Assembly (NCBI GenBank): GCA_016213785.1
Contig: JACQZQ010000008.1
Coordinates: 124,001 to 188,000 of the forward strand
DNA: 64,000 nt
Reading direction: 5' to 3'
DNA from: Acidobacteriota bacterium
GTDB taxonomy: Bacteria; Acidobacteriota; Blastocatellia; Chloracidobacteriales; JADJPF01
Shown here: positions 1 to 64,000 of the stretch, piece by piece
How positions within the stretch are numbered: the first letter of the stretch is position 1
Layout of the letters: every line of letters begins with the position of its first letter
The notes under the pieces: generated by a model
What the model saw: the letters and a program-made list of their open reading frames with translations, nothing else
The model's database searches: none
What the model was told of the DNA's origin: nothing
Position numbers and translations under genes: made by a program

Positions 1-698
1 GTTTTAAGATAAGAGCTACTTTTAATTTTGAAGAAGCTTATTTTTTTAGTGATAACCCTTTTATTGTCTATGCTGCAAAGGATCTTAAAAACCTTATTAT
101 TAGAGTTGAAGATGAGCAGTCAAAAGAACTAGTTTATGCATTAAGTAATATTTCACTCGATGAAAAAGACTTTCCTAATAGTTTATTTGAAGTACCTAAA
201 AACTATAAAGAAATAAAGCTAAGAGCAGAAAAAGGAATTCCTTATAAAGCTCAAAAAACAAAGTTAGGTTTATTAAAAGTAAACTCTAAATTAATGGGAA
301 TTGATCCAAAAGAATTAGATATAGAAGTAATAGAAAAAAGTAGGGTAAAAAATATTTCTAGAGTAAAAATAATTTCTAGAAAAGCTACTTCCTGTAATTC
401 TGCAATATTTATCACCTATGCGCTTTGTCAAATGGCTAAAGCAAGAAACTATAAATATTTTACAAATTTAATTAACAGTGGTGAAGAAGAGCAGAGTATT
501 TATACTGTTGGTTTTACTAATAATGAGAATGCAGATGTTAAAAGAGAATTTGGTAGTGAATATAGTAATAATGATGATAATGAATATAAGGAAAATAGAT
601 TAACGAGTGTTAAAGATTTTGATGACTTAATTGATTTTACTAATCAAAAAGGCCAAAACCCAATTCTAATATCTAACAAAAATACTATAAAGAGATGA
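1..698 (+). CDS. hypothetical protein, 5' end missing
   Basis: The frame is open from base 3 of the window to a TGA at 696-698, giving about 231 residues without a start, so this is the C-terminal part of a longer gene. I do not recognise the family. The visible part is mixed charged sequence with no membrane segment. It has one moderately hydrophobic stretch with two cysteines around residues 125-145 of the visible part, and an acidic, Asn-rich, probably flexible segment near residues 155-200. An ATG at 294 lies inside the open frame, but the upstream frame looks equally coding. A strong hairpin follows the stop, so this is probably the last gene of its transcript. Confidence 0.6.
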   Translation, partial: FKIRATFNFEEAYFFSDNPFIVYAAKDLKNLIIRVEDEQSKELVYALSNISLDEKDFPNSLFEVPKNYKEIKLRAEKGIPYKAQKTKLGLLKVNSKLMGIDPKELDIEVIEKSRVKNISRVKIISRKATSCNSAIFITYALCQMAKARNYKYFTNLINSGEEEQSIYTVGFTNNENADVKREFGSEYSNNDDNEYKENRLTSVKDFDDLIDFTNQKGQNPILISNKNTIKR

Positions 699-716
699 CA
701 AATTTAGTAAGTAAAA

Positions 717-766
717 GCTAGCCTATTTTATTAAGCTATAGATATGGTTTAATAAAATAGGCTAGC
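717..766. terminator. bidirectional hairpin between convergent genes
   Basis: An 18-bp perfect stem (717-734 with 749-766) and a 14-nt loop lie between the stop codons of two convergent genes. The minus-strand exit carries a short U run; the plus-strand exit has none. It probably ends the minus-strand phosphatase transcript best. Confidence 0.75.
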
Positions 767-772
767 AAAGTA

Positions 773-1654
773 TTACTTAATTGTACTACTATCAACTATT
801 TTACCAGAGTCGCTAATTACTTGAAATGCAACACCTTTATCATCAATTTCAACTAGCATAAAATGCCAGCCCACATAACTAGCTGCACGAATAGGGCTTT
901 TAAGGTCTATATCATAAAGCGGTGCTCCACCTCCGCCAGTAACAAAATGCTGTATGCCATTTTGTAGAAAAGTTCTCTCATAAATATGGTCATGCCCAGC
1001 AAATGCAATGTTTACTTTGTATTTTACTAGTAAGGGTTCTAGGACTTTTCTTAAGGCTAAGGCTGAGCCATGTCGGGTTCCAGACGAATAAATTGGATAG
1101 TGGTAGAGAGCAATTTTCCAGCGAGCTTTGCTAGCTTTAAGAGAATTTTCTAGCCATGCAAGCTGTTGATTTCCAAGGTTTGTAACATCTAGCATAAAAA
1201 ATTCTACAAGCCCTTGACCTCTAGCTATTGTGTAATATTCACGGCCTCCCATATTAAATAATGGATATTTGATTTCGTCTTGTCTGCCTTCAATTACATC
1301 ATGATTACCTAGAGTAGCAAAAAACTTTACATTATCATTAAGTAATGGCGCATAGGGTTGCTCAAAGAAAGGTCTATAGTACTCTTTATTTCCTGTGCCA
1401 TAGATGTTATCACCTACGGTTAAAACAAGGTCTATAGGCTTATTTTGATGGGCAAGAATCATTTGTTTAGCAACTTTTAATTGTTCTGTACTGCCAAAAC
1501 CCCAGTCGCCAAAGACAATAAAGCGAATCTTATTTTTTACAGGAGTAGCAGTAATTAATGAAGAAGGGTTAATTAATGTACTAGCAGCAATTGCGCCTAC
1601 GGATTTTATTACTTCACGACGAGAAATTAAGCTTTGATCAGGTTTTTTGTCCAA
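773..1654 (-). CDS. Tat-exported metallophosphoesterase (purple acid phosphatase-like)
   Basis: A 293-residue calcineurin-like metallophosphoesterase. A twin-arginine signal is visible (SRREVIK at residues 11-17, then a hydrophobic stretch to about 35), so a folded, metal-loaded enzyme is probably exported. Metal-binding blocks occur in the family's usual order: GDWG (49-52), GDNIYGTG (81-88), GNHD (116-119), a YHYP segment near 184-187 and GHDHIYE (220-226). The spacing and the GDNIYGTG block resemble tartrate-resistant acid phosphatases (ACP5 type), which hydrolyse phosphomonoesters. The substrate cannot be told from sequence. It is transcribed alone and ends at the hairpin at 717-766. Confidence 0.85.
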   Translation of the reverse strand: MDKKPDQSLISRREVIKSVGAIAASTLINPSSLITATPVKNKIRFIVFGDWGFGSTEQLKVAKQMILAHQNKPIDLVLTVGDNIYGTGNKEYYRPFFEQPYAPLLNDNVKFFATLGNHDVIEGRQDEIKYPLFNMGGREYYTIARGQGLVEFFMLDVTNLGNQQLAWLENSLKASKARWKIALYHYPIYSSGTRHGSALALRKVLEPLLVKYKVNIAFAGHDHIYERTFLQNGIQHFVTGGGGAPLYDIDLKSPIRAASYVGWHFMLVEIDDKGVAFQVISDSGKIVDSSTIK

Positions 1655-1778
1655 AATAACACCTCATAAAATAAATAATATGCCTCTTTAACTTAGCCTT
1701 TTTTAGAGTTTGTTTTAGTAACAGAATTGCTTTTAGGTAGCAAGAGAAATTTTTGGAAGGTTTATAATAAGTTTAAGA

Positions 1779-1808
1779 AGGCTGTTTTGGCAAAAGTCCA
1801 AACAGCCT
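1779..1808 (-). terminator. hairpin downstream of the BON-domain gene
   Basis: Arms AGGCTGTTT (1779-1787) and AAACAGCCT (1800-1808) form a 9-bp stem, with a further GG/CC pair across a bulge. It lies about 30 bases past the stop of the minus-strand gene. The U tract is weak. Confidence 0.5.
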
Positions 1809-1836
1809 ACAAAGATAAACTACTTAACTATCTTAA

Positions 1837-2328
1837 CTATTTTGTTTTAGGAGTAGCTTCTTTTTTAGCAGCTTCTTTCTTAGGAGCAGCTTCTTTCTTA
1901 GGAGCGGCTTCTTTAGCAGCTTCTTTCTTAGCAGCAGCTTCGGTTGTAAGTTGATTGTCTACTTTTTTAACACCTTTTACGCTTTTAGAAACATTAGTAG
2001 CTACACCTTTGAGACCACCATTTTTAACTTTTCCTGTTAATGTAACAACACCATCTTTAACGGCAACAGAAATAGCCGCGTCTTTAAGAGAAGGTGTTTT
2101 ACCAAGTTTTTCTTTTACACCTGTTGTAAGTGTTGCATCATCAACTACAACAGGAGCGGCTTTTTCAGCTTTAGCAGCAGCTTTTTCAGCCTTAGCAGGA
2201 GCGGCTTTTTCAACCGCAGCAGCTTTTTCAGCTTTAGCAGGAGCGGCTTTTTCGGCTTTCTTATCTTGAGCAAATGCAAAAGTTACAAGTAACAAGATTA
2301 TCGTTAATGTAGATGTGAGTTTTTTCAT
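1837..2328 (-). CDS. periplasmic BON-domain protein with Lys/Ala-rich repeats
   Basis: A 163-residue protein with a clear signal peptide (residues 1-20, probable cleavage after AFA). Residues 22-60 are a low-complexity KAEKAAPA-type repeat. About 63-130 is a BON domain (strand-helix-strand pattern with the glycine-rich VTLTGKV turn), and the tail (131-163) is another Lys/Ala/Glu repeat. BON domains occur in periplasmic proteins such as OsmY and are thought to bind membranes or other envelope parts. The basic, alanine-rich flanks may contact anionic lipid or cell wall; that is inference. A strong SD (GGAGG) lies 7 bases before the ATG. Long frames on the opposite strand here are shadows of the repeats. 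Confidence 0.8.
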   Translation of the reverse strand: MKKLTSTLTIILLLVTFAFAQDKKAEKAAPAKAEKAAAVEKAAPAKAEKAAAKAEKAAPVVVDDATLTTGVKEKLGKTPSLKDAAISVAVKDGVVTLTGKVKNGGLKGVATNVSKSVKGVKKVDNQLTTEAAAKKEAAKEAAPKKEAAPKKEAAKKEATPKTK

Positions 2329-2782
2329 TTATTTACCTCCAAAATTTATTTACCTTAGCTATTAACTAAAGTAAGCGTTTTAGCAAAAAATTGCTTTAAC
2401 TTTGTAACTAGATGAAAAAGGGGCACGAATAGTTGAACCGTTAAATTCAGGCAACTCAAAATACTCCTTGACATAAGAAAATTGCTAGATTGAAATGATT
2501 TAAAGCTTATCTATATGATTAACAACTAGTTACTGCTAAAACATTTTAACTAAGCTTTATAAATATGCAATTGTTTTAGCCGAAAATGATAGGATGCTCT
2601 GGTAGAAATACTTTATCAGTATTTTATCTTAAATTTTTTTCTACTAGTTTCTAGCTATTACAAATCTCATATAAATCGCAATTGAAGACCTTAAGCAAAA
2701 GGAATAAAATAATTTATAGTTTGCTATATAGAAAATACTATAACTTAAGCCAGTAAAAAAGTTTGTGAGTAATTTAATTTAC
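2329..2782. other. gene-free divergent region
   Basis: About 450 bases between the divergent BON and GNAT genes. A TTGACA occurs near 2468, but no convincing -10 follows at 16-18 bases. No ORF with a ribosome binding site was found. The promoters of both flanking genes should lie here. Confidence 0.4.
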
Positions 2783-3235
2783 ATGATAATAAGTAAAAGA
2801 CAAGCACAGAATAGCGATAAAGACTTTGCCCGCCAAGTTCATCATAAAGCTTATAAAGATGTAGTAACAAAGCAGTTTGGTGTATGGGATGAAAAAGCAC
2901 AAGATGAGTTTTTTGAAAGCGATTGGAATGGAGCAACATTTGAAATTCTCATGTGTAATGAAGTCTGTTGTGGATATGTTTCTATTGAAGAAAAAGAAAA
3001 AAGTATTCATATTCAGGAATTAGTTATTCATCCTGATTTTCAAAACCAAGGTATAGGAACTAAAATTTTACAAGAAGTTATTGAGCAAGCTGCATTACGC
3101 AAAATTCCAGTTAGACTTGAAACCTTGCATTCTAATCAAGCTATCAATCTGTATCTTAGATTGGGCTTTTATAAAATTGGTTTGACTGACACACATATTT
3201 TGATGCAATGGAGTAGCTATAAAAGCGTTAGCTGA
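2783..3235 (+). CDS. GNAT-family N-acetyltransferase
   Basis: A protein of about 150 residues with the GNAT core. The strand IHIQELVIHPDF leads into the acetyl-CoA pyrophosphate-binding loop QNQGIG (Q/RxxGxG/A), followed by an amphipathic helix, and the C-terminal block ends in NLYLRLGFYKIG, the usual motif B region. It should transfer an acetyl group from acetyl-CoA to an amine; the acceptor is not predictable. A GTG at 2765 is in frame, but the ATG at 2783 gives a normal GNAT N-terminus. Neither has a good SD. The next gene begins 39 bases downstream. Confidence 0.85.
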   Translation: MIISKRQAQNSDKDFARQVHHKAYKDVVTKQFGVWDEKAQDEFFESDWNGATFEILMCNEVCCGYVSIEEKEKSIHIQELVIHPDFQNQGIGTKILQEVIEQAALRKIPVRLETLHSNQAINLYLRLGFYKIGLTDTHILMQWSSYKSVS

Positions 3236-3274
3236 AGGTCGTTTAGCTCTTTAGTAGAAGGGTTGTAGAAATAA

Positions 3275-4150
3275 ATGTCAAAGCGCGAAACTAATTATAT
3301 AAAAATGCTTTTTCAAAGTAACACTAATCTAGTATTTGTAGGAATATTGTTATTTTGTACTATGGTTTTTAACTCAGGTTTTCTTTTTCTTTTAGTTGCA
3401 GGTGAACTTGGGCTACTTATGCTATCTCAAATAGAGTTGGTGCAAAAATATTTACGTAAAAAGGCAGATGAAGCTTGGCAAAAAGAGCAAGTTTTCTTAG
3501 AGGAACAAATAATAGCAGGGCTAGGAGATAACTATAAAAATGATTTTTATCGCCTTAAGCAACTTTGTGGAGAAATAGAGCGACGTGCTGCTGAAGTAGG
3601 CCAAGACCAAGCTTCTTTAGTAATGATAGATGATTTATCAGGAAAGCTTGGTTCCTTTAGATGTGAGTACGTAAAAATGCTAAGGGCGCATTTTATCCTT
3701 TCTACCAAAAATTTTAAGTCAATCAAAAGCCGTGTTGATGATGATATAAGGCGTTTAGAGAATAATATTGGTAAGGAACATTCTCTTCAGGTAAGAGCTA
3801 CTTTAGAGCAAAACTTAAAAATTCTTCAACAGCGTTCTAATAAACTAGTTCAACTTGGGGATTTAGTTAGATTATTAGAAGCTAGATTACAAGTTGTCCG
3901 CAATTCCTTGCAATTAATCCAAGATGAAGTTTATAGTCTTACAAATGTTCGAGGTATCTCAGAAATGGTTAGCGGCCTGTTAACAAACCTAGAACTTAGT
4001 GAAGAATTCCGCTCATATTACGATGATGTTTTAAGCGAAAAAAGCTTTTCAGCCTTAGAGCAAAATAATGATCTTGCCCTAGAACCTGAGTTTAACCCTA
4101 ATAAAGAATCCTATGAATCAACTAAAGGTCGAGAAAAATATAGAAACTAA
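3275..4150 (+). CDS. membrane-anchored coiled-coil protein, unknown function
   Basis: 291 residues, family not recognised. Residues about 15-52 form one long or two short hydrophobic segments. The rest is almost wholly helical and charged, with heptad-like stretches around 60-110 and 150-230, so the protein is probably an inner-membrane-anchored cytoplasmic coiled coil. It lies 9 bases upstream of the next gene and in the same direction as the SBP/OmpA fusion beyond it, so the three may act together. An N-terminal membrane anchor followed by helices is also the layout of XpaC-like proteins; this is only a resemblance in architecture. Confidence 0.65.
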   Translation: MSKRETNYIKMLFQSNTNLVFVGILLFCTMVFNSGFLFLLVAGELGLLMLSQIELVQKYLRKKADEAWQKEQVFLEEQIIAGLGDNYKNDFYRLKQLCGEIERRAAEVGQDQASLVMIDDLSGKLGSFRCEYVKMLRAHFILSTKNFKSIKSRVDDDIRRLENNIGKEHSLQVRATLEQNLKILQQRSNKLVQLGDLVRLLEARLQVVRNSLQLIQDEVYSLTNVRGISEMVSGLLTNLELSEEFRSYYDDVLSEKSFSALEQNNDLALEPEFNPNKESYESTKGREKYRN

Positions 4151-4159
4151 AGGAGTCTT

Positions 4160-4996
4160 ATGACAGAAAGACCAAAATCCCCAGCAGAACTAGAAAAAAT
4201 GTTAAAAGATATGGAATCAATGTCTAAAGGCATTCAAGAAACTCCTAAAGCTCGTAGCGAAAAAGGAGCATTAAAATCTTTACTAGGCTTTTTTGTTAAA
4301 ATCCACGATGATGAAGAAGAAACATCTAACCCACAACCTCCACCACAAACCCCACAGCCAGCAAAACCTAATCAAACGCTTCCAACACCTCCTATGTCAT
4401 CTCCGCCTATGGCTGAGGTTGCCCAACGTAGGGTTGCAGATATAGCCGCTAATGAGCCTATACCAAAATTTAATCAGCCAAAAACTTCTGTTCAAGAAGA
4501 AGATCTTTCTACTAAACCATTTGAAGAAATCTATAAAGAAGCAGGTGTTCTTAAAGCTAAATGTTCTATTGATGAGCTTTTAGGGCTAATGAATAGCCCA
4601 ACTGTTGCTAATCAGCCACTAACTGTAAAAGTTGTAGCTGTTAATCTTGCGCTTACTGCTAAGGGTGTAAAAATTGATGATTATATTGCTGATGCAATAC
4701 GTAAAGATTGCGCTTTAGACGCTTATCAGTTAATGCTTAATGAAAGGGCTGCTGAAATAGAGACTAAGGCAAAAACAAGTATTGAAAATATTCAAAAAGA
4801 AGTAGAAGATTACTTAAAGAAAAAACAGCAAGAAATGGAAAAGTTACGTGCTCAGTCTTCTGAAGCTAGCCGTCAATCAATAGAATTTGCTATTAATCGC
4901 CAGGTTGAAGAACAACGTCTAGCTGATGCTATTAGCCCATTTCTAGAAGGTAAACCTAATCCTGTTTCTATAGGCAATACACCAGAACGTTCATAA
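4160..4996 (+). CDS. Pro-rich, coiled-coil cytoplasmic protein, unknown function
   Basis: 278 residues with no signal peptide or membrane segment. Residues 1-50 are charged. About 55-100 is Pro/Gln-rich and probably disordered. About 120-185 looks like a compact helical domain, and 190-250 is a strong coiled coil. It has an excellent SD (AAGGAG) and follows the previous gene by 9 bases, so the two are co-transcribed. The coiled coils in both neighbours suggest that they may bind each other. I do not recognise the family. Confidence 0.65.
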   Translation: MTERPKSPAELEKMLKDMESMSKGIQETPKARSEKGALKSLLGFFVKIHDDEEETSNPQPPPQTPQPAKPNQTLPTPPMSSPPMAEVAQRRVADIAANEPIPKFNQPKTSVQEEDLSTKPFEEIYKEAGVLKAKCSIDELLGLMNSPTVANQPLTVKVVAVNLALTAKGVKIDDYIADAIRKDCALDAYQLMLNERAAEIETKAKTSIENIQKEVEDYLKKKQQEMEKLRAQSSEASRQSIEFAINRQVEEQRLADAISPFLEGKPNPVSIGNTPERS

Positions 4997-5185
4997 AATG
5001 TAGTAATTAGTAAAATAGGCTAAATATTAACTTATTCTAAAACTTGGGTTTATAAGAAATCGTGGTTTTAAAAAGTTTTATGAGTAGACTATAACTAATT
5101 GATTCGACCGGAACGAATTTTCTTTTGGTGTTAAATTCATTGGCGTTAATTCAAAGTTTTTCATATATCAAAAATGGAGGCAGTT

Positions 5186-6973
5186 ATGAGAGTAGGTCGG
5201 GTAGAACTTGGCCCAGGAGCCATTATTTTAATCTTCCTAGTAATGGCAGGACTCGTTTATGTTGGACTAGATAGGCTTGGTGTAATGGAGAGAGTAAAAA
5301 ATACTATTAACCCTGTAGGAGAAACACCAGGAGATTCTAAAGTTCCAGAAAAACGTGCTAACTTAGGTGATTTTAAGGATATTCCCGGCTCAGAAGTAAA
5401 AGCACCAGAAAAAACTACTGATAACCCAGAAGTAGTAATAGGAATTTGGACTTGGCAAACTGTAAGCGGTCTTATTGATGCTGTTGGTGGTTCAGGTAAA
5501 TCAGGAGATTATCCTAATAACTGTCTTTGCCAAGCTGGAATTACTAATACTAAATTAGTAGTACAAAATGATACAGCAGAACAAATTAAAGCTCTATCTG
5601 CTAATCAAATGCAGTTAGTTACAACTACAGGCGACCAATCAGCCGTTGATATTGCTGGTGCTAACAAATTATTAAAAGGTAATAAAGCGAAAGTAATTTG
5701 GAGTAGCGGTTATTCATTTGGAGAAGATTGTTTAATGGGGCCTGAGTCTTGGAAAAAAGACCCTCAACTTGCTCGTGGCTCTGTTGTTGTAACAGCAGTT
5801 CCTTATTGTGATTGGAATGTGGTGGTAAATTGGGCTAGCGATAATCAAATCCCTGTTAACCCTAATGAAGAAGTCTATGACCCTAAAGCTATTAACTTTG
5901 TTAATGCTGTAGATCATATTGAAGCTTCACAAAAATTTGTTAAAAACTCAAAAGTAAGCTTGACTAATATAGCTACTAATAAAAAAGAAGATTTTGCAAT
6001 AGATGCTGTGGCTACTTGGACACCTGGCGATGTAACAGCAGCTAAAGAGCGTGCAACTGTTACTTATAAAGGTAAACAAGAAAAATTACAAAAAATCGTT
6101 TCTACAAAAGAATATAGCTATATGATGCCACATATTCTTTTTGGAAATGAAGATTGGTTAAATCAACATCGTGATTATGTAAAAACACTACTTCGTTGTA
6201 TTGCTCGTTCAAATGAAAAAATTAAAACTGATGATAATTACCTAAAAAATCGTATTGCGGCCTTAAACGCGTTAATGTTTAATGTTGAGGGTGCAGGGCC
6301 TAGTTTTTGGTATGACTATTTCAAAGGCAAAGTTGAAGATGGTGTTCCATTAGGTGGCTCACGGGTTAATAATTTAGCCGAAGTAAAACACTTATTTGGT
6401 CTGGCTAATAATTTACCTATTGAACAAAGCATTTTTGGTATCACTTACACCGATCATGGTAAGAGACTGCAAAAAATCCTACCTACTAGACTAGAAAGTT
6501 TTGCCCCAGTTAAAGATGTTGTAGATTTAAGCTTTATTAAAGAAATTTCTGATGAACAAAGCGCTACACCTATTTATCAAGCTAAATTTGAAGCAGGACA
6601 AAATAAAGGAACTGTTGTAAGTGCTAATTATCAAATTACTTTTCCTTCAGGTTCTGCTGCTATTCAATCCTCAGAAACAAAAACACTTGAGGAAATCCGT
6701 AGCTTGCTTATTCGTGCTAGCGATACAAAAGTAATTATATATGGTCATACAGATAATTTAGGCGATGATTCAATCAATACCCCTTTATCTAAACAACGTG
6801 CTCAGTCTGTTTGGGAATGGTTAAAGAAATCTGACCCAAGCGGTGTAAATATTAGCGATTCTAGACTTCAAACGATAGACGGTTTTGGCGCTGCTAAACC
6901 ACTTGCTGGCAATACAAATAAAGATGATAAAGAACGTGCTGCTAACCGTAGAGTTGAAATTGTATTAAAGTAA
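5186..6973 (+). CDS. membrane-anchored substrate-binding protein / OmpA-like fusion
   Basis: About 595 residues. One N-terminal membrane segment (about 8-28) is followed by a type-2 periplasmic-binding-protein-like domain (about 75-420; IGIWTWQTVSGLIDAVGG opens it). A C-terminal OmpA domain (about 480-595) carries the peptidoglycan-binding blocks YGHTDNLG and RAANRRVEI. The predicted product sits in the inner membrane, binds a ligand in the periplasm and grips the cell wall. An in-frame ATG at 5174 exists, but the SD GGAGG occupies 5176-5180, directly upstream of the ATG at 5186, so 5186 is the start. No ABC permease or ATPase gene is nearby, which argues against simple import. The ligand is unknown. 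Confidence 0.8.
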   Translation: MRVGRVELGPGAIILIFLVMAGLVYVGLDRLGVMERVKNTINPVGETPGDSKVPEKRANLGDFKDIPGSEVKAPEKTTDNPEVVIGIWTWQTVSGLIDAVGGSGKSGDYPNNCLCQAGITNTKLVVQNDTAEQIKALSANQMQLVTTTGDQSAVDIAGANKLLKGNKAKVIWSSGYSFGEDCLMGPESWKKDPQLARGSVVVTAVPYCDWNVVVNWASDNQIPVNPNEEVYDPKAINFVNAVDHIEASQKFVKNSKVSLTNIATNKKEDFAIDAVATWTPGDVTAAKERATVTYKGKQEKLQKIVSTKEYSYMMPHILFGNEDWLNQHRDYVKTLLRCIARSNEKIKTDDNYLKNRIAALNALMFNVEGAGPSFWYDYFKGKVEDGVPLGGSRVNNLAEVKHLFGLANNLPIEQSIFGITYTDHGKRLQKILPTRLESFAPVKDVVDLSFIKEISDEQSATPIYQAKFEAGQNKGTVVSANYQITFPSGSAAIQSSETKTLEEIRSLLIRASDTKVIIYGHTDNLGDDSINTPLSKQRAQSVWEWLKKSDPSGVNISDSRLQTIDGFGAAKPLAGNTNKDDKERAANRRVEIVLK

Positions 6974-6998
6974 GTCTGATAAAAGCTTGGACTAACAG

Positions 6999-7034
6999 TA
7001 ACCCCTAAGAATTTTCTTAGGGGTTAGCTTTTTT
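6999..7034 (+). terminator. intrinsic terminator after the SBP/OmpA gene
   Basis: A 13-bp stem (6999-7011 with 7014-7026) with core CCCCTAAGAA/TTCTTAGGGG is followed by GC and six T. This is a textbook rho-independent terminator ending the 3275-6973 cluster. Confidence 0.9.
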
Positions 7035-7047
7035 AAATGACTTTCCA

Positions 7048-7098
7048 AAATTTTTAAAAAATTTTTACTTCTTTGTTATATAGCTCTTAATAATTTTG
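7048..7098 (+). promoter_or_regulatory. upstream element shared with the gene at 9689
   Basis: An AT-rich block of about 51 bases contains the stretch TTTGTTATATAG and closely matches 9520-9571. TGTTATATA resembles an extended -10 (TATATA at 7077-7082). The match upstream of two neighbouring genes suggests one promoter or operator type. The -35 is weak. Confidence 0.4.
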
Positions 7099-7162
7099 TC
7101 AGATTAGTGAGAAAGTAAAACATTACTAATAAATTAATCTATGTATTTGTTAGGAGGTTAAA

Positions 7163-9424
7163 ATGCTAAGTAGAAAGAGAAGAAGCCTGATAATTATCGG
7201 GCTTTTTGTTTTAGGGGTGCTATTACCTGTTATTAATAAAAATAGCGAAATAACCAAAGTAAAAGCCTTTGCTAGTCCTTTTCCAAATAACTCTAGTCCA
7301 ATTGTGTTAAATAATGGGAATCGTTTTGTGTGGGTGGTAAATCCTGATAATAATTCTGTTACTAGAATTGATATAGGCGATGAAAGAAATTTTCCTACAA
7401 TTACTATTGCTGTAGGTAGAGAACCACAATCATTAGTTTTATCTGCTGATGATACAAAGGTTTATGTTGCTAATACTGTTGATGGAACGGTTTCAGTAAT
7501 TAGCACTGCTACCTCTCAAGTAGTTAACACTATTAAAGTAGGTACTGAGCCTCGTGCAGTAGTTCTAAGTCCAAATGGGACTAAACTTTATGTAGCAAAC
7601 TCTAACTCTAGTAGCCTCTCTGTTATAGATACAAAAACAGATAAAGTTACTAAAGAAATAAGACTCTCTGCCGCTCCAGATGGAAATATTAGGCCTTATG
7701 CATTAGCCATTACTAATGATGGTGATTTTGATGATAATGATGAGAGAATTTTAGTTACAAATTTTTTAGCTCAATATCGGCCTAATGATGTTAGGCCAGG
7801 TTTTGATGATGGAAAAGCTGGACAAGTTTTTATTATTGATACAGCTAGAGAGCTTTTAACAGACACTATCACGGTTGAACCTATGATGGATACAGGGTTT
7901 TCTTCTAATGGAAGCGCTATAAAAAGAATTGCTGCTGGGCCAAGTGATAGACCAAACTTAGTTGCTACAGGGGCTTTCCCTAATTTGCTTAATAGTATTG
8001 TAATTAAAGGAAATAAGGCTTATTTAGCTGCAACAGGATCTCAACCTGATGGGCCTGTACGTTTTAATACTAATGTTCAAAGTTTACTTTCAGTCATTGA
8101 TTTACAGTCAAATAGAGATGCAAATCTTACTACTAATATGAATTTTGGAATCCAATTTGAACCTGATAAATTTGATTTACAAAATAATCCACTAACTCGT
8201 TTTGTTACCGTACCTTATGCTCTTGCTTTTAAGAAAACCTCTAATACAGGTTATGTAGTTTCTTCGCTATCAAATATGATTGTACAAGTTAATTTAGACG
8301 ATCAAGGTAAAGGCTCTATTAATGCTCCTAAAGCAATGGGCGATCCTGGAAATATTACTCGTATTTTAGTAGGTAAAAATCCTCGTGGTATTATAATTAG
8401 AAATGATGATACTAGGGCTTATGTAATGAATTATGTTTCTCGGGATGTAACAGTTGTAGATATTGTGAATAATAAAGTTATTGCTACTGTTACAAGTGCT
8501 CCACAGCCAACAGATCAACGAAGCCAATTTATACAAAGAGGTAAAGAACTTTTTAATACTTCAATAGGCCCAATTTTTGATGGTCAAGCAGCCACATTTA
8601 AGGGACAAGGCAGAATGAGTAATCATGGAATGGGTGGTTGTTTTGAATGTCATCCAGAGGGTTTAAGCGATGGAGTAGTTTGGATGTTTCCTGATGGGCC
8701 TCGTCGTGCAATTCCTCTTAATTGGGATTTTGATAAAAAGAATCCAAGTATTGAACGTGTTTATAACTTTTCAGCTAATCGTGATGAAGTCCAAGATTTT
8801 GAGCTTAATACAAGAAATGTCTCAGGAGGTGCAGGGTTAATTCGCTTAGCTAATAATGAACAAGATCCAATGGTTGCAAACTTAACTCCACTAGCTAATA
8901 CAGGCCGTAACCCTGATCAAGACGCTATTGCAGCTTATGTTAGTACCATTAGAGCGCCTATTTCTCCCTTTTCTCAAGATGATTTAGATGTAAAGAAGGG
9001 GCGCAAACTTTTTGAAAAAGCAGGTTGTGTTACTTGTCATTCTGGTTCACTTTGGAGTACTGCAATACGTGATTTTTCTCCACCACCAGCCGCAGATCGT
9101 ATTAAAGATGGACAAATTTTAAGTGTGCTTAAAAAAGTAGGTACTCTTGATAGAAATAAAACTCATGAAATTATTGGTACAGGTGCAACAATGGGTCAGC
9201 CTTCTAGAGGTGATGATGGCTTTAACCCTTCGTCTCTCTTAGGTGTTTATGCTAATGGGCCATATTTACACGATGGATCATTAACTACAATTGATCAAGT
9301 GCTTAATAATCCTAACCATGTAGGGACTAATAAAGTACTTTCTAGCCCTAAAAAACGCGCTCAACTTATCAAATTTGTCTTATCCATAGATGATAGAACA
9401 GAACCCTTTCCATTAAAAAAATAG
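7163..9424 (+). CDS. YVTN beta-propeller / di-haem cytochrome c protein
   Basis: 753 residues. An N-terminal membrane/signal segment (about 7-24) is followed by a seven-bladed-type propeller with YVTN-like repeats (blades such as VYVANTVDGTVSVI and LYVANSNSSSLSVI) over about 45-450. A cytochrome c part carries two haem-binding CxxCH motifs (CFECH from residue 493, CVTCH from 622) and a late GPYLHDGS segment typical of di-haem peroxidase-like (MauG/CcpA-type) proteins. It is probably periplasmic or lipid-side exposed and transfers electrons; the substrate is unknown. The SD GGAGG precedes the ATG. It shares upstream DNA with the outer-membrane protein gene that follows, so the two may be co-regulated. 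Confidence 0.85.
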   Translation: MLSRKRRSLIIIGLFVLGVLLPVINKNSEITKVKAFASPFPNNSSPIVLNNGNRFVWVVNPDNNSVTRIDIGDERNFPTITIAVGREPQSLVLSADDTKVYVANTVDGTVSVISTATSQVVNTIKVGTEPRAVVLSPNGTKLYVANSNSSSLSVIDTKTDKVTKEIRLSAAPDGNIRPYALAITNDGDFDDNDERILVTNFLAQYRPNDVRPGFDDGKAGQVFIIDTARELLTDTITVEPMMDTGFSSNGSAIKRIAAGPSDRPNLVATGAFPNLLNSIVIKGNKAYLAATGSQPDGPVRFNTNVQSLLSVIDLQSNRDANLTTNMNFGIQFEPDKFDLQNNPLTRFVTVPYALAFKKTSNTGYVVSSLSNMIVQVNLDDQGKGSINAPKAMGDPGNITRILVGKNPRGIIIRNDDTRAYVMNYVSRDVTVVDIVNNKVIATVTSAPQPTDQRSQFIQRGKELFNTSIGPIFDGQAATFKGQGRMSNHGMGGCFECHPEGLSDGVVWMFPDGPRRAIPLNWDFDKKNPSIERVYNFSANRDEVQDFELNTRNVSGGAGLIRLANNEQDPMVANLTPLANTGRNPDQDAIAAYVSTIRAPISPFSQDDLDVKKGRKLFEKAGCVTCHSGSLWSTAIRDFSPPPAADRIKDGQILSVLKKVGTLDRNKTHEIIGTGATMGQPSRGDDGFNPSSLLGVYANGPYLHDGSLTTIDQVLNNPNHVGTNKVLSSPKKRAQLIKFVLSIDDRTEPFPLKK

Positions 9425-9462
9425 CTCCTTAAAGAAATAACTCCTTAAAAATAAAATAGATT

Positions 9463-9519
9463 TAGCAGGAGAAGACCTAGAAAATCTCTTAAGGATTTCT
9501 CTTGCTAATATTCTTTTTT
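9463..9519 (+). terminator. intrinsic terminator after the cytochrome gene
   Basis: Arms TAGCAGGAGAA (9463-9473) and TTCTCTTGCTA (9497-9507) pair with one G-U. A run of six T follows at 9514-9519. The next gene therefore needs its own promoter. Confidence 0.7.
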
Positions 9520-9571
9520 AAATTTTTGCAAAAATTTTTCTTATTTTGTTATATAGACTCTAAAAATCTTG
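9520..9571 (+). promoter_or_regulatory. copy of the 7048-7098 upstream element
   Basis: It matches 7048-7098 over its length, including TTTGTTATATAG. A TTGCAA at 9526 lies 18 bases before TATATA (9550-9555), so a sigma-70-type promoter is possible. The ATG it would serve is at 9689. Confidence 0.45.
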
Positions 9572-9688
9572 TTTTATTAAAAAAGGATTAATTTTTCCTG
9601 AGTATATTTCAAAAAATTCTAATATAATTCTTAATAAATCCTAAAAATCCCCTAGGAAAAAATTAGCAAAAGTTAAGGAGAAAAAAAT

Positions 9689-11791
9689 ATGAAGACATAT
9701 GAACGAAATGTTCTTTGGAGAGGCTCTACTCTGACTTTAGTTTTGTGCTCTATGTTTGGAACTACATTAGCTCAAAACAATCAACAAGATGTTAAAAAAG
9801 TGCAAGAGTTTTCAAACAATTTTTTGCCTGAAAGCTCTTTTGTTAGAGATGAAAAAGTGTATGAAAAGAAAAATACTGGCTCAGAGAAAAAAAACAAAGA
9901 ATCAAACCTAAACAATAATGAAACTTTAGAAAATAGCTCAGAGCCTTCTTCTAAAAGTAGCTTGCCCTCCCCACCTACAGGCGCAGAAGAGCCACCACTT
10001 GGATTTGCTGGCCCAAAATCAACTGTTAGAGTAAATAACCCTATGAAAACAGATGAGCAAGAAAGTGGAGACTTTATTCCTGTTGACGATCGTTGGAGAG
10101 TTGGTTTTCCTGAGTGGGATAGACATGGAGATCCAACAAAAGCAAATTATCCTTATACTAAAGGTAGTCTTCTTAATCCTTACAGGCAGAACATACTTAA
10201 AGGTGATTATCCAGTACTAGGTACAGATAAATTTTTTACTTTGACTTTAACTAGCGAAACTTTCTTAAGCACTAGACGAATACCGCTTCCAACGGATGTA
10301 AGTGCAAATCGTCCTGATAGTAGGGAGTTTTTTGGGCGTGGGGGGCTTTTTCTTTTTAATCAAAATTTTTCTATTTCAGGGGATTTTTTTCAAGGCGCAG
10401 CTAACTTTAAACCTGTTGATTGGCGTATTCACGCTACAGTAGTTTTTAATGTAAATTATGCGCATGCTCGTGAAAACGTAGTTTTAAGAATAGATCCTCG
10501 TCGCGGTAATACTCGTCGAGATGGCATTATTTCCTTGCAAGAAGCATTTGGTGAATATCGTTTAGGTGACACAACTAAAATTTTCCCATTTCTTCGTGGT
10601 AAAGGTAGTAAGGGTGGTTATAGCCCATTTTTTGATACAACTTCAATTCGTGCAGGTATACAGCTTTTTAATAGTGATTTTCGAGGTTTTATCTTTAATG
10701 ATATTAATTTGGGAGTAAGGTTGTTTGGTAATTTTGCCTCTAACCGTTACCAATACAACATTGCTTATTTTGATATGCTAGAAAAAGATACTAATAGTGG
10801 GTTAAATACTTTAACCTCGCGTCCACAAAAAGTTTTTATAGCAAATCTTTATCGTCAAGATACTATTAAGAAGGGTTATACAATTGAATTTAGCTATCAT
10901 CATAACCGGGATAATGGTCTAAAGCTTGCAATTGATAGAAATGGTTTTCCTGTACGTCCAGCAATTTTTGGAACTGTAGTTCCTCATAAAGTTCATACTC
11001 ATTACTTAGGCTTTACTACAGATGGACATTTTGGAGAAAGACTACCTAATTTCTTATGGTTAAATAAGATAGGCGGTGGTTTAAATTTAAGCACAGCTTT
11101 TTATCAAGTTTTTGGTACAGATGATTTTAATGGTTTAGCAGGTCGTAAAGTAGATGTTAATGCTCAACTTGTTGCAGCAGAACTCTCGGTTGATCGTGAT
11201 TGGAAGCGGTTTCGCACTTCTTTTCTTTATGCCTCAGGAGATGATAAACCCACAGATGGAACTGCTAGAGGTTTTGACCACATCCTTGATAATAATAATT
11301 TTGCTGGTGGGACTTTTAGCTTTTTTAATCAAGTAGGTATACCTCTCTTAAATACTACTACTCAAATCTCTAACCCTCATAGTTTGATTCCAGACCTTCG
11401 CTCTAGCAAACTCAAAGGACAAGCAAGCCATGTTAATCCAGGCATATACCTTTATAACATTGGTGCAGATTTTGACCTTACTCAAAAGCTACGTGTTATT
11501 AGTAATGTAAATTTTATTCGCTTTGCTGCTACAGAGCCTTTGGAATTAGCCCTATTTCAGCCTCAAATTGAGAAAAATTTTGGTCTTGATATAAGTACTG
11601 GTATTAAGTATCGCCCAATACTTACAGAAAATATTGTAATCTTTTCTGGAATTTCAATTTTTCGCCCAGGTGCAGGTTTTACTTCAATTTATGAGTCTAA
11701 TTGTAAACCTGCTGGGCCTTTAGAATGCGGAAAAGAAACAGGTAATAAAACTCTTTTTAATCTCTTTACTTCTATTAAAATAACTTACTGA
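9689..11791 (+). CDS. predicted outer-membrane beta-barrel protein
   Basis: 700 residues. Residues 1-28 are a signal peptide (hydrophobic LTLVLCSMFG, cleavage near TLA-QN). About 29-120 is an Asn/Ser/Glu/Pro-rich, probably flexible periplasmic segment. The rest alternates polar and hydrophobic residues with many aromatic-ended strands and closes on the C-terminal tyrosine common in outer-membrane barrels. It is probably a porin or exporter; I cannot assign a known family. It sits directly after the propeller/cytochrome gene, behind a near-identical upstream element, so a joint role in electron transfer or uptake at the envelope is possible but unproven. Confidence 0.65.
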   Translation: MKTYERNVLWRGSTLTLVLCSMFGTTLAQNNQQDVKKVQEFSNNFLPESSFVRDEKVYEKKNTGSEKKNKESNLNNNETLENSSEPSSKSSLPSPPTGAEEPPLGFAGPKSTVRVNNPMKTDEQESGDFIPVDDRWRVGFPEWDRHGDPTKANYPYTKGSLLNPYRQNILKGDYPVLGTDKFFTLTLTSETFLSTRRIPLPTDVSANRPDSREFFGRGGLFLFNQNFSISGDFFQGAANFKPVDWRIHATVVFNVNYAHARENVVLRIDPRRGNTRRDGIISLQEAFGEYRLGDTTKIFPFLRGKGSKGGYSPFFDTTSIRAGIQLFNSDFRGFIFNDINLGVRLFGNFASNRYQYNIAYFDMLEKDTNSGLNTLTSRPQKVFIANLYRQDTIKKGYTIEFSYHHNRDNGLKLAIDRNGFPVRPAIFGTVVPHKVHTHYLGFTTDGHFGERLPNFLWLNKIGGGLNLSTAFYQVFGTDDFNGLAGRKVDVNAQLVAAELSVDRDWKRFRTSFLYASGDDKPTDGTARGFDHILDNNNFAGGTFSFFNQVGIPLLNTTTQISNPHSLIPDLRSSKLKGQASHVNPGIYLYNIGADFDLTQKLRVISNVNFIRFAATEPLELALFQPQIEKNFGLDISTGIKYRPILTENIVIFSGISIFRPGAGFTSIYESNCKPAGPLECGKETGNKTLFNLFTSIKITY

Positions 11792-12381
11792 TTGCTTATA
11801 GCTTTTTGAGTATAAGAATTTGTCTAGATAAAGCTACTAAAGCAATAAATTTCTAGCTTAGCTGTTAGTTTTCCCTAAGCTAGAAATATTTTTTTGAAGC
11901 CTAAGTAAAAATTGCATATAGCTTTAATTAGTGTGTCAAAATTACACAATTGTTTTGGAAAAGAGTATTAATTTATTACAAATATTTACTCTTTTTAATC
12001 TTATTACCTAAGCAAAAGCTTTTCTTTCTTTCAACTATCAATCTTTTTTACTATTTAGAGTTATAAGGTCTATAAGATTTGCAAATTTTATTAAGATTTA
12101 ATGAAAATTATTAAAAAGAAATAAGTTTTTTAATAATAGCTCTATGGTAAAACGGGAATTTGGCACAGTTTTTGATAAATATTTACAAAAAAACAATTTA
12201 ATAAAATCTCTAATCTCTATCTCTAGCCCTACTTAATAACTCAATAAATCAAAATACTCCTCACAATATAAATTTTCACTAAAATAGTTTGGCTGGTTAT
12301 ATAAAACTACCATTCTAATCTAAACCAAGTTATTAAAATAGTTTAGAAGAATTTTGGGGAATTTTTGGGGGGTGCAATTTT
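11792..12381. other. 590-base gene-free region
   Basis: Very AT-rich. It holds the terminator at 11849-11895 and a weak inverted repeat (AAAAGAGTA ... TACTCTTTT) near 11958-11998. No ORF with a ribosome binding site was seen. The promoter of the kinase at 12382 must lie here but is not clear; a G-rich SD stretch precedes the ATG. Confidence 0.4.
11849..11895 (+). terminator. intrinsic terminator after the barrel protein gene
   Basis: Arms ATTTCTAGCTTA (11849-11860) and TAAGCTAGAAAT (11876-11887) give a perfect 12-bp stem, followed by a T-rich tract. Confidence 0.85.
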
Positions 12382-14001
12382 ATGAGTACTGATATGGATA
12401 ATAAAATGGCTAAACAAATTATCCGACTTGCTTTAGAAAAAGGCATAGTTAGTGAGCTTGAGCTAAGCCTATTTAATGATAATAAGCAAACAATAAACGG
12501 TTTTAACTTAGAGCATGATCTAGATTGTCTTACTAGCTTGTTAGAAAACAACATGATAAGTTTAGCTATAATTAAAGCATTAGAAAAAGAAATAAATAAA
12601 GAAAATTTAACTCAAAGTAACAAATTACCTAAGAGTAAGTCCTATAAAAGTTTTATCTCAATTGAAAGTTCTTCTAATAATAAAAACTTTGTTAAAACAA
12701 ATTTTAATTTTGGTGAAACAATAGAAGGGCAGTATCAAATAATAAGTATTTTGGGAATAGGAGGAATGAGTAAGGTTTATAAAGCATATGATCCTTCTTT
12801 AAAGCGATATGTAGCAATAAAATTTGTTACTAATTCTTCTGAGGAATCAGAAAAGAGACTATTTTTAGAAGGATATGCTCAATCTAAAGTAGAACATCCT
12901 AATATTTGTAAAATCTATGAGTTAAGAAAAACAGAAATGTATAAATTTCTTGTTATGCAATATATTGAAGGCCCTACTTTAGATGAGATAGCAAACAAAT
13001 TGTCTTTAGAAGAAAAAGTTAGAATAGTTATGGAAATTTCTGAAGCTATTGGGCTTGTGCACAAACATAACATTATCCATCGAGATATTAAACCTAAGAA
13101 TATAGTCGTAAAGAAAATGGAAAGAGGCGACTATCACCCCTATATAATAGATTTTGGTTTAGCACAGGAAAAAAATGTCTCTCGTATAACTGAGCCAGGT
13201 ATTGTTCTTGGAACGCCTTATTATATGTCTCCAGAACAAGCTACAGGTGAAAAAGAATTTTTAGATCCTCGTTCAGATGTTTATAGTCTAGGGGCAACTC
13301 TTTATGAATTAATTTCGGGCAGACCTCCTGTTGATGGTATTTCTCCTGTAGATATTTTAATGAATGTTGTAACTCAAGACCCAATTCCTTTAACAGAGCT
13401 AGATAAAAACTTACCAAAAGATTTAGAGAATATAGTTTCTAAGTGTTTGTCTAAAAGACCTTTAGAGCGTTATTCTTGTGCGCAAGAGCTAGCCATAGCG
13501 CTAAAACAGTATTTAGATGCTAAAGCTTATCCTAATCCTATTTTAGACCAGCAAAATAAAGAAACTGTTTTACAAGAAAAGACTATAAGTAAAGTTTGTG
13601 AGAATGCTTACTTTAATCTCTTAAAACTAGCCACTTCAGCTACAGCTTTTATTGGGTTTATTATGATTATGTACTATCTGGGAGTAATGCAGAATCAAAT
13701 TTTTGCTTATGAGAAACAAATAAGCCTAATTAATGCTCAAATTAAAGGCTTATTGGCAGAAGAAAATTCTATGATAATACTCTCGCCAACAGAAAAGACA
13801 CTTTTTTTAGAAAGTGATTTTAGTGAGATCAGAAATATTAAGATAAATGAAAATAAAGCCTTGCTAACAAATGAAAACTCTGTAATTATTCCTCAGACTA
13901 TCTTACAAAAGAAGAAAAATAAAATAATTTCCAAAAAGATCTTTATCGTTACACCTAATGTTAAAGAACATAAAACCTTGCCACCGCCTCCACTATGGTA
14001 A
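12382..14001 (+). CDS. membrane Ser/Thr protein kinase
   Basis: 539 residues. Residues 1-110 are helical and Asn/Lys-rich. A Hanks-type kinase domain spans about 117-380: glycine loop GIGGMSKV (125-132), VAIK lysine 147, HRD with Asp235, DFG (257-259) and GTPYYMSPE (277-285). The catalytic set is complete, so it should phosphorylate Ser/Thr. One membrane helix (about 412-435) is followed by about 100 residues that would face the periplasm and may sense a signal. It lacks the N-terminal Cys cluster seen in other kinases of the window. A small zinc protein gene follows 60 bases later on the same strand. Confidence 0.9.
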   Translation: MSTDMDNKMAKQIIRLALEKGIVSELELSLFNDNKQTINGFNLEHDLDCLTSLLENNMISLAIIKALEKEINKENLTQSNKLPKSKSYKSFISIESSSNNKNFVKTNFNFGETIEGQYQIISILGIGGMSKVYKAYDPSLKRYVAIKFVTNSSEESEKRLFLEGYAQSKVEHPNICKIYELRKTEMYKFLVMQYIEGPTLDEIANKLSLEEKVRIVMEISEAIGLVHKHNIIHRDIKPKNIVVKKMERGDYHPYIIDFGLAQEKNVSRITEPGIVLGTPYYMSPEQATGEKEFLDPRSDVYSLGATLYELISGRPPVDGISPVDILMNVVTQDPIPLTELDKNLPKDLENIVSKCLSKRPLERYSCAQELAIALKQYLDAKAYPNPILDQQNKETVLQEKTISKVCENAYFNLLKLATSATAFIGFIMIMYYLGVMQNQIFAYEKQISLINAQIKGLLAEENSMIILSPTEKTLFLESDFSEIRNIKINENKALLTNENSVIIPQTILQKKKNKIISKKIFIVTPNVKEHKTLPPPPLW

Positions 14002-14061
14002 ATGCAGCAAAATAAGTAATTATTTTAGTAAAGACTAAAATGTTTTTTAGAAATTTTGTTT

Positions 14062-14325
14062 ATGGAAAACCAAAAATGCGAATGTAAAGGTAATATAAAA
14101 AACTGTCTTTATTGTTTAGGAACAGGCTTAATTATTAATGAAAAAATGGCTGAAGAAATAATAGAAAAAACTCAAGTAGTTTATTGTCCAGAATGTAGCC
14201 AACAAAACCGCATTTATTTAGAAAAATTTCTAGAACCACCACTTTGTTATAAATGTGGGGAAAGGCTTTTTAAGCCTAAGAGTAACCCTTTTAATTTGCC
14301 TCCCTTTCAGAGAAAAATACTTTAG
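14062..14325 (+). CDS. small zinc-binding protein
   Basis: 87 residues from the ATG at 14062; an in-frame TTG at 14056 is less likely. It carries four pairs or near-pairs of cysteines: CEC near residue 6, CLYCLGTG near 16 (an exact DnaJ-type CxxCxGxG), CPEC near 45 and CYKC near 67. Two zinc sites are therefore likely. Such proteins usually act by binding protein or nucleic acid; the partner is unknown. It follows the kinase gene at 12382 and may be co-transcribed. It ends in front of a converging gene. Confidence 0.7.
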   Translation: MENQKCECKGNIKNCLYCLGTGLIINEKMAEEIIEKTQVVYCPECSQQNRIYLEKFLEPPLCYKCGERLFKPKSNPFNLPPFQRKIL

Positions 14326-14350
14326 TTTTTGAGCAGCTAAGCTAATAAAA

Positions 14351-14436
14351 ATAATTACTAGTAACTATTTTTAGAATGAACTAATAGTAGTTACTAGTAA
14401 AATAATTTACTTAAGACTATTTTTAGAGTGAACTAA
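14351..14436. repeat. duplicated segment of about 34 bp
   Basis: 14351-14384 and 14401-14436 are near-copies; the best block is 21 bp with one mismatch (14364-14384 and 14416-14436). The second copy contains the stop codon of the minus-strand VWA gene. It looks like a local duplication of a gene end. Confidence 0.55.
14355..14400. terminator. hairpin between convergent genes
   Basis: A 13-bp perfect stem (14355-14367 with 14388-14400) and a 20-nt loop, between the zinc protein gene and the VWA gene. There is no strong T tract on either side. Confidence 0.5.
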
Positions 14437-16562
14437 GGTTTAGGGTTTGGTGGCAAAGTATGTTTTAGCTGTTGAGCTTTTTTAACCAACTGGAAAAATT
14501 CCTGCCGTTCTTTGTTATAGGCTTGATTGCTGTTTTGCAAAGCAGTTTCAGCAATGTTTGCAATTTTATTTAGTGACCAATCTTTTGCAGCCTGGCTATT
14601 ACGTAAAATTTCAGCAAAAGCGGTTACAGCAATAGAAAAGCGAAAATCTTCTGATGTTTGGTTAAAATTTTGCTGAACTCTTGATAAATCAATACTTGCA
14701 GCTACTTCTTGGGCAGGAGTCTTTTTATTTGCATTAGGGGTTTTATATCGTAATCTAACGGTAGCTAGATTTTTAATAGGTCGTTTTTGTAGCTTAACTT
14801 CATAAATAGCTGTTACTGTATGACCAGCACCTATTTCACCAGCATCAACTTCGTCATTGCGAAAATCTTCGTCTGCTATATCTCGGTTTTCATAGCCTAC
14901 TAAGCGATATTCAAGCACTGAAACAGGGTTAAACTCTACTTGGACTTTTACATCCTTTGCAATAACTTGAAGAGTTCCTGTTAGTTGCTCAACAAAAATT
15001 CTTTTTGCTTGAGCAATAGTGTCTACATAATAGTAATTACCATTACCTTTATTAGCAAATTGTTCCATCATATTATCTTTGTAATTGCCCATTCCAAAGC
15101 CTATGGTGCTAACGGTAATTCCTTGCTCTACATAATTTTCTATTTGTTTAAGTATTTCGCTATGGCTAGTTTTACCAATATTAGCATCACCATCTGAGCA
15201 AATAATTACCCGGTTAATACTTTTAGGGTCTAAAGAACTAAGAGCCTGTTTATAAGCTAGGTCAATTCCTGCTTCCATAGCCGTTCCACCGCCAGAGTTT
15301 AATTGTTCAATAGCATTTAGAATTATTTCCTTATCACTAATATGTGTAGGGGATAAAACTAGTTCTACCCCACCTGCATAAGTAGTAATAGCTACTGTAT
15401 CTTTTGGTTGAAGATGATTGACTAACATTTTTAAGCTTCTTTTTACTAATTCTAATTTATCCTCATCATTCATTGAGCCGCTATTATCAACAAGGAAAGT
15501 CAAATGAGCCGCAGGGCGTTCTTTAGTAACTACTTCACGGCCTTTAAGGCCAATTCTAAGCAAATAGCGATTTTCATTAAATGGCGAAGCAGATGCCTCC
15601 ATTGTTAAAGAAAATGGATGTTTAGTCGCAGGATTAGGATAGTCATACTTAAAGTAATTAACAAATTCTTCTACTCTAACAGAATCCATAGGAGGCAAAA
15701 CACCTTCATTTAATTTTCGTCTAGCAATAGTGTAAGATCCTGTATCAACATCTACTGCAAAGGTTGAAAAGTGATCGGTTTTAGTGTTTGTCCAAGGGTT
15801 TACTCCATAATTTGTGTAACCTTCCGTGTTACTTTCAATAGGGGTAGAAGTATTATTTGTAGTATTCCCACTAGTAGAAGCACCATTAGACTTAGTAGTG
15901 TTAGTAGCGCCTGGAGTTAATGCAATTATCTCGCTAACATTATTACTACTAGTACTAGGCAGTTCTTTTATTTTGCGGGCATTATAAGTAGTTGATATTT
16001 GTGATGTTTGTCGCTCTATAACTATATTGTTATCTGCTTTTTTACCCTTGATGGTTTTTGGTGCTTTTACAGATGGTTTGGAGTTTATATTTGTTCTAAC
16101 ACTGCTAGTAGTTGTTTGTACAATTTCTTCTGCTGCTGTTATGGTTACTACCTCAGAAGTTTCTCCTACTTCTAATACCAAATTTACTACTTTGCTAACA
16201 GATGAAGAAACCTCAATTAGGTTAATAGAACCCTTTTTAAAGCCGTCGGCATTAACAGTTATTTCATAAGATCCTATTGGTAGGTTTAGAAATTCATAAC
16301 TACCATCTTCTTTAGTTGTTTTAGTTATCTCAGCCCCTGTGCCTAAGTTTTTAATAATAACTGTTGCACCAGCAATAACTGCACCTACTTGATCAGTAAT
16401 AACACCTGTAATTGTGCCTAGTTGGTCTTTATCTTCTACACTTTTTTTAAAATATTGTGTTGAAGCAAAAGATGTTGGATTTTCAGGGAAAAGGGTGATT
16501 AGTCCTGTACTGACTAAAATTACTAGCACACTTCGTAGTAGTACTGTTTTTACTTGTTTCAT
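14433..16562 (-). CDS. exported VWA-domain protein with carboxypeptidase-regulatory-like domain
   Basis: 709 residues. A signal peptide (about 1-34) is followed by a carboxypeptidase-regulatory-like beta-sandwich (about 48-140; GTITGVITDQ...PIGSYEITV) and a Ser/Thr/Asn-rich linker (about 150-245). A YfbK-type core follows: the N-terminal VWA-associated segment (TFAVDVDTGSYT), a VWA domain with MIDAS motif DNSGSMN starting near residue 359, and a C-terminal DUF3520-type domain. MIDAS domains bind a divalent metal and protein ligands. The N-terminal sandwich is common on exported and outer-membrane proteins of Acidobacteriota and Bacteroidota. An SD (GGGAGG) precedes the start. It is probably a monocistronic envelope protein. 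Confidence 0.85.
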   Translation of the reverse strand: MKQVKTVLLRSVLVILVSTGLITLFPENPTSFASTQYFKKSVEDKDQLGTITGVITDQVGAVIAGATVIIKNLGTGAEITKTTKEDGSYEFLNLPIGSYEITVNADGFKKGSINLIEVSSSVSKVVNLVLEVGETSEVVTITAAEEIVQTTTSSVRTNINSKPSVKAPKTIKGKKADNNIVIERQTSQISTTYNARKIKELPSTSSNNVSEIIALTPGATNTTKSNGASTSGNTTNNTSTPIESNTEGYTNYGVNPWTNTKTDHFSTFAVDVDTGSYTIARRKLNEGVLPPMDSVRVEEFVNYFKYDYPNPATKHPFSLTMEASASPFNENRYLLRIGLKGREVVTKERPAAHLTFLVDNSGSMNDEDKLELVKRSLKMLVNHLQPKDTVAITTYAGGVELVLSPTHISDKEIILNAIEQLNSGGGTAMEAGIDLAYKQALSSLDPKSINRVIICSDGDANIGKTSHSEILKQIENYVEQGITVSTIGFGMGNYKDNMMEQFANKGNGNYYYVDTIAQAKRIFVEQLTGTLQVIAKDVKVQVEFNPVSVLEYRLVGYENRDIADEDFRNDEVDAGEIGAGHTVTAIYEVKLQKRPIKNLATVRLRYKTPNANKKTPAQEVAASIDLSRVQQNFNQTSEDFRFSIAVTAFAEILRNSQAAKDWSLNKIANIAETALQNSNQAYNKERQEFFQLVKKAQQLKHTLPPNPKP

Positions 16563-16670
16563 TATTAAACTGCCTCCCTATGTAATTGATTTGATTGTAG
16601 TTTATAGACTACTAGTTTTTCCCTGATCGATTTTAGCGAAAAACTACTTTCTCCTAACATTGCCTAAAGC

Positions 16671-16676
16671 ATTATA
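16671..16676 (-). promoter_or_regulatory. candidate -10 of the VWA gene
   Basis: A perfect TATAAT on the minus strand, about 110 bases upstream of the start. The -35 (TGCTTA at 17 bases) is poor. CATTAT/ATAATG half-sites overlap it and could be an operator. Confidence 0.3.
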
Positions 16677-17141
16677 TTGTTAGCATAATGTGATAAGCAG
16701 TTAGTGTAGTTGTTTTTATTTAGATAATGTTGATTTGATTTTTCCAATGGCAACTTATATGCCAAATGATAGAAATAAAAAGTAAGTTTTGTTATTAGTT
16801 GATAATAAATGGTTTGTGCATAATACTAAAAAATGTTTAAGTTATGTTAATAAACTTAAACTAAAAAAATGGATTTAAAAACCAAAAATATGTAGGAATG
16901 GTTAAAAGTTAAAACTCAATAGCTAAAAAGCTAAAACTTTAGTTTTAAAGAGACTATTTTGGTAAATTTCCAAACTTTTTTTGTCTATAAAATCTCTGAA
17001 TATAGTCAAATGGTTAAAGAGTAGAGTCTATAAGTAGTTTAATACAAATAGTTTTTAGGTTTTTATAAGAAATAAGTTAAATGAGACAGGTAAAGGAATT
17101 TATAAGAGTAGAAGAACTAAGATTTATGGCTTGAATCTGTA

Positions 17142-17183
17142 GTAATAGCCCAAACTTAAGAAGTTGGGCTATTACTTTTTTTT
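17142..17183 (+). terminator. strong intrinsic terminator, plus orientation
   Basis: Arms GTAATAGCCCAA (17142-17153) and TTGGGCTATTAC (17164-17175), 10-nt loop, then eight T. The T run fits a plus-strand transcript. The stem also lies just past the stop of ndk on the minus strand, where the exit is not U-rich. Confidence 0.75.
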
Positions 17184-17193
17184 ACCTATAAAC

Positions 17194-17610
17194 TTAAACA
17201 AGTTCTAAACGATTAAAAAAGTAAGAAACCTCAATAGCTGCATTTTCTTTAGAATCAGAACCATGAACAGCATTACGTTCAATATCTGTACCAAAATCAC
17301 CGCGTAGTGTTCCAGCAGGTGCTTCTTTGGAATTGGTTGGCCCCATTAAGGCACGCCATTCAGTTACAGCATTTTCTTTTTCTAGAGCCATTACTACGAC
17401 TGGGCCATTAGTCATAAATTCTACTAAGCTACGAAAGAAAGGGCGCTCTCTATGAACAGCATAAAAGCCTTCAGCTTGTTTATCAGAAAGGTGTAACATT
17501 TTTAAGCCACGAACCTTAAAACCGCTATCTAAAACGCGTTGAATTATTTTTCCAGAATTATTTGCTGCTACTGCATCTGGTTTAATAATGCCGAAAGTTA
17601 AATCACTCAT
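17194..17610 (-). CDS. ndk: nucleoside diphosphate kinase
   Basis: 138 residues, the usual length. It transfers the gamma-phosphate of ATP to nucleoside diphosphates through a phosphohistidine. The signature NAVHGSDS near residue 117 contains the catalytic His, and the N-terminal FGIIKPDAV block is typical. It follows sucD on the same strand by 73 bases; the succinyl-CoA ligase product (ATP or GTP) can feed this enzyme, and the pairing is functionally sensible. An SD (AAGGAG) lies upstream with a rather long spacer. Confidence 0.97.
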
Positions 17611-17683
17611 AAAATTAAAAAATCTCCTTAAATTTTTACGCAGAAAAGTTCTTAAATTAAGTAGCCTTATAAAAGCACCCTTA

Positions 17684-18559
17684 CTACTTTTTTAAAGCTG
17701 CTTGTACTGTAATACCGATGTCAGCAGGGCTACTAACTACATAAATACCTGATTCTGTCATCATTTTCATTTTTTCAGCAGCCGTCCCTTTACCACCTGA
17801 AATAATAGCGCCTGCATGTCCCATTCTTCGCCCAGGGGGTGCTGTTTGACCAGCAATAAAGCCAACAACAGGCTTAGTCATTTTTTCTTTTACAAAACTA
17901 GCTGCTGTTTCTTCTGCACTTCCACCAATTTCACCTATCATTACTACTGCATCAGTTTCTGGGTCAGCTTCAAACATTTCTAAAAGATCTACGTAAAGTG
18001 TTCCAATAATTGGATCTCCACCAATACCGACACAAGTAGATTGCCCTAAGCCTAAGTTTGTTAATTGATGAACGGCTTCATAAGTTAGTGTTCCACTTCG
18101 AGAAATAACACCTACACGGCCTTCTTTATGGATATGACCAGGCATAATACCTATTTTGCATTTACCAGGAGAAATTACTCCAGGGCAATTAGGGCCAATT
18201 AAACGGCCACCATGAGATTTGACATAATGAAAAGCTTTAACCATATCTACTGTAGGTATTCCTTCAGTGATACATACAATTAATGCTACACCTGCATCGG
18301 TTGCTTCCATAATAGCATCGGCTGCAAATGGGGGTGGGACATAAATTACACTAGCATTTGCTCCTGTATTTTTAACAGCATCGGCTACTGTATTAAAAAT
18401 AGGAGTTGTTTCTTCGTGTAAAGTACCACCTTTTCCAGGAGTAACACCAGCAACAATGTTTGTTCCATAAGCTCTCATTTGTTGAGTGTGAAAAGTGCCT
18501 TCTTTTCCTGTAATACCTTGAACTAGTAGGCGAGTAGATTTATCTACTAATATACTCAC
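17684..18559 (-). CDS. sucD: succinyl-CoA ligase, alpha subunit
   Basis: 291 residues, full length. With the beta subunit it makes succinate, CoA and NTP from succinyl-CoA in the TCA cycle. It shows the CoA-binding Rossmann part ([12 protein letters not shown] near residue 13) and the phosphohistidine loop GHAGAI near 246. The start is GTG, fixed by a GGAGG SD 8 bases upstream; no nearby ATG fits. The usual partner sucC is not next to it or elsewhere in the window, so the subunits are unlinked here. Confidence 0.97.
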
Positions 18560-18955
18560 GGTTATGCCTCCAAATTATTTAGCGATTTTTTAGGTGATAA
18601 AATGGCTTGTAACCATTATTTTGAATCTGACAAAAAGCCTAAGATATCATAGGTTTTATATGCTTTGCTAGACTAAGCGCCGAAGATCTTTATCTTCATC
18701 TCTCTTTAATATTTCCTAGTAAGTCCTTCTAGTTTTTGGTCATAAAGAAAAAAGCTGGTAATTTTTTATTAAATTTTAGTAAATTTTTCTTGCTACCAGA
18801 ACATGGTTTTGCTACCCTACCACACTTTAATAAGCAAGAAAAACTCTAATCAACCACTTCAATATAGGTGTTATTCCTATTAGGCCCCTAATTTAGTTTA
18901 TTAGTCCTAAGCGTAGAAGTTGCGCAGACTACAAAAATCAATTTAGGAGAAAGCT
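18560..18955. other. 396-base divergent region
   Basis: It contains a small hairpin (GAAGAT/ATCTTC, 18682-18697) in the sucD leader and a degenerate hairpin near 18636-18655 that resembles the CCTAAGA terminators. A minus-strand TATAAA, 18 bases after a poor -35, is a weak sucD promoter candidate. No further gene is seen. Confidence 0.35.
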
Positions 18956-19153
18956 ATGACTAAACGTAGTAATTTTGATTTTCTTTTAATGCAACCTAGG
19001 AGTGTTGAAGCTGAACGTCAAGCCGCTCGCCGTGAAGCTTTTCAACAAATGGCACAAACTCTACAAAATAAACATTTAAGTAGTTCTAATCAAGTTACAG
19101 AATCCAGCACAACTACCAAAAACGACCTTAAAAATAAAACTACTGTGTGCTGA
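18956..19153 (+). CDS. small hypothetical protein
   Basis: 65 residues with a very good SD (AGGAGA, 6 bases before the ATG), which makes translation likely. Residues 15-45 form a charged amphipathic helix (AERQAARREAFQQMAQTLQ); the tail is Ser/Thr/Lys-rich and ends in Cys. There is no membrane segment. Family and function are unknown. It stands alone upstream of the histidine kinase gene. Confidence 0.6.
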   Translation: MTKRSNFDFLLMQPRSVEAERQAARREAFQQMAQTLQNKHLSSSNQVTESSTTTKNDLKNKTTVC

Positions 19154-19256
19154 TATTAAATTTATAGTTTTCATTTTCTTTGCTAATGACTATGATTATC
19201 TAAAATATTGTTTTAACAAATTTTAATTGGTTAAATATTAGTCTAAAGCAAAATAA

Positions 19257-20861
19257 ATGAAATCCTTATCTTCACTAAAAAATAGATTTTTTTCTTTCTC
19301 TCTTGGGCAAAACCAAGAAAATTCTTTTCTAGAAAAAGCCTTAGATAAACTTCAACTAGGAATTACAATTACTGATATGTTAGGTAAGATAGTTTATTGT
19401 AATTTAGCTGAAGCTCAAATGCATGGTTATAGGGTAGAAGAACTAATAGGGCAAAATGTAAAGATTTTTTCTCCTAAAGAACTTTGGAATCCAGACACTT
19501 TTTCGCATATCTTAAAACAAAAAAGCTGGCAAAGAGAAAGCGTTAATATTAGAAAAGATGGTTCTGTTTTTCCTGTCCACCTAATGTCAGACCTCTTATT
19601 AGACAGGGAAGATAACCCGATAGGCATAATAACAAGCGCTGAAGATATTACTAAGGAAAAACAAATAAACACGATAGAATACCTAGTACAAATCTCTGAA
19701 GCTCGTGCTAGAGAAGCAGAACTTGCTAACCAAGAGTTAGCCCAAGAGGTTGTAGGACGTAAAAAAGCAGAAGCAGAGTTACAAGAAACCTATCAAACCC
19801 TTCAAGCCTTGATTTTATCATCACCCTTAGCCATAATTATGTTAAATCCTGATGAGACTGTAAAGATTTGGAACCCTGCCGCTGAGCGTATTTTTGGCTG
19901 GACAAAAAAAGAAGTGCTAGGTCAAAAACTACCTATTTTTCTTAATAAAACACAAGAAGATATTGAAACTAAAGAAGAATGGGATAAAGGTTTTGCTAGT
20001 CCTAAAACACTACAGCAAATTCGACTAGATGATACTATGGAAACTAGACGTAAACGCAAAGATGGTTCTTCAGTAGATGTAAGTATTTCCACAGCACCGC
20101 TTTTTGATTCTGATGGTTATCTAAATGGGACAATGGCTATAATTGCTGATATTACAGAACATAAACATGCTGAAAAACAATTGCGTGATTCAGAAAAACT
20201 CTTAAGAGCGCTTTCTATGCGTCTTCAATCATTACAGGAAGAGGAAAGAGCTAAAATTGCTCGTGAAGTTCATGATGAATTTGGGCAAGCATTAACAGCC
20301 CTTAAAATAGATCTTTCTTGGCTAAATCAAAAATTATCCAGTGAGCAAGTACAATTGCGTAATAAAATAGAAAGGATGTCTCAACTTATTGATACTACGA
20401 TTCAAACAGTAAGACGTATTTCTACACAACTTAGACCTACAATTTTAGATGATCTTGGGCTTGTTGCTGCTCTAGAGTGGGCTGTAAGAGAGTTTCAATC
20501 TCGTACAGAAATAGAATGTAATTTAGTTATAGAGCCAGAAAATATTAATGTAGAACCTGGTTGTGCTACGACGGTATTTAGAGTCTTACAAGAAGCTTTA
20601 ACCAATGTAGCGCGCCATGCTAATGCAATGAAAGTAGATGTATCTTTAAGGTTTGCTCAAGGTGAACTTTCTTTAGATATAAGCGATAATGGAAGAGGGA
20701 TTACAGAACTAGAAATTAATAACTCTTCTTCTTTAGGTTTAATAGGTATTAAAGAACGTGTTATTGCCTGGGGTGGAAAAGTAAATATTCAAGGTAGGGT
20801 AGGCGAAGGGACAACAATTAATATAAAAATTCCAGTACTTGTAGTGGATAAAAATAGCTAG
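19257..20861 (+). CDS. PAS-containing NarL-type sensor histidine kinase
   Basis: 534 residues with no membrane segment, so cytoplasmic. PAS1 spans about 22-130 and PAS2 about 178-300 (IWNPAAERIFGWTKKEVLG), with a coiled-coil linker between them. The HisKA_3 dimerisation region carries the phospho-accepting His339 in AREVHDEFGQ, and a HATPase_c domain follows (about 430-530, N box EALTNVARHA, G box DNGRGI). It should autophosphorylate and hand the phosphate to the NarL-type regulator encoded 16 bases downstream. The PAS ligand is unknown; no haem or flavin motif is obvious. Confidence 0.93.
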   Translation: MKSLSSLKNRFFSFSLGQNQENSFLEKALDKLQLGITITDMLGKIVYCNLAEAQMHGYRVEELIGQNVKIFSPKELWNPDTFSHILKQKSWQRESVNIRKDGSVFPVHLMSDLLLDREDNPIGIITSAEDITKEKQINTIEYLVQISEARAREAELANQELAQEVVGRKKAEAELQETYQTLQALILSSPLAIIMLNPDETVKIWNPAAERIFGWTKKEVLGQKLPIFLNKTQEDIETKEEWDKGFASPKTLQQIRLDDTMETRRKRKDGSSVDVSISTAPLFDSDGYLNGTMAIIADITEHKHAEKQLRDSEKLLRALSMRLQSLQEEERAKIAREVHDEFGQALTALKIDLSWLNQKLSSEQVQLRNKIERMSQLIDTTIQTVRRISTQLRPTILDDLGLVAALEWAVREFQSRTEIECNLVIEPENINVEPGCATTVFRVLQEALTNVARHANAMKVDVSLRFAQGELSLDISDNGRGITELEINNSSSLGLIGIKERVIAWGGKVNIQGRVGEGTTINIKIPVLVVDKNS

Positions 20862-20877
20862 AAATAGATAAATCTTT

Positions 20878-21522
20878 ATGCGACATAATATAATTAAGAT
20901 TTTAGTTGTTGATGATCATTCAATTGTTAGGGAAGGACTAAAACAAATCTTAGCAGATAATACTGAAATGATTGTAGCCGGTGAGGCTAGCACTGCACAA
21001 GAAGCGCTACAAAAAGTCCGTGCAGGTAATTTTGATATGGTAATAATGGATATTTCACTTCCAGATAGAAATGGTTTGGAAGTTTTAGAACAAATTAAAT
21101 CTTTTTTACCTAAACTCCCAATACTTATCTTAAGTATGCATGCGGAAGAACAATATGCAACACGAGCTTTTAAGGCAGGTGCATCAGGCTATCTTACTAA
21201 GGAAAGTGCTTCTGAGCAGTTAATTTTAGCAATACAAAAAGTTGCTCAAGGTGGTAAATATGTATCTCCTAGTCTGGCAGAAAAACTAGTGTTTGAACTA
21301 GTAAAAGATTCTCAAAAACCTTTGCATGAGGTACTTTCAGACCGTGAATTACAAGTCCTTTGCTTGTTTGCTTCAGGGAAAACCTTAACAGAGGTTTCTC
21401 AAATTCTTTGCCTTAGTGTAAAAACTATTAGCACTCATCGGGCAAGAATTTTAGAAAAGATGGGTATGCGTAATAATGCAGAACTTATACGCTATGCAAT
21501 ACAAAATAAACTAGTGATTTAA
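20878..21522 (+). CDS. NarL/FixJ-family response regulator
   Basis: 214 residues. The receiver domain (1-120) has the acidic pair DD12-13, phospho-acceptor Asp58 in MDISLPDRNG and the lysine in LTKES. The LuxR-type helix-turn-helix (about 145-210) contains LSDRELQVLCLFASGKT and the recognition helix VKTISTHRARILEKM. It is the expected partner of the histidine kinase immediately upstream. No SD is evident, so translational coupling is likely. Confidence 0.95.
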   Translation: MRHNIIKILVVDDHSIVREGLKQILADNTEMIVAGEASTAQEALQKVRAGNFDMVIMDISLPDRNGLEVLEQIKSFLPKLPILILSMHAEEQYATRAFKAGASGYLTKESASEQLILAIQKVAQGGKYVSPSLAEKLVFELVKDSQKPLHEVLSDRELQVLCLFASGKTLTEVSQILCLSVKTISTHRARILEKMGMRNNAELIRYAIQNKLVI

Positions 21523-21552
21523 CTAGTGAAAAACTTCTTTGGTTCCTACAAG

Positions 21553-21575
21553 TTTGTCAGAATTTTTCTGACAAA
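21553..21575 (+). terminator. hairpin after the response regulator gene
   Basis: TTTGTCAGAA/TTCTGACAAA, a 10-bp stem with a 3-nt loop, 30 bases past the stop. The T tract is short. Confidence 0.6.
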
Positions 21576-21628
21576 AATTTCAGATATCAACCTACATTAA
21601 AAGCAGTTTCCTTCTGATTGTTGAAAAA

Positions 21629-21658
21629 TTAACAAAGTTTTAATCTCTCTACTATAAA
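21629..21658 (+). promoter_or_regulatory. candidate sigma-70 promoter of the CheY-like gene
   Basis: TTAACA (21629-21634), 18-base spacer, TATAAA (21653-21658). Predicted transcription begins near 21665, at the left arm of the inverted repeat described next. Confidence 0.55.
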
Positions 21659-21659
21659 A

Positions 21660-21731
21660 CTACAAGGATGAGAATTTTTATAAGCCCGTAGGATTAAAAC
21701 ACCTTTCACATTTAACATTCTCATCTTGTAG
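21660..21731 (+). promoter_or_regulatory. long inverted repeat in the 5' leader
   Basis: Left arm of 16 bases (21660-21675) and right arm of 15 bases (21717-21731), CTACAAGGATGAGAAT against ATTCTCATCTTGTAG, pair fully except for one bulge across a 41-base loop. Between the promoter at 21629 and the start at 21815 it would form a structured leader. Confidence 0.55.
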
Positions 21732-21814
21732 ACTCATAATCTTGTGCAAGTTAATGTGTAAGCTAAATAGCTGAAAAATTTAATATTAAAGTTAGTAGAG
21801 TTTAGGAGTTGATT

Positions 21815-22258
21815 ATGGCAATAATATTAGTAGTTGATGATGAAGTTTATATGCGAAGTTTTTTAACAGATTTAATCTCTGAAAAATACAATGTTTTATG
21901 TGCAAGTAATGGGCAAGAGGCTTTATTAATTGCGCAATCAATTTATCCTGATTTAATTATTACTGATTTAGAAATGCCAATAATGTCAGGTTTAGAAATG
22001 GTAAAAATTTTACGTTATCTTCCTAGACAAGAAAAAGTCCCAGTTATTGCTCTTTCAGCAGATTTTAATATAAGAATAAAGCGAGAAATAATGTTAAATG
22101 CAGGGGCAAATTTTTGTTTACCTAAACCCATTAATATAGGGCTTTTACACCGTAAAATAGCACAGTTGTTAAATACTAAAGAAATAGTTCCCTTATCATT
22201 AGGGTTAGGTGAAATTTATAGGAAAGAAAACTTTTTAGAAAAGACAAAAACTTTTTGA
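21815..22258 (+). CDS. CheY-like single-domain response regulator
   Basis: 147 residues. A receiver domain fills residues 1-122 (DD8-9, phospho-acceptor Asp51 in ITDLEMP, Lys in CLPKP). A short basic tail follows and there is no output domain. It acts by protein contact or phosphotransfer. The in-frame TTG at 21809 is rejected: the SD AGGAG (21804-21808) abuts it but sits 6 bases before the ATG at 21815. A long structured leader precedes the gene. Which kinase drives it is unknown; the PAS histidine kinase upstream is the nearest. Confidence 0.92.
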   Translation: MAIILVVDDEVYMRSFLTDLISEKYNVLCASNGQEALLIAQSIYPDLIITDLEMPIMSGLEMVKILRYLPRQEKVPVIALSADFNIRIKREIMLNAGANFCLPKPINIGLLHRKIAQLLNTKEIVPLSLGLGEIYRKENFLEKTKTF

Positions 22259-22317
22259 AAATCTATTCAAAAACTTAAGAAAAACCCTTAATAAAAACAA
22301 TAACAATCCTCACCATT

Positions 22318-24639
22318 TTAATCAAAAAAACGTCTAAAATAATCTTGTTGAGCTAATATACGAAAAGAGTAGTTTTTATCTGTAGTAAAAAAGTCTACAT
22401 CTTTACCTACTATTAAACTTTCTTCCACTAAATCTAGCCCACAATCATAAGCAGCAATACCAGCAGAAATCTTGCCACCGAAATAATCTATATTTTTACG
22501 TAATATTGAGACTCCAAAATCAATATTTGAAGCAGGGTCTAACCCATCTTGATTAGCTCTTAGCCATTGTTTATAACGACGATCATCTATTTGCATCAAA
22601 CCATGACCATGACCATTTTTACCAATAATATTTTTACCTGCACTCTCACACCAAATTAGAGAAGCAATCAAGGAAGCATCAATTTTATATTTATCTGCTG
22701 CATTATAAATATGATCTGCCCACTCATCAAAAGGCTCAGGTAAATTAAACTTTCTTTTAGATTGTGGTCGGTCATCTTCAATCTCAAATTCCATTTCCTT
22801 ATTAACAAAAATACCAAACCCTGGAATAAAAGGCTCTGTGTGTTTAATTTCTGGTTTAACATTAGCTGAATTAACACCACGTTCATGAGGAGTAGTTTTA
22901 AGATCTTTATCTACCTTAGTAGATATCGCATTAGCATTTAACTGGCTATTAGTTAACGCTGTTTTTGTTAGTTCTGATTGATTAGGCAATGAGGAAATCC
23001 CCCCTAAATTTGCTTTTGTTTGCTCAAGGGGTAGTTGAGAAAGATTTTTACCTAATGGGTTTTCTACTGTGTTTAATGTTTGGGCTGCTGTTAAATTATT
23101 AGCAGGTAAATTTCCTAGTTCTTGTGCATTAGGAATTCGAACTCTTTGACCTGCAAAAAGTAGAGGATCTTTTAATAATTGAGGATTAGCCTTTAGTAGA
23201 TCAAAAACCTCTATTCCAAGTTCCTTAGCCACTTGCTCTAGGCTTTGCCCAACAGGAATTGATAGGGTTTTAGTATTTGTTGTTGCTATTAACTCTGATA
23301 CATTTGTTGTATTAGTGCTACTAACCGTAGTAGATTGTCTTAGTAAAGCTGTTTTATCTAGTAAACTAGAATTAGCTAAATTGTTAATATCATCCAGAGC
23401 AGAGTTAATTAAGTCAAGTTGGCTAGCTAATAAGTTACCTGACTCTAATTTTAATGTTTGGAGAAAACTATTTTGTCCATTTATTGGGGCGTTAAGATTT
23501 TCATTATCTAAGGCTAGATCTTCTATATCTTGATTTGCAAGCTGTATTAATGGAATGGTTTGGGCTAAGTCTTTATTTGAGAAACGGCTAATTATGTTTT
23601 CTGCTACGGTTTCTATTTCTGTTAAAGGTTGTTGAATGTCAAGGTTTTCATTTAAAGAAATATTATCAGGTAGATTATTAAGCTCATTATTATTAGGAAT
23701 ATCAATTATAACGTCTTTTCCTTTACCTCTTCCTGTTCGCGCATTATCTGGAGGTAATGTTTTATCTTTTATATCAACATCGCTTTCAATTGGAAAGTCA
23801 TCTGTTCTATCAGATTGTACTTCTATTGATTGAGTAATTTCTATTTCTAAAGTATTTTCAACTTCTTCAGATGCTTCAACCGTTGAAGGCGAACTATTAG
23901 GAAGTTGATCAACAGATTTTCCACGATTAGGTCTATCAGGCGCTTTATCAGGCTTATTTTCAGCCTTAAAATCTTCCTTAAAGCTATCTTTTTGATTAAA
24001 TAAGTTTTCAGATTTAACAGCTTGCGCAACCGCTTGATTAACTGATGTAGAAAGCTCTTTAGGGATAGGAAAAGAGCCTGATTTTACTTTATTACCTTTG
24101 TTATTAGGCAAAGACAGATCATTTGCGTTGGGTCGATTAATAGGCGCTTGAAAAAACCTATTGTTATTTGATGTATCATTTCCAAGCCTATTGTTTATAG
24201 AATTTTGGAATTGGCTCTTTAAGAAGTCAGAATTTACCGAAGAATTTACTGAAGAATTTACCGAAGAATTTTGAGTAGGTCGATTTGTATTATTTGGGCT
24301 AGAGTTTGAATTTACTTGAGAGGAATTATTAGCAGGAAGTTTAGTAAATTCACCTGAAAGCTTTTTTTGTAGTCCTGGTGGTAATTTAAGTAACTCACCA
24401 CCTAAAAGATCATCTAGGGGTTTTAGACTACTTAGAGAATCGCGATTTATAGGTTTATCGTTATTATCGCTAGCTGATGAACTGTTAAATTTACCTTTAC
24501 CTGATTCTTTGCTAGGGAGTTGTTTTACTTCCAACCCAATAGGGTTTTCTGCTGCTTTTTCACCCTTTTTATCATTAGTTTCAAGTAGTTCATTATCAAT
24601 GTTGGTGAAATTATTAAATTTTGGCCCATCTATTTTCAT
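22318..24639 (-). CDS. LysM / SLT lytic transglycosylase with long disordered N-terminus
   Basis: About 773 residues. Residues 1-450 are Asn/Ser/Pro/Lys-rich and low complexity, with an SSVN repeat. A LysM peptidoglycan-binding domain lies at about 456-502 and a lytic transglycosylase (SLT) domain at about 635-750, with the likely catalytic Glu in WCESAGKN and the HGLMQIDD block. It should cleave peptidoglycan glycan strands. No signal peptide or membrane helix is visible at the N-terminus, which is unusual for such an enzyme. The start is ATG 24639 rather than GTG 24648, because the SD TAGGTG overlaps the GTG. It lies downstream of two kinase genes on the same strand. Confidence 0.85.
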   Translation of the reverse strand: MKIDGPKFNNFTNIDNELLETNDKKGEKAAENPIGLEVKQLPSKESGKGKFNSSSASDNNDKPINRDSLSSLKPLDDLLGGELLKLPPGLQKKLSGEFTKLPANNSSQVNSNSSPNNTNRPTQNSSVNSSVNSSVNSDFLKSQFQNSINNRLGNDTSNNNRFFQAPINRPNANDLSLPNNKGNKVKSGSFPIPKELSTSVNQAVAQAVKSENLFNQKDSFKEDFKAENKPDKAPDRPNRGKSVDQLPNSSPSTVEASEEVENTLEIEITQSIEVQSDRTDDFPIESDVDIKDKTLPPDNARTGRGKGKDVIIDIPNNNELNNLPDNISLNENLDIQQPLTEIETVAENIISRFSNKDLAQTIPLIQLANQDIEDLALDNENLNAPINGQNSFLQTLKLESGNLLASQLDLINSALDDINNLANSSLLDKTALLRQSTTVSSTNTTNVSELIATTNTKTLSIPVGQSLEQVAKELGIEVFDLLKANPQLLKDPLLFAGQRVRIPNAQELGNLPANNLTAAQTLNTVENPLGKNLSQLPLEQTKANLGGISSLPNQSELTKTALTNSQLNANAISTKVDKDLKTTPHERGVNSANVKPEIKHTEPFIPGFGIFVNKEMEFEIEDDRPQSKRKFNLPEPFDEWADHIYNAADKYKIDASLIASLIWCESAGKNIIGKNGHGHGLMQIDDRRYKQWLRANQDGLDPASNIDFGVSILRKNIDYFGGKISAGIAAYDCGLDLVEESLIVGKDVDFFTTDKNYSFRILAQQDYFRRFFD
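24231..24273. repeat. 12-bp tandem repeat (SSVN codons)
   Basis: About 3.5 units of a 12-base repeat inside the transglycosylase gene encode NSSVNSSVNSSVNS. Copy changes would keep the frame. Confidence 0.7.
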
Positions 24640-24897
24640 ATTAAACACCTAAATTTTTATAGCTAAATTTGTTAAAAGTAAGTTGAAGATATATAAGTTA
24701 AAAGAATATTTGTAAGTAATTATCGGCATTGTAAAGAAAAAGTTACCTTAGATTTCTAGTTAGGGCTTTAAGAAGTTGTTAGTTTTATGTATTTAACATG
24801 AGTAAAACTCCGTAGGTGCTGGAGAAGGCTGCTTATTAAGCTAAAATATTTTGGGGTTGTATTAAAAATATAGTAATTTAACGTAAAGTAATTTTAG

Positions 24898-26058
24898 CTA
24901 AAGAATGCGCTTAATAATAAAGATTAGAAAACATATTAGGAGCAATAGTAGGAAAGCGATACTTCTTTTAACATAAGGAGATGTTGAAGAAATGATTATT
25001 TCGTTATTTTGTGTTTTTTTCCTAGGTTCATAGTTTGTAGCTTTAGAAGGTTGATTTTCAGATGGCTTGGTGGGTGTATTAGTTTGGTTTAATATACTGT
25101 ATCTTTGAATACCTATTGCTTTTTCCAATTCTTCAGCAAATTCTTTTGCTGAATTAAACCGTAAATCAGGTTCTTTGTTTAAGGTTCGCTCTACTACAAG
25201 CTCAACTTGTTTTGGGATGTCATCAACAAAAGAATTAAATTTAGGCGGCTCTGACATTAAGTGATGCATAGCCATTTCAGCGGCAGTCAAAGCATCATAT
25301 GGGTGATGGCCTGTAAGCATCTGGAAAACCACAATCCCAAGACTATATATATCTGAACGAAAATCAATAGTGGTACAACGACATTGTTCTGGAGACATAT
25401 AAGCAACAGTGCCTTGAATAGTACCAGGAGATGTTCTTAGGCTACTAATACCACCACTACTAGATCCACTATCTTCTCCAGTGGCTACTGCCTTAGCAAT
25501 ACCAAAATCTATTACTTTTATCATTTGTTTATTTTCAGTATTTTTTTGAATTAATATATTGGTTGGTTTTATATCACGGTGAATAATTTTCTGTTTGTGA
25601 GCATTTTCTAGAACCAAACAAACCTGATAAATAATATTAGCTGTTTCTTCTAAGTTTATTCTCCCTTTTTGTTCTATTAAATCTGCAAGTGTATAACCTT
25701 CAATATATTCCATCACATAGTAAACCTGTTTATTTGTATAGCCAAAATCAATTATTTTGATTGCGTTAGGATGGTTAATTTTGGAAGTGATCTTAATTTC
25801 ACGAAGAAAACGTGCAACAAACTCTTTATCTGAGGCTAAATTAGGGTGAAGTAGTTTAAGAGCAACGTCTTCATTATGGTGAGCCAAAAAGACTACCCCC
25901 ATACCTCCCACCCCTAAAAACTTTTTTATTAAATACTTACCATCTATTGTTTGATCAATATACTCACGAATATCATAGTCAATCAATGGTGAACTATCTG
26001 TGGAACAACAAATAGAGGTATATGAAAATGTTTGATTGCATTGAGGACAATATTTCAT
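24898..26058 (-). CDS. tail-anchored Ser/Thr protein kinase with N-terminal Cys cluster
   Basis: 386 residues. An N-terminal zinc-ribbon-like Cys cluster (C4, C7, C17, C18) is followed by a kinase domain at about 41-310: GVGGMGVV (49-56), ALK lysine 68, HRD with Asp162, DFG (184-186) and GTVAYMSPE (216-224). A polar linker and a C-terminal membrane helix (about 364-383) follow, with almost nothing beyond the membrane. It is catalytically complete. It starts 34 bases after the stop of the larger kinase gene, so the two are probably co-transcribed and may form a relay or heteromer. Confidence 0.9.
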   Translation of the reverse strand: MKYCPQCNQTFSYTSICCSTDSSPLIDYDIREYIDQTIDGKYLIKKFLGVGGMGVVFLAHHNEDVALKLLHPNLASDKEFVARFLREIKITSKINHPNAIKIIDFGYTNKQVYYVMEYIEGYTLADLIEQKGRINLEETANIIYQVCLVLENAHKQKIIHRDIKPTNILIQKNTENKQMIKVIDFGIAKAVATGEDSGSSSGGISSLRTSPGTIQGTVAYMSPEQCRCTTIDFRSDIYSLGIVVFQMLTGHHPYDALTAAEMAMHHLMSEPPKFNSFVDDIPKQVELVVERTLNKEPDLRFNSAKEFAEELEKAIGIQRYSILNQTNTPTKPSENQPSKATNYEPRKKTQNNEIIISSTSPYVKRSIAFLLLLLICFLIFIIKRIL

Positions 26059-26092
26059 GAAAATCTATTTTCTTAAAACTAACTTCAATATT

Positions 26093-28456
26093 TTATTCTA
26101 GAGAACTTACTACAGTTTCAACCAGTAAGGATCTTGTTGCAGGAGCAAAATCTAAAATAGATGTGTTAGGCAAAGGGCTATAAACACAGCTTTCTTCATT
26201 TAGATCCCATAAACAGGCAGTTGTAGCGGTAAGTAAATGGCCGTTTTTATCATAGTGTAGTATGCCAGTTTTAGATAAGTCTGCAATGTTATAGTCTTTT
26301 ATTTTTTCTCCAGAAATAGGATCAATTTCTATAATATAGGATGGAGAAAGCCCCAACGCAACTTTGTTCCCACCTGTCATAATTGCTACTGCACCTTTAT
26401 TTTGTACTTGCCATTGATGTTTAAGCACAGCAGTTTTTGTTATTTCCCACTGATCAATACGGCCTTTAGGCTCTTTTTCGGAAACTAGGAGTTGTAGAAC
26501 TATATTTGTAGCACTTTTTGTGGTGGCTATATTTAAAGACTCTATATCTCCATATTGGTTAAAAATGTCAGAAATCTTTTGACCATCACTTATACGCCAA
26601 AGTGAGATTAAAGAATTTCTTTTTTCCAATGGATAAGTTACTGAAATGCCTACTCTAATCTGAGGCCGACGTACTGAAGCAACAAGTAGCGTATCATCAG
26701 ATATAAATCTTACATAGTTATTATTTTCTAAAGTGGTTAATTTATTAATGTGTGTGCCTGTAAGAGTATTGATAATATAAATTTCATTAAGACCAGAAAC
26801 AGCAATAAGTTTACTATTTTCTGAAAACTGAAGATCATAAATTGGGTAGAAATTGTCTATAGAAAATTCATTAAGCTTTTTGTGTTCATCTACACTCCAA
26901 ATTTCTATCTTTTGTGAATTGTTCTTTGTTGATTTGGGTGGTTGTAGGAAGGCTACTAAATTGCCATCAGTAGAAAAATGAGCTACAAACTGTTCACTAG
27001 TTATTTTACTAGCTTTTATAGCGTTAGAAGTAGCTAGCTCAAACTCTTTAGAAGAGCTTAGCGAAACAAGTTTTAGCTTTGAATAACTTAAATAGCTTTT
27101 TTCTTTTACTTCCCCTCTATAAGAGGTTTTTAAGTTGTCCCAGTTATCTTCAATTATAGCCCAGTTGCTTACTATTGCTGATATAGCTAAAGCTAGAGAA
27201 ATTATAAAGGATACAGATAAGATCTTACGTATACTTGCTTTTTTACGTTTTTCTTCAGTTAAATGGCTTCCAAGAGCTAAAGCGAATTCTCTAGCACTAG
27301 AAGGGCGTTCACTAGGTTCTTTAGCTAAAGCTCTAAATACAGCCTCTTCAACAGACTTAGGTAAGTTAGGAACCAATTCTAGAAGAGAAGGAGGAGCATC
27401 TTTTAAGTGTTGCATCACTAATTCAAAGCTTTTGCTAGAAAATGGCCGCTTTCCAGAAAGCATTTCATAAGCTATTATTCCTAAGCTATATATATCAGAA
27501 GCTGCTGTTGCAGGTTTTGAAAGACATTGTTCAGGTGACATATAGGGAAGCGTACCTATTAAATTGCCTGTTTTAGTAAGATTATCTATAGACTCTTCAA
27601 AAGGATTTGTCTTAAAGGCAGAAAAATTTTCTGTTTTTATCGCACTTTCGACAGCTGTAATAGATTTATTTTTGTTAGATAGAATGTTTTGCGAAGCAGT
27701 CAACTCATTTATAGATTTGTCATTAGTAAGAATAGAGATTTCTTCTATTTGCGATGACTGTTTATTATTTTGGTTAATCTTTGATAAGTAAGAAGATTTA
27801 ATATCAGTATTTTTCTCTGTATTTTTTTCTATAACTTGTTGATCATTATTTGAGTCTGAATTTGATTGACGTTCGATAAGTTTAGCTAAACCAAAATCAA
27901 GTACTTTAACTAGAAAGCCTGTTGTTTGTTCTTCTAGCCAAATATTATGTGGCTTTAGATCACGATGCACAACCCCAAGCTTATGAGCAGCATCAACTGC
28001 TTGGCAGACTTGATTCATTATATCAACTGTTAATTCAAGAGAAATCGTACCTTTAGTTTTTATAAGTGTACTTAAGTTATAACCTTCAAGAAATTCCATT
28101 ACTAAATAACCGACTTCTCTATGCTCTACTTCAACAAAACCAAAGTCCATTACATCAACTACATTAGGGTGTTTAATTCTACCCGAAGCTTCTGCTTCAC
28201 GTCGAAAGCGGTTGGCAAACTCTTTGTGAGATATGTTTTGTGGCAACAAGGTTTTTAATGCAACATAGCGTTTTAAGCCAAGGTGCATAGCCTTATAGAC
28301 CATACCCATCCCGCCTTTTCCTAAACGAGCTTCAATACGGTATTTTCCAGCAAGTATAGTTGAACCAGGAATACTTTCTTCTAGTGTATTACTATCAATT
28401 GGGCACTGAGTTAAAATATCCTCATAACAACTCTTACATTTTGAACATTCTTTCAT
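26093..28456 (-). CDS. Ser/Thr protein kinase with long activation-loop insert and C-terminal beta-propeller
   Basis: 787 residues. Cys cluster at C4, C7, C10, C18 (ending CPID). Kinase domain about 39-400: GKGGMGMV (46-53), ALK lysine 68, HRD Asp166, DFG (187-189) and GTLPYMSPE (301-309). DFG and the GT..MSPE motif are about 111 residues apart instead of about 20-30. The insert is Asn/Ser/Lys-rich with many possible phosphosites. A membrane helix (about 411-432) leads to a WD40/TolB-like propeller (about 460-787) outside the membrane, a likely sensor or binding platform. It lies in a tight gene run with the TPR protein upstream and the smaller kinase downstream. Confidence 0.88.
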   Translation of the reverse strand: MKECSKCKSCYEDILTQCPIDSNTLEESIPGSTILAGKYRIEARLGKGGMGMVYKAMHLGLKRYVALKTLLPQNISHKEFANRFRREAEASGRIKHPNVVDVMDFGFVEVEHREVGYLVMEFLEGYNLSTLIKTKGTISLELTVDIMNQVCQAVDAAHKLGVVHRDLKPHNIWLEEQTTGFLVKVLDFGLAKLIERQSNSDSNNDQQVIEKNTEKNTDIKSSYLSKINQNNKQSSQIEEISILTNDKSINELTASQNILSNKNKSITAVESAIKTENFSAFKTNPFEESIDNLTKTGNLIGTLPYMSPEQCLSKPATAASDIYSLGIIAYEMLSGKRPFSSKSFELVMQHLKDAPPSLLELVPNLPKSVEEAVFRALAKEPSERPSSAREFALALGSHLTEEKRKKASIRKILSVSFIISLALAISAIVSNWAIIEDNWDNLKTSYRGEVKEKSYLSYSKLKLVSLSSSKEFELATSNAIKASKITSEQFVAHFSTDGNLVAFLQPPKSTKNNSQKIEIWSVDEHKKLNEFSIDNFYPIYDLQFSENSKLIAVSGLNEIYIINTLTGTHINKLTTLENNNYVRFISDDTLLVASVRRPQIRVGISVTYPLEKRNSLISLWRISDGQKISDIFNQYGDIESLNIATTKSATNIVLQLLVSEKEPKGRIDQWEITKTAVLKHQWQVQNKGAVAIMTGGNKVALGLSPSYIIEIDPISGEKIKDYNIADLSKTGILHYDKNGHLLTATTACLWDLNEESCVYSPLPNTSILDFAPATRSLLVETVVSSLE

Positions 28457-28490
28457 AAGTTTTTAGGTATGATAGTTATCCAAATTATAC

Positions 28491-29906
28491 TTAAAGTTTA
28501 GTGAAAGATTCAGCTATAGTGTTTCTACACTTAACTTTCCATTCTTTTGTATCTACAGACCAAATAGCATATTGATTTTTATCATCCTTTTTGAAAAAAA
28601 ATATAACTAAATATTCTTTACTATTCTTTTTATTTTTTTCTTGACTAGCAGACCACTCAAAAGAGGTTATTTTTTGTTCTTTTATAATCTTTGCTGAGTA
28701 TTCTTTAATGGAAAGCCCGCTAGTTATTGAAGGATAATTTTGCACTAGTTTTAGAGCTTTTAACTGTTCTTTATTTTTAGGGTATGCTACTGCCTTATGA
28801 TTTGAAGAAGGCAGGTTAATTATATACAAACTAGCCAAGCATAGACTAACAAATCCTATCATAATAGCCAAAGAGATAGCTATTACTCTATAAGATACGC
28901 TTAAGGATAATGCTTCTTTGGATTTTTTAGATAGCCTAGTTTGGCTTGATAGAAAAGCAGACTTGTTTATAGGTGCTAAGGATAGTTCTAAACGCTCTTT
29001 GCTTAGCTCTTGAACCATTTGTTTAGCCACTTCATTATTAGAATCAATGGTTAGAATTTCCTTAAATTGGGTTGATGCTTTTTCACTTAATCCTATCTGT
29101 TTGTATAAAAAACCAAGCTCTAAATGATAAGAAATTTCTTTAGGGGTTAGCTCTATAGCTTTTAATAAGGCATTTTCTATTTCTTTGCTTTGATTAGGCA
29201 AATTGTGTAAGACTAGTACTAATTGATAGTAATAAGATGAGTTAAGGGGATTAAAATTAATGGCTTGTTTGTAGCAAAAAGCAGCTTGCTCATAATTACC
29301 TTTCATAGAGGCTATTTTGGCTTGATTTGCAAGGTTTTCAGCACGGCTAGCATTAAGCGACATATCTATTAAGTCATCATTTGAGAAATTAGTTAGGGTT
29401 TCTGATGAAAATTCAGATACATTTAGACTCGGGTCAGATTGGGCAAGACTCCCAAAAATTTCAGTAAAGTTTTGGGAATTAGCACTTATTTTTTTGCGAA
29501 ATTTGTTAGCTTTTAATTCACTTTCAATAGGGTTTTTAAGAGTTTGCAATACTGCATTGGCCGCAGCTTTATTACAGTCATCGGCTATTGGGAAACTGCC
29601 ATTTAAGAAAATATTTTTATCAGGTTTTTTTAAACAAATTAGAGTTTTTATAGAAGATGTGTTGTTAGAAGATGAAAATGTTTTTATATGATCAATCTTT
29701 AAATCCATTGGACGTGGCAACAAACTATTTACCGCTTTTATAGTAGCAAGTGCTATAAGTTTTAGAATTTCTTCGTTAGAATTTGTTCCTGTTTCTTCTC
29801 CACATCCTAGACTATCCCCAAGCTTTAATTTGACTATTACTTGAGTCTTTTCTTCTCCTTCAGACATTAGACTTATGTCATCTATTAGTATATTGTGAGA
29901 GTCCAA
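28491..29906 (-). CDS. TPR-repeat membrane protein
   Basis: 471 residues. About 1-140 is an alpha/beta region I cannot name. About 190-305 contains tetratricopeptide repeats (ANQAKIASMKGNYEQAAFCYKQAINFNPLN and following units). One membrane helix lies at about 343-368, and a C-terminal domain of about 100 residues (370-471), probably periplasmic, has an alternating strand/helix pattern. TPRs bind proteins. It is 34 bases upstream of the propeller kinase and may be its scaffold or substrate. An SD (GGGAG) precedes the ATG. Confidence 0.75.
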   Translation of the reverse strand: MDSHNILIDDISLMSEGEEKTQVIVKLKLGDSLGCGEETGTNSNEEILKLIALATIKAVNSLLPRPMDLKIDHIKTFSSSNNTSSIKTLICLKKPDKNIFLNGSFPIADDCNKAAANAVLQTLKNPIESELKANKFRKKISANSQNFTEIFGSLAQSDPSLNVSEFSSETLTNFSNDDLIDMSLNASRAENLANQAKIASMKGNYEQAAFCYKQAINFNPLNSSYYYQLVLVLHNLPNQSKEIENALLKAIELTPKEISYHLELGFLYKQIGLSEKASTQFKEILTIDSNNEVAKQMVQELSKERLELSLAPINKSAFLSSQTRLSKKSKEALSLSVSYRVIAISLAIMIGFVSLCLASLYIINLPSSNHKAVAYPKNKEQLKALKLVQNYPSITSGLSIKEYSAKIIKEQKITSFEWSASQEKNKKNSKEYLVIFFFKKDDKNQYAIWSVDTKEWKVKCRNTIAESFTKL

Positions 29907-30007
29907 AGCGTTTCTCCCTAATAATTTAACAATATAGTGACTTTTTATCTAAAAATCAAAATAGTATCTTGCAAATGATTTTGTCTCTACCAAAGTTTAT
30001 TAACTGT

Positions 30008-30793
30008 TTATTTTGCTGCGGGACTACATTGTTCGTAATTTGGTATTCCTGACCTATCTAAACAGTCAATCTTTTTAGGATAATTTTTTACTGACCAAGG
30101 AATATTTGTTAATGAGTCAGTATAAAAAGCTTTTGTACCTGTTTGGTAAAATCCACCATTAGAATAACTCTGTGGGACAGCTATCATATAAAACTCAACA
30201 ATATCAAACTTTGGTTGTCCAAGCGTATCAATGACCACTGACACATCTATTGGAATCATAACAAAATAATAGCCACTTTTAGCAAATACTATCCTAAAAG
30301 CTTTACCATTAGCTGGTATTCCATCAGTAGCAGCCCCTCCACAGTCTCCTGTACATAGAGTGCCACTACTGCCGCCCCCTTGATTAGCATCGTCATCATC
30401 GTCATCATCATCGTCATCATCATCGTCGTCATCATCATCGTCGTCATCGCTGCTATCACTCCCTTTGGTTCCGCCTCCTTTAGTTCCACCTCCTTTAGTT
30501 CCACCTCCATTACCATCACTACCAGCAATAGTGGCAGAAAGTTTTAACCTTGTACCAAAATCATCAGTAACAAAACCATTTATATAAAGATTATTAGGTG
30601 AAGTAAAAGTACCATAAACACTAAAATATTCATGATTAGCACTCATAAATGATTTTAGTTCAGCAATGGCTGAAGCCTCATTTGCTGCTCGCCTTGAAGC
30701 TATTAAACTTGGTATAGCAATAGCGCTAATTATGCCTATCATCACCATAACAATAAGTAACTCTAAAACAGAAAAGCCTAATGAGTTCTTCAT
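30008..30793 (-). CDS. type IV pilin-like protein with poly-Asp tract
   Basis: About 261 residues. A class III-type prepilin signal is visible: a short basic leader, then G-F-S-V-L-E-L-L with the conserved Glu5, followed by a long hydrophobic helix. After the pilin helix there is a GGGTK repeat (about 105-118) and 20 consecutive Asp (codons at 30389-30448), then a Cys pair (CTGDCGG) and a beta-rich end with a further Cys pair. The start is ATG 30793 (AAGGA 6-7 bases upstream), not the frame opening at 30826. It is 101 bases upstream of the TPR gene. It is probably a minor pilin or pseudopilin; an acidic surface that could bind Ca2+ or other cations is inference. Confidence 0.85.
   Translation of the reverse strand: MKNSLGFSVLELLIVMVMIGIISAIAIPSLIASRRAANEASAIAELKSFMSANHEYFSVYGTFTSPNNLYINGFVTDDFGTRLKLSATIAGSDGNGGGTKGGGTKGGGTKGSDSSDDDDDDDDDDDDDDDDDDDDANQGGGSSGTLCTGDCGGAATDGIPANGKAFRIVFAKSGYYFVMIPIDVSVVIDTLGQPKFDIVEFYMIAVPQSYSNGGFYQTGTKAFYTDSLTNIPWSVKNYPKKIDCLDRSGIPNYEQCSPAAK
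30389..30515. repeat. GAY codon run and GGGTK repeat
   Basis: Twenty GAT/GAC codons in a row (30389-30448), then three near-identical 15-base units encoding GGGTK (about 30467-30511), inside the pilin-like gene. Length changes would be in frame. Confidence 0.8.
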
Positions 30794-31051
30794 ACATTTT
30801 CCTTTTAACAGTTTTAAATAAAACATAATTTATATGCAAGAAATAAGCTTAAGTTAAAATAAGGTGATTGGGGTTTAGATATGTTTACTTATGTTGTTGT
30901 AAATTATTTTACAAGAATAAGGTTTGCAAAATCCATAATAAATAGCTATAAACTTATTAAAATTTTTATAGATAGAGTTTCCCAGTGGTTTTAGAAAACC
31001 TTTTGGTTTGGATAGGGTTTAGTATTTTATTAAACTAAGTTTTATACTCAC

Positions 31052-31336
31052 TTAACTATTGCTATCAGAATTATTTTCAGTTGTTGTATCTTGTTTATTA
31101 CTCTCTTCTTCTACACGCTCTCGAACACGTTGAGCAAACTCACGAACGCCTTTTTTACGAATAATTAACGCAGCTTCGGCTTCAGCTGAAGTTTGAGCCG
31201 CTTGTTCAGCAGCAACCATATCACCAGCTTCCATTACTAGGCGCATAATCTCATCTGATTGGTTAATTAGTTGATTTAATTGTAAGGTATTTTTATCTGT
31301 TGCAAGTTTTTTAGCATCAGTGGGCTTAATTGCCAT
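31052..31336 (-). CDS. small hypothetical helical protein
   Basis: 94 residues, probably two helices (about 10-45 and 45-80) and a disordered Thr/Asn/Ser tail. It has a strong SD (AGGAG) and no membrane segment or signal. Family not recognised. It is divergent from the gene at 31527. Confidence 0.6.
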   Translation of the reverse strand: MAIKPTDAKKLATDKNTLQLNQLINQSDEIMRLVMEAGDMVAAEQAAQTSAEAEAALIIRKKGVREFAQRVRERVEEESNKQDTTTENNSDSNS

Positions 31337-31526
31337 AATTTTTTTCTCCTAGCAAACTTGAAATAATTATGGATAGGGTGTATCGCAAAATAACATATTT
31401 TTTCTTTTGCTACAATTAGCAGATTAAAAAAAGAATAAATTTTGTTATATGCTATAGTTGCCCTATGTTTATGGATAGAGTATCTTTTATGCGTAACACC
31501 TATACAAAGTTCTAGGAGTAACAACT

Positions 31527-31904
31527 ATGTCTGATGAATTAGAAGTAGCTCGTCTTTCTATGATAGACGCTTTACAAAAGGCTACCCAAGAAAAAAAACT
31601 GGATTGGATTAGAACTAATCCAGATGAAGTTGAATGGAAACCAGGAACCATTGAACAACGCTATGCAATGATATCAGAAGAAGGCGTTTTTGTTACTTTT
31701 ACTAGAATGCGTTCTGGAGCAATGGAGCTTTTAGTGCAGTTTCAAGAAGAAGGATGTTATCGTGAATATCAAATCTCTGAAGAAGACGGAGAAGAGACAA
31801 AAAAAGCTTTAGATGCTCTATATAATCTCTTGCCCAGTACTGGTAAAATGATTCAAGATTTTAATTTTATTACACAATATCTCCAAGTTCCTTTAAATAA
31901 ATAA
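31527..31904 (+). CDS. small hypothetical protein upstream of a kinase
   Basis: 125 residues, soluble, with mixed alpha/beta pattern: helix 1-25, several strands (about 45-85), helix 88-102. Family not recognised. It has a good SD (AGGAG, 8 bases). It lies 40 bases before the kinase gene at 31945, so it is probably co-transcribed and could be a regulator or substrate of that kinase. Confidence 0.65.
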   Translation: MSDELEVARLSMIDALQKATQEKKLDWIRTNPDEVEWKPGTIEQRYAMISEEGVFVTFTRMRSGAMELLVQFQEEGCYREYQISEEDGEETKKALDALYNLLPSTGKMIQDFNFITQYLQVPLNK

Positions 31905-31944
31905 AAAATCCACCATACAAGCAAGAGAGATTGAGATAAATCCT

Positions 31945-33426
31945 ATGAAAAGGTGTTCAGTTTGTAGTAGAAAGTTTGAAGATAGTAATACTTTTTGCCC
32001 TTATGATGGCAGAGAATTAGTTTCTTTGCTTACTCAAGATATTATTGGTCGTTTAATTGATAATAAATACTTGATTGAAAATAAAATTGCTCGTGGTGGA
32101 ACAGGAACAGTTTATAAGGCTATGCATGTTCAACTTAATGTTTCTGTAGCTGTAAAAGTCCTTCATACTGAACGAATGAGCGATGCTTTAGCCGTAGAAC
32201 GCTTTCGCCGTGAAGCTTATGCTGCAATGCAAGTTCGTCACCCTAATGCTATTGCGGTTTTTGATTTTGGTGTTACTACAGATAACTTAGTCTATGTTGT
32301 AATGGAACTCTTACGAGGTATGAGCTTAAGACAAAAGCTTAAGCAAATGTGTTATGTCTCATTGTTAGATGTAAATAGTATTATTCAACAGATTTCTGCT
32401 GCTGTAGCAATTGCTCATAAACGTAAAATCGTCCATCGTGACCTAAAACCAGAAAATGTATTTATTCATAATGATGGAGATGAGGAAATAGTTAAAGTCG
32501 TAGACTTTGGATTAGCCAAACTACGTGGTTTTATAGATGATGTAGAATCTCCTGCATTAACTAGAGATGGTCTAGTAATAGGAACACCGCTTTATATGTC
32601 TCCAGAACAAAGCCGAGGACGTTCTGTAGATAAACGCTCAGATATATATTCTCTAGGAGTAATGCTTTATGAAATGCTTACAGGAACATTACCCTTTCGA
32701 GGATCCTCTTTAAGTGAAATCGCTATAAAGCATGCAACAGAAAAACCTAGACCTGTTTATGAAATCCGACCTGTTTTACCAGCAGTAATTAATGCTGTAG
32801 TAATGCATGCTTTAGAAAAAGTGCCTAAAAATCGTCCTTCTACTGTCACCGAATGGGCAGCATCTTTGCATGCAGCAGTAAAAGCTGTTACTGAAGGACA
32901 ATTTAGAGATCTTTTTATTAATGCAAGTGATGAAGATTTAGAAGCTGCTATTTTACTTACAGGAGAAATGGATCAATTAAGAATATCAAGTCCAGGTATT
33001 GGAGAAGCCATTGACTTAGGAAATGAAACAGGGAGCCACCATTTTCAAAAAAATAAACAAACAAATTTTCCTAATAACCAAGCTCAAATGGAAACCCCTT
33101 TTCAAAGGGGGATGCCTATTCAAACAGAAGGTTTAATTAATAGCTCATCAGCTATGACTTTAGGACAAATGTCCTTAGATGATCCTACTCTAGATGCTAA
33201 TTCTACTTTTATGGAGGAGAGTAAAACTTACCCACAAATTCCACAAGAAGACCTGCCAATGTATATTTTTACATCTGCTCAAGATTCTATGATGGTCTTA
33301 CAAGCAGTTATGACCCACCTTGCCGCTCAACACCCCTTAAACGAGGATCTTCTTAAAGTCATAGAAAAAAATATTAAAGATATGCAAATGCTTGTAAAAC
33401 AAGCAAAGAACTTAGTGACTAAATGA
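31945..33426 (+). CDS. soluble Ser/Thr protein kinase with N-terminal Cys cluster
   Basis: 493 residues. Cys cluster C4, C7, C18 (CPYDG). Kinase domain about 41-305: ARGGTGTV (49-56), AVK lysine 71, HRD Asp166, DFG (188-190) and GTPLYMSPE. About 310-440 is a polar, Gln/Asn-rich, probably disordered stretch, and the C-terminal 60 residues form amphipathic helices. No membrane helix, unlike the three kinases at 12382, 24898 and 26093. It converges on the one-TM protein at 33439 with only 12 bases between stops. Its substrate is unknown. Confidence 0.9.
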   Translation: MKRCSVCSRKFEDSNTFCPYDGRELVSLLTQDIIGRLIDNKYLIENKIARGGTGTVYKAMHVQLNVSVAVKVLHTERMSDALAVERFRREAYAAMQVRHPNAIAVFDFGVTTDNLVYVVMELLRGMSLRQKLKQMCYVSLLDVNSIIQQISAAVAIAHKRKIVHRDLKPENVFIHNDGDEEIVKVVDFGLAKLRGFIDDVESPALTRDGLVIGTPLYMSPEQSRGRSVDKRSDIYSLGVMLYEMLTGTLPFRGSSLSEIAIKHATEKPRPVYEIRPVLPAVINAVVMHALEKVPKNRPSTVTEWAASLHAAVKAVTEGQFRDLFINASDEDLEAAILLTGEMDQLRISSPGIGEAIDLGNETGSHHFQKNKQTNFPNNQAQMETPFQRGMPIQTEGLINSSSAMTLGQMSLDDPTLDANSTFMEESKTYPQIPQEDLPMYIFTSAQDSMMVLQAVMTHLAAQHPLNEDLLKVIEKNIKDMQMLVKQAKNLVTK

Positions 33427-33438
33427 TTTCCCAATATA

Positions 33439-34011
33439 TTAATAATATTGTTTTTCTAATGAAGGTGCTGGTTGTTGGGAATCATTTGGTTGAGGAGTTG
33501 GACTAGGTGTTTGCCCAGAAGGGTTTTGCTCAGGGGTAGTTGTAGGAAGAGGTGGTGCTTCAACTGCTTTATTAATAGTGAAATTTATACTTTCAGTTCT
33601 AAAATTGTATGATTGCTCAATATCAGGATTAGACATAACTAACCAGTAGTAATTATGGTTTGCTTGAAAAAATGATTGTTGATAACGATCAGGTTTATAT
33701 CCAATTTGATCAGTAATTTGTCTCATTACTAACTCGCTATCTTCTTTATCATAAACCTCTATAACATAAGAAATATTAGATTTATTACTTTCCCACTGAA
33801 AATCTAATTCATCTGCTCCTAAAACTTGCTCACTTTTAGGGGTAAGCAATTTAACATTAGGTTTAGAAAAGAACTTATATCCAAAAGCTGCTACTATTAA
33901 AAAAATAATTACTCCAAATATTTTGAAGTTTGTTGGAGAAAAGCCATCTAAAAGAACTTTATCTTTTTCTGGAGCAATAAATTTTGGCGTTTTAGGTTCT
34001 GGACTTGACAT
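33439..34011 (-). CDS. single-pass membrane protein with Pro-rich tail
   Basis: 190 residues: a cytoplasmic N-terminus of about 28, a membrane helix (about 31-48), a beta-sandwich-like periplasmic domain (about 55-145; LDFQWESNKSNISYVIEVYD), then a Pro/Thr/Gln-rich tail. The sandwich resembles fibronectin-III or Ig-like folds in pattern only. It follows the minor pilin genes on the same strand. Its start codon lies 9 bases after a GC-rich hairpin, and the only good SD (AGGAG) lies before that hairpin. A role with the pilus genes is possible but not shown. Confidence 0.65.
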   Translation of the reverse strand: MSSPEPKTPKFIAPEKDKVLLDGFSPTNFKIFGVIIFLIVAAFGYKFFSKPNVKLLTPKSEQVLGADELDFQWESNKSNISYVIEVYDKEDSELVMRQITDQIGYKPDRYQQSFFQANHNYYWLVMSNPDIEQSYNFRTESINFTINKAVEAPPLPTTTPEQNPSGQTPSPTPQPNDSQQPAPSLEKQYY

Positions 34012-34019
34012 AAAATAAT

Positions 34020-34046
34020 TAAAGGGCGCTACTCTAGCGCCCTTTA
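34020..34046 (-). terminator. GC-rich hairpin between the pilX-like gene and the next start
   Basis: AAAGGGCGCT/AGCGCCCTTT (11 bp with the flanking pair), 5-nt loop, then AATTATTTT on the minus strand. It may terminate the minor pilin transcript, or bridge the AGGAG at 34048-34052 to the ATG at 34011. Confidence 0.65.
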
Positions 34047-34061
34047 TCTCCTATTGAGGGT

Positions 34062-37000
34062 TTAATTTGGTTTTTGACGTTGTACTTGACTTTGTTGGAA
34101 TCCTTTGAAATCAACTAATTGCAGGAATGGAGATCCTGGTGGTAGTGTACAAGGGTTATTAAAGTCAGTGTCAAATATCCAGTCACGGTTAGGTGGTCTA
34201 TATACATAGTCTACTTCTCCAGCAGTTGTGAAGCCTAACGTCTTGCCAGCCCCACCAACGCGCTTAAATGCACCATTACCTTGAGTGCTCTTATAGATTC
34301 TTATTAAAGAACCTGAGTAAGTAGCAAATTGAGGGTTGTCATCATTTTGTCCCCAATCTTCTAAGAATCTTGGGAAATTATTAAGTGCACCAGAAGAATA
34401 TGAAGAATTAGTTCCTTGGTGAATAGTTAAAGAGTTAGCCCCATTGACACCATTCCAGTATTGAGGATACCAACTTGGAGTAAAACCACTAACTAAAGCA
34501 AACCTATAGACACTATTTCTTGCTGGACGATAACCAATTGCTTGATAAGGTGTAATAAAGCTACGGGAATCTAACCAACCAGCATTATTATCAGTCGTAC
34601 TCCAATTAGTATTTGAAGAGCCTACACAAACACCAGAGAGTAAAGTAATTGCATCTGCAACTATTGCAGCAGGAACATGGCAATTATTTCCACAAGTGTC
34701 AAAATCATTACCATTAAAGTATGTTGGTCTTGTTGGAGCATTTGTTCCTGTGATTACAGGCACCATAACTCCACCTGTTGGAGTAATTCCTGGAAATGCA
34801 TCGCCAGTATCACCTACTTCAGCAGCAGGAGCATTAAAGTTACCTAATACATAAACAGGGTTTTCTGAAATTATATTTACCCCTAATGGGAAATTACAAA
34901 CTCCAATTCTTGGCCCTGTTGGGAATAGGTTACTAGCATTTACTAGTCTAGTTCCCCTACGGAACATTTCTACTCTTAATCTTGTAACATCTGTATCATA
35001 GACTGGAGCAGGTTTACGACTCCATTGTGCATTTCCAGTAGCAGCAGGCTGATTAAAGCGATTAGTTCCTACTTGAGTCATTGCTATTATATTACCCATT
35101 CTAGCCGTAGTGTTAGGTTGTGTAGCATAAGTAGTTGCTCCATCATATTGGTCTTCTGCTGTAACATTTCCAGCTGTTGGAGGCAATGTACCGCTATAGA
35201 AACCATCGGTATAAGGCGCTGTTTCACTAAAACCACTATTAGTAGTTTCTCTAGCTATAAAACAGTCATTATTAGCATCTTGAGGCGATTTTCCTTCATC
35301 CCTATTGTTAGAGTTAAGTCCTGGATCACACCCAAAAGGTGCTGCCATTGCTGCTGCGCTGGTTGCTACTTGAATTGCAGCGGGGTTTCCTCCATTAGTA
35401 TTTCCTCCATCGCTCCAAACAACGTCTTCACGGTTGTATTCACCATCGCCAATCAAGCTAGGTGTACCAGGGGTAGGTGTTGGGAGTTGAGCACCTGGAG
35501 TCTTAACATTTGGATTAGTATTTAATACTGGCTCATCACCACGACGATCAGACATATAGACTAACCAGCCATTATCTTGATTTAAGTCAATATTATCTCT
35601 TAATTGGGCTGCTGTTAATGGGTTTCCTGTTGATTGTCTAAATGGAGTATTTCCCATTTGAGAGAATAACGCGTCAAAATCACCTTTAAGTAATCTTCCT
35701 AGATTACCCATATCAATTTCAACTAAATTCATTGTTCCAACTTTAGTAACTGCTGTACGAACAAGACCACGAACAGGAGGATCAGCCGTAGCACCACCAT
35801 TAGGTTCATGGGGGGTGCCTTCACGAGAGTCAAACATATTAATTGGGAAAGGTACTAAACGGTGTTTTTGTGGAGTTGCTTGATTATCCATTACACTCCA
35901 AGTTGTTTCACCATCTTGAAATACTACAGATTCTACATTTGTAGAATCTGGTAAATCGCCTGGCATAAGAGGAGCATAAGGTTTTTTAGGTGTATTAGCA
36001 TTTTCAGTTAATTGAGTAGTTGCTGTTGGTGCAACATAATTACTTGTTGTTGCATTAGCATTACCGCTGAAATCTATAGATTGTCTAGCAAGTGTGTCAG
36101 ATTTTGCAGGTAGTTGCATACGGCCTGGAATCCTATTTAAGGTTGTTCTTGGGCCTGGGCTTGCTGTATCTGCGTCTGTATAGTAACCACATCTATCAAC
36201 CTGAGGTTCATGATAAGCTGCGCCTGTTGTATCGTTTCTGGTTAAATATTTACCAGCGCCATCTAAATTATCTTCTATACCAAACATATTAAGACCACCA
36301 GGATTATTAAAAGCTCGTCTTGCCATGCTTGAATAGTAATCAACTATAACATTTGTTAGGTTGTTTAAGCCTTGAGGTACATTAGCAGAAGTTAAATCTG
36401 CTGGCATTGCATCATTTAGAGTAGCAGACTTAGCATTTGTATAAGGTACTCCAAAACGTTGTATGTGAAGAATAGAATTTTCATCTGGGAATGGGCCAGT
36501 TCCAAAAGGTAATGGGCCATTTTTATATGCAGCTGATGGGAAACTTGCTGTAGCTCTAGGATAGTAAAAAGCTCCTGTGGAATTAGCTGAGTAAGGAACT
36601 GTTAGCCCTAGGTTGAGTATTTCTTGAGTAATATCTTGGGTTAAGCCATTAGCGCGAACAACTTCAACCTTAATCCATCCATGAACTCTATAGCCATTAA
36701 CACGAGCGCCTGTAGGACGAGGTACACCATCTGTTGGGCTAATAACTTTAGGAACATAGCCTCTTGGTAGAGGTCTATTTGAGATTCCTGCAACAGTATC
36801 ATCTGGCATATAAAACCAATTAGGATTAGTTGTAGGAAATCCAGAAGCCTTTACGGTTTCTGTGCCTGTCATTGCAAGTAATGGATCTGGTGCGTCTAAC
36901 TGAATACCACCAAAAGGCCCAGTGGCTGATGTTGGATTAGTTACATCATCTCCTGGTACAACACTTCTTGGTAGTTGAGATTGATAGTCAGCTAGAGTAA

Positions 37001-38222
37001 CACGAATAGAGGGTTTATAGTAATAACGTGCACTAAAATATGGAGAACTGCGTGGAGGATCAAAATCTGATGATAAGCCACGTCTAATTAATTGGATTGG
37101 ATTAGCATTAAGAATAGTTTGGATAGGTAGTTGTAACCTAGGAGCACCTACGTTAATAAAGGGTCGTTCTTGGGTATTTAGTGGGCCACAAGTTCCTGCT
37201 CCTACATCCTGAGAAGGGCTACCTATGCTGTTACAAGCAGGTGCTGGTACTCTAGCTCCTGTTCTAGCGCTACCTTCATTCTCTTCTAAATCTCTAGTAC
37301 CCCCTGCTGTATTGATATCATAAAGCATTAAAGTGTCATTATTAGTATTGGTACTATATTTTTCATTACCAATAAGCATATGTTTCCCAACACTTATACG
37401 TGCTGGGCCACGAGAAACATTACCATTTGCATCAGCAAAATATTGAGAAAATCTAATATTTTGGTTTCGATTACGAGTTAAATAGAAATTATTATTGGTA
37501 TGTACCCAACCACCAAAAGCCCAATTAGGAGGAACATAAAGTTCAAAGTCTGAGTCTGAGAAAATACCAAATTGGAATAATGGTAATAAAAGGTTGTCAA
37601 AATCACGGGTAAGTTGTAGATCAGCACCACCTCGGACTTGATTAGTTACAGTAGCAACTTGGCGATAGCGTCTAATAAAAGCTTGTAGTCCAGTATAAAC
37701 ACCTGTGTTTATTTGGAGTGGATAAGGTGGACGTGCTGCAACAGTACAACCTGCGACGCTAGGACTAGGGTTACAAACATCTACAATACAAAAATTGGGT
37801 TGTCCTACCCAACCTAAGTCAAATAAATTGGAAGAAGAATAATCATTAGAAGAATAGCCTGGAGCACAAGGTGAGCCTGGGGGACAGCTTACATTAGGTT
37901 TTACTACTCGAAAATTATTGAGAACATCTGGTGGAGCAAGTACTACTCTACAAAGCGAGTCATAGCTAGGATTAGTAGAATTAATAAATAAAGAGCTAAA
38001 ATCTCTAGACATCTGCTCTAGTTTTGAAAATGCTGTGTAATAAGCTTTTTGCTGTGCTACTTCAAAATTAGAGGAGACAGTATCAGTAGTTGTAATTGTT
38101 AAAGAGGCACTTACATAAATAGTCAACAAAGCTAGTAAGAGCGTGACTATTATCAGGGCAGAACCACGCTCTTTAGCCTTGCGGCGTAAATACTTACGCA
38201 CAAGTTTTTTTAGTAATTTCAT
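34062..38222 (-). CDS. giant PilX-like pilus protein
   Basis: 1386 residues. The N-terminus (about 18-50, RGSALIIVTLLLALLTIYVSASL) matches PilX-type minor pilin helices: a glycine at the processing site and no Glu5. The body is Asn/Thr/Pro/Gly-rich, probably beta, with Cys concentrated in pairs (for example CGNNC) that may form disulfides. PilX is normally under 250 residues, so about 1100 residues are added. It lies last in a fimT-pilV-pilW-pilX order, where pilY1 often follows; no pilY1 is present, so this protein may take on the tip or adhesin role (inference). An SD AAGGAG precedes the ATG. Confidence 0.8.
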   Translation of the reverse strand: MKLLKKLVRKYLRRKAKERGSALIIVTLLLALLTIYVSASLTITTTDTVSSNFEVAQQKAYYTAFSKLEQMSRDFSSLFINSTNPSYDSLCRVVLAPPDVLNNFRVVKPNVSCPPGSPCAPGYSSNDYSSSNLFDLGWVGQPNFCIVDVCNPSPSVAGCTVAARPPYPLQINTGVYTGLQAFIRRYRQVATVTNQVRGGADLQLTRDFDNLLLPLFQFGIFSDSDFELYVPPNWAFGGWVHTNNNFYLTRNRNQNIRFSQYFADANGNVSRGPARISVGKHMLIGNEKYSTNTNNDTLMLYDINTAGGTRDLEENEGSARTGARVPAPACNSIGSPSQDVGAGTCGPLNTQERPFINVGAPRLQLPIQTILNANPIQLIRRGLSSDFDPPRSSPYFSARYYYKPSIRVTLADYQSQLPRSVVPGDDVTNPTSATGPFGGIQLDAPDPLLAMTGTETVKASGFPTTNPNWFYMPDDTVAGISNRPLPRGYVPKVISPTDGVPRPTGARVNGYRVHGWIKVEVVRANGLTQDITQEILNLGLTVPYSANSTGAFYYPRATASFPSAAYKNGPLPFGTGPFPDENSILHIQRFGVPYTNAKSATLNDAMPADLTSANVPQGLNNLTNVIVDYYSSMARRAFNNPGGLNMFGIEDNLDGAGKYLTRNDTTGAAYHEPQVDRCGYYTDADTASPGPRTTLNRIPGRMQLPAKSDTLARQSIDFSGNANATTSNYVAPTATTQLTENANTPKKPYAPLMPGDLPDSTNVESVVFQDGETTWSVMDNQATPQKHRLVPFPINMFDSREGTPHEPNGGATADPPVRGLVRTAVTKVGTMNLVEIDMGNLGRLLKGDFDALFSQMGNTPFRQSTGNPLTAAQLRDNIDLNQDNGWLVYMSDRRGDEPVLNTNPNVKTPGAQLPTPTPGTPSLIGDGEYNREDVVWSDGGNTNGGNPAAIQVATSAAAMAAPFGCDPGLNSNNRDEGKSPQDANNDCFIARETTNSGFSETAPYTDGFYSGTLPPTAGNVTAEDQYDGATTYATQPNTTARMGNIIAMTQVGTNRFNQPAATGNAQWSRKPAPVYDTDVTRLRVEMFRRGTRLVNASNLFPTGPRIGVCNFPLGVNIISENPVYVLGNFNAPAAEVGDTGDAFPGITPTGGVMVPVITGTNAPTRPTYFNGNDFDTCGNNCHVPAAIVADAITLLSGVCVGSSNTNWSTTDNNAGWLDSRSFITPYQAIGYRPARNSVYRFALVSGFTPSWYPQYWNGVNGANSLTIHQGTNSSYSSGALNNFPRFLEDWGQNDDNPQFATYSGSLIRIYKSTQGNGAFKRVGGAGKTLGFTTAGEVDYVYRPPNRDWIFDTDFNNPCTLPPGSPFLQLVDFKGFQQSQVQRQKPN

Positions 38223-38259
38223 AAATAGGTCTCCTTAAGAGATTATTATAGTGAGAAAA

Positions 38260-39477
38260 TTATGGGTTTGTTGGAGGTGCAGGAACATTAATAAAGTTAG
38301 TTCTAAAAATATTTCTAACTCCAAAAGTTCCTTCTAAGGTAAAGCGATATAAATAACCTTTTCCTCTATCTAGTTCAGTTGGTGAGGTAACTTTAATACG
38401 ATTATCTCGATCGGCTGCACGAACTTTTAAAGATACATTTACTTCACGTATATCATTTAGTCTATACTCTGGGTCAGCACCACCATTAGTTGCTCGGCCA
38501 TTAAAACCTGGATCATCTATTGCCACATTTATATTAGGGTCATTTATATTATAGGTAAATTGAAGATCTTCTATTCCAGTAGCAATTATATTGTCAAAAT
38601 AACAAGTCCCATTACAGTTATAAGTACTTCCATTTGGAGTAACTTGAGCTACAGTAGTAACATTATTACCTCCTGCTGTTGTATGTGGAGGAGGAAGTAG
38701 TTCACGCCTAATTAAATTACCATCAACATCAACAAAGAAAGTAAGAAAGGAAAAGCGATAAGCTAGGATAGGAGGTTGTACAGGTATACCTTGTATTGGT
38801 AAAGAGAGGTCTGTTAAAGGTTGGTTAATATTATCTGGTGGAGGTACAATATTACCAAAACGATTTATTTGATAAGGGTCTGAGTTAGCTAAAGTAATTA
38901 TTCTATTAACTGGGTCAATGCCAGTAATAACACCAATTGCAGACACTGTACTTCTGTTTAAGTAGAGAAGGTCGCCTACAAATAAACCATTTAACATCCC
39001 AGCCGCAACTGTAAGAGTCGCGCTAGCACCTGTAGCATTATAAGTTCCAGTTAAAGGTAGGCCATTATTAAAAGAAGGGTCTACTGAAACTAAAGTAATT
39101 TGGTCAGTTGTATTAAATACAGGAGTGCCACCACTATCAACACCTACTCTTACTTGATTTAAGTTATTACCAGGAATAAGGGGTGTTAATAAATAAACTC
39201 CATTCATATCTGCTGGCCCAGATAGGTTATTAAATAAACTAGCTGTTCCTAAACGAACCTGGGGAGCAAAATTAAAGCCTGCATTAGTAATATCACGACC
39301 CATTGTAATCATTGCACCACGAGCATTTTGTTCAATATCAGTTGTCCTAATGGTAGTGGAGCGATTAGCTTGGCCTACACGTAGAAAAGAAAATAATGGG
39401 CCAATAAGTATTAGTAATAAAACAGCAGCTATTAAAAGTTCTATGAGGGTAAAACCTCGTTGGGCATTTTTTTTCAT
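38260..39477 (-). CDS. PilW-like minor pilin
   Basis: 405 residues. Prepilin signal QRG-FTLIELLIAAVLLLILIG with Glu5, then a pilin helix to about 45 and a beta-rich domain; a C-terminal block RDNRIKVTSPTELDRGKGYLYRF is typical of PilW-like proteins. It is processed by the prepilin peptidase (gene not in the window) and should prime or cap the pilus with PilV and PilX. Gaps to its neighbours are 18 and 37 bases, so it is in one operon. An SD (GGAG) is present. Confidence 0.88.
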   Translation of the reverse strand: MKKNAQRGFTLIELLIAAVLLLILIGPLFSFLRVGQANRSTTIRTTDIEQNARGAMITMGRDITNAGFNFAPQVRLGTASLFNNLSGPADMNGVYLLTPLIPGNNLNQVRVGVDSGGTPVFNTTDQITLVSVDPSFNNGLPLTGTYNATGASATLTVAAGMLNGLFVGDLLYLNRSTVSAIGVITGIDPVNRIITLANSDPYQINRFGNIVPPPDNINQPLTDLSLPIQGIPVQPPILAYRFSFLTFFVDVDGNLIRRELLPPPHTTAGGNNVTTVAQVTPNGSTYNCNGTCYFDNIIATGIEDLQFTYNINDPNINVAIDDPGFNGRATNGGADPEYRLNDIREVNVSLKVRAADRDNRIKVTSPTELDRGKGYLYRFTLEGTFGVRNIFRTNFINVPAPPTNP

Positions 39478-39495
39478 TATTGTTTCTCCTGCAAG

Positions 39496-40119
39496 TTACT
39501 GTAAAACATTAAAGTTTGCTATTTGAGTGCTTAAAGTAAGGCTTTCGCGGCCACCAGTAGCATTAGGGTAATTAACTGTTACATCTATTTGCTTGGTTGC
39601 AGGCCCGACATCTGTAATAACGACTTGCCTAGTAAAACTAGTTAAAGGAACTCTTTTGTTATCTGCGGTAGTAGAAAATTGACCATCTAGTCCAGGCGTA
39701 ATATCTAGAGTAACAAGATTTGTTCCTAAACTAGGACAAGGTGCCATAGCGTCAAAAGTGCCTGTTCTTCCATCATCACAAGTTCCATAAACTCCATCTG
39801 GGCCTGCTGTTAAAGCTGCTGCAACTACGCCAGTAAAACGATTTACAGCTGGAGGGCCTGGAGGGCTGATTGTAGAGTTAAAATCGGAAAATGAACTAAA
39901 CCCAGGTTTGCCGGATTCTTTAGCTGTTATTATTGTTTCCATTATGCTATTAGCTAGTTGTTTAGCTAGAGTTTGTTGTTTAGAGCGTTGGGGTAATGTC
40001 ACCCCTACTACTAAACCTCCAGATAAAGCTACTAAACCAATAGTGATAATTACTATTGATATAAGAACTTCAATAAGAGAAAACCCTTTTTGGTTTTTAA
40101 TAATTTTAATAATTTTCAT
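39496..40119 (-). CDS. PilV-like minor pilin
   Basis: 207 residues. Prepilin signal QKG-FSLIEVLISIVIITIGLVAL with Glu5, the IGLVAL segment being characteristic of PilV. A Cys pair lies in the middle of the globular part (CDDGRTGTFDAMAPC). It lies between the fimT-like and pilW-like genes and is co-transcribed with them. Confidence 0.88.
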   Translation of the reverse strand: MKIIKIIKNQKGFSLIEVLISIVIITIGLVALSGGLVVGVTLPQRSKQQTLAKQLANSIMETIITAKESGKPGFSSFSDFNSTISPPGPPAVNRFTGVVAAALTAGPDGVYGTCDDGRTGTFDAMAPCPSLGTNLVTLDITPGLDGQFSTTADNKRVPLTSFTRQVVITDVGPATKQIDVTVNYPNATGGRESLTLSTQIANFNVLQ

Positions 40120-40154
40120 ATGTATTTATAACCTAATAAATAATAGGTTGCCTC

Positions 40155-40838
40155 CTAACTATTAGAATCTATTTTAGGCGACCATTTGTTAGGTGTGCCA
40201 TTAGGAAGAAATCGCCAAAACTTAAGCCCACCTGTTGCACCATATAAAGTGACTGCTCTAAGTAATGTGGGGGATTTAGTTTGATCTATATCAAATGAAG
40301 AAAAGTAAAATATAGAATAATTTTGAGTTCCTGTGCCGGTAGAAGCATTAACAGCACGTCCAGCAGGATCAAAATAAGTTACATATGCTGCTGTAGTGAA
40401 ATCAAATTTACTAAAGCTACGTTCTGGAGCAGGAAAATCTGTATTAGGTGGTGCAGAAAAGAAACTAGCATTAAGAATTACATCAGGAGGTAGTTGTTTA
40501 GTTAAAGTGATTTTTTCATCGACTGTCTGTAATTGCCCCATATCTACTAAAGAAACGCTTTGCGCTAAAAAAGTCATAGTTACAGGAGTATCTGTATTTG
40601 GCAAAGTTATAGATTGATCGGTTGGGGCAGCATTTATTACTACTGCATAAAACTGACGTTGGGTTATTGACTGTATACGAGCTTGACGCATTATATTATA
40701 GATTGAAGCCGCAGCATCTTCTGTTTTAACCATACGCCTATTAGGATTTAAAGAGGTTATTGTTAAAGCTGTTAAAATACCTAAGATTACTAATACCACT
40801 AGTATTTCTATGATGGTAAAGCCTTTTTGTTTTTTCAT
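40155..40838 (-). CDS. FimT/GspH-like minor pilin
   Basis: 227 residues. Prepilin signal QKG-FTIIEILVVLVILGILTAL with Glu5, followed by the RQARIQSITQRQ segment typical of FimT/GspH proteins. ATG 40838 is chosen over an upstream TTG, which sits too close to the SD AGGAG. It is the first gene of the minor pilin run. In related systems FimT can bind DNA and aid uptake; that is not shown here. Confidence 0.87.
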   Translation of the reverse strand: MKKQKGFTIIEILVVLVILGILTALTITSLNPNRRMVKTEDAAASIYNIMRQARIQSITQRQFYAVVINAAPTDQSITLPNTDTPVTMTFLAQSVSLVDMGQLQTVDEKITLTKQLPPDVILNASFFSAPPNTDFPAPERSFSKFDFTTAAYVTYFDPAGRAVNASTGTGTQNYSIFYFSSFDIDQTKSPTLLRAVTLYGATGGLKFWRFLPNGTPNKWSPKIDSNS

Positions 40839-41163
40839 AAGGAGCAAACTCCTAAATTTGTCGTTAATAGTTAAAGATTTTATTAAATTAAAGTTAAGGT
40901 TTTGTTAGAAAATGTAAAGAACTAACCCTAAATTCTAGAAGATTTTTTTGAACAAAGGACTTAAATTTATTTGATTTTGGTTAAGATTTAGGGGAAAGTC
41001 CTTACAAGACACACTATTACACTTATCTAGATAACTTACACAAAAATGGACGCTTAAGCAATGGAAAAGTCCTTAAATTGGAAAGAAAATTAGAATTTTA
41101 TTAAAATTTTTGTTTTTACTAAAAAATAGGTTTATTTATAAAAATTTTCTTTTGAGTTTATGT
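40839..41163. other. 325-base gap before the minor pilin genes
   Basis: AT-rich with no ORF. AAGGACTT and AAGTCCTT occur as spaced inverted copies (near 40957 and 41000, with another near 41070). They could be operator half-sites for the pilin operon, but no clear promoter was found. Confidence 0.3.
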
Positions 41164-42243
41164 TTAAGAATCCCCTTCTAAAGTTAATGCTCTTTCAACT
41201 TCTGTTGGCCGGCTTGCTGCTGTACGTACAGTATTAAGATCAATAAGACCTGCTTTATAGAGTTCAATTATATGTTGATCAAATGTACGCATCCCATAAT
41301 AATCATTTCCTTTTTCCATATGAGAAGTTATTTCTGATAATCTTTCAGGGTTTCTTAAACATTCTGCAATACTTGGGTTCATTCTTAGGATTTCTACGGC
41401 AGGAACTCTTTCTCCTCCTGTAATGGATGGTAGTAGTCTTAAACTTATTATAGCCGCTAAAGTATTGGCTAGGCGTTCTCTAAGGGATTGTCTTTCTTGT
41501 TCGCCATAAAAACCTAGTATACGTCCAAAGGTTTTTTGTGCGTCTGTGGTATGAATTGCGCTTATAACTAAGTGTCCAGTCTCGGCAGCAGTTAAAACAG
41601 CGTCAAAAGTTTGACCATCACGAATTTCACCTATCATAATTACATCAGGGCTTTGACGTAAGGCTTGACGAAGAGCGTTTTGATAATCTGTTACATCTTC
41701 TCCTATTTCTCTTTGTGTAATTAATGAGCGGGACTTTCGGTAAGTAAATTCTACAGGGTCTTCTACCGTAATAATATGAGCTTTCCTAGTTCTATTAATT
41801 TGTTCTAGAAGTGCAGAAATAGTAGTTGATTTACCTTGTCCAGTTGCCCCAGTAATTAAGATTAATCCCCTAGTTAGCTCTGATAGGGAAGTTATTTCTG
41901 AAGGCAAATGTAAGTCATTAAAAGTGCGAATTTCGACAGGAATAACTCTTAGCACAATTCTAAATAGATTTCTTTGCTTAAAAACACTAGCACGGAAACG
42001 TCCTATATCTTCTAGTTCATAAGCAACATCGCAGGCTGTAAAAGAGCTTAAGTCTTCAAAATGGTGTTGAAGCAGTAGACGTGCAATTAATTCGGTATCG
42101 CGAGCTTCTAGGGCTTCAGATTTAATATCTATAAGAGTTCCGCTATAGCGAAACATTGGTGCTTCACCAACAGCAAGAATAATGTCAGATACCCCATCCT
42201 CAACGGCTAACTGTAATAGGCTGTCGAACTTTTTTCGATTCAT
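41164..42243 (-). CDS. pilT: PilT-like pilus retraction ATPase
   Basis: About 359 residues of secretion-type ATPase. The N-terminal PAS-like domain is followed by Walker A GATGQGKST (132-140 from ATG 42243), the Asp box ITVEDPVEF, Walker B DVIMIGEIRD and the His box HLVISAIHTT. PilT normally has GPTGSGKST; here Pro is Ala and Ser is Gln. Length and the absence of the PilB N-terminal domain fit PilT or PilU, which power retraction and twitching. ATG 42243 is preferred over the TTG at 42255. It lies upstream of the minor pilin genes across a 325-base gap. Confidence 0.93.
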   Translation of the reverse strand: MNRKKFDSLLQLAVEDGVSDIILAVGEAPMFRYSGTLIDIKSEALEARDTELIARLLLQHHFEDLSSFTACDVAYELEDIGRFRASVFKQRNLFRIVLRVIPVEIRTFNDLHLPSEITSLSELTRGLILITGATGQGKSTTISALLEQINRTRKAHIITVEDPVEFTYRKSRSLITQREIGEDVTDYQNALRQALRQSPDVIMIGEIRDGQTFDAVLTAAETGHLVISAIHTTDAQKTFGRILGFYGEQERQSLRERLANTLAAIISLRLLPSITGGERVPAVEILRMNPSIAECLRNPERLSEITSHMEKGNDYYGMRTFDQHIIELYKAGLIDLNTVRTAASRPTEVERALTLEGDS

Positions 42244-42664
42244 TGATTTTTCCAAATATTTTAAGGAGATTTTAAGGAAAGACTCTTTACGGCAAAATTC
42301 TAGCTTATTAGGTTAGTGATTGCCAATTTTTCTTACCCTTAAGTTTGACCAAGCTAAAATTAATTGCTAAGTGTCTGAAATAGTAAAGCGATCAAAAATT
42401 TGACTAGCTAAGAGTTTTTATCTAGAAAAATTAAAAACTATCAAAACTACCTTAGGTTTATAGACTTTATAGTGTTAAAAGATAGCCAAAAATAAAACAA
42501 AAAATAATAGGACTTTTAATATATGATGCCAATAGGTTGATCGCAAAGAAGCTATCAGATACAATATAGTAATACTTCAAGTTTCATTGGCTAACTCATA
42601 GAAATCTATATAATTAGCTTCACCGCAAAAAATATTTCACAAACCCTATTAGGAGACAAGAGCA
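42244..42664. other. 420-base divergent region, pilT and carboxylase
   Basis: AT-rich with no ORF. It holds the carboxylase promoter candidate at 42537-42565 and a weaker one near 42402-42430 (TTGACT, 17 bases, TAGAAA). Confidence 0.4.
42537..42565 (+). promoter_or_regulatory. candidate sigma-70 promoter of the carboxylase gene
   Basis: TTGATC (42537-42542), 17-base spacer, TACAAT (42560-42565). This predicts a leader of about 93 bases before the ATG at 42665. Confidence 0.55.
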
Positions 42665-44212
42665 ATGACCGAGCAAAAGCTCAAGTTCTTGAATGAGCGT
42701 AAAGAGAAAGCACTTTTAGGCGGAGGTCAAGACCGAATTGAGAAACAACATCAATTAGGCAAGAAAAGTGCTAGAGAAAGAATACAGTATCTTTTAGATG
42801 AAGGAACTTTTGAAGAATTTGACCAGCTAAAATCTCATCGCTGTCAAGACTTTGGCCTTTCAGATCAAGATTATCCTGGTGATGGGATGGTAACAGGCTA
42901 TGGATTAATTGAAGGAAAGCAAGTTTTTGTTTTTGCCCAAGATTTTACCGTTTTTGGAGGCTCTCTTTCAGAAACTAATGCAGGAAAAATCTGTAAAATT
43001 ATGGATATGGCTATGAAAGTAGGTGCTCCACTTATTGGGCTTAATGATTCAGGTGGTGCACGTATTCAAGAAGGAGTTGTCTCTCTAGGAGGCTATGCTG
43101 ACATATTTTTGCGTAATACATTAGCTTCAGGGGTCATTCCTCAAATTTCTGCAATTATGGGGCCTTGTGCTGGAGGGGCAGTTTATAGTCCAGCAATAAC
43201 AGATTTTAATGTAATGGTTAAGAATACCAGCTATATGTTTATTACTGGGCCAGATGTAATTAAGGCCGTTACCCATGAAGATGTTACAAAAGAAGATTTG
43301 GGAGGTGCTCTAACTCATAATATCCGTAGTGGGGTTGCTCATTTTGCTGCTGAAGATGAGGAAGATTGCTTAAATATAATTAGAGAGTTACTTTCTTTTA
43401 TGCCTTCTAATAATATGGATGATCCGCCATATAAAGCTACTAGCGACCCAGTAGATAGACAAGATAAAAAACTTAATAGTATTGTTCCTGATAACCCAAA
43501 CCTCCCTTATGATATTAGAGAAGTTATCCGTAGAATTGCAGATGATGGTTATTTTTTTGAAGTAGCAGAACATTTTGCAAAAAATATTGTGATAGGTTTT
43601 GCTAGATTAGGGGGGTATTCTGTTGGTATAGTTGCTAATCAACCAGCTTTTTTAGCAGGAGTTCTAGATATAGATGCTTCGGTAAAAGCAGCTAGGTTTG
43701 TGCGCTTTTGTGATTGTTTTAATATTCCACTAATTACTTTTGAGGATGTTCCAGGGTTTTTACCAGGTATACAACAAGAATATAACGGCATTATTCGTCA
43801 TGGAGCAAAACTGCTTTATGCTTTTGCAGAGGCTACAGTTCCTAAGCTAACAGTAATTACTCGCAAGGCATATGGAGGAGCTTATTGTGTAATGGCTTCT
43901 AAGCATATTAGGGCAGACCTAAATTTTGCTTGGCCTACAGCAGAAATAGCGGTAATGGGTGCTGAGGGAGCGGTAAATATTTTATATCGTCAGCAAATAA
44001 GTCAAGCTGAGGATACAACACTGGCAAGGGCTGAAAAAATCAAAGAATATCAAGATAAATTTGCATCACCCTATGTTGCTGCTCAGCATGGATTTATTGA
44101 TGAAATAATAGAGCCTGCTCAAACTAGGCAAAAACTTATTCGTGGATTAAAACTACTTGGAAATAAACGAGATACTAATCCACCAAAAAAACATGGCAAT
44201 ATTCCTCTATAA
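42665..44212 (+). CDS. acyl-CoA carboxylase beta (carboxyltransferase) subunit
   Basis: 515 residues, the usual length of propionyl-CoA carboxylase beta chains. It transfers carboxyl from carboxybiotin to an acyl-CoA, most likely propionyl-CoA (giving methylmalonyl-CoA). Typical blocks: [13 protein letters not shown] (acyl-CoA site), [16 protein letters not shown], and in the second half [34 protein letters not shown]. No biotin carboxylase or carrier gene is adjacent, so the alpha subunit is encoded elsewhere. An SD (GGAGA) precedes the ATG. Confidence 0.93.
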
Positions 44213-44252
44213 GGTTTTATAAGGTTTTATACGTTAAGGAGAGTTTAATTTT

Positions 44253-45029
44253 ATGAAGTTACCTAAAATATTTTTTACTGCTTTTATTTGTTTACTTTTT
44301 CTTACTTTAACTACTAATGCCGATATTATTAAACTCAAAAATGGTACAGTTGTTAAAGGAAAAGTTGTTAGTTTTACTAATAACTCTTTTACTGTAGCCT
44401 TAGATCTTGGTAATAGCAGTCAATCCTCAAGAGCTATTCTAGATATTAGAGATGTTGAGTCTATAGAGTTTGAAAATCAAGATAGTACTAGAGCCTCACA
44501 AACTCGTGAAAGCACAGTTCCTCGCCCTAGCGATCCAGATGATGATACAGGGCATAAAGTTACTAATAACTCTAGTAATAATTCTAGTCGTCCTACTATT
44601 AGTAAACCTGTTCCTGCTACAGACACTCGCCCAAATCAGCCTATCTCAAACTCTGTTAGCTCAGCTAATGCTAAGGAAGTTGTGGCAGTTGTACCAGCAA
44701 AAGACGATTGGACTTACTCTAATCTTACTGTTCGTAGAGGAGATAAAATTAAATTAAGTGCTTCAGGTCGTGTAAAAATATCTTCTTCCAAAGAAGTAGG
44801 CCCTGAAGGTGTTGAACTAGAAGATAAAAATAAACTTCTCTTAGATCAACCAACAGGAGCACTTATTGCTGTTATTGGCGATGACAATGATGATTTTATT
44901 TATGTTGGTCGCGAAGGTGAATTTGTTGCTAAACGAGATGGAAAATTGTTCTTAAGTGTTAATGAAGGTGACTTAACAGATAATAATGGATCTTTTAATG
45001 TCAAAGTTAAAGTTGATCCAACCCGTTAA
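44253..45029 (+). CDS. exported protein with PA-IL lectin-like domain
   Basis: 258 residues. Signal peptide (about 1-23, cleavage near TNA-DI). A small beta domain (25-70; IIKLKNGTVVKGKVVSF) of the kind found in many exported Acidobacteriota proteins is followed by a Ser/Asn/Pro-rich linker (75-145). The C-terminal sandwich (about 148-258: TGALIAVIGDD...VGREGEF...LFLSVNEGDLTDNNGSFNVKV) has the strand order and NxGxF/VNDG-type end of PA-IL (LecA)-like domains. Sugar binding is plausible but not shown. An SD AAGGAG is present. Confidence 0.7.
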   Translation: MKLPKIFFTAFICLLFLTLTTNADIIKLKNGTVVKGKVVSFTNNSFTVALDLGNSSQSSRAILDIRDVESIEFENQDSTRASQTRESTVPRPSDPDDDTGHKVTNNSSNNSSRPTISKPVPATDTRPNQPISNSVSSANAKEVVAVVPAKDDWTYSNLTVRRGDKIKLSASGRVKISSSKEVGPEGVELEDKNKLLLDQPTGALIAVIGDDNDDFIYVGREGEFVAKRDGKLFLSVNEGDLTDNNGSFNVKVKVDPTR

Positions 45030-45037
45030 AAAATTAT

Positions 45038-45067
45038 ATAGCCCTAAGAAAAAATTCTTAGGGCTAT
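45038..45067 (+). terminator. hairpin between the lectin-like gene and hypF
   Basis: ATAGCCCTAAGAA (45038-45050) with TTCTTAGGGCTAT (45055-45067), 4-nt loop. There is no T tract downstream, so it may attenuate rather than end transcription into hypF. It shares the CCTAAGAA core with 6999-7034. Confidence 0.5.
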
Positions 45068-45083
45068 TAGCAGATCAAAAAAC

Positions 45084-47393
45084 TTGGAAAATTTAGAGAA
45101 GCAAAACTTAGTTACTCTAAACCCTCTAGCTTTACAAATATTAATTCGTGGTGTTATTCAGGGTATTGGGTTTCGTCCCTTTGTTTATAGATTAGCAACA
45201 AAGTTAAATCTTACAGGATGGGTCATAAACTCTTCTGATGGAGTAGTAATAACTTTAGAAGGAACCCAAAACTTATTAGAAGAATTTTTACTAAGATTAG
45301 AAAAAGAAAAACCCCAAAAATCTTCTATTCATAACCTTGAAGTACTTTTTATTTCCCCAAAAGGCTATAAGCATTTTGAAATACTCGAAAGTAGTAATAC
45401 AGGAAAAAAAACTACTTTAGTAATGCCAGATATTGCAAGCTGTGGAGATTGCTTAAAAGAGCTTTTTGACTTAAATGATCGCCGCTATTTATATCCATTT
45501 ATAAACTGCACAAACTGTGGGCCAAGATATAGCATTATTAAAAGCTTACCTTATGATCGACCTAACACTACAATGAATCATTTTCTAATGTGCAGCGAAT
45601 GCCTTAGAGAATATCAAGACCCAAACGATCGCCGCTTTCATGCCCAGCCAAATGCTTGTTGGAATTGTGGCCCTCAATTAGAACTTTGGGATATAAAAGG
45701 GAAAGTGGTTGCATCTGATAAAGAAGTTTTAGATATTGCTGTTTGCAAGATAAGTAATGGGGCAATTTTTGGGGTAAAAGGCATAGGGGGCTTTCACCTT
45801 ATGGTTGATGCTACTAATGAAGAAGCTATAAGAACATTACGTGAGCGTAAAAACCGTCAAGAAAAACCATTTGCACTTATGTACCCTTCACTTGAGCTAA
45901 TTAAAAAAGATTGTGAAGTTAATTCTTTTGAGCAAAGATTATTACTCTCGCCTGAATCTCCTATTGTACTTCTTAAGCGAAAAGAACTAGTCAAATCAAA
46001 ACTTGCTAACTCTATAGCTCCTAATAATCCATACTTAGGGGTTATGCTTCCTTATAGCCCACTACATCATATTTTATTAAAAAAAGTAGCTTTTGCTTTA
46101 GTTGCAACTAGTGGAAATCTTTCTGATGAGCCTATATGTATAGATGAAGAGGAAGCACTTAAACGACTTGGTAGTATTGTAGATTTTTTACTTGTTCACA
46201 ATCGCCCTATTTATAGGCAAGTTGATGATTCAGTTGCTCAAGTTGTTCTAAATCAAGAAATGTTACTTAGGCGTGGTCGTGGTTATGCTCCACTTCCTAT
46301 AAGTGTAAAAGAAACTCTACCTAATTTAATTGCAGTTGGAGCGCACTTAAAAAATTCTGTTGCTATATCTTTAGAGAAAAATATTTTTATTAGCCAACAT
46401 ATAGGTGATTTAGAAACTACTCAAGCTTTTGATGGGTTTAAGCAAACGATTTTAAGCTTAAAGAATATTTATGAATTTAAGGCTGAAGCAGTTGCTTGTG
46501 ATTTGCACCCAAACTATCTTTCTACAGCTTTTGCTGAAGAAATGAGTTTACCTAAACTTTCTGTCCAACATCATTATGCTCATGTCCTTTCTTGTATGGC
46601 AGATAATGGAATTAGTCACTCTGTTCTTGGTGTTGCTTGGGATGGAACAGGCTATGGAATAGATAGTACTATTTGGGGAGGAGAATTTCTTAATATAACC
46701 GAAAGATCTTTTGAAAGAGTTGCTCATTTACGTACTTTTCCTTTACTTGGTGCAAGTAAAGCTATAAAAGAGCCAGCAAGAGCGGCATTAGGTCTGCTTT
46801 ATAAAATTTTTGGAGATAAGCTTTTTACTATGAAAGAGCTTAATTCAGTAAAGGCATTTACTCAAAAAGAGTTAGAAGTTTACAAAACTATGCTTAAGAA
46901 AGATATTAATACCCCAAGTACCTCTAGTATTGGAAGGCTTTTTGACATAGTTGCTTCAATTATTGGGTTAAGACAAAAAGTTAATTTTGAAGGACAAGCA
47001 GCTATGGAACTTGAGTTTTCCATAGATAAAACTAACATAGCAGATTATTACCCAATTAAAATAATAGAAAGTAGGCCAGCTATCATAGATTGGGAGCCTA
47101 TTATATTAGGCATAATTAATGATGTAGCCTTAGATATTCCTATAACAATAATATCAGCCAAGTTTCATAATAGCCTTATTCACTCCATTATTACTGTTGC
47201 TAAAGGTTTTAGAGAAAAGCCTATAGTCCTTACAGGGGGATGTTTTCAAAATAGATACTTAATAGAAAGGTCTGTTAGTTTTCTAAAAAAAGAAGGGTTT
47301 GAGGTTTATTTTCATCAACAAATCCCCCCAAATGATGGAGGGATTGCCTTAGGGCAAATCATTGCGGCCTCACGTTGTTATCCAAAAGCATAA
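45084..47393 (+). CDS. hypF: HypF carbamoyltransferase
   Basis: 769 residues, full length. It makes the CN ligands of the [NiFe]-hydrogenase active site from carbamoyl phosphate, passing the carbamoyl group to HypE. Domains in order: acylphosphatase-like (about 14-105, GVIQGIGFRPF), zinc-finger-like with CGDC, CTNCGP, CSEC and CWNCGP (about 115-190), YrdC-like (about 200-385) and Kae1-like (HHYAHVLSCM near 492, GVAWDGTGYG near 515, TGGCFQNRY near 719). The start is TTG 45084, because no ATG or GTG fits before the acylphosphatase motif. No other hyp or hydrogenase gene is in the window. Confidence 0.95.
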   Translation: MENLEKQNLVTLNPLALQILIRGVIQGIGFRPFVYRLATKLNLTGWVINSSDGVVITLEGTQNLLEEFLLRLEKEKPQKSSIHNLEVLFISPKGYKHFEILESSNTGKKTTLVMPDIASCGDCLKELFDLNDRRYLYPFINCTNCGPRYSIIKSLPYDRPNTTMNHFLMCSECLREYQDPNDRRFHAQPNACWNCGPQLELWDIKGKVVASDKEVLDIAVCKISNGAIFGVKGIGGFHLMVDATNEEAIRTLRERKNRQEKPFALMYPSLELIKKDCEVNSFEQRLLLSPESPIVLLKRKELVKSKLANSIAPNNPYLGVMLPYSPLHHILLKKVAFALVATSGNLSDEPICIDEEEALKRLGSIVDFLLVHNRPIYRQVDDSVAQVVLNQEMLLRRGRGYAPLPISVKETLPNLIAVGAHLKNSVAISLEKNIFISQHIGDLETTQAFDGFKQTILSLKNIYEFKAEAVACDLHPNYLSTAFAEEMSLPKLSVQHHYAHVLSCMADNGISHSVLGVAWDGTGYGIDSTIWGGEFLNITERSFERVAHLRTFPLLGASKAIKEPARAALGLLYKIFGDKLFTMKELNSVKAFTQKELEVYKTMLKKDINTPSTSSIGRLFDIVASIIGLRQKVNFEGQAAMELEFSIDKTNIADYYPIKIIESRPAIIDWEPIILGIINDVALDIPITIISAKFHNSLIHSIITVAKGFREKPIVLTGGCFQNRYLIERSVSFLKKEGFEVYFHQQIPPNDGGIALGQIIAASRCYPKA

Positions 47394-47482
47394 TAAAATG
47401 TTATAGTTATGCTCTCTTAATTTTTACCTAATTTTATTTTAGCCTTAAAGCTTAGCTTATTAAATTCTTTGGAGTATCAAGG

Positions 47483-50400
47483 ATGAAAAATACTTTAAAT
47501 TTACAATTTACAAGATTTATAGCCATTAGCTTAATGATGAGTATGTTAGGGCTATCTACTCTACCTAGTGAAGTTACAGCACAATCACCATGTTGTAGAA
47601 TAACAACAGAAAAAAGTACTAATAATAGCAATAACGCTATAGAAGATACACCTACAGCTAAAGATACAAAATGGCAAGTAGAAGGTGATCACGGCCCAAG
47701 TACTACAGTAGAATTTGATACTGATGAAGGTACTTGGATGAACCTAGATGTTAGTCGTGATGGTAGCCAAGTGGTTTTTGACCTATTAGGAGATATTTAT
47801 GTAATTCCTATTACAGGAGGACAAGCAAAGCTTTTAAGCGGTGGTTCTGCTTGGGATATGCAGCCACGTTTTAGCCCTGATGGAAAACAGATTGCTTTTA
47901 TAAGTGATCGAGGAGGTGGAGATAATATTTGGCTTATGAATGCTGATGGTAGCAATCGACGTATTTTAACCAAAGAAAGTTTTCGGCTTCTTAGCTCTCC
48001 ATATTGGTCGCCAGATGGTGATTGGATTATTGCACGTAAGCATTTTACAAACACTAGATCTTTAGGTGCTGGTGAAGTTTGGATGTATAACGTTAGGGGT
48101 GGTAGTGGAGTACAAGTTACTCAAAAAACTACAGATACATCAGATGTTAATGAGCCAGCTTTTTCTCCTGATGGGCGTTGGGTTTATTATAGTTACTCTG
48201 GCCCCTTTGATTACAACAAAGATCCTAACGGTGGGATTTTCCAAATCTCTCGCTACGATCGTTTTAATGGACGTACTGAGCCTGTTACAACACAAGGTGG
48301 TGGTGGAATTAGACCTACACCTTCGCCTGATGGACGTTTTTTAGCTTATATTAGACGAGTAAGATTAAAAACTGTGCTTTATGTTAGGGATTTAGAAACA
48401 GGCGTTGAAAAAGCACTTTTTGATGGTTTAGACAAAGATCAACAAGAAACTTGGGCAATACATGGAGTTTTTCCAGCTTTTGCTTGGACTCCTGATTCTA
48501 AAAAAATTGTTATTACTGCAACAGGAAAGCTTTGGTCAATAAATGCTACTTCAACAGAACGTACAGCTATACCATTTACTGCACATGTTAAACAGACTAT
48601 TACCAATGCTTTACGCTTTCCACAAAAACTAGGGGAGTCAAATATTTCTGCAAAAATGATACGTTGGCCTCTTACAAGCCCTGATGGTAAAGACTTAGTT
48701 TTTGTTGCCGCAGGGCATCTTTATAAAATGGAACTCCCAAATGGCACACCTAAACGTGTTACTAATTCTAGCGAGCTAGAATTTTCTCCTAGTTTTTCTG
48801 CTGATGGAAAATGGTTGACTTATGTTACTTGGAATGATGATGAAGGTGGAAATATTTGGAGATTAAAGCTTAATGGTGGAAGTCCAGAAAAACTAACAAA
48901 AACAGCTAATCAATATGCTAATCCAGCATTTTCTCCTGATGGTAGCAAAATAGCTTTTCTACAAGGAAGTGGGGTAGCAAATCGTGGTGATGATTTAGGT
49001 GGAGAAAACTTTTTACAAATTCATTTACTTGATCTTACTAATGGAAAAACAAATTATGTTATTAGCACGGCTAACCGAGGCCCAAACCGTCGTATGCCAA
49101 GACTAAGCTTTGATTCTAAAGGAGAAAGAGTAATTTTCTTTGAGAGCAAAGATGGTCAGACTATGTTAAGTAGCGCTAAGCTAGATGGCACAGATTATCG
49201 CCAACATATAGCAAATAAAAATGCAGAGGAAATAGTTCTTTCTCCAGATGGAAAATGGGTAGCTTTTAAGGAACTACATAATGCCTATGTTGCACCTCTT
49301 CCAGTAGCAGGAGCAAAAGCCTTAACTGTTTCAGCAAATGACACCAATGTTCCAGTTAAAAAGCTAACTAAAATTGCTGGAGAATGGCTTAATTGGTCAA
49401 GCGATAGTAAGACTGTTACCTGGTCATTTGGTACTAATTTTTATCGTCAAACTTTAGAAAAAATTTATTCTGAACCTAAAGAAAATAAAACAGATGTAGG
49501 TAAAGATACAAGTAAAGAAGAGAAAGATAAACTAGGGCAAAACCTAGCTCTTGAAGCAGAAAGTTTTCCTATCAGTCTTGTTTTACCTCGCTATAGTCCA
49601 AAGGGAACGGTTGTTCTTACTAATGCAAGAATTATTACAATGAATGGAGATCAAGTTATTGAGAATGGTAGCATTGTAATTGAAGATAACCGAATTAAAG
49701 CTTTAGGAGGGGCAAAGGAAATTACTCTCCCAAGTGGTGCAAAAGTTGTTGATATGGCTGGTAAGACTATAATGCCAGGAATTATTGATGTTCATGCTCA
49801 TATGCATTACTCAAACTTAGATATTACTCCTAGCAAAGACTGGGCTTACTATACAAATTTAGCTTATGGTGTAACTACTACACATGATCCTTCTGCTAGT
49901 ACGCATGCTGTTTTTTCACAGTCTGAACTGGTAGAAACAGGGCAAATGGTAGGGCCAAGAATTTACTCTACAGGTTTTATTCTTTATGGTGCGGAAAACC
50001 CAGAAAAAGCAGTAGTTGAATCTTTAGATGATGCAAGAAACCATGTTCGTAGGCTAAAAGCTTTTGGCGCATTTTCAGTAAAAAGTTATAACCAACCTCG
50101 TCGTGAGCAGCGTCAATGGATAATCCAAGCTGCTCGTGAAGAAGCTATGATGGTTGTGCCTGAAGGCGGATCAACTTATGCTCATAATATGACAATGATT
50201 TTAGATGGTCATACAGGAATTGAACATGCTATTCCAGTTGCTCCGCTCTATAAAGACGCAATAGAGTTATTTTCGCGTAGCCAAACAGGTTACACTCCAA
50301 CATTAATTGTCGGGTATGGTGGAATTTGGGGAGAAAACTATTTTTACCAGCATTACAATGTTTGGGAAAATACACGCCTCTTAAAATTTACTCCAAGAGA

Positions 50401-50836
50401 AAATATTGATGCTCGTTCTCGTAGAAGAATGCTTGTGCCAGAAGATGATTTTGGGCATTTTGATCTAGCAAAAACAGTTAAAAAAGTACTTGATGCTGGC
50501 GGACATATTCAATTAGGCGCACACGGTCAATTACAAGGGCTTGGAGCACATTGGGAAATGTGGATGTTTTCTCAAGGTGGAATGACTCCACTCCAAACAA
50601 TTCGTGCTGCTACTTTAGATGGAGCCAAATATTTAGGGCTTGATGGGGAAATTGGCTCACTTACTGTAGGTAAATTAGCTGATTTAGTTGTATTAGATAA
50701 AAACCCACTAACCGATATTCGTAATACCGATTCAGTTAGTTATGTAATGAAAAACGGAGAACTTTTTGAAGCAGACAATATGGATAAAGTCTGGCCTATA
50801 AAGGAACCCCGCAAACCTTTTAGATGGCAACGCTAA
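47483..50836 (+). CDS. exported TolB-propeller / amidohydrolase fusion
   Basis: 1117 residues. Signal peptide (about 1-34, cleavage near VTA-QS). A long WD40/PD40 (TolB-like) propeller region (about 65-680) has repeats such as FSPDGKQIAFISDR. An amidohydrolase domain follows (about 695-1110) with the metal site DVHAHMH near residue 769, a later EHAIP His and a GAHGQ His. Such fusions are common in Acidobacteriota and Bacteroidota and are thought to hydrolyse cyclic amides or peptides outside the cytoplasm. The substrate is not predictable. An SD (GGAG) precedes the ATG; the gene ends at the hairpin at 50890-50968. Confidence 0.88.
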   Translation: MKNTLNLQFTRFIAISLMMSMLGLSTLPSEVTAQSPCCRITTEKSTNNSNNAIEDTPTAKDTKWQVEGDHGPSTTVEFDTDEGTWMNLDVSRDGSQVVFDLLGDIYVIPITGGQAKLLSGGSAWDMQPRFSPDGKQIAFISDRGGGDNIWLMNADGSNRRILTKESFRLLSSPYWSPDGDWIIARKHFTNTRSLGAGEVWMYNVRGGSGVQVTQKTTDTSDVNEPAFSPDGRWVYYSYSGPFDYNKDPNGGIFQISRYDRFNGRTEPVTTQGGGGIRPTPSPDGRFLAYIRRVRLKTVLYVRDLETGVEKALFDGLDKDQQETWAIHGVFPAFAWTPDSKKIVITATGKLWSINATSTERTAIPFTAHVKQTITNALRFPQKLGESNISAKMIRWPLTSPDGKDLVFVAAGHLYKMELPNGTPKRVTNSSELEFSPSFSADGKWLTYVTWNDDEGGNIWRLKLNGGSPEKLTKTANQYANPAFSPDGSKIAFLQGSGVANRGDDLGGENFLQIHLLDLTNGKTNYVISTANRGPNRRMPRLSFDSKGERVIFFESKDGQTMLSSAKLDGTDYRQHIANKNAEEIVLSPDGKWVAFKELHNAYVAPLPVAGAKALTVSANDTNVPVKKLTKIAGEWLNWSSDSKTVTWSFGTNFYRQTLEKIYSEPKENKTDVGKDTSKEEKDKLGQNLALEAESFPISLVLPRYSPKGTVVLTNARIITMNGDQVIENGSIVIEDNRIKALGGAKEITLPSGAKVVDMAGKTIMPGIIDVHAHMHYSNLDITPSKDWAYYTNLAYGVTTTHDPSASTHAVFSQSELVETGQMVGPRIYSTGFILYGAENPEKAVVESLDDARNHVRRLKAFGAFSVKSYNQPRREQRQWIIQAAREEAMMVVPEGGSTYAHNMTMILDGHTGIEHAIPVAPLYKDAIELFSRSQTGYTPTLIVGYGGIWGENYFYQHYNVWENTRLLKFTPRENIDARSRRRMLVPEDDFGHFDLAKTVKKVLDAGGHIQLGAHGQLQGLGAHWEMWMFSQGGMTPLQTIRAATLDGAKYLGLDGEIGSLTVGKLADLVVLDKNPLTDIRNTDSVSYVMKNGELFEADNMDKVWPIKEPRKPFRWQR

Positions 50837-50889
50837 GCCTATAGGTTTAAGTAGTTGTTAAGAGCAAGATCTAAAATTGGAATTAAAAA

Positions 50890-50968
50890 ATAACTTGGGT
50901 AGAGAGTAGAGAGAGTAGAGAGAGTAGATCAGTAAGATAATAACATAATAGCTCTTTACCCAAGTTAT
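50890..50968. terminator. long-loop hairpin between convergent genes
   Basis: ATAACTTGGGTA (50890-50901) pairs with TACCCAAGTTAT (50957-50968), extended by imperfect GAGAG/CTCTT pairing. The loop holds a GAGAGTA-type repeat. It lies 54 bases past the amidohydrolase stop and just before the stop of the converging gene. Confidence 0.6.
50900..50928. repeat. TAGAGAGAG tandem repeat
   Basis: One 7-base and two 9-base units (TAGAGAG, TAGAGAGAG twice, partial fourth) within the terminator loop. Confidence 0.7.
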
Positions 50969-50973
50969 ATTAT

Positions 50974-51513
50974 TTAGGCAACAGCTTTACCGCTGCGCTT
51001 TTTAGGTTGCTCTTGGTTTTCTTCACTTATTTCTGATATAGGAAGATCGGTTGCTTTTAATGGTTTAGTAGTTTCTTTAGCTGTTTCTTGGCGGTTTTTA
51101 GGTACTAATTGGTAGCGCAGCATTAACTCTTGTTTAGTTAAAAAAATATATTTAGGTTTTCTACCATTTTCCGCCGCCTGTAAAATTTGTTCATAATTCA
51201 TTACTTCAGCCCGATCATCTTGATCAATCCAAACATAGGTATCACTCATATTTCTTAAGACCTCCAATATATATTGAATAGTTAATAAAGAACCTTGTGG
51301 TAATTGGTGATGAGACTCAATATAATCAGCTACTGCTGCTTCTTGTGCCTCATGATTTATTGAATAAAACTTTTGAAAATCTTTACATTTATCTCTAAGT
51401 GAACAACATAAACTACATACAATCGTATTTTTTATATGGTTAAAAACAGGACAATAGATTTTTAAGCTTTGTTTTGGTGTTTCTATGGTTTTAGATGTTG
51501 GTCGATTCTTCAT
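50974..51513 (-). CDS. hypothetical Cys-rich protein
   Basis: 179 residues from ATG 51513; the frame is open to a GTG at 51603 without any Met between, and the N-terminus is therefore uncertain. Near residues 18-42 it has C...CSLCC...C (five cysteines), probably a metal site. About 50-90 is helical, about 90-150 is an alpha/beta region (QDDRAEVMNYEQILQAAENGRKPKYIFLT), and the tail is basic (KKRSGKA), compatible with nucleic-acid contact. Family not recognised. A promoter with near-consensus elements lies upstream. Confidence 0.6.
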   Translation of the reverse strand: MKNRPTSKTIETPKQSLKIYCPVFNHIKNTIVCSLCCSLRDKCKDFQKFYSINHEAQEAAVADYIESHHQLPQGSLLTIQYILEVLRNMSDTYVWIDQDDRAEVMNYEQILQAAENGRKPKYIFLTKQELMLRYQLVPKNRQETAKETTKPLKATDLPISEISEENQEQPKKRSGKAVA

Positions 51514-51651
51514 AATTTGTTGTAGAATTGCCTCATAAAGTGATAAATTGTATTTCAAATAAAACAAATTTCTTTGTATTAAGAGAAAATCAAAAATAAA
51601 CACACCAAATAGTTTTGTTAAAAGTTAGTACGTGCGAAACATAATCGATTT

Positions 51652-51680
51652 ATAATAGAAATAAATCTAAATAATGTCAA
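51652..51680 (-). promoter_or_regulatory. sigma-70-type promoter of the Cys-rich gene
   Basis: On the minus strand, TTGACA (51675-51680), 17-base spacer, TATTAT (51652-51657). Transcription would start near 51645, leaving a leader of about 40 or 130 bases depending on the start codon. Confidence 0.65.
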
Positions 51681-51789
51681 GACAAATATTAATATTTTAT
51701 TTGACTCAGAGAAAGGTTTTGACGGATTATTTAGAGATTCTCTAGCAAATAAATAAATTCAAAATAAAAAATATATTAAGGGCATATAG

Positions 51790-52569
51790 ATGAGACCTAT
51801 AGATGTGGTAAGAATTATTTTAGTGGGAATACTAGGTGCAATAGTTTTTACATTTCCAATTATGATTGGTTGGGTTGTGTCTATGGAGCATCGACGCAAA
51901 ATATTTTATCTCCCTTGGTTAATTTTTGCTCGTGGGACTTGTGCTATTTGCCAAGTAGATATGCATGTTCGTGGACAAGAATATATAAAGCCAGAAAACT
52001 ACCTAGGCCGACTCTATATTTCTAACCATCAAAGTGCAATAGATATTCCTCTTTTAGTCGCTATTTTTCCGCTACCCTTTTTAACAAAAAAAGAAAATCT
52101 TTACTTACCATTTATTGGTTTAGCAGGCTTACTTGCTGGAAGCATTGCTTTTAATCGAGATAGTAGTTCAGAAAGACGACAAGTTTTAGAAAAAATTGTT
52201 GATAGAGCAAAAAGACATACTGCACTTTATGTTTTTCCAGAAGGAACTCGTAGCAAAACCGGGGAAATAAAAGAAAAAATCTCTTTTGCCTTACTTCGTA
52301 TGGCTTGGAGATATGGTTTAGAAGTTGTTCCAATCGCTTTACATGGCTCTTATTTGGTTGTAGGACATAAAGCACAAGCCGCTAATGGTCGTTATCCTGT
52401 TTTTATTGAAATAGGAGAACCAATTCTAGCTAGTAAGTTTGATAGCGACAAGGCTTTTGCCCAACATTGTTGGAAACAAGTCTTAAAGCAACACGAAACT
52501 GTGCTAGGAGAATTTACTAGCGAACTTGGAGCTGTTGCTCCTAAGAAAGTAATTGGTGCTGAGTCCTAG
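51790..52569 (+). CDS. plsC: 1-acyl-sn-glycerol-3-phosphate acyltransferase
   Basis: 259 residues. It acylates lysophosphatidic acid to phosphatidic acid at the inner membrane. An N-terminal membrane segment (about 8-30) is followed by the PlsC blocks: NHQSAID near residue 79 (catalytic NHx4D) and FPEGTRS near 148 (glycerol-phosphate site). It overlaps the converging phosphoesterase gene by 29 bases at the 3' ends. SD AAGG precedes the ATG. Confidence 0.92.
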   Translation: MRPIDVVRIILVGILGAIVFTFPIMIGWVVSMEHRRKIFYLPWLIFARGTCAICQVDMHVRGQEYIKPENYLGRLYISNHQSAIDIPLLVAIFPLPFLTKKENLYLPFIGLAGLLAGSIAFNRDSSSERRQVLEKIVDRAKRHTALYVFPEGTRSKTGEIKEKISFALLRMAWRYGLEVVPIALHGSYLVVGHKAQAANGRYPVFIEIGEPILASKFDSDKAFAQHCWKQVLKQHETVLGEFTSELGAVAPKKVIGAES

Positions 52570-53278
52570 AATCAATAATAGATTGATAAAAAAGATTTCC
52601 ACCTGGTAATTCTACGGCACATAACCTACCCTCATGACCTGCACCACAATCAATAGCAATAATATTATTACGACTCCAAGCTGTCATTTCTTCTATTGGC
52701 ATTAAAGCTTCACCAAACATTAGCCTTATTTTATTTGTTGGTGTATGACCAACAACAACAGTCTTGCCTTGATACCTACGAAAAAAATCTTTACTCCTAT
52801 GCCAGAGTGCAATTAATGGAGAATCTGCACGCCATTGACCAAAACTATCTTGCTTAAAACCTGCATGAACAAAAATTGCGTGTTCATTTTCATAGGAAAT
52901 GGGGCGATTTTTTAAGTATTCATAAGCTTTTAAAGGAAACTCTTTATTAAAAATTTCCCATTTAGTAGTTTTGTTTTTGCAATAACTAGCAAAGGTTGCA
53001 TCACCACCATTAGATAACCAATGAGAAAAATCTTCTTTATTATTATAGCTATCTAAAAGCATTTCTTCATGATTACCTTTTAGGACTCTAACTTTATTAG
53101 AGTTTTCCTCATAAAGTTTTATAACAAAATCTATGACTTCTCTTGATTGTGGCCCGCGATCTACTAAATCGCCTAAAAACACTAACTCATCCTCTTGCCA
53201 ATTTATAGGAAGAGAATCTAAGAGTTTTTTTAATGCAATAAATTGCCCATGTACATCACCAATAGCAAAAGTTTTCAT
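52541..53278 (-). CDS. PP1-like metallophosphoesterase (Ser/Thr phosphatase or ApaH type)
   Basis: 245 residues. Metal-binding motifs GDVHG (7-11), GDLVDRGP (36-43), GNHE (68-71) and GHTPT (about 175-179) mark the PP1/ApaH/PrpA group of the calcineurin-like family. Bacterial members dephosphorylate phospho-Ser/Thr proteins or split diadenosine tetraphosphate; the two cannot be told apart by motif alone. If a protein phosphatase, it could counter the kinases in the window; that is speculation. Its 3' end overlaps plsC by 29 bases on the other strand, so the two mRNAs have complementary tails. Confidence 0.85.
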   Translation of the reverse strand: MKTFAIGDVHGQFIALKKLLDSLPINWQEDELVFLGDLVDRGPQSREVIDFVIKLYEENSNKVRVLKGNHEEMLLDSYNNKEDFSHWLSNGGDATFASYCKNKTTKWEIFNKEFPLKAYEYLKNRPISYENEHAIFVHAGFKQDSFGQWRADSPLIALWHRSKDFFRRYQGKTVVVGHTPTNKIRLMFGEALMPIEEMTAWSRNNIIAIDCGAGHEGRLCAVELPGGNLFYQSIIDSRTQHQLLS

Positions 53279-53398
53279 TATAAGGAAATCACCTAGTTAA
53301 ACTATAAAGTTTTATATTTGTTAAAACTAATAACTGTTTTTAATTATTAACTGTGTTAAGATTTTTTGCAAAATCCTTGAGTAAGTTAAACTAGTTTT

Positions 53399-53575
53399 AT
53401 GAGCATTATATTAGGCATAGTTGCTAGCTTTATTGTAGCAGGTCTTTTAATTGTTTCACTAAGAACCCTATTTGAAAAAAATAAAGTTCCTGGTGTAGTA
53501 GAGCAACGCCTAGATCTAGCACTTGAAGTTGAGTTAATGGTAGATGCAATTGAGCGTTTTGCTAATAATGAGTAG
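53399..53575 (+). CDS. small single-pass membrane protein
   Basis: 58 residues. A hydrophobic helix (about 3-20, ILGIVASFIVAGLLIV) is followed by a charged amphipathic helix (about 32-55, RLDLALEVELMVDAIERF). This looks like a small membrane anchor or regulator. The SD is weak and codon use is like its neighbours. Family not recognised. It lies upstream of the 2Fe-2S gene on the same strand, 151 bases away. Confidence 0.55.
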   Translation: MSIILGIVASFIVAGLLIVSLRTLFEKNKVPGVVEQRLDLALEVELMVDAIERFANNE

Positions 53576-53726
53576 ACCTTTTCCCTTAAGTTTAATAGGT
53601 TTAGACCCCACTTTCAAAAAAGCTTCAGGTAAAATGGGGCTAGTAAATATTGAGTAGAATAGTTAAAGCTGATAGACTGCTACGTTTTATTCTTCCCAAG
53701 ATTTTCCTTAAGAGGTTTTGAGTTTT

Positions 53727-54740
53727 ATGACTACTACTGAGGCAACGTTGTTTGAAGCCTTTCTAAATCAGCATGATAGTGATGCTTGGACTGATACAGT
53801 TAATAGATTAATTCCTAAAATCCATTTAGTTGATAAAAATGCTACTAAAATATGGTTTACTTTTTTTCCTCTAGATCTAGCTAAAGCTCTACAATCAGCA
53901 GAAAACCCTGCTGAATTAATTCGTAAGCTTCAATTAAAGGGTAATTTTTACTTAAAAGATCAAATAGATTCATCTCATATATTTCTTTATGGTCATCGCT
54001 TTTGGCCTGAAGTTAAAAGCGCTATTGTTGAACAAGCTTTATCTAATAAAGCTCCTGCTAGCTTAGAACTAGCAACTCAAATATCTGATATTGCTAGCAT
54101 TGTAGCAAAAAAACTTTCTGTTGATATATCTTTAGTAATAGGAATTACTTCAGTTGCTTTTATGACTCTGCAACAAGTAGGAATTACTGCTTTTAAGATG
54201 TCTCCAGGAAAAGTTTTAATAGATGCAAAAGTAGCAAAAAAATCTCCTGAAACTATTCTAGAAAACCGTGCAAAAGATAATAGCCAAGGCTTGATAATGC
54301 AATTTTTACGCACTATTGATAAGGTTTGGACAGTAACCTTTAATGAAAATGACCCTCAATGCACTTTTAAGCTTATAGATGGTCAAGATATTGCTATGGC
54401 TGGGGCTAGTGATAAACGAGATTATAAAGCACGTGATCCTCGTTGTGTTGAAGGGCCTGTTCCAGTTGAATGTCGTTCGGCTGCTTGTGGTACTTGTTGG
54501 GTAGGTGTTTTAGGTGGAGCAGAAAAACTTGTTCCTGTTAGTTCACGCGAAAAGAAACGTATTAGAGAATTTGGCTATATTCATACAGATGAAACTCATC
54601 CAGTAATTCGCCTAGCCTGTGTTAGCTCCTCTAGTGGTGCTCTGTCTATAGTAGTTCCTCCTTGGAATGGTGTATTTGGTCGTCATTTACGCAAACTTAA
54701 GGAAGCAGAAAAAGATTCTCAAAGAGAACCTAGTTATTAA
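53727..54740 (+). CDS. 2Fe-2S ferredoxin-domain protein
   Basis: 337 residues from ATG 53727; the TTG at 53718 is too close to the SD AAGAGG. The C-terminal part (about 205-337) is a ferredoxin-like fold with cluster ligands C249, C254, C257 and a distant C298 (CxxxxCGxC...C), the plant-type pattern. About 1-200 is a helical region I cannot name. It should carry one electron at a time, but no redox partner is encoded next to it. Confidence 0.75.
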   Translation: MTTTEATLFEAFLNQHDSDAWTDTVNRLIPKIHLVDKNATKIWFTFFPLDLAKALQSAENPAELIRKLQLKGNFYLKDQIDSSHIFLYGHRFWPEVKSAIVEQALSNKAPASLELATQISDIASIVAKKLSVDISLVIGITSVAFMTLQQVGITAFKMSPGKVLIDAKVAKKSPETILENRAKDNSQGLIMQFLRTIDKVWTVTFNENDPQCTFKLIDGQDIAMAGASDKRDYKARDPRCVEGPVPVECRSAACGTCWVGVLGGAEKLVPVSSREKKRIREFGYIHTDETHPVIRLACVSSSSGALSIVVPPWNGVFGRHLRKLKEAEKDSQREPSY

Positions 54741-54751
54741 GTACTATCAAC

Positions 54752-54782
54752 TAATAGCCTAAGATAAAATCTTAGGCTATTA
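54752..54782. terminator. bidirectional terminator between convergent genes
   Basis: TAATAGCCTAAGAT (54752-54765) with ATCTTAGGCTATTA (54769-54782), 3-nt loop. The right arm includes the stop codon of the minus-strand gene. It shares the CCTAAGA core with 6999 and 45038. Confidence 0.7.
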
Positions 54783-55871
54783 CTCTTGAGTATCTTGTTT
54801 AGCTTTTTCTTTGAAAAAACCTCTATGATTTTCTACATCAATAGATATTTTTCCTTTATTTGTTTTTCTCAAGAAAAGAGACTTTTTCTTAACTATGTCT
54901 GAAATAAACCTTTCTCCTAGCCCATCTTTAGGTAAAATGGGTGTTGTGCGTTTAGGTAAAAGGTTATTTGAGCTTGAAAAATTAACCTCTCCCCAAGCTA
55001 GAGCATCTATCCCAAAAAGCGTTGCACTCCACCAAGCATAATCATATTGAGCTTGATTAAAGACTTGATTTGGCAAAATGGTTGTTATTGCTAGAAATTT
55101 AACATTAAATTTTTCTTTATATTTAATGGCTTTAGAAAGTTTACTTGGATAACTATCGTCATATTCACCATTACGAATCTGAAATGATTCTAATAAAACT
55201 AAGTCATTGTTACTTAAAATAGTAGGCTCACCACTAGGGTTTCCACCCCCAACTTTATTAAGTGGAACTACTTGTGCATCAAATAAATCTTCTAAGTTAT
55301 ATGCATTAAGAAAAGCTTGTAGCCCTAGGTTATGAATAATTTTTATAACACTATTTTGTCTAGTACGAGTAACTCCAAAATCATAACCTGCTTCATCAAG
55401 AAAAATGCCTGAAACTCCCATATTTGCCCATAGTCGTGCCCTATTCTCTATTTCTTGAAGTGGTAGATTTTGTGAGTTACCTAAATCTATATAGCCATAG
55501 ACTAAAGTGCGGCGATTTGATTCTTTTAGTAAATTAATGATTTTTCTAGTATTTTCATGCTCTTGAAAACCTGCACCAGGAGGAAAACGATTTTGCACAA
55601 TGTCCTGAAATTCAAGTCCATCTCCAAATACTACTATGTCATACTCAGCAAAGGTATTTACAGCCATATTTAGATCACCCTTAGCACCGTTAACTAAACT
55701 AGGAAAACCATAATATATGGCAAGAGGTTTAGGTAGTGGAAGTTGCTCAAGACTACTATTGTTAATTGAGTAACTTTCCTTATAGCAAGATATTAGTATT
55801 AGTAATAAAACGCTCGCTATCACTTTATAGAGAAGTTTTTTATAGAAAATGTTTTTCATAAATTTGGTCAT
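54780..55871 (-). CDS. lipoprotein, GH114-like TIM-barrel
   Basis: 363 residues. A lipoprotein signal (hydrophobic 15-28, lipobox LISC with Cys near 29) suggests lipid anchoring. The body starts PLAIYYGFPSLVN and has FGDGLEF, VYGYIDLGN and SGIFLDEAGYDFG, an order and wording like glycoside hydrolase 114-type barrels (endo-alpha-1,4-polygalactosaminidase). A C-terminal tail of about 60 residues is basic. The sugar target is not known. It could act on exopolysaccharide at the cell surface (inference). Confidence 0.7.
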   Translation of the reverse strand: MTKFMKNIFYKKLLYKVIASVLLLILISCYKESYSINNSSLEQLPLPKPLAIYYGFPSLVNGAKGDLNMAVNTFAEYDIVVFGDGLEFQDIVQNRFPPGAGFQEHENTRKIINLLKESNRRTLVYGYIDLGNSQNLPLQEIENRARLWANMGVSGIFLDEAGYDFGVTRTRQNSVIKIIHNLGLQAFLNAYNLEDLFDAQVVPLNKVGGGNPSGEPTILSNNDLVLLESFQIRNGEYDDSYPSKLSKAIKYKEKFNVKFLAITTILPNQVFNQAQYDYAWWSATLFGIDALAWGEVNFSSSNNLLPKRTTPILPKDGLGERFISDIVKKKSLFLRKTNKGKISIDVENHRGFFKEKAKQDTQE

Positions 55872-55954
55872 ACTAGGGTAAAATAGCTTAGAACTTGCTA
55901 AAAATTTTATAGCTTAGATTAACATTTTGGCCTAGCTTTTACCAAAACTTCTAG

Positions 55955-57781
55955 ATGGAAATTACTAGCTTATTAACTGCTGTTTGGATATTAATTGTAT
56001 TTATAGTTTTATTTTTTTTACTACCACAAAAACTATTTCCAAACAGAATAGAAACTAGTTCTATTAATAAAATCTTAAGTAATAGCATATATGCTATTCT
56101 AGTAGTTATAATGGCTGGTAATTTATTACCTAGAGCTAACTTATTTAATTGGTTTACTTTACTATTATGTTATTTTATTTGGCCTGGTTTTTACTGGTTA
56201 GGAAAAAATTTTGGACAAGCAAAAAATTTGTTAAAAGATTATTTTATAAATAAATATTTACAGGTACTTGATTTATTAGAATTTGATACTTTAAGAAAAG
56301 ATTTTTTTGAGTATTTTAGTAATAAAAAGCAAAACTATTTTTTATTACTAAAATCAATTATTAAAAGATCCTCAAATCCTGTTACGATATTAGGAATAAG
56401 TTTTTTTATTATAATATTTAGTTTTACTATTACAGTAAATTTTTCTCAATCTCTAAAAGAACTAAGATTTCCTTTTGTAGAAAGCTATCAAACTTTATTG
56501 CAAAGTTGGCAAGTTTTGTTAAACCAACAAAATAGCAATATAATTTTTCTACCTTCTATTATTGCTGCCATTAGTACTTTAGCGGGAATAAATGCTTTTG
56601 AAGTGGTTAGGTTTTTTTCTCCTATTTTATTGTGTTTGTTAATTTTAATAGTAGCTATAACAGTTTGGAATCTGACTGACTATAAAAGTATTGGATTAGT
56701 TACTTTTTATTTTCTAGCAGTAAATATATTCTATTTACCAAAAGAAGATAAAATTAAAATAAATGGCTTACCTAAATCTTTAATAGAAACTGTTTTAGAT
56801 GTTTTTGGGCAAAATTTATCAGAATATATTTTTAGCCAAAATACTGCTTTAGCCTTTATTATTTTACTATTAACTCTTAACTTTTTTAATGATTTTATAA
56901 AGGGAGAATATAAATTTAATTTTACTGTAAATAAAAGAAACTTGGTTAATATTTTAACCTGTTTAATACTTTTAGGCTTAATTTCTCCTCTAATGCTTTT
57001 ACCTAGCTTTATAACAATGTTGGCTCTACTTATAATACCAACAATAGCTTTATTTAGTTTAAGCCTTAGTCTGATAATGTTGATTTTATTCCTAGAAGTC
57101 AATCATATAAATTTTTCTAATAATTTTAATAATTTTAATAGTTTTAATAATTTTAATAGTTTTAATAGTTTTGAACTTAAATTTATTTTACCAATAGCTT
57201 TAGCTCTTTTTTTTGCTTCTATTTGTCAATTTTTAATTTATTTAACTAAGTTTTTGTTAAAACATTACTCAGAACTTGTAGTAGCGGTATTAGCTATAGC
57301 TATTTCCATCACGTTTCTTCCTAAATATCCTAATTATCAATACGTAGAGTATGATATTTCTGCTAGGAAAACCCTAGAGATAGCTCAAAAGTATCCTAAA
57401 AAACAATGGTTAATAGTTGCTCCAGTAGAGCAATTAGCTATAAGTTATGGTTATGGCTGGTATGAAGACTTAAATAATTTTATAAATAAGTACCAGGATA
57501 AAGTTAAAAAAAAGGATTTTAGCTTTTCATTTCCTTTAGATGTATTTATTTTTGTAGAGAAAAAACCTTTTATATTTTTTAAGCAAGAACCAAATCAAGT
57601 ACCATTTTCTCTTTTAACAGATTTAAGTTATAAGAATTATCGTTCCCTTGCTGGACGTGCAAGTTTAGAGCAACAAGCTATAACATTATGTGAGACTTAT
57701 AGAGAAAATCATCCCGAACTAAAGCTTTATTATGAGGATGAGGTTTTAAGGATTTACTTTATTCCTAAAAACACAGACTAG
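55955..57781 (+). CDS. polytopic membrane protein, unknown function
   Basis: 608 residues with about ten or more hydrophobic helices between residues 5 and about 450, then a soluble C-terminal region of about 150 residues. A long Phe-rich loop contains the NNF/NSF repeat near residues 389-406. The overall layout (many helices then a soluble tail, with Lys-rich loops) resembles bacterial glycosyltransferases of the GT-C type in a general way, but I see no diagnostic motif. It is divergent from the GH114-like lipoprotein, and a polysaccharide link is possible only as a guess. Confidence 0.6.
   Translation: MEITSLLTAVWILIVFIVLFFLLPQKLFPNRIETSSINKILSNSIYAILVVIMAGNLLPRANLFNWFTLLLCYFIWPGFYWLGKNFGQAKNLLKDYFINKYLQVLDLLEFDTLRKDFFEYFSNKKQNYFLLLKSIIKRSSNPVTILGISFFIIIFSFTITVNFSQSLKELRFPFVESYQTLLQSWQVLLNQQNSNIIFLPSIIAAISTLAGINAFEVVRFFSPILLCLLILIVAITVWNLTDYKSIGLVTFYFLAVNIFYLPKEDKIKINGLPKSLIETVLDVFGQNLSEYIFSQNTALAFIILLLTLNFFNDFIKGEYKFNFTVNKRNLVNILTCLILLGLISPLMLLPSFITMLALLIIPTIALFSLSLSLIMLILFLEVNHINFSNNFNNFNSFNNFNSFNSFELKFILPIALALFFASICQFLIYLTKFLLKHYSELVVAVLAIAISITFLPKYPNYQYVEYDISARKTLEIAQKYPKKQWLIVAPVEQLAISYGYGWYEDLNNFINKYQDKVKKKDFSFSFPLDVFIFVEKKPFIFFKQEPNQVPFSLLTDLSYKNYRSLAGRASLEQQAITLCETYRENHPELKLYYEDEVLRIYFIPKNTD
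57119..57172. repeat. six 9-bp units (AATAATTTT/AATAGTTTT)
   Basis: In-frame minisatellite in the membrane protein gene, encoding NNF/NSF six times in a loop between two predicted helices. Confidence 0.85.
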
Positions 57782-57807
57782 GCTTATTAAACTATATTGC
57801 TAGTAAA

Positions 57808-58944
57808 TTATTGTAACCAAGAAGCATAATAGGCGCTATTTAGTTCATCTGCAAATTCTTGTGCTGTTGAATAACGATCATTAGGGGATTTAGCTAGTGC
57901 CTTAAAAATAACATTTTCTACTGCTGTAGAAACATCAGTAATTACATTATGTAATGGAGGAGGCATATTAGAAATTTGATTAGCCATCATTGCCATCATA
58001 GTTTTAGCTTGAAAAGGATGACGACCTGCTATTATTTCATAGAAAATTAACCCTAAATTATAAATATCAGTTCTTAAATCATAAGGTTCTTCCATACAAC
58101 GTTCAGGTGACATATAGGCTGGAGTTCCTACAACTAGCCCTGGAAGAGTTTTCATATTATTAAAATCGTTTCCTGTAAGTTGTTTAGCAATTCCAAAATC
58201 AATTAATTTTATTACTTCGCTATCATCAGAAGTTTTATGAAGCACTATATTTGCGGGTTTTAAGTCTCTGTGAATAATTCCTTGTGAATGGGCAACATTT
58301 AGTGCTGCACATATTGGAGTAATAATTTGAATTGCTCTACGTAAGGCTATACGCCCTACACGTTGTTGTTCACCTAATAAGGTTTCACCTTTAAGTAATT
58401 CCATTACTATGTATGGGGTTCCATTATCAGTAAAATCAAAATCATGTACAGTAATTACATTAGGGTGTTTAATAGATGCTGTAGTTACAGCTTCTAAATG
58501 AAAGCGGCGGGCTGTATCTGGGTCACGTGCATAACTACTACGAAGTAATTTTAGCGCTACTTTATCGCCCATTAATAGGCGTTGTGCTAAATAAACTTCA
58601 GATGCACCTCCTGCACCTAAAGGGCCTAGAATCTGATATTTATTATCAATGATTTCTCCATCTCTTTTTTTTACTTTTGCTAGTTCGTTACGATTTTGAG
58701 GATCTTTATTATCACCCGCTTTTCCATATTGGCTTAGGCTTTTTAACTGCTCTCCATAACCAAATGTGTAATCTTTAATTTCAGGTTCATTTGATATTAC
58801 ATCTCCAACATTAGTTAAATCCATTTCTAGGAGATTTAGTATAGGGATTGTTTCTGAAGGGCTAGCCCCATCCAGCGATTTAGCAACTAGAGAGGGTTTA
58901 ATAGAGAAGATTGTTCTTAATTGATCTTTGGTTTTTTGCTCCAT
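57808..58944 (-). CDS. soluble Ser/Thr protein kinase
   Basis: 378 residues. About 1-100 is a polar N-terminal region without Cys cluster. The kinase domain fills about 103-370: GAGGASEV (110-117), ALK lysine 132, HRD Asp227, DFG (249-251) and GTPAYMSPERC. The catalytic residues are complete. No membrane helix, so cytoplasmic. It begins 39 bases after the cupin gene, so the two may be one transcript, possibly with the tRNA-Arg further upstream. Confidence 0.92.
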   Translation of the reverse strand: MEQKTKDQLRTIFSIKPSLVAKSLDGASPSETIPILNLLEMDLTNVGDVISNEPEIKDYTFGYGEQLKSLSQYGKAGDNKDPQNRNELAKVKKRDGEIIDNKYQILGPLGAGGASEVYLAQRLLMGDKVALKLLRSSYARDPDTARRFHLEAVTTASIKHPNVITVHDFDFTDNGTPYIVMELLKGETLLGEQQRVGRIALRRAIQIITPICAALNVAHSQGIIHRDLKPANIVLHKTSDDSEVIKLIDFGIAKQLTGNDFNNMKTLPGLVVGTPAYMSPERCMEEPYDLRTDIYNLGLIFYEIIAGRHPFQAKTMMAMMANQISNMPPPLHNVITDVSTAVENVIFKALAKSPNDRYSTAQEFADELNSAYYASWLQ

Positions 58945-58983
58945 AAACTAATTGGGACTAAAATTATTTAGGGCTAAAAAGTT

Positions 58984-59319
58984 TTAAGCTTTATTTTTTA
59001 CATTTGGATTAGGAGACATAACAACTAATAGAACCAATCTTTCTTCTGAAAGGTTTTCTACCCCATGTTGAAGTCCTGCTGGAGCTAAAACTGTATTACC
59101 TACGCCAAGGGTTTGTTTTTCTTCTCCAACATAGAAATGGCCTATGCCTTCTAATACAAAGTAAATTTTATCTGCATCGTGATGAGTATGAAGCTTTTGA
59201 CTTTGTTGTGGTTCTAGGCAATATACATCACAAAATAAATTGTTTGTTTCAAAAAGATTTATTTTCACCATTTTATCTGGAGAAAATTTCTTTAGTTCAG
59301 TAAAAAACTTTACTTGCAA
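58984..59319 (-). CDS. single-domain cupin protein
   Basis: 111 residues. Cupin motif 1 is QKLHTHHDADKIYFVLEG with metal-ligand histidines, and motif 2 is APAGLQHGVEN. It should bind a metal and may be an isomerase, dioxygenase-like or binding protein; too generic to assign. It is flanked by tRNA-Arg upstream and the kinase gene downstream on the same strand. Confidence 0.85.
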   Translation of the reverse strand: MQVKFFTELKKFSPDKMVKINLFETNNLFCDVYCLEPQQSQKLHTHHDADKIYFVLEGIGHFYVGEEKQTLGVGNTVLAPAGLQHGVENLSEERLVLLVVMSPNPNVKNKA

Positions 59320-59385
59320 ACGACCCCCTAGAAAAGACTAGAGTTCTATATTTTTGTTTATTTTTAAGAACGAATTGGTAAGAAG

Positions 59386-59459
59386 TGCCCTCGGCGCGAC
59401 TTGAACGCGCAACCTACGCCTTAGGAGGGCGTTGCTCTATCCATTTGAGCTACGAGAGC
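59386..59459 (-). tRNA. tRNA-Arg(CCU)
   Basis: 74 bases fold as a full cloverleaf: 7-bp acceptor with two G-U pairs, D arm, anticodon arm ACGCC/GGCGT with loop CTCCTAA (anticodon CCU, reading AGG), T arm GCGCG/CGCGC with TTCAAGT, discriminator A. CCA is not encoded. Confidence 0.95.
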
Positions 59460-59517
59460 AAGAAATATTAATTAGTGAATTAATATGGTAACAAAACTAG
59501 CTTGAATTAAACAAGTT

Positions 59518-60039
59518 TTAAGATTGATATTGTAATAAAGAATAAACATGATAGCCATCAAACCTCTTACGGCCTTGGAGAAAATCTAACTCTATTACAA
59601 AACCAAGACCAGCAACCTGTCCACCAAGTTTTTCTACTAGATCAACCACTGCTTTTGCTGTTCCACCCGTTGCTAGTAAATCATCTGCAATCAATACTTT
59701 ATGACCTTGGCCTACAGCATCTCTATGGATTTCTAAAGTATCAGTACCATATTCAAGCTCATAACTTATAGATTCTGTTGAAGCTGGCAATTTTCTAGGT
59801 TTACGAACTGGAACAAAACCTGCTCCAATGTGATAGGCCAAAGCAGGAGCAAAAATAAATCCACGAGCTTCAATACCTATTACAGTATCAATTTTTTCAC
59901 CAGCAAAGGCTTCACTCATTCTATTAATAACAGTTTTTAATCCCTTGGCATCTTTTAGTAGAGTTGTGATGTCATAGAATAAAATCCCTGGTTTAGGAAA
60001 ATCTGGTACTTCACGAATCAACTTTTTTAAGTCTTCCAT
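59518..60039 (-). CDS. apt: adenine phosphoribosyltransferase
   Basis: 173 residues, the usual length. It makes AMP from adenine and PRPP (purine salvage). The PRPP-binding motif [16 protein letters not shown] is near residue 116, and [12 protein letters not shown] at the N-terminus is characteristic. The start is ATG 60039, as the usual [13 protein letters not shown]-type N-terminus begins just after it; its SD GGAGG lies in the end of the PilZ gene upstream with a spacer of 11. Only 4 bases separate the two genes, so translation is coupled. Confidence 0.96.
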
Positions 60040-60043
60040 TAAA

Positions 60044-60964
60044 TTAACTGCCTCCAGTCCAACATTTATCAATAAATTCTAAGTGCAAATTCCAAACACC
60101 GCCTTGACCAATAGTTACAGCTTTAATACAAGATATGGCTTCAAAATTTTCTCTCATCATATTGATTTTGATCCTACTTCCTACAGCAACCTCTTTTGTT
60201 GCCATTACACAAGCTCCGCCACGACTAATATTAGTAACTAAACCTGGTTCTTGATAAAGTGTTCTTCCTGTTGAATCTAAAAAATCAATCATAACATCTA
60301 TTGGTATAGTAAGACGGGCATCGCGCCTTCCTGGCCTTTCCCAAGCCGAAGGATTATTAGATGTATTAGGCATATTATTAGCCGCATTATTACTAGATAC
60401 GCCATTATTACTAGATACACCACTAGCCGTATTATTTTGTATTGGTCTACTAAGATTACTCCCTATAGTTGGCATAGAGTTTAAGCTTTGTGATTGGTTT
60501 TGCATCTGGTTCTTTACTTCCGTAGAAGCTTTAGGATAAGAACCTGTAGGAGCTTTAGCGTAAGAGCCAGTTGGCGTTTTACCAATACTAGATGTTTTTT
60601 TCAAATCTACATTTAGAAAATCTGAAGTTTGATAGCTTTGAATCCCAGAAGGAGGATTTTTACCAATAAAAGATAATCCTATTTCACATCCGCCTTCTGC
60701 TAACATATGGACTCGACGAACTTGGGCATAAATTTGATAAATTTCTGTAGATAAATCATAAAGGCGCAAGCGTCTAGGCATTTGCATAGAAAGAAAGAGT
60801 ATAGAATTTTTTGATACTATAGATTCTAAAACTAAACATAAACCAAATGCAGAAGCATCATGTGTTTGACAAACTTCACGAAATTTTTCTCCATCAACCG
60901 TATATCCAAATACTTGAACTGGCATGGAAACCTTTAATCGAGGGCGTGAACGTTTTTCTTGCAT
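60044..60964 (-). CDS. tandem PilZ-domain protein
   Basis: 306 residues from ATG 60964 (SD GGAG 8 bases upstream); ATG 60982 has no SD. Two PilZ domains: about 1-108 ([10 protein letters not shown], then DASAFGL) and about 205-306 ([10 protein letters not shown], then NISRGGAC). A Ser/Asn/Pro-rich linker (115-205) joins them. PilZ domains bind cyclic di-GMP through RxxxR and D/NxSxxG. In the first domain RSRPR and DASAFG fit; in the second RRDAR and NISRGG fit. It may couple c-di-GMP to pilus or polysaccharide activity (inference). Confidence 0.85.
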
Positions 60965-61044
60965 AAATTTGGCTCCGGCCATTTTAAGCTTAAAAGTAAA
61001 ATATTAAGCCTAAATTATCAATATTCTATACAAAATCTTAATTA

Positions 61045-61320
61045 TTAATACTCAATACGAAAACCTTGAAACTTCCCTGAGATTTCTAAAACTTTTTCCT
61101 CTATTTGAACTACTTGGGCGTGATAGGGGCCTGCGGCTAGTTCTTTTTTAAATCCCTCAATTGCTTCGCGCTGACCTTCAGCTACTACCTCTACTTGTCC
61201 TGAAGTTAGATTTCGTGCATAACCAGAGATTTGATATTGGTTTGCTGCACGCATTGCAAAATAGCGATAGCCTACGCCTTGAACTTTACCACTAATGAGG
61301 AAATAACGGGCTATATGCAT
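61045..61320 (-). CDS. acyP: acylphosphatase
   Basis: 91 residues, the usual length. It hydrolyses acyl phosphates. VQGVGYRYF (catalytic Arg, about 15-23) and the GYARNLTSGQVEV block (catalytic Asn) are both present. It is transcribed in the same direction as tRNA-Pro, 68 bases downstream of it. Confidence 0.94.
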   Translation of the reverse strand: MHIARYFLISGKVQGVGYRYFAMRAANQYQISGYARNLTSGQVEVVAEGQREAIEGFKKELAAGPYHAQVVQIEEKVLEISGKFQGFRIEY

Positions 61321-61387
61321 AATTATTATGTCTGTTTAGAGTATCGAAGTTAAAAAGTGCGTAAGATTAATATACTAAGACTCTAGA

Positions 61388-61461
61388 TCGGGGCGAGTGG
61401 ATTCGAACCACCGGCCTCACGGTCCCGAACCGTGCACTCTACCAGACTGAGCCACGCCCCG
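61388..61461 (-). tRNA. tRNA-Pro(CGG)
   Basis: A 74-base cloverleaf: acceptor CGGGGCG/CGCCCCG, D arm, anticodon arm CACGG/CCGTG with loop TTCGGGA (anticodon CGG), T arm with TTCGAAT, discriminator A. CCA is not encoded. A near-consensus promoter lies 37 bases upstream. Confidence 0.95.
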
Positions 61462-61497
61462 AAAAATTTGCTTTACTTGGGGAAATTTTTCCTAAAA

Positions 61498-61525
61498 AGT
61501 ATATGGCATGGATTTTTTCTGTCAA
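61498..61525 (-). promoter_or_regulatory. promoter of tRNA-Pro
   Basis: Minus strand: TTGACA (61520-61525), 16-base spacer, TATACT (61498-61503). It would start transcription about 30 bases before the tRNA. It is one of the strongest promoter matches in the window. Confidence 0.75.
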
Positions 61526-61734
61526 GTTACTTCTGAGACTACAGTAAATAGCCTCTTTTAGAGATTTTGGTTAAATAAAAACTTGAATCTATATTTTAAT
61601 TAATTATAAAAAAATTAAGTTATTGGAAGTATGTAAATATATTGATGGAAAGTAATATAAGACAGAACAGTTAGACTAAACCAAAAGTTTAAGTAAGAGA
61701 ACCTTAAAACCAAAAGTTTATTTTACTTAAGTTA

Positions 61735-62202
61735 TTATGCTCCAGAAGGAGCGCCTTTAACTGAAGACTGGTCAGAATTTTGTTCTAAATCTCGCTTAAT
61801 GCCATCTAGTATTCCGTTAATAAATTGTGTTGCTTCATAAGTACTAAAACGGCGAGCAATTTCTAAGGCTTCATTAATAATGACGGTTTTGGGAGTATTA
61901 GGCTCATAGAAAAATTCATAAACAGCCATTCTAAGTAAATTACGATCAACTACAGCCATACGAGAAATACGCCAATTAGCAGCCCGGTTACTGATTCGGT
62001 CATCTATTTCTTCTTGGTGGGCAATTGTGCCAACAACCAGATTAGTCGCAAAATCAGTAATTTCTGAACTAGATTCTGAAACAGCCGTTTCGCACATTTC
62101 TTCCCAATAGGTCTTAATTAAATCTTCTACCTTTGGACGTGCAATATCATATTGAAAGAGCATTTGTAAGGCACACTCTCTAGCCTTACGACGAGCACCC
62201 AT
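61735..62202 (-). CDS. nusB: transcription antitermination protein NusB
   Basis: 155 residues, all-helical. With NusE it binds boxA RNA and helps rRNA antitermination. The N-terminal RRKARECALQMLFQYD and the C-terminal NEALEIARRFSTYEATQFINGILD are signature blocks. It is 45 bases downstream of ribH in the same direction, a common gene order. No obvious own promoter. Confidence 0.96.
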   Translation of the reverse strand: MGARRKARECALQMLFQYDIARPKVEDLIKTYWEEMCETAVSESSSEITDFATNLVVGTIAHQEEIDDRISNRAANWRISRMAVVDRNLLRMAVYEFFYEPNTPKTVIINEALEIARRFSTYEATQFINGILDGIKRDLEQNSDQSSVKGAPSGA

Positions 62203-62247
62203 AATTTTTTTACCTAAAACCTAAATAAATTAGTTTAATTACTTAAA

Positions 62248-62730
62248 CTAGTTGTTAATACTTTGTTGAATTTGTTGGCACAAATTAACCATTTCTACAG
62301 CAGACATTGCTGCTTCAGCACCTTTGTTACCAGCCTTCATTCCTGCACGATCAATAGCCTGATCTACAGAATCGGCAGTAATAATCCCATAGGTAATAGG
62401 AATATTACTAGTTAGAGCAATCTGTGCTATTCCTTTGGTTACTTCTGCGGCAATATAGTCAAAATGAGGTGTCTCACCTCTAATTACAGCGCCTAGACAA
62501 ACTATAGCGTCCCATTTATTGGTTTGTGTTAATTGTTTAACTATTAAAGGAATTTCAAATGAACCAGGAACCCTACAAATTGTAATGTCGTTACTTTGTG
62601 CTCCAAGGCGTTCTAATATATCGACTGCCCCACCTACTAGGCGATTTACTACTAGATCATTCCATCTACTAGCAACTAGAGCAAACTTAAAGCCTGTAGC
62701 ATTAAGCGATCCCTGTATTTGTCGCGGCAC
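62248..62730 (-). CDS. ribH: 6,7-dimethyl-8-ribityllumazine synthase
   Basis: 160 residues. It condenses a ribityl-pyrimidinedione with dihydroxybutanone phosphate to lumazine, the step before riboflavin. SRWNDLVVNRLVGGA, RVPGSFEIPL, GAVIRGETPHFDYIAAEV (catalytic His) and the AGNKGAEAA segment are all in place. No other rib gene is near, so it is split from the pathway. It is transcribed first with nusB behind a strong promoter. Confidence 0.97.
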   Translation of the reverse strand: MPRQIQGSLNATGFKFALVASRWNDLVVNRLVGGAVDILERLGAQSNDITICRVPGSFEIPLIVKQLTQTNKWDAIVCLGAVIRGETPHFDYIAAEVTKGIAQIALTSNIPITYGIITADSVDQAIDRAGMKAGNKGAEAAMSAVEMVNLCQQIQQSINN

Positions 62731-62771
62731 TTTTGCCTTCCTTTAAGAGTTAAGCTATGTGTTTGGTCAGC

Positions 62772-62801
62772 AGTATAGTGTTAGCCTTTTAGCCTTGTCA
62801 A
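62772..62801 (-). promoter_or_regulatory. promoter of ribH-nusB
   Basis: Minus strand: TTGACA (62796-62801), 18-base spacer, TATACT (62772-62777). It gives a leader of about 35 bases, too short for an FMN riboswitch. Confidence 0.75.
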
Positions 62802-62825
62802 CACTCTGATGCTCGATCTTTGCTA

Positions 62826-63272
62826 TTACAAAGCCTTATCATAAATATGGTTTTGAAAAGCACTTAAGACTTTTTCAGGAAAAGTAGAACGCTTACGCTC
62901 ACTATTTACTACTAAGTGTGTGCTTTCTCCTTCACATAGTTTACACCTATCGTTTACACGATAAATATCATAACCAAATTTAATTAACCTACGATTAACT
63001 TGTTTAAGATAAGTACGAACTAAAATTTCATCATCATAAACTGCTGAGGCTAAGTAACGGCAATTAATTTCTATAAGAGGAGTAAATAGCTTATATTCTT
63101 CTTCTAGATCGCGATATGTAAAACCTAACTGACGAAAATAATCTGTTCTCCCTACTTCCATCCAAACTAAATAATTAGCATGGTAGACAATTCTCATAGA
63201 ATCTGTTTCAGCATAACGTACCCTAAGTAGCGAATCTACAAAGTGTTTAGGTAAGTTTTTTTTATTTTCCAT
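62826..63272 (-). CDS. YbgC/4HBT-type acyl-CoA thioesterase
   Basis: 148 residues of hot-dog fold. The active-site region YAETDSMRIVYHANYLVWMEVGR matches YbgC-like thioesterases (Asp in the D-x-x-x-x-V/Y motif). It hydrolyses acyl-CoA thioesters; the chain length is not predictable. A CKLC pair near residue 115 is unusual but may be chance. Monocistronic, divergent from the GYF_2-like gene. Confidence 0.9.
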   Translation of the reverse strand: MENKKNLPKHFVDSLLRVRYAETDSMRIVYHANYLVWMEVGRTDYFRQLGFTYRDLEEEYKLFTPLIEINCRYLASAVYDDEILVRTYLKQVNRRLIKFGYDIYRVNDRCKLCEGESTHLVVNSERKRSTFPEKVLSAFQNHIYDKAL

Positions 63273-63653
63273 AACAAATTAAACCTTTAATAAAACTAAT
63301 AATTAAAAACATTAAAACACCAACAATAACACGAATATTAAGAATATTAAGAATGCTAGGAATGTTTCAATCAATTGATGGTTAAATTATGGTATTTAAG
63401 CATAATCGTTCTTGATCTAATTACTAAGAATAGGTAAAATTTTCTGGAAATATAAGCGAATTCTCTTTTTATATAAATAATACTATGTAATAATCATTGT
63501 TTGTAACATAATAAAACTTAATCGTAAGAAGATAAAACATTTCTACAAATAATAAAACGGTGTTTATAAACACTTGTAGCTACAAGTGTTTATAAATATG
63601 AAGGCTAATAAAATATAATGTTTTCTAACAATAGACTGGAGGGAAAAAGTTTA
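63273..63653. other. 381-base divergent region
   Basis: AT-rich with no ORF. AATATTAAG occurs twice in tandem near 63337-63354. A weak promoter candidate for the plus strand is TTGATC-17-TAAAAT (63412-63440). The perfect palindrome at 63563-63596 lies in it. Confidence 0.4.
63563..63596. repeat. perfect 34-bp palindrome
   Basis: TTTATAAACACTTGTAG followed directly by its exact reverse complement, with no loop. GTGTTTATAAA occurs as a direct repeat at 63560-63570 and 63586-63596, and GTGTTTATAAACAC (63560-63573) is itself a palindrome. No T tract suits a terminator. It sits 57 bases before the ATG at 63654, so an operator is the best guess. Confidence 0.8.
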
Positions 63654-64000
63654 ATGAGTAGTCCAAATAACCCAAATGAAGTTTGGCAAATAATGATCGA
63701 AGGTCAGGTTTATGAAGCTGATACAAACACCTTAAAAGAATGGGCAGCAGAAGGTCGCGTTCTACCCACAGATAAAGTAAAAAAAGGTTCTCTAAATTGG
63801 AATGATGCTAATCGTATTCCAATGCTAAGAGCTATTTTTTCTGGAGAAACTCCTTCTCAACCAATAACTTCACCTCTTTCGCCACCTTCATCACCTTCAT
63901 CACCTTCATCACCTATTACACCATCTAATCAACAGTACTATCCACAGCAAGACATTGGAAAAAATCCGACTGGCAATCTTCCTAGCGTATATAATAGCTC
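63654..64000 (+). CDS. GYF_2-domain-like protein, 3' end missing
   Basis: 115 codons are visible and the frame runs off the end. An SD GGAGG (63638-63642) precedes the ATG. Residues about 9-65 (VWQIMIEGQVYEADTNTLKEW...GSLNWNDANRIPMLRAIF) have the spacing of GYF_2 (DUF4339) domains, which bind proline-rich or other protein ligands. From about 72 the sequence is Ser/Pro-rich with SSP repeats. In other bacteria such domains often lead a membrane protein, so a membrane part may lie beyond the window. Confidence 0.7.
   Translation, partial: MSSPNNPNEVWQIMIEGQVYEADTNTLKEWAAEGRVLPTDKVKKGSLNWNDANRIPMLRAIFSGETPSQPITSPLSPPSSPSSPSSPITPSNQQYYPQQDIGKNPTGNLPSVYNS
63883..63914. repeat. TCATCACCT-type tandem repeat
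   Basis: Three 9-base units encode SSP in the last gene. Confidence 0.7.

Follow-up and report, generated by a model that had tools for sequence, protein, structure and literature searches.

The closest described system is a group of PspA/TM-Snf7/AAA+ operons reported by Ravi et al. 2024 (PMC11237479). The passages of that paper on these operons place an ABC ATPase, a permease and a PBPB-OmpA protein beside the other genes, give OGG56892.1 as an example, and propose membrane remodelling tied to solute transport. In our literature searches this paper alone, through those passages, bore on the system, and the term 'acidobacteri' is absent from its main text. The system is already described as a predicted kind, and what is unusual here is its split arrangement in one genus.

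The window, the whole 64-kb stretch of DNA that was analysed, holds three of the genes concerned: two encoding helical proteins, P1 and P2, and one encoding a fusion that ends in an OmpA domain. Set against the operons in the published passages, the loci of the fusion and its relatives share the fusion, the permease, the ATPase, a protein with a TM segment plus helices and, in some clusters, PspA and an AAA+ protein whose Walker A motif lies only in its C-terminal half. They differ in that the gene set is split over several loci in the genus of the window, and in that most clusters found here are without PspA. Two further proteins of our clusters, P2 and a protein of 126 aa, are not mentioned in section 18 of the paper.

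Importers of the nitrate, bicarbonate, sulfonate and taurine type also offer a likeness, as they share one permease kin to the nitrate permease and CmpB, one ATPase and one candidate binding protein. Unlike these importers, the system has a putative binding domain that barely matches SsuA or TauA and that is attached both to a membrane anchor and to an OmpA domain. The OmpA domain is shared with MotB/PomB and Pal-type proteins, and MotB-like proteins have the same order, with an N-terminal membrane anchor and then a C-terminal OmpA domain. In contrast to these, the fusion carries a large conserved domain between the anchor and the OmpA domain. With the TelA and XpaC families, whose genes the sequence-only reading had named for a neighbourhood survey, no shared feature was found: TelA (PF05816) matched 0 of 1 genome, the present one, and 3 of 14 control genomes, and XpaC (PF10112) matched 0 of 39 genomes and 1 of 14 control genomes.

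The three genes and their products

The three ORFs lie intact on the plus strand, as first read. In the ORF listing P1 occupies 3275-4150 (291 aa) and P2 4160-4996 (278 aa), with a gap of 9 bp between them, and the fusion follows P2 after 177-189 bp. The ORF of the fusion is listed as 5174-6973, but 5174 is probably too early, because the ATG at 5186 is where homologues begin and a GGAGG read from the sequence at 5176-5180 on the same strand, a likely ribosome-binding site, stands upstream of it. The gene would then span 5186-6973. The terminator that had been proposed to close the group is also in place, as a hairpin on the plus strand at 6999-7026 that resembles an intrinsic terminator, with a stem of 12 pairs and then a run of T. 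The folding energy here is -21 kcal/mol (z -3.48), and 0 of 200 shuffles were equally stable; the two terminator-like sites in the region as a whole are not above the shuffle mean of 3.0 (sd 2.0). Promoter-like sites are at the chance level (18 versus 17.2).

Comparison of this genome (G000) with a second member of the genus (G001) gives dN/dS values of 0.11 for P1, 0.14 for P2 and 0.05 for the fusion. Because these values fall between 0.05 and 0.14, P1, P2 and the fusion are, by this measure of coding constraint, maintained genes and not chance ORFs.

The fusion begins with a hydrophobic stretch, residues 12-30, that forms an N-terminal membrane anchor. A domain of about 375 residues that is conserved in homologues follows (window positions 5417-6541, plus strand), and the OmpA domain occupies residues 489-588 (Pfam E 6e-15). 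All 18 of the 18 fusion members have the OmpA domain, and D527 and R542 are invariant among them. We take these two residues to be the conserved Asp and Arg of the OmpA peptidoglycan-binding site. The model of the fusion matches the OmpA domain fold (Z 16.6, rmsd 3.7, 116 aligned); the model is poor overall (mean pLDDT 52), and the structural matches listed for it cover the OmpA part.

For the central domain, no family in Pfam or NCBIfam scored above its cut-off. SsuA was matched weakly by 3 of 18 members, the best of them at 3.4e-5 and with 23 bits where the cut-off is 163.5, and NMT1, also weakly, by 2 of 18 (best E 0.017). A two-sequence TauA/SsuA profile gave no match to the domain, and a PDB sequence search gave one match at E 0.23 and none below. 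We infer that this is a candidate ligand-binding domain, because it is linked to a permease related to those for nitrate and bicarbonate and because of the published label. The description of the protein as a substrate-binding protein joined to OmpA is therefore confirmed for its OmpA part; for its substrate-binding part, a type-2 binding fold is a candidate, with the weak SsuA and NMT1 matches given above.

P1 is modelled as an N-terminal transmembrane hairpin followed by long helices. A hydrophobicity scan places a hydrophobic region at about residues 24-53, and the model (mean pLDDT 80) has two short helices (16-31 and 36-52) before the long ones. The same scan found no hydrophobic segment in P2, which is soluble. 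The N-terminal half of P2 is rich in proline and contains the conserved short motif GALKSLLGFFVK, and its C-terminal half ends in a conserved PFLEGKPNPV motif. Both proteins had been described as coiled coils; the modelled long helices agree with this for P1, and for P2 the coiled coil was judged by eye only.

No Pfam or NCBIfam family scored above its cut-off for P1 or P2. By its position and topology, P1 may correspond to what Ravi et al. call a 'Snf7 homologue with a TM segment'. Snf7 and PspA are absent from the three Pfam matches of P1, and also from the 25 of 79 Pfam families listed for 28 P1 relatives. Kinship of P1 with PspA was considered and is unsupported by profile comparison (hhalign probabilities of 0.9% and 0.2%). 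A Foldseek search with the P1 model returned generic helical or BAR-like folds, none of them significant (best E 0.05), and the best match in a VIA fold search was to a designed protein (Z 10.9). One ESCRT-IIIB filament was present among many matches to the model (Z 7.6, rmsd 6.2, 108 aligned). The fold searches gave no clear PspA or ESCRT-III match and are uninformative either way.

Permease and ATPase genes

Within the 64-kb window no ORF of at least 70 aa matched the permease or the ATPase at E 1e-3, so the original remark that neither gene lies near the trio is correct for the window. The stronger claim, that the trio has no transporter, fails because 19 of 24 fusion loci adjoin a permease and an ATPase and this genome itself has both genes elsewhere.

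The fusion was sought by means of its central domain, which found it in 17 of 162 genomes of the window's class, Blastocatellia, and in 7 of 148 genomes of a second class, 24 in all. A sample of 396 genomes drawn from the phylum had the fusion in 10, all of them within the 24. In 19 of the 24 genomes (13 of 17 in Blastocatellia and 6 of 7 in the second class), profile searches of these loci placed a permease gene and an ATPase gene on the strand of the fusion and no more than two genes from it, with three loci that run into contig ends (G516, G555 and G054) counted as misses. The contig of G516 and that of G555 end within or just beyond the fusion, and in G054 a Uma2-like ORF, named by eye, comes right after the fusion and is followed by the contig end. 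The two remaining unlinked loci are those of G000 and G001, where long flanks surround the trio and hold no transporter.

In both members of the genus the missing pair is found elsewhere. The permease and ATPase genes of G000 lie together at 36695-38470 of contig C105, and those of G001 lie on contig C195. The unlinked pair is 59-67% identical to nine linked copies, and dN/dS between G000 and G001 is 0.085 for the permease and 0.114 for the ATPase. A survey of seven genomes found the permease in 3 of 3 genomes with the fusion and in 0 of 4 without it. Another form of splitting occurs in G003, in which the fusion, permease and ATPase share one contig and P1-P2 are on another. In both G000 and G001 an ORF resembling short-chain dehydrogenases, as judged by eye, lies near the permease-ATPase pair.

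The permease matches BPD_transp_1 at 49 bits (cut-off 26.4). The ATPase matches ABC_tran at 98 bits (cut-off 25) and has the Walker A, LSGGQ and Walker B motifs. A profile of the permease finds two solved permeases, the nitrate transport permease at E 3.6e-10 and CmpB at 8.9e-6, and its matches to the NCBIfam models of the nitrate, SsuC and TauC permeases are far below their cut-offs. Relatives have the ABC permease and the ABC ATPase among the ORFs that separate the fusion from P1, and P1 and P2 are usually the genes that come next. We read the trio of the window as a piece split off from the published system, with the transporter genes elsewhere in this genome.

The wider gene set and how the system may work

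The three genes are conserved together. Strong matches to P1 (E <=1e-60) occur in 11 of 58 relatives, to P2 in 11 of 58 and to the fusion in 12 of 58. The 11 genomes with P1 and those with P2 are identical, and all are among the 12 with the fusion (in G003 over separate contigs, as above); the odd one is G054, where the contig is 3.6 kb long. Weaker relatives are spread more widely: P1 has them in 34 of 58 genomes at E 0.001, and P2 has them in seven genomes that belong to a single other genus. In Blastocatellia both P1 and P2 were found in 14 genomes, and the two genes stand together in each, with one ORF between them in G014.

PspA is present in 7 of the 24 clusters, four of which are from Blastocatellia (G336, G551, G556 and, as a 130-aa ORF, G555), the others being G096, G375 and G516. 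Its identity was confirmed with Pfam PF04012 in three second-class clusters (70-80 bits, cut-off 33.9). The AAA+ ATPase is in 6 of the 24, namely G336, G551, G555 and G556 of the window's class and G096 and G375 of the second. Three of the AAA+ proteins were tested, and each has a single Walker A motif, at residues 349-369, in the C-terminal half only, which would fit the published operons, where the AAA+ ATPase has an inactive N-terminal copy. PspA was not found in 17 of the 24 clusters and AAA+ was not found in 18, several of the contigs being short.

The full set consists of seven genes: P1 or P1-like, P2 or P2-like, permease, ATPase, fusion, AAA+ and PspA. G375 (L085), G556 (L114) and G336 (L086) each carry all seven in a single cluster and on the same strand, the last with a small opposite-strand gene inserted. 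The cluster of G551 (L112) has the same set, with an AAA+ gene that is truncated where the stretch ends, at the contig start. Assignments in the second class are of unequal directness. The P1-like proteins of G096 and G421 were found by the P1 profile itself (E 9e-8 and 5e-8); those of G375, G475 and G478 were missed by it and connect to P1 only by way of relatives, the paralogue and G421 (E 2e-9 and 4e-5). For P2, the profile finds the P2-like protein of G375 (2e-8), and those of G096 and G516 are tied to P2 only through the G375 protein. The 126-aa protein is in the cluster of seven Blastocatellia genomes and has no Pfam or NCBIfam match.

PspA was not found in the window. In six Blastocatellia genomes the P1 paralogues were checked, and in five they lie beside PspA. 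Four of these (G014, G033, G003 and G047) have the P1 paralogue together with PspA and a relative of the AAA+ protein. In G000, PspA and a P1 paralogue are at 64855-66492 of contig C39, and an AAA+ relative of 41% identity lies unlinked at 28360-30156 of contig C34. For G006, no PspA was found beside the P1 relative in the 9 kb read.

Taken as a whole, the gene content and its arrangement suggest that the trio is probably part of a conserved importer-plus-membrane-maintenance system, doubly tethered, coupled to a PspA/ESCRT-III-like module and split in this genus. The fusion would span from the inner membrane, through its N-terminal anchor, to the peptidoglycan, through its OmpA domain. It would catch a small solute and pass it on to a dimer of the permease, for which the ATPase would supply the drive. 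P1, which its hairpin would hold in the membrane, would form a cytoplasmic scaffold with P2, and this scaffold, with PspA and the AAA+ ATPase, may assemble on the inner membrane and remodel or stabilise it. Uptake and the condition of the envelope would thereby be linked. The system of this genus would be put together from scattered loci.

One competitor is a plain importer dependent on its binding protein, which would merely be tethered to wall and membrane, with P1 and P2 as accessory assembly factors and no remodelling. In its favour, fusion-permease-ATPase is the most constant link (the 19 of 24) and PspA and AAA+ were found in only the seven and six clusters named above. We consider it unlikely, however, as some clusters of each class include PspA and AAA+, P1 paralogues stand beside PspA in five of six genomes, and P1 and P2 accompany the fusion in 11 of 12. 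That the trio does more than import, with a fusion that ties ligand binding to the wall, had been proposed from the start, and this part of the proposal fits the PspA/AAA+ gene set and the published proposal.

A transporter-free role, in which the trio of this genus would be a sensing or force-bearing complex whose double tether reports solute or envelope spacing to P1 and P2, develops the view of the sequence-only reading. It draws on the genus keeping P1, P2 and the fusion together with the permease-ATPase pair unlinked, and on one protein that combines an OmpA domain with an anchor in the membrane at its N-terminus. The permease and ATPase nonetheless persist in both genus members at low dN/dS, which is what continued service to the fusion would predict, and the view is distinctly doubtful. 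A related idea, which we hold to be about as doubtful, is that the doubly tethered binding protein gauges the spacing of inner membrane and peptidoglycan, or the solute load, and relays it through P1 and P2 to the PspA/AAA+ membrane-remodelling machine, with P1, P2 and the fusion as a sensing branch that is genetically uncoupled from the transporter in this genus. Decay of the trio as the remnant of a broken operon, to which the splitting and reordering of the operon might point, is rejected as highly improbable, since the ORFs are intact, all five proteins have a dN/dS of 0.05-0.14 when G000 is compared with G001, and the fusion shares 67-73% identity with its counterparts in other genera.

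We favour a model that couples the importer to membrane maintenance. Should the published prediction be right, bacteria would here unite an importer with the cell wall and a PspA/ESCRT-III-like machine of the membrane in a single system. The Acidobacteriota loci contribute complete seven-gene clusters, reduced clusters and a genus in which the genes are split, which are natural tests of which parts cooperate.

Occurrence in other collections

A search of the plasmid collection found no relatives. A scan of the genome collection with two peptide patterns gave 12 loci; the patterns were built from Blastocatellia sequences, and other phyla may have relatives as well. For 11 of the 12 the record carries the name Blastocatellia, Acidobacteria, Pyrinomonadaceae or Chloracidobacterium. 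The remaining locus is from Saprospiraceae and matches the OmpA part only.

Genes flanking the trio

The SBP-like/OmpA fusion gene (5186-6973) is followed by a terminator hairpin (6999-7026), and immediately 3′ of this terminator lies a gene for a beta-propeller/di-haem cytochrome-like protein (7163-9424). The hydrazine synthase and MauG models match this protein partially and below cut-off. It is kept beside the fusion in the sister genome from the same genus, at 90% identity.

On the upstream side, a GNAT acetyltransferase gene (2765-3235) immediately precedes P1, the gene for the membrane-hairpin protein (3275-4150). A second locus in the same genome (L046:9233-10602, contig C39) carries a P1 paralogue, also with a GNAT gene immediately upstream, whose product is 37% identical to the GNAT protein of the window. 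A search of the sister-genome locus (L057) found no GNAT relative. Further upstream, 1837-2328 encodes a BON-domain protein with repeats rich in Ala, Lys and Glu; judged by eye, the sister genome has a counterpart upstream of its cluster.

Additional genes in related clusters

In seven Blastocatellia genomes the cluster also encodes a conserved protein of 126 aa that belongs to no known family (L086:8429-8809 in G336, and counterparts); its gene is on the opposite strand in two of them (G336 and G551). In G003, the ATPase is followed by a TerB-family ORF (PF05099, 29.1 bits against a cut-off of 24.4), and the window's own genome has, judged by eye, a similar ORF close to its AAA+ gene (the two ORFs are L049:11909-12847 and L141:8149-9084).

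Apparent insertions into the operon

Two ORFs, both named by eye, appear to be insertions into the fusion/permease operon: in G540, a transposase-like ORF that separates fusion from permease (L111:2243-3343), and in G054, a Uma2-like ORF that follows the fusion (L025:2834-3647).

Follow-up and report, generated by a model that had tools for sequence, protein, structure and literature searches.

A PilA-like Pilin, a Membrane TPR Protein and Two Membrane Ser/Thr Kinases Encoded in One Run in an Acidobacteriota Genome

Arrangement of the Gene Run

A pilin gene, a gene for a membrane TPR protein and two genes for membrane Ser/Thr kinases follow one another on the minus strand of an Acidobacteriota genome, with a gene for a lytic transglycosylase (SLT) next in line, and the question that the locus raises is whether these genes belong together functionally. 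The window analyzed here is a stretch of 64,000 nucleotides. It contains the following features.

22318..24648, minus strand: lytic transglycosylase with LysM and SLT domains (profile match)
24898..26058, minus strand: K1, tail-anchored Ser/Thr kinase (profile match, hydropathy)
26093..28456, minus strand: K2, Ser/Thr kinase with a TM segment and a WD40-type propeller (profile match, hydropathy)
28491..29906, minus strand: membrane TPR protein, 471 aa (TPR profile match, hydropathy)
29931..29959, minus strand: promoter-like TTGATT-17-TATATT, 24 bases ahead of the TPR start codon
30008..30793, minus strand: PilA-like type IV pilin, 261 aa (ORF list, profile match, GFxxxE at residues 6-11)
31052..31336, minus strand: small protein of 94 aa encoded upstream of the pilin (91% identity with the sister species)

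The first-pass annotation had described the order pilin, TPR, K2, K1, all on the minus strand, and all five open reading frames, including that of the LysM/SLT protein, lie where it placed them. The gaps of 101, 34 and 34 bases between the four genes are correct by ORF coordinates; the gap of 258 bases to the transglycosylase holds when measured from the ATG, which lies 9 bases inside the open reading frame (24648-22318, GTG start), and becomes 249 bases from the GTG. The pilin open reading frame has a second in-frame ATG at 30826, and the start codon of the TPR gene is a TTG preceded by a AGGGAGAA-like site. The promoter-like site ahead of the TPR gene is weak, the region having fewer such sites than its shuffles. 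On the minus strand the TPR, K2 and K1 genes are joined without a terminator-like site between them, and the 34-base gaps suggest their co-transcription; the three are predicted, probably correctly, to form one short, young operon.

Two features of the surroundings were also recorded. The motif ACYCTATCCATAA has three minus-strand copies, one with a mismatch, within 520 bases (window 30966-31481); these lie upstream of the 94-aa gene and of the pilin gene, and the expectation for the whole window is 0.19. A genomic island recognizable by composition was considered and rejected, because the GC content of the block (0.32-0.34) equals that of its surroundings.

The Pilin, the TPR Protein and Their Neighborhoods

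The pilin has the short leader, the GFxxxE processing motif (here GFSVLE) and the hydrophobic N-terminal helix by which type IV pilins are recognized. It scores over the cut-off of the NCBIfam model TIGR02532 (IV_pilin_GFxxxE) and just below that of Pfam N_methyl (20.4, cut-off 21.2); its best-scoring NCBIfam model is PilA of Myxococcus, and its nearest relatives are PilA-like pilins. The label of minor pilin given in the first-pass annotation is putative. With type IV pilins of the PilA kind it has the N-methylation motif and the long N-terminal helix in common but, unlike them, it carries a low-complexity acidic insert. The globular part contains inserted Gly/Thr/Lys repeats and a run of 20 Asp residues, in agreement with the earlier description of a pilin-like protein with poly-Asp; the run is encoded by a GAT/GAC tandem repeat (window 30388-30448) that is a possible slippage site. 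In a paralogous pilin at C102 the insert is Asn/Gly, and in the copy of the sister assembly G001 (G001:C311) it is a Gly-Asn-Ser repeat, so it looks variable and of low complexity.

The TPR protein comprises an N-terminal domain of ~140 aa, TPR repeats at ~189-300, a TM segment at ~332-355 and a C-terminal domain of ~100 aa. Profile matches to the repeats and the single TM segment predicted by hydropathy at ~332 bear out its annotation as a TPR membrane protein, and the C-terminal ~100 aa are predicted to lie outside. The N- and C-terminal domains have no Pfam match and no credible PDB match, and the single-sequence AlphaFold model (pLDDT 49) was too poor for a structure search. The full architecture was not found beyond the genus among about 96 relatives, and a GTDB scan with the protein gave no matches. 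No recognizable orthologue is present in G001, where the best match is the orthologue (67%) of a paralogue encoded at C108 in the same genome as the window. The N-terminal domain taken by itself (window 29457-29906; L113 3499-3909) occurs in 15 copies in the genome, mostly as stand-alone proteins of ~140 aa, and also in other Blastocatellia; it is present in 11 of the 58 genomes searched.

A TPR gene stands beside a pilin gene in the window, at C108 of the same genome and at C115 of G001. At C108 the TPR paralogue (8205-9569, plus strand) and the pilin (9603-10184, minus strand) are convergent and 33 bases apart; at C115 the orthologues of the two are separated by 51 bases. The pair is 67 and 63% identical across the species (TPR 67%). 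A third TPR paralogue (C31; C551 in G001) has neither a pilin nor a kinase next to it, and no kinase adjoins the TPR paralogues at C108 or C31. Pilin-motif matches in the genome number only 26, at about 17 locations, and it is therefore unlikely by chance that two of three TPR paralogues lie beside a pilin; a rough, post hoc estimate for some 5,000 genes is ~2e-4. Because a second TPR-pilin neighborhood, without kinases, is kept in two species, the link between the two proteins gains support, and a TPR-pilin partnership is plausible. The orientation differs, being tandem in the window and convergent at C108; the two neighborhoods could stem from one old duplication. If the partnership is real, the TPR proteins are a candidate pilus accessory family in Blastocatellia, present at two loci.

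The Two Kinases

K2 is a Hanks-type kinase (Pfam Pkinase, 7.7e-48) in which the VALK, HRDLKPHN and DFG motifs can be read. Hydropathy gives one TM segment at ~407, with basic residues on the kinase side, which would place the propeller outside the cytoplasm. One predicted TM segment in each of the TPR protein, K2 and K1 agrees with an N-in topology. A profile of the C-terminal part of K2 matches WDR5 (3e-7) and the solved WD40 domain of PkwA (5yzv, 3e-4), and Pfam WD40 models match all four family members; the propeller that the first-pass annotation saw in the larger kinase is thus real at the level of the family. Foldseek with the K2 propeller also lists WD40 propellers, the predicted model used being of low confidence. 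The propeller half was not found beyond the genus among 28 relatives, and a GTDB scan with it returned the sister MAG and distant WD40 proteins only.

PkwA of Thermomonospora curvata is a Ser/Thr kinase with WD40 repeats (PMC6113231, PMC5587647), and in K2, too, a WD40-type propeller comes after the kinase domain. Unlike PkwA, K2 has a Cys cluster, a DFG-to-SPE segment of 118 residues, a predicted TM segment ahead of the propeller and degenerate blades. With PknD of Mycobacterium tuberculosis it shares the receptor layout of kinase, TM segment and extracytoplasmic propeller (PMC3322341), but the PknD sensor is highly symmetric, six-bladed and of another propeller family (PMC3322341), whereas the K2 propeller is WD40-like. 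The DFG-to-SPE segment of K2 (window 27530-27900) is rich in Ser, Thr and Asn, and its 118 residues compare with 22-36 in most of the genome's kinases examined; long segments are also found in the C34 paralogue of K2 (109) and in an L131 kinase (96). Several other kinase matches in the genome stop at the same profile position as K2.

K1 is tail-anchored, as had been proposed, with a single TM segment from ~360 of 386 residues, almost no tail and no signal peptide by hydropathy. It has no recognized orthologue in G001, where its best match is the syntenic orthologue (79%) of another of the genome's kinases, C8. An origin of K1 and K2 by tandem duplication was rejected, since the best match of K1 in its own genome is C8 and that of K2 is C34.

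Both kinases carry the N-terminal Cys cluster pointed out in the first-pass annotation (MKYCPQCNQTFSYTSICC; MKECSKCKSCYEDILTQC). Most of the own-genome matches listed in the K1 search align from the Cys cluster onward, and such clusters are common among the kinases of this genome, so they do not tie K1 to K2. The 6.4-Mb assembly has at least 170 protein-kinase domain matches, which makes two adjacent kinases with Cys clusters not unusual. Base rates come from the 150 matches that were listed and from 52 sampled kinases. The listed matches form 18 same-strand pairs at ≤3.5 kb versus 7 expected by random placement, at least three of the 18 being two matches within one protein; the sample includes 26 kinases with a TM segment, 4 that are tail-anchored and 14 with a Cys cluster, the last figure being an undercount from a strict pattern. 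Very many divergent paralogous kinases are likewise a feature of the Ser/Thr kinase expansions of Acidobacteriota (e.g. Solibacter, PMC3174227). In the literature searched, we found no described case of a kinase-TPR-pilin set in Acidobacteriota.

Gene Order in Related Genomes

The sister assembly G001 is the only same-genus genome that was compared; its completeness is 87% and it consists of 840 contigs. It shares 78-91% identity with the window in the orthologues that flank the block, and its contig C378 has the order 94-aa gene, o125, K3, PilT. With its end 131 bases past the 94-aa gene, this contig stops directly in front of the block, the position of which is therefore not visible in G001; absence from so fragmentary an assembly is weak evidence. 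The pilus-like cluster at 33439-40847 of the window (an HpsA-like protein of 1386 aa and PilW/PilV/GspH-like proteins) is absent between K3 and PilT on C378. Contigs C458 and C809 of G001 were tried as its home and rejected, as they have no match to the cluster.

The transglycosylase has other neighbors in both relatives in which it was located. In G001 it directly follows the kinase K5, the window homologue of which is at 57808-58944, and in the family mate G003 it adjoins thioesterase, RibH and NusB (window 62826 to 61735). Because K5 and SLT are 33 kb apart in the window and adjacent in G001, the adjacency of SLT and K1 is attributed to rearrangement on one lineage, and the gene orders of G001 and G003 rule out SLT as a member of the set. 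Neither TPR nor K1 adjoins C680, the best match of K2 in G001 (49%): another kinase precedes it by 18 bases, and the next gene downstream is convergent and unrelated. By sequence, K2 and C680 may be either orthologues or paralogues; for other paralogue pairs compared across the two genomes, identities are 59-79%.

The comparison of gene order that had been proposed as a check thus gives a divided result: the TPR-pilin adjacency recurs in both species, but SLT and K2 have other neighbors in the sister. A conserved module of four or five genes is not borne out, given these different neighbors and the lack of orthologues of K1 and the TPR protein in the one, incomplete, sister genome. The two kinases and the transglycosylase have the appearance of ordinary neighbors rather than of a conserved signaling module; wherever conservation of the combination is testable it is lacking, and the parts are of known kinds.

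Interpretation of the Locus

We give a little better than an even chance to a reading of the locus as a lineage-specific run of paralogues with two sub-units, namely a TPR-K2-K1 operon and the TPR protein as a partner of the pilin. K2 would then be an ordinary receptor kinase with its WD40 propeller facing the periplasm, and ligand-driven dimerization would activate its cytoplasmic Hanks kinase domain and lead to autophosphorylation. K1 would be tethered to the membrane through its C-terminal anchor and may serve K2 as a substrate or amplifier. The TPR protein would be mainly a pilin partner: its cytoplasmic TPR region would bind cytoplasmic proteins, and its TM segment and small outer domain would be positioned at the inner-membrane site of the waiting prepilin. 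Joint sensing of pilus or cell-wall state by all members is not needed for this. It is very unlikely, in our judgment, that the TPR protein is a new, genus-restricted inner-membrane adaptor that partners PilA-like pilins and has recruited K2 and K1 at this locus, as a two-kinase relay that reads the state of the pilin.

That rearrangement in a genome rich in paralogues has made mere neighbors of the four genes, with no functional links, the TPR-pilin pair included, seems to us rather unlikely. Rearrangements do flank the block, where SLT has moved and the pilus cluster at 33439-40847 is missing between K3 and PilT in G001, and adjacent kinases are common in the genome; the 34-base gaps, however, suggest a co-transcribed TPR-K2-K1 unit, and the TPR-pilin neighborhood at the second locus is kept in two species. 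The first-pass annotation had proposed a possible envelope signaling module. In a four-gene version of it, the K2 propeller and the outer domain of the TPR protein would sense the state of the pilin or pilus, and the TPR region would bind a common target that K1 and K2 phosphorylate. Gene order, gaps and predicted topology are consistent with such a module, as is the recurrence of the TPR-pilin neighborhood. We nevertheless regard it as quite unlikely, since neither of the other TPR paralogues adjoins a kinase, the nearest K2 relatives (C680, C34 and C236) adjoin neither such a TPR-family gene nor a pilin gene, and no orthologue of K1 was recognized in G001. The TPR-pilin half of the proposal is supported, but the four-gene module is without comparative support and a kinase module for pilus or cell-wall sensing is hypothetical.

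A further reading concerns K1 and K2 only and is compatible with the two-sub-unit explanation that we prefer. K2-K1 would be one case of a recurring tandem of a receptor kinase followed by a tail-anchored kinase, acting as a membrane relay of two kinases with a sensor domain that is swapped from case to case. C34 and C107 have the same layout, with respective gaps of 18 and 7 and with sensors that are FGE-sulfatase-like, and of the four tail-anchored kinases in the sample of 52, three come immediately after a membrane kinase. There are only three cases, two of which resemble duplicates of each other, and K1 and K2 are not together in G001, so we consider this reading doubtful. If the layout proves recurrent, it would suggest how Ser/Thr kinases are wired in genomes that have more than a hundred of them. 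The tandems with FGE-sulfatase-like domains are at L117 5474-8656 and L128 3658-6622, the domain following the TM segment of the upstream kinase.
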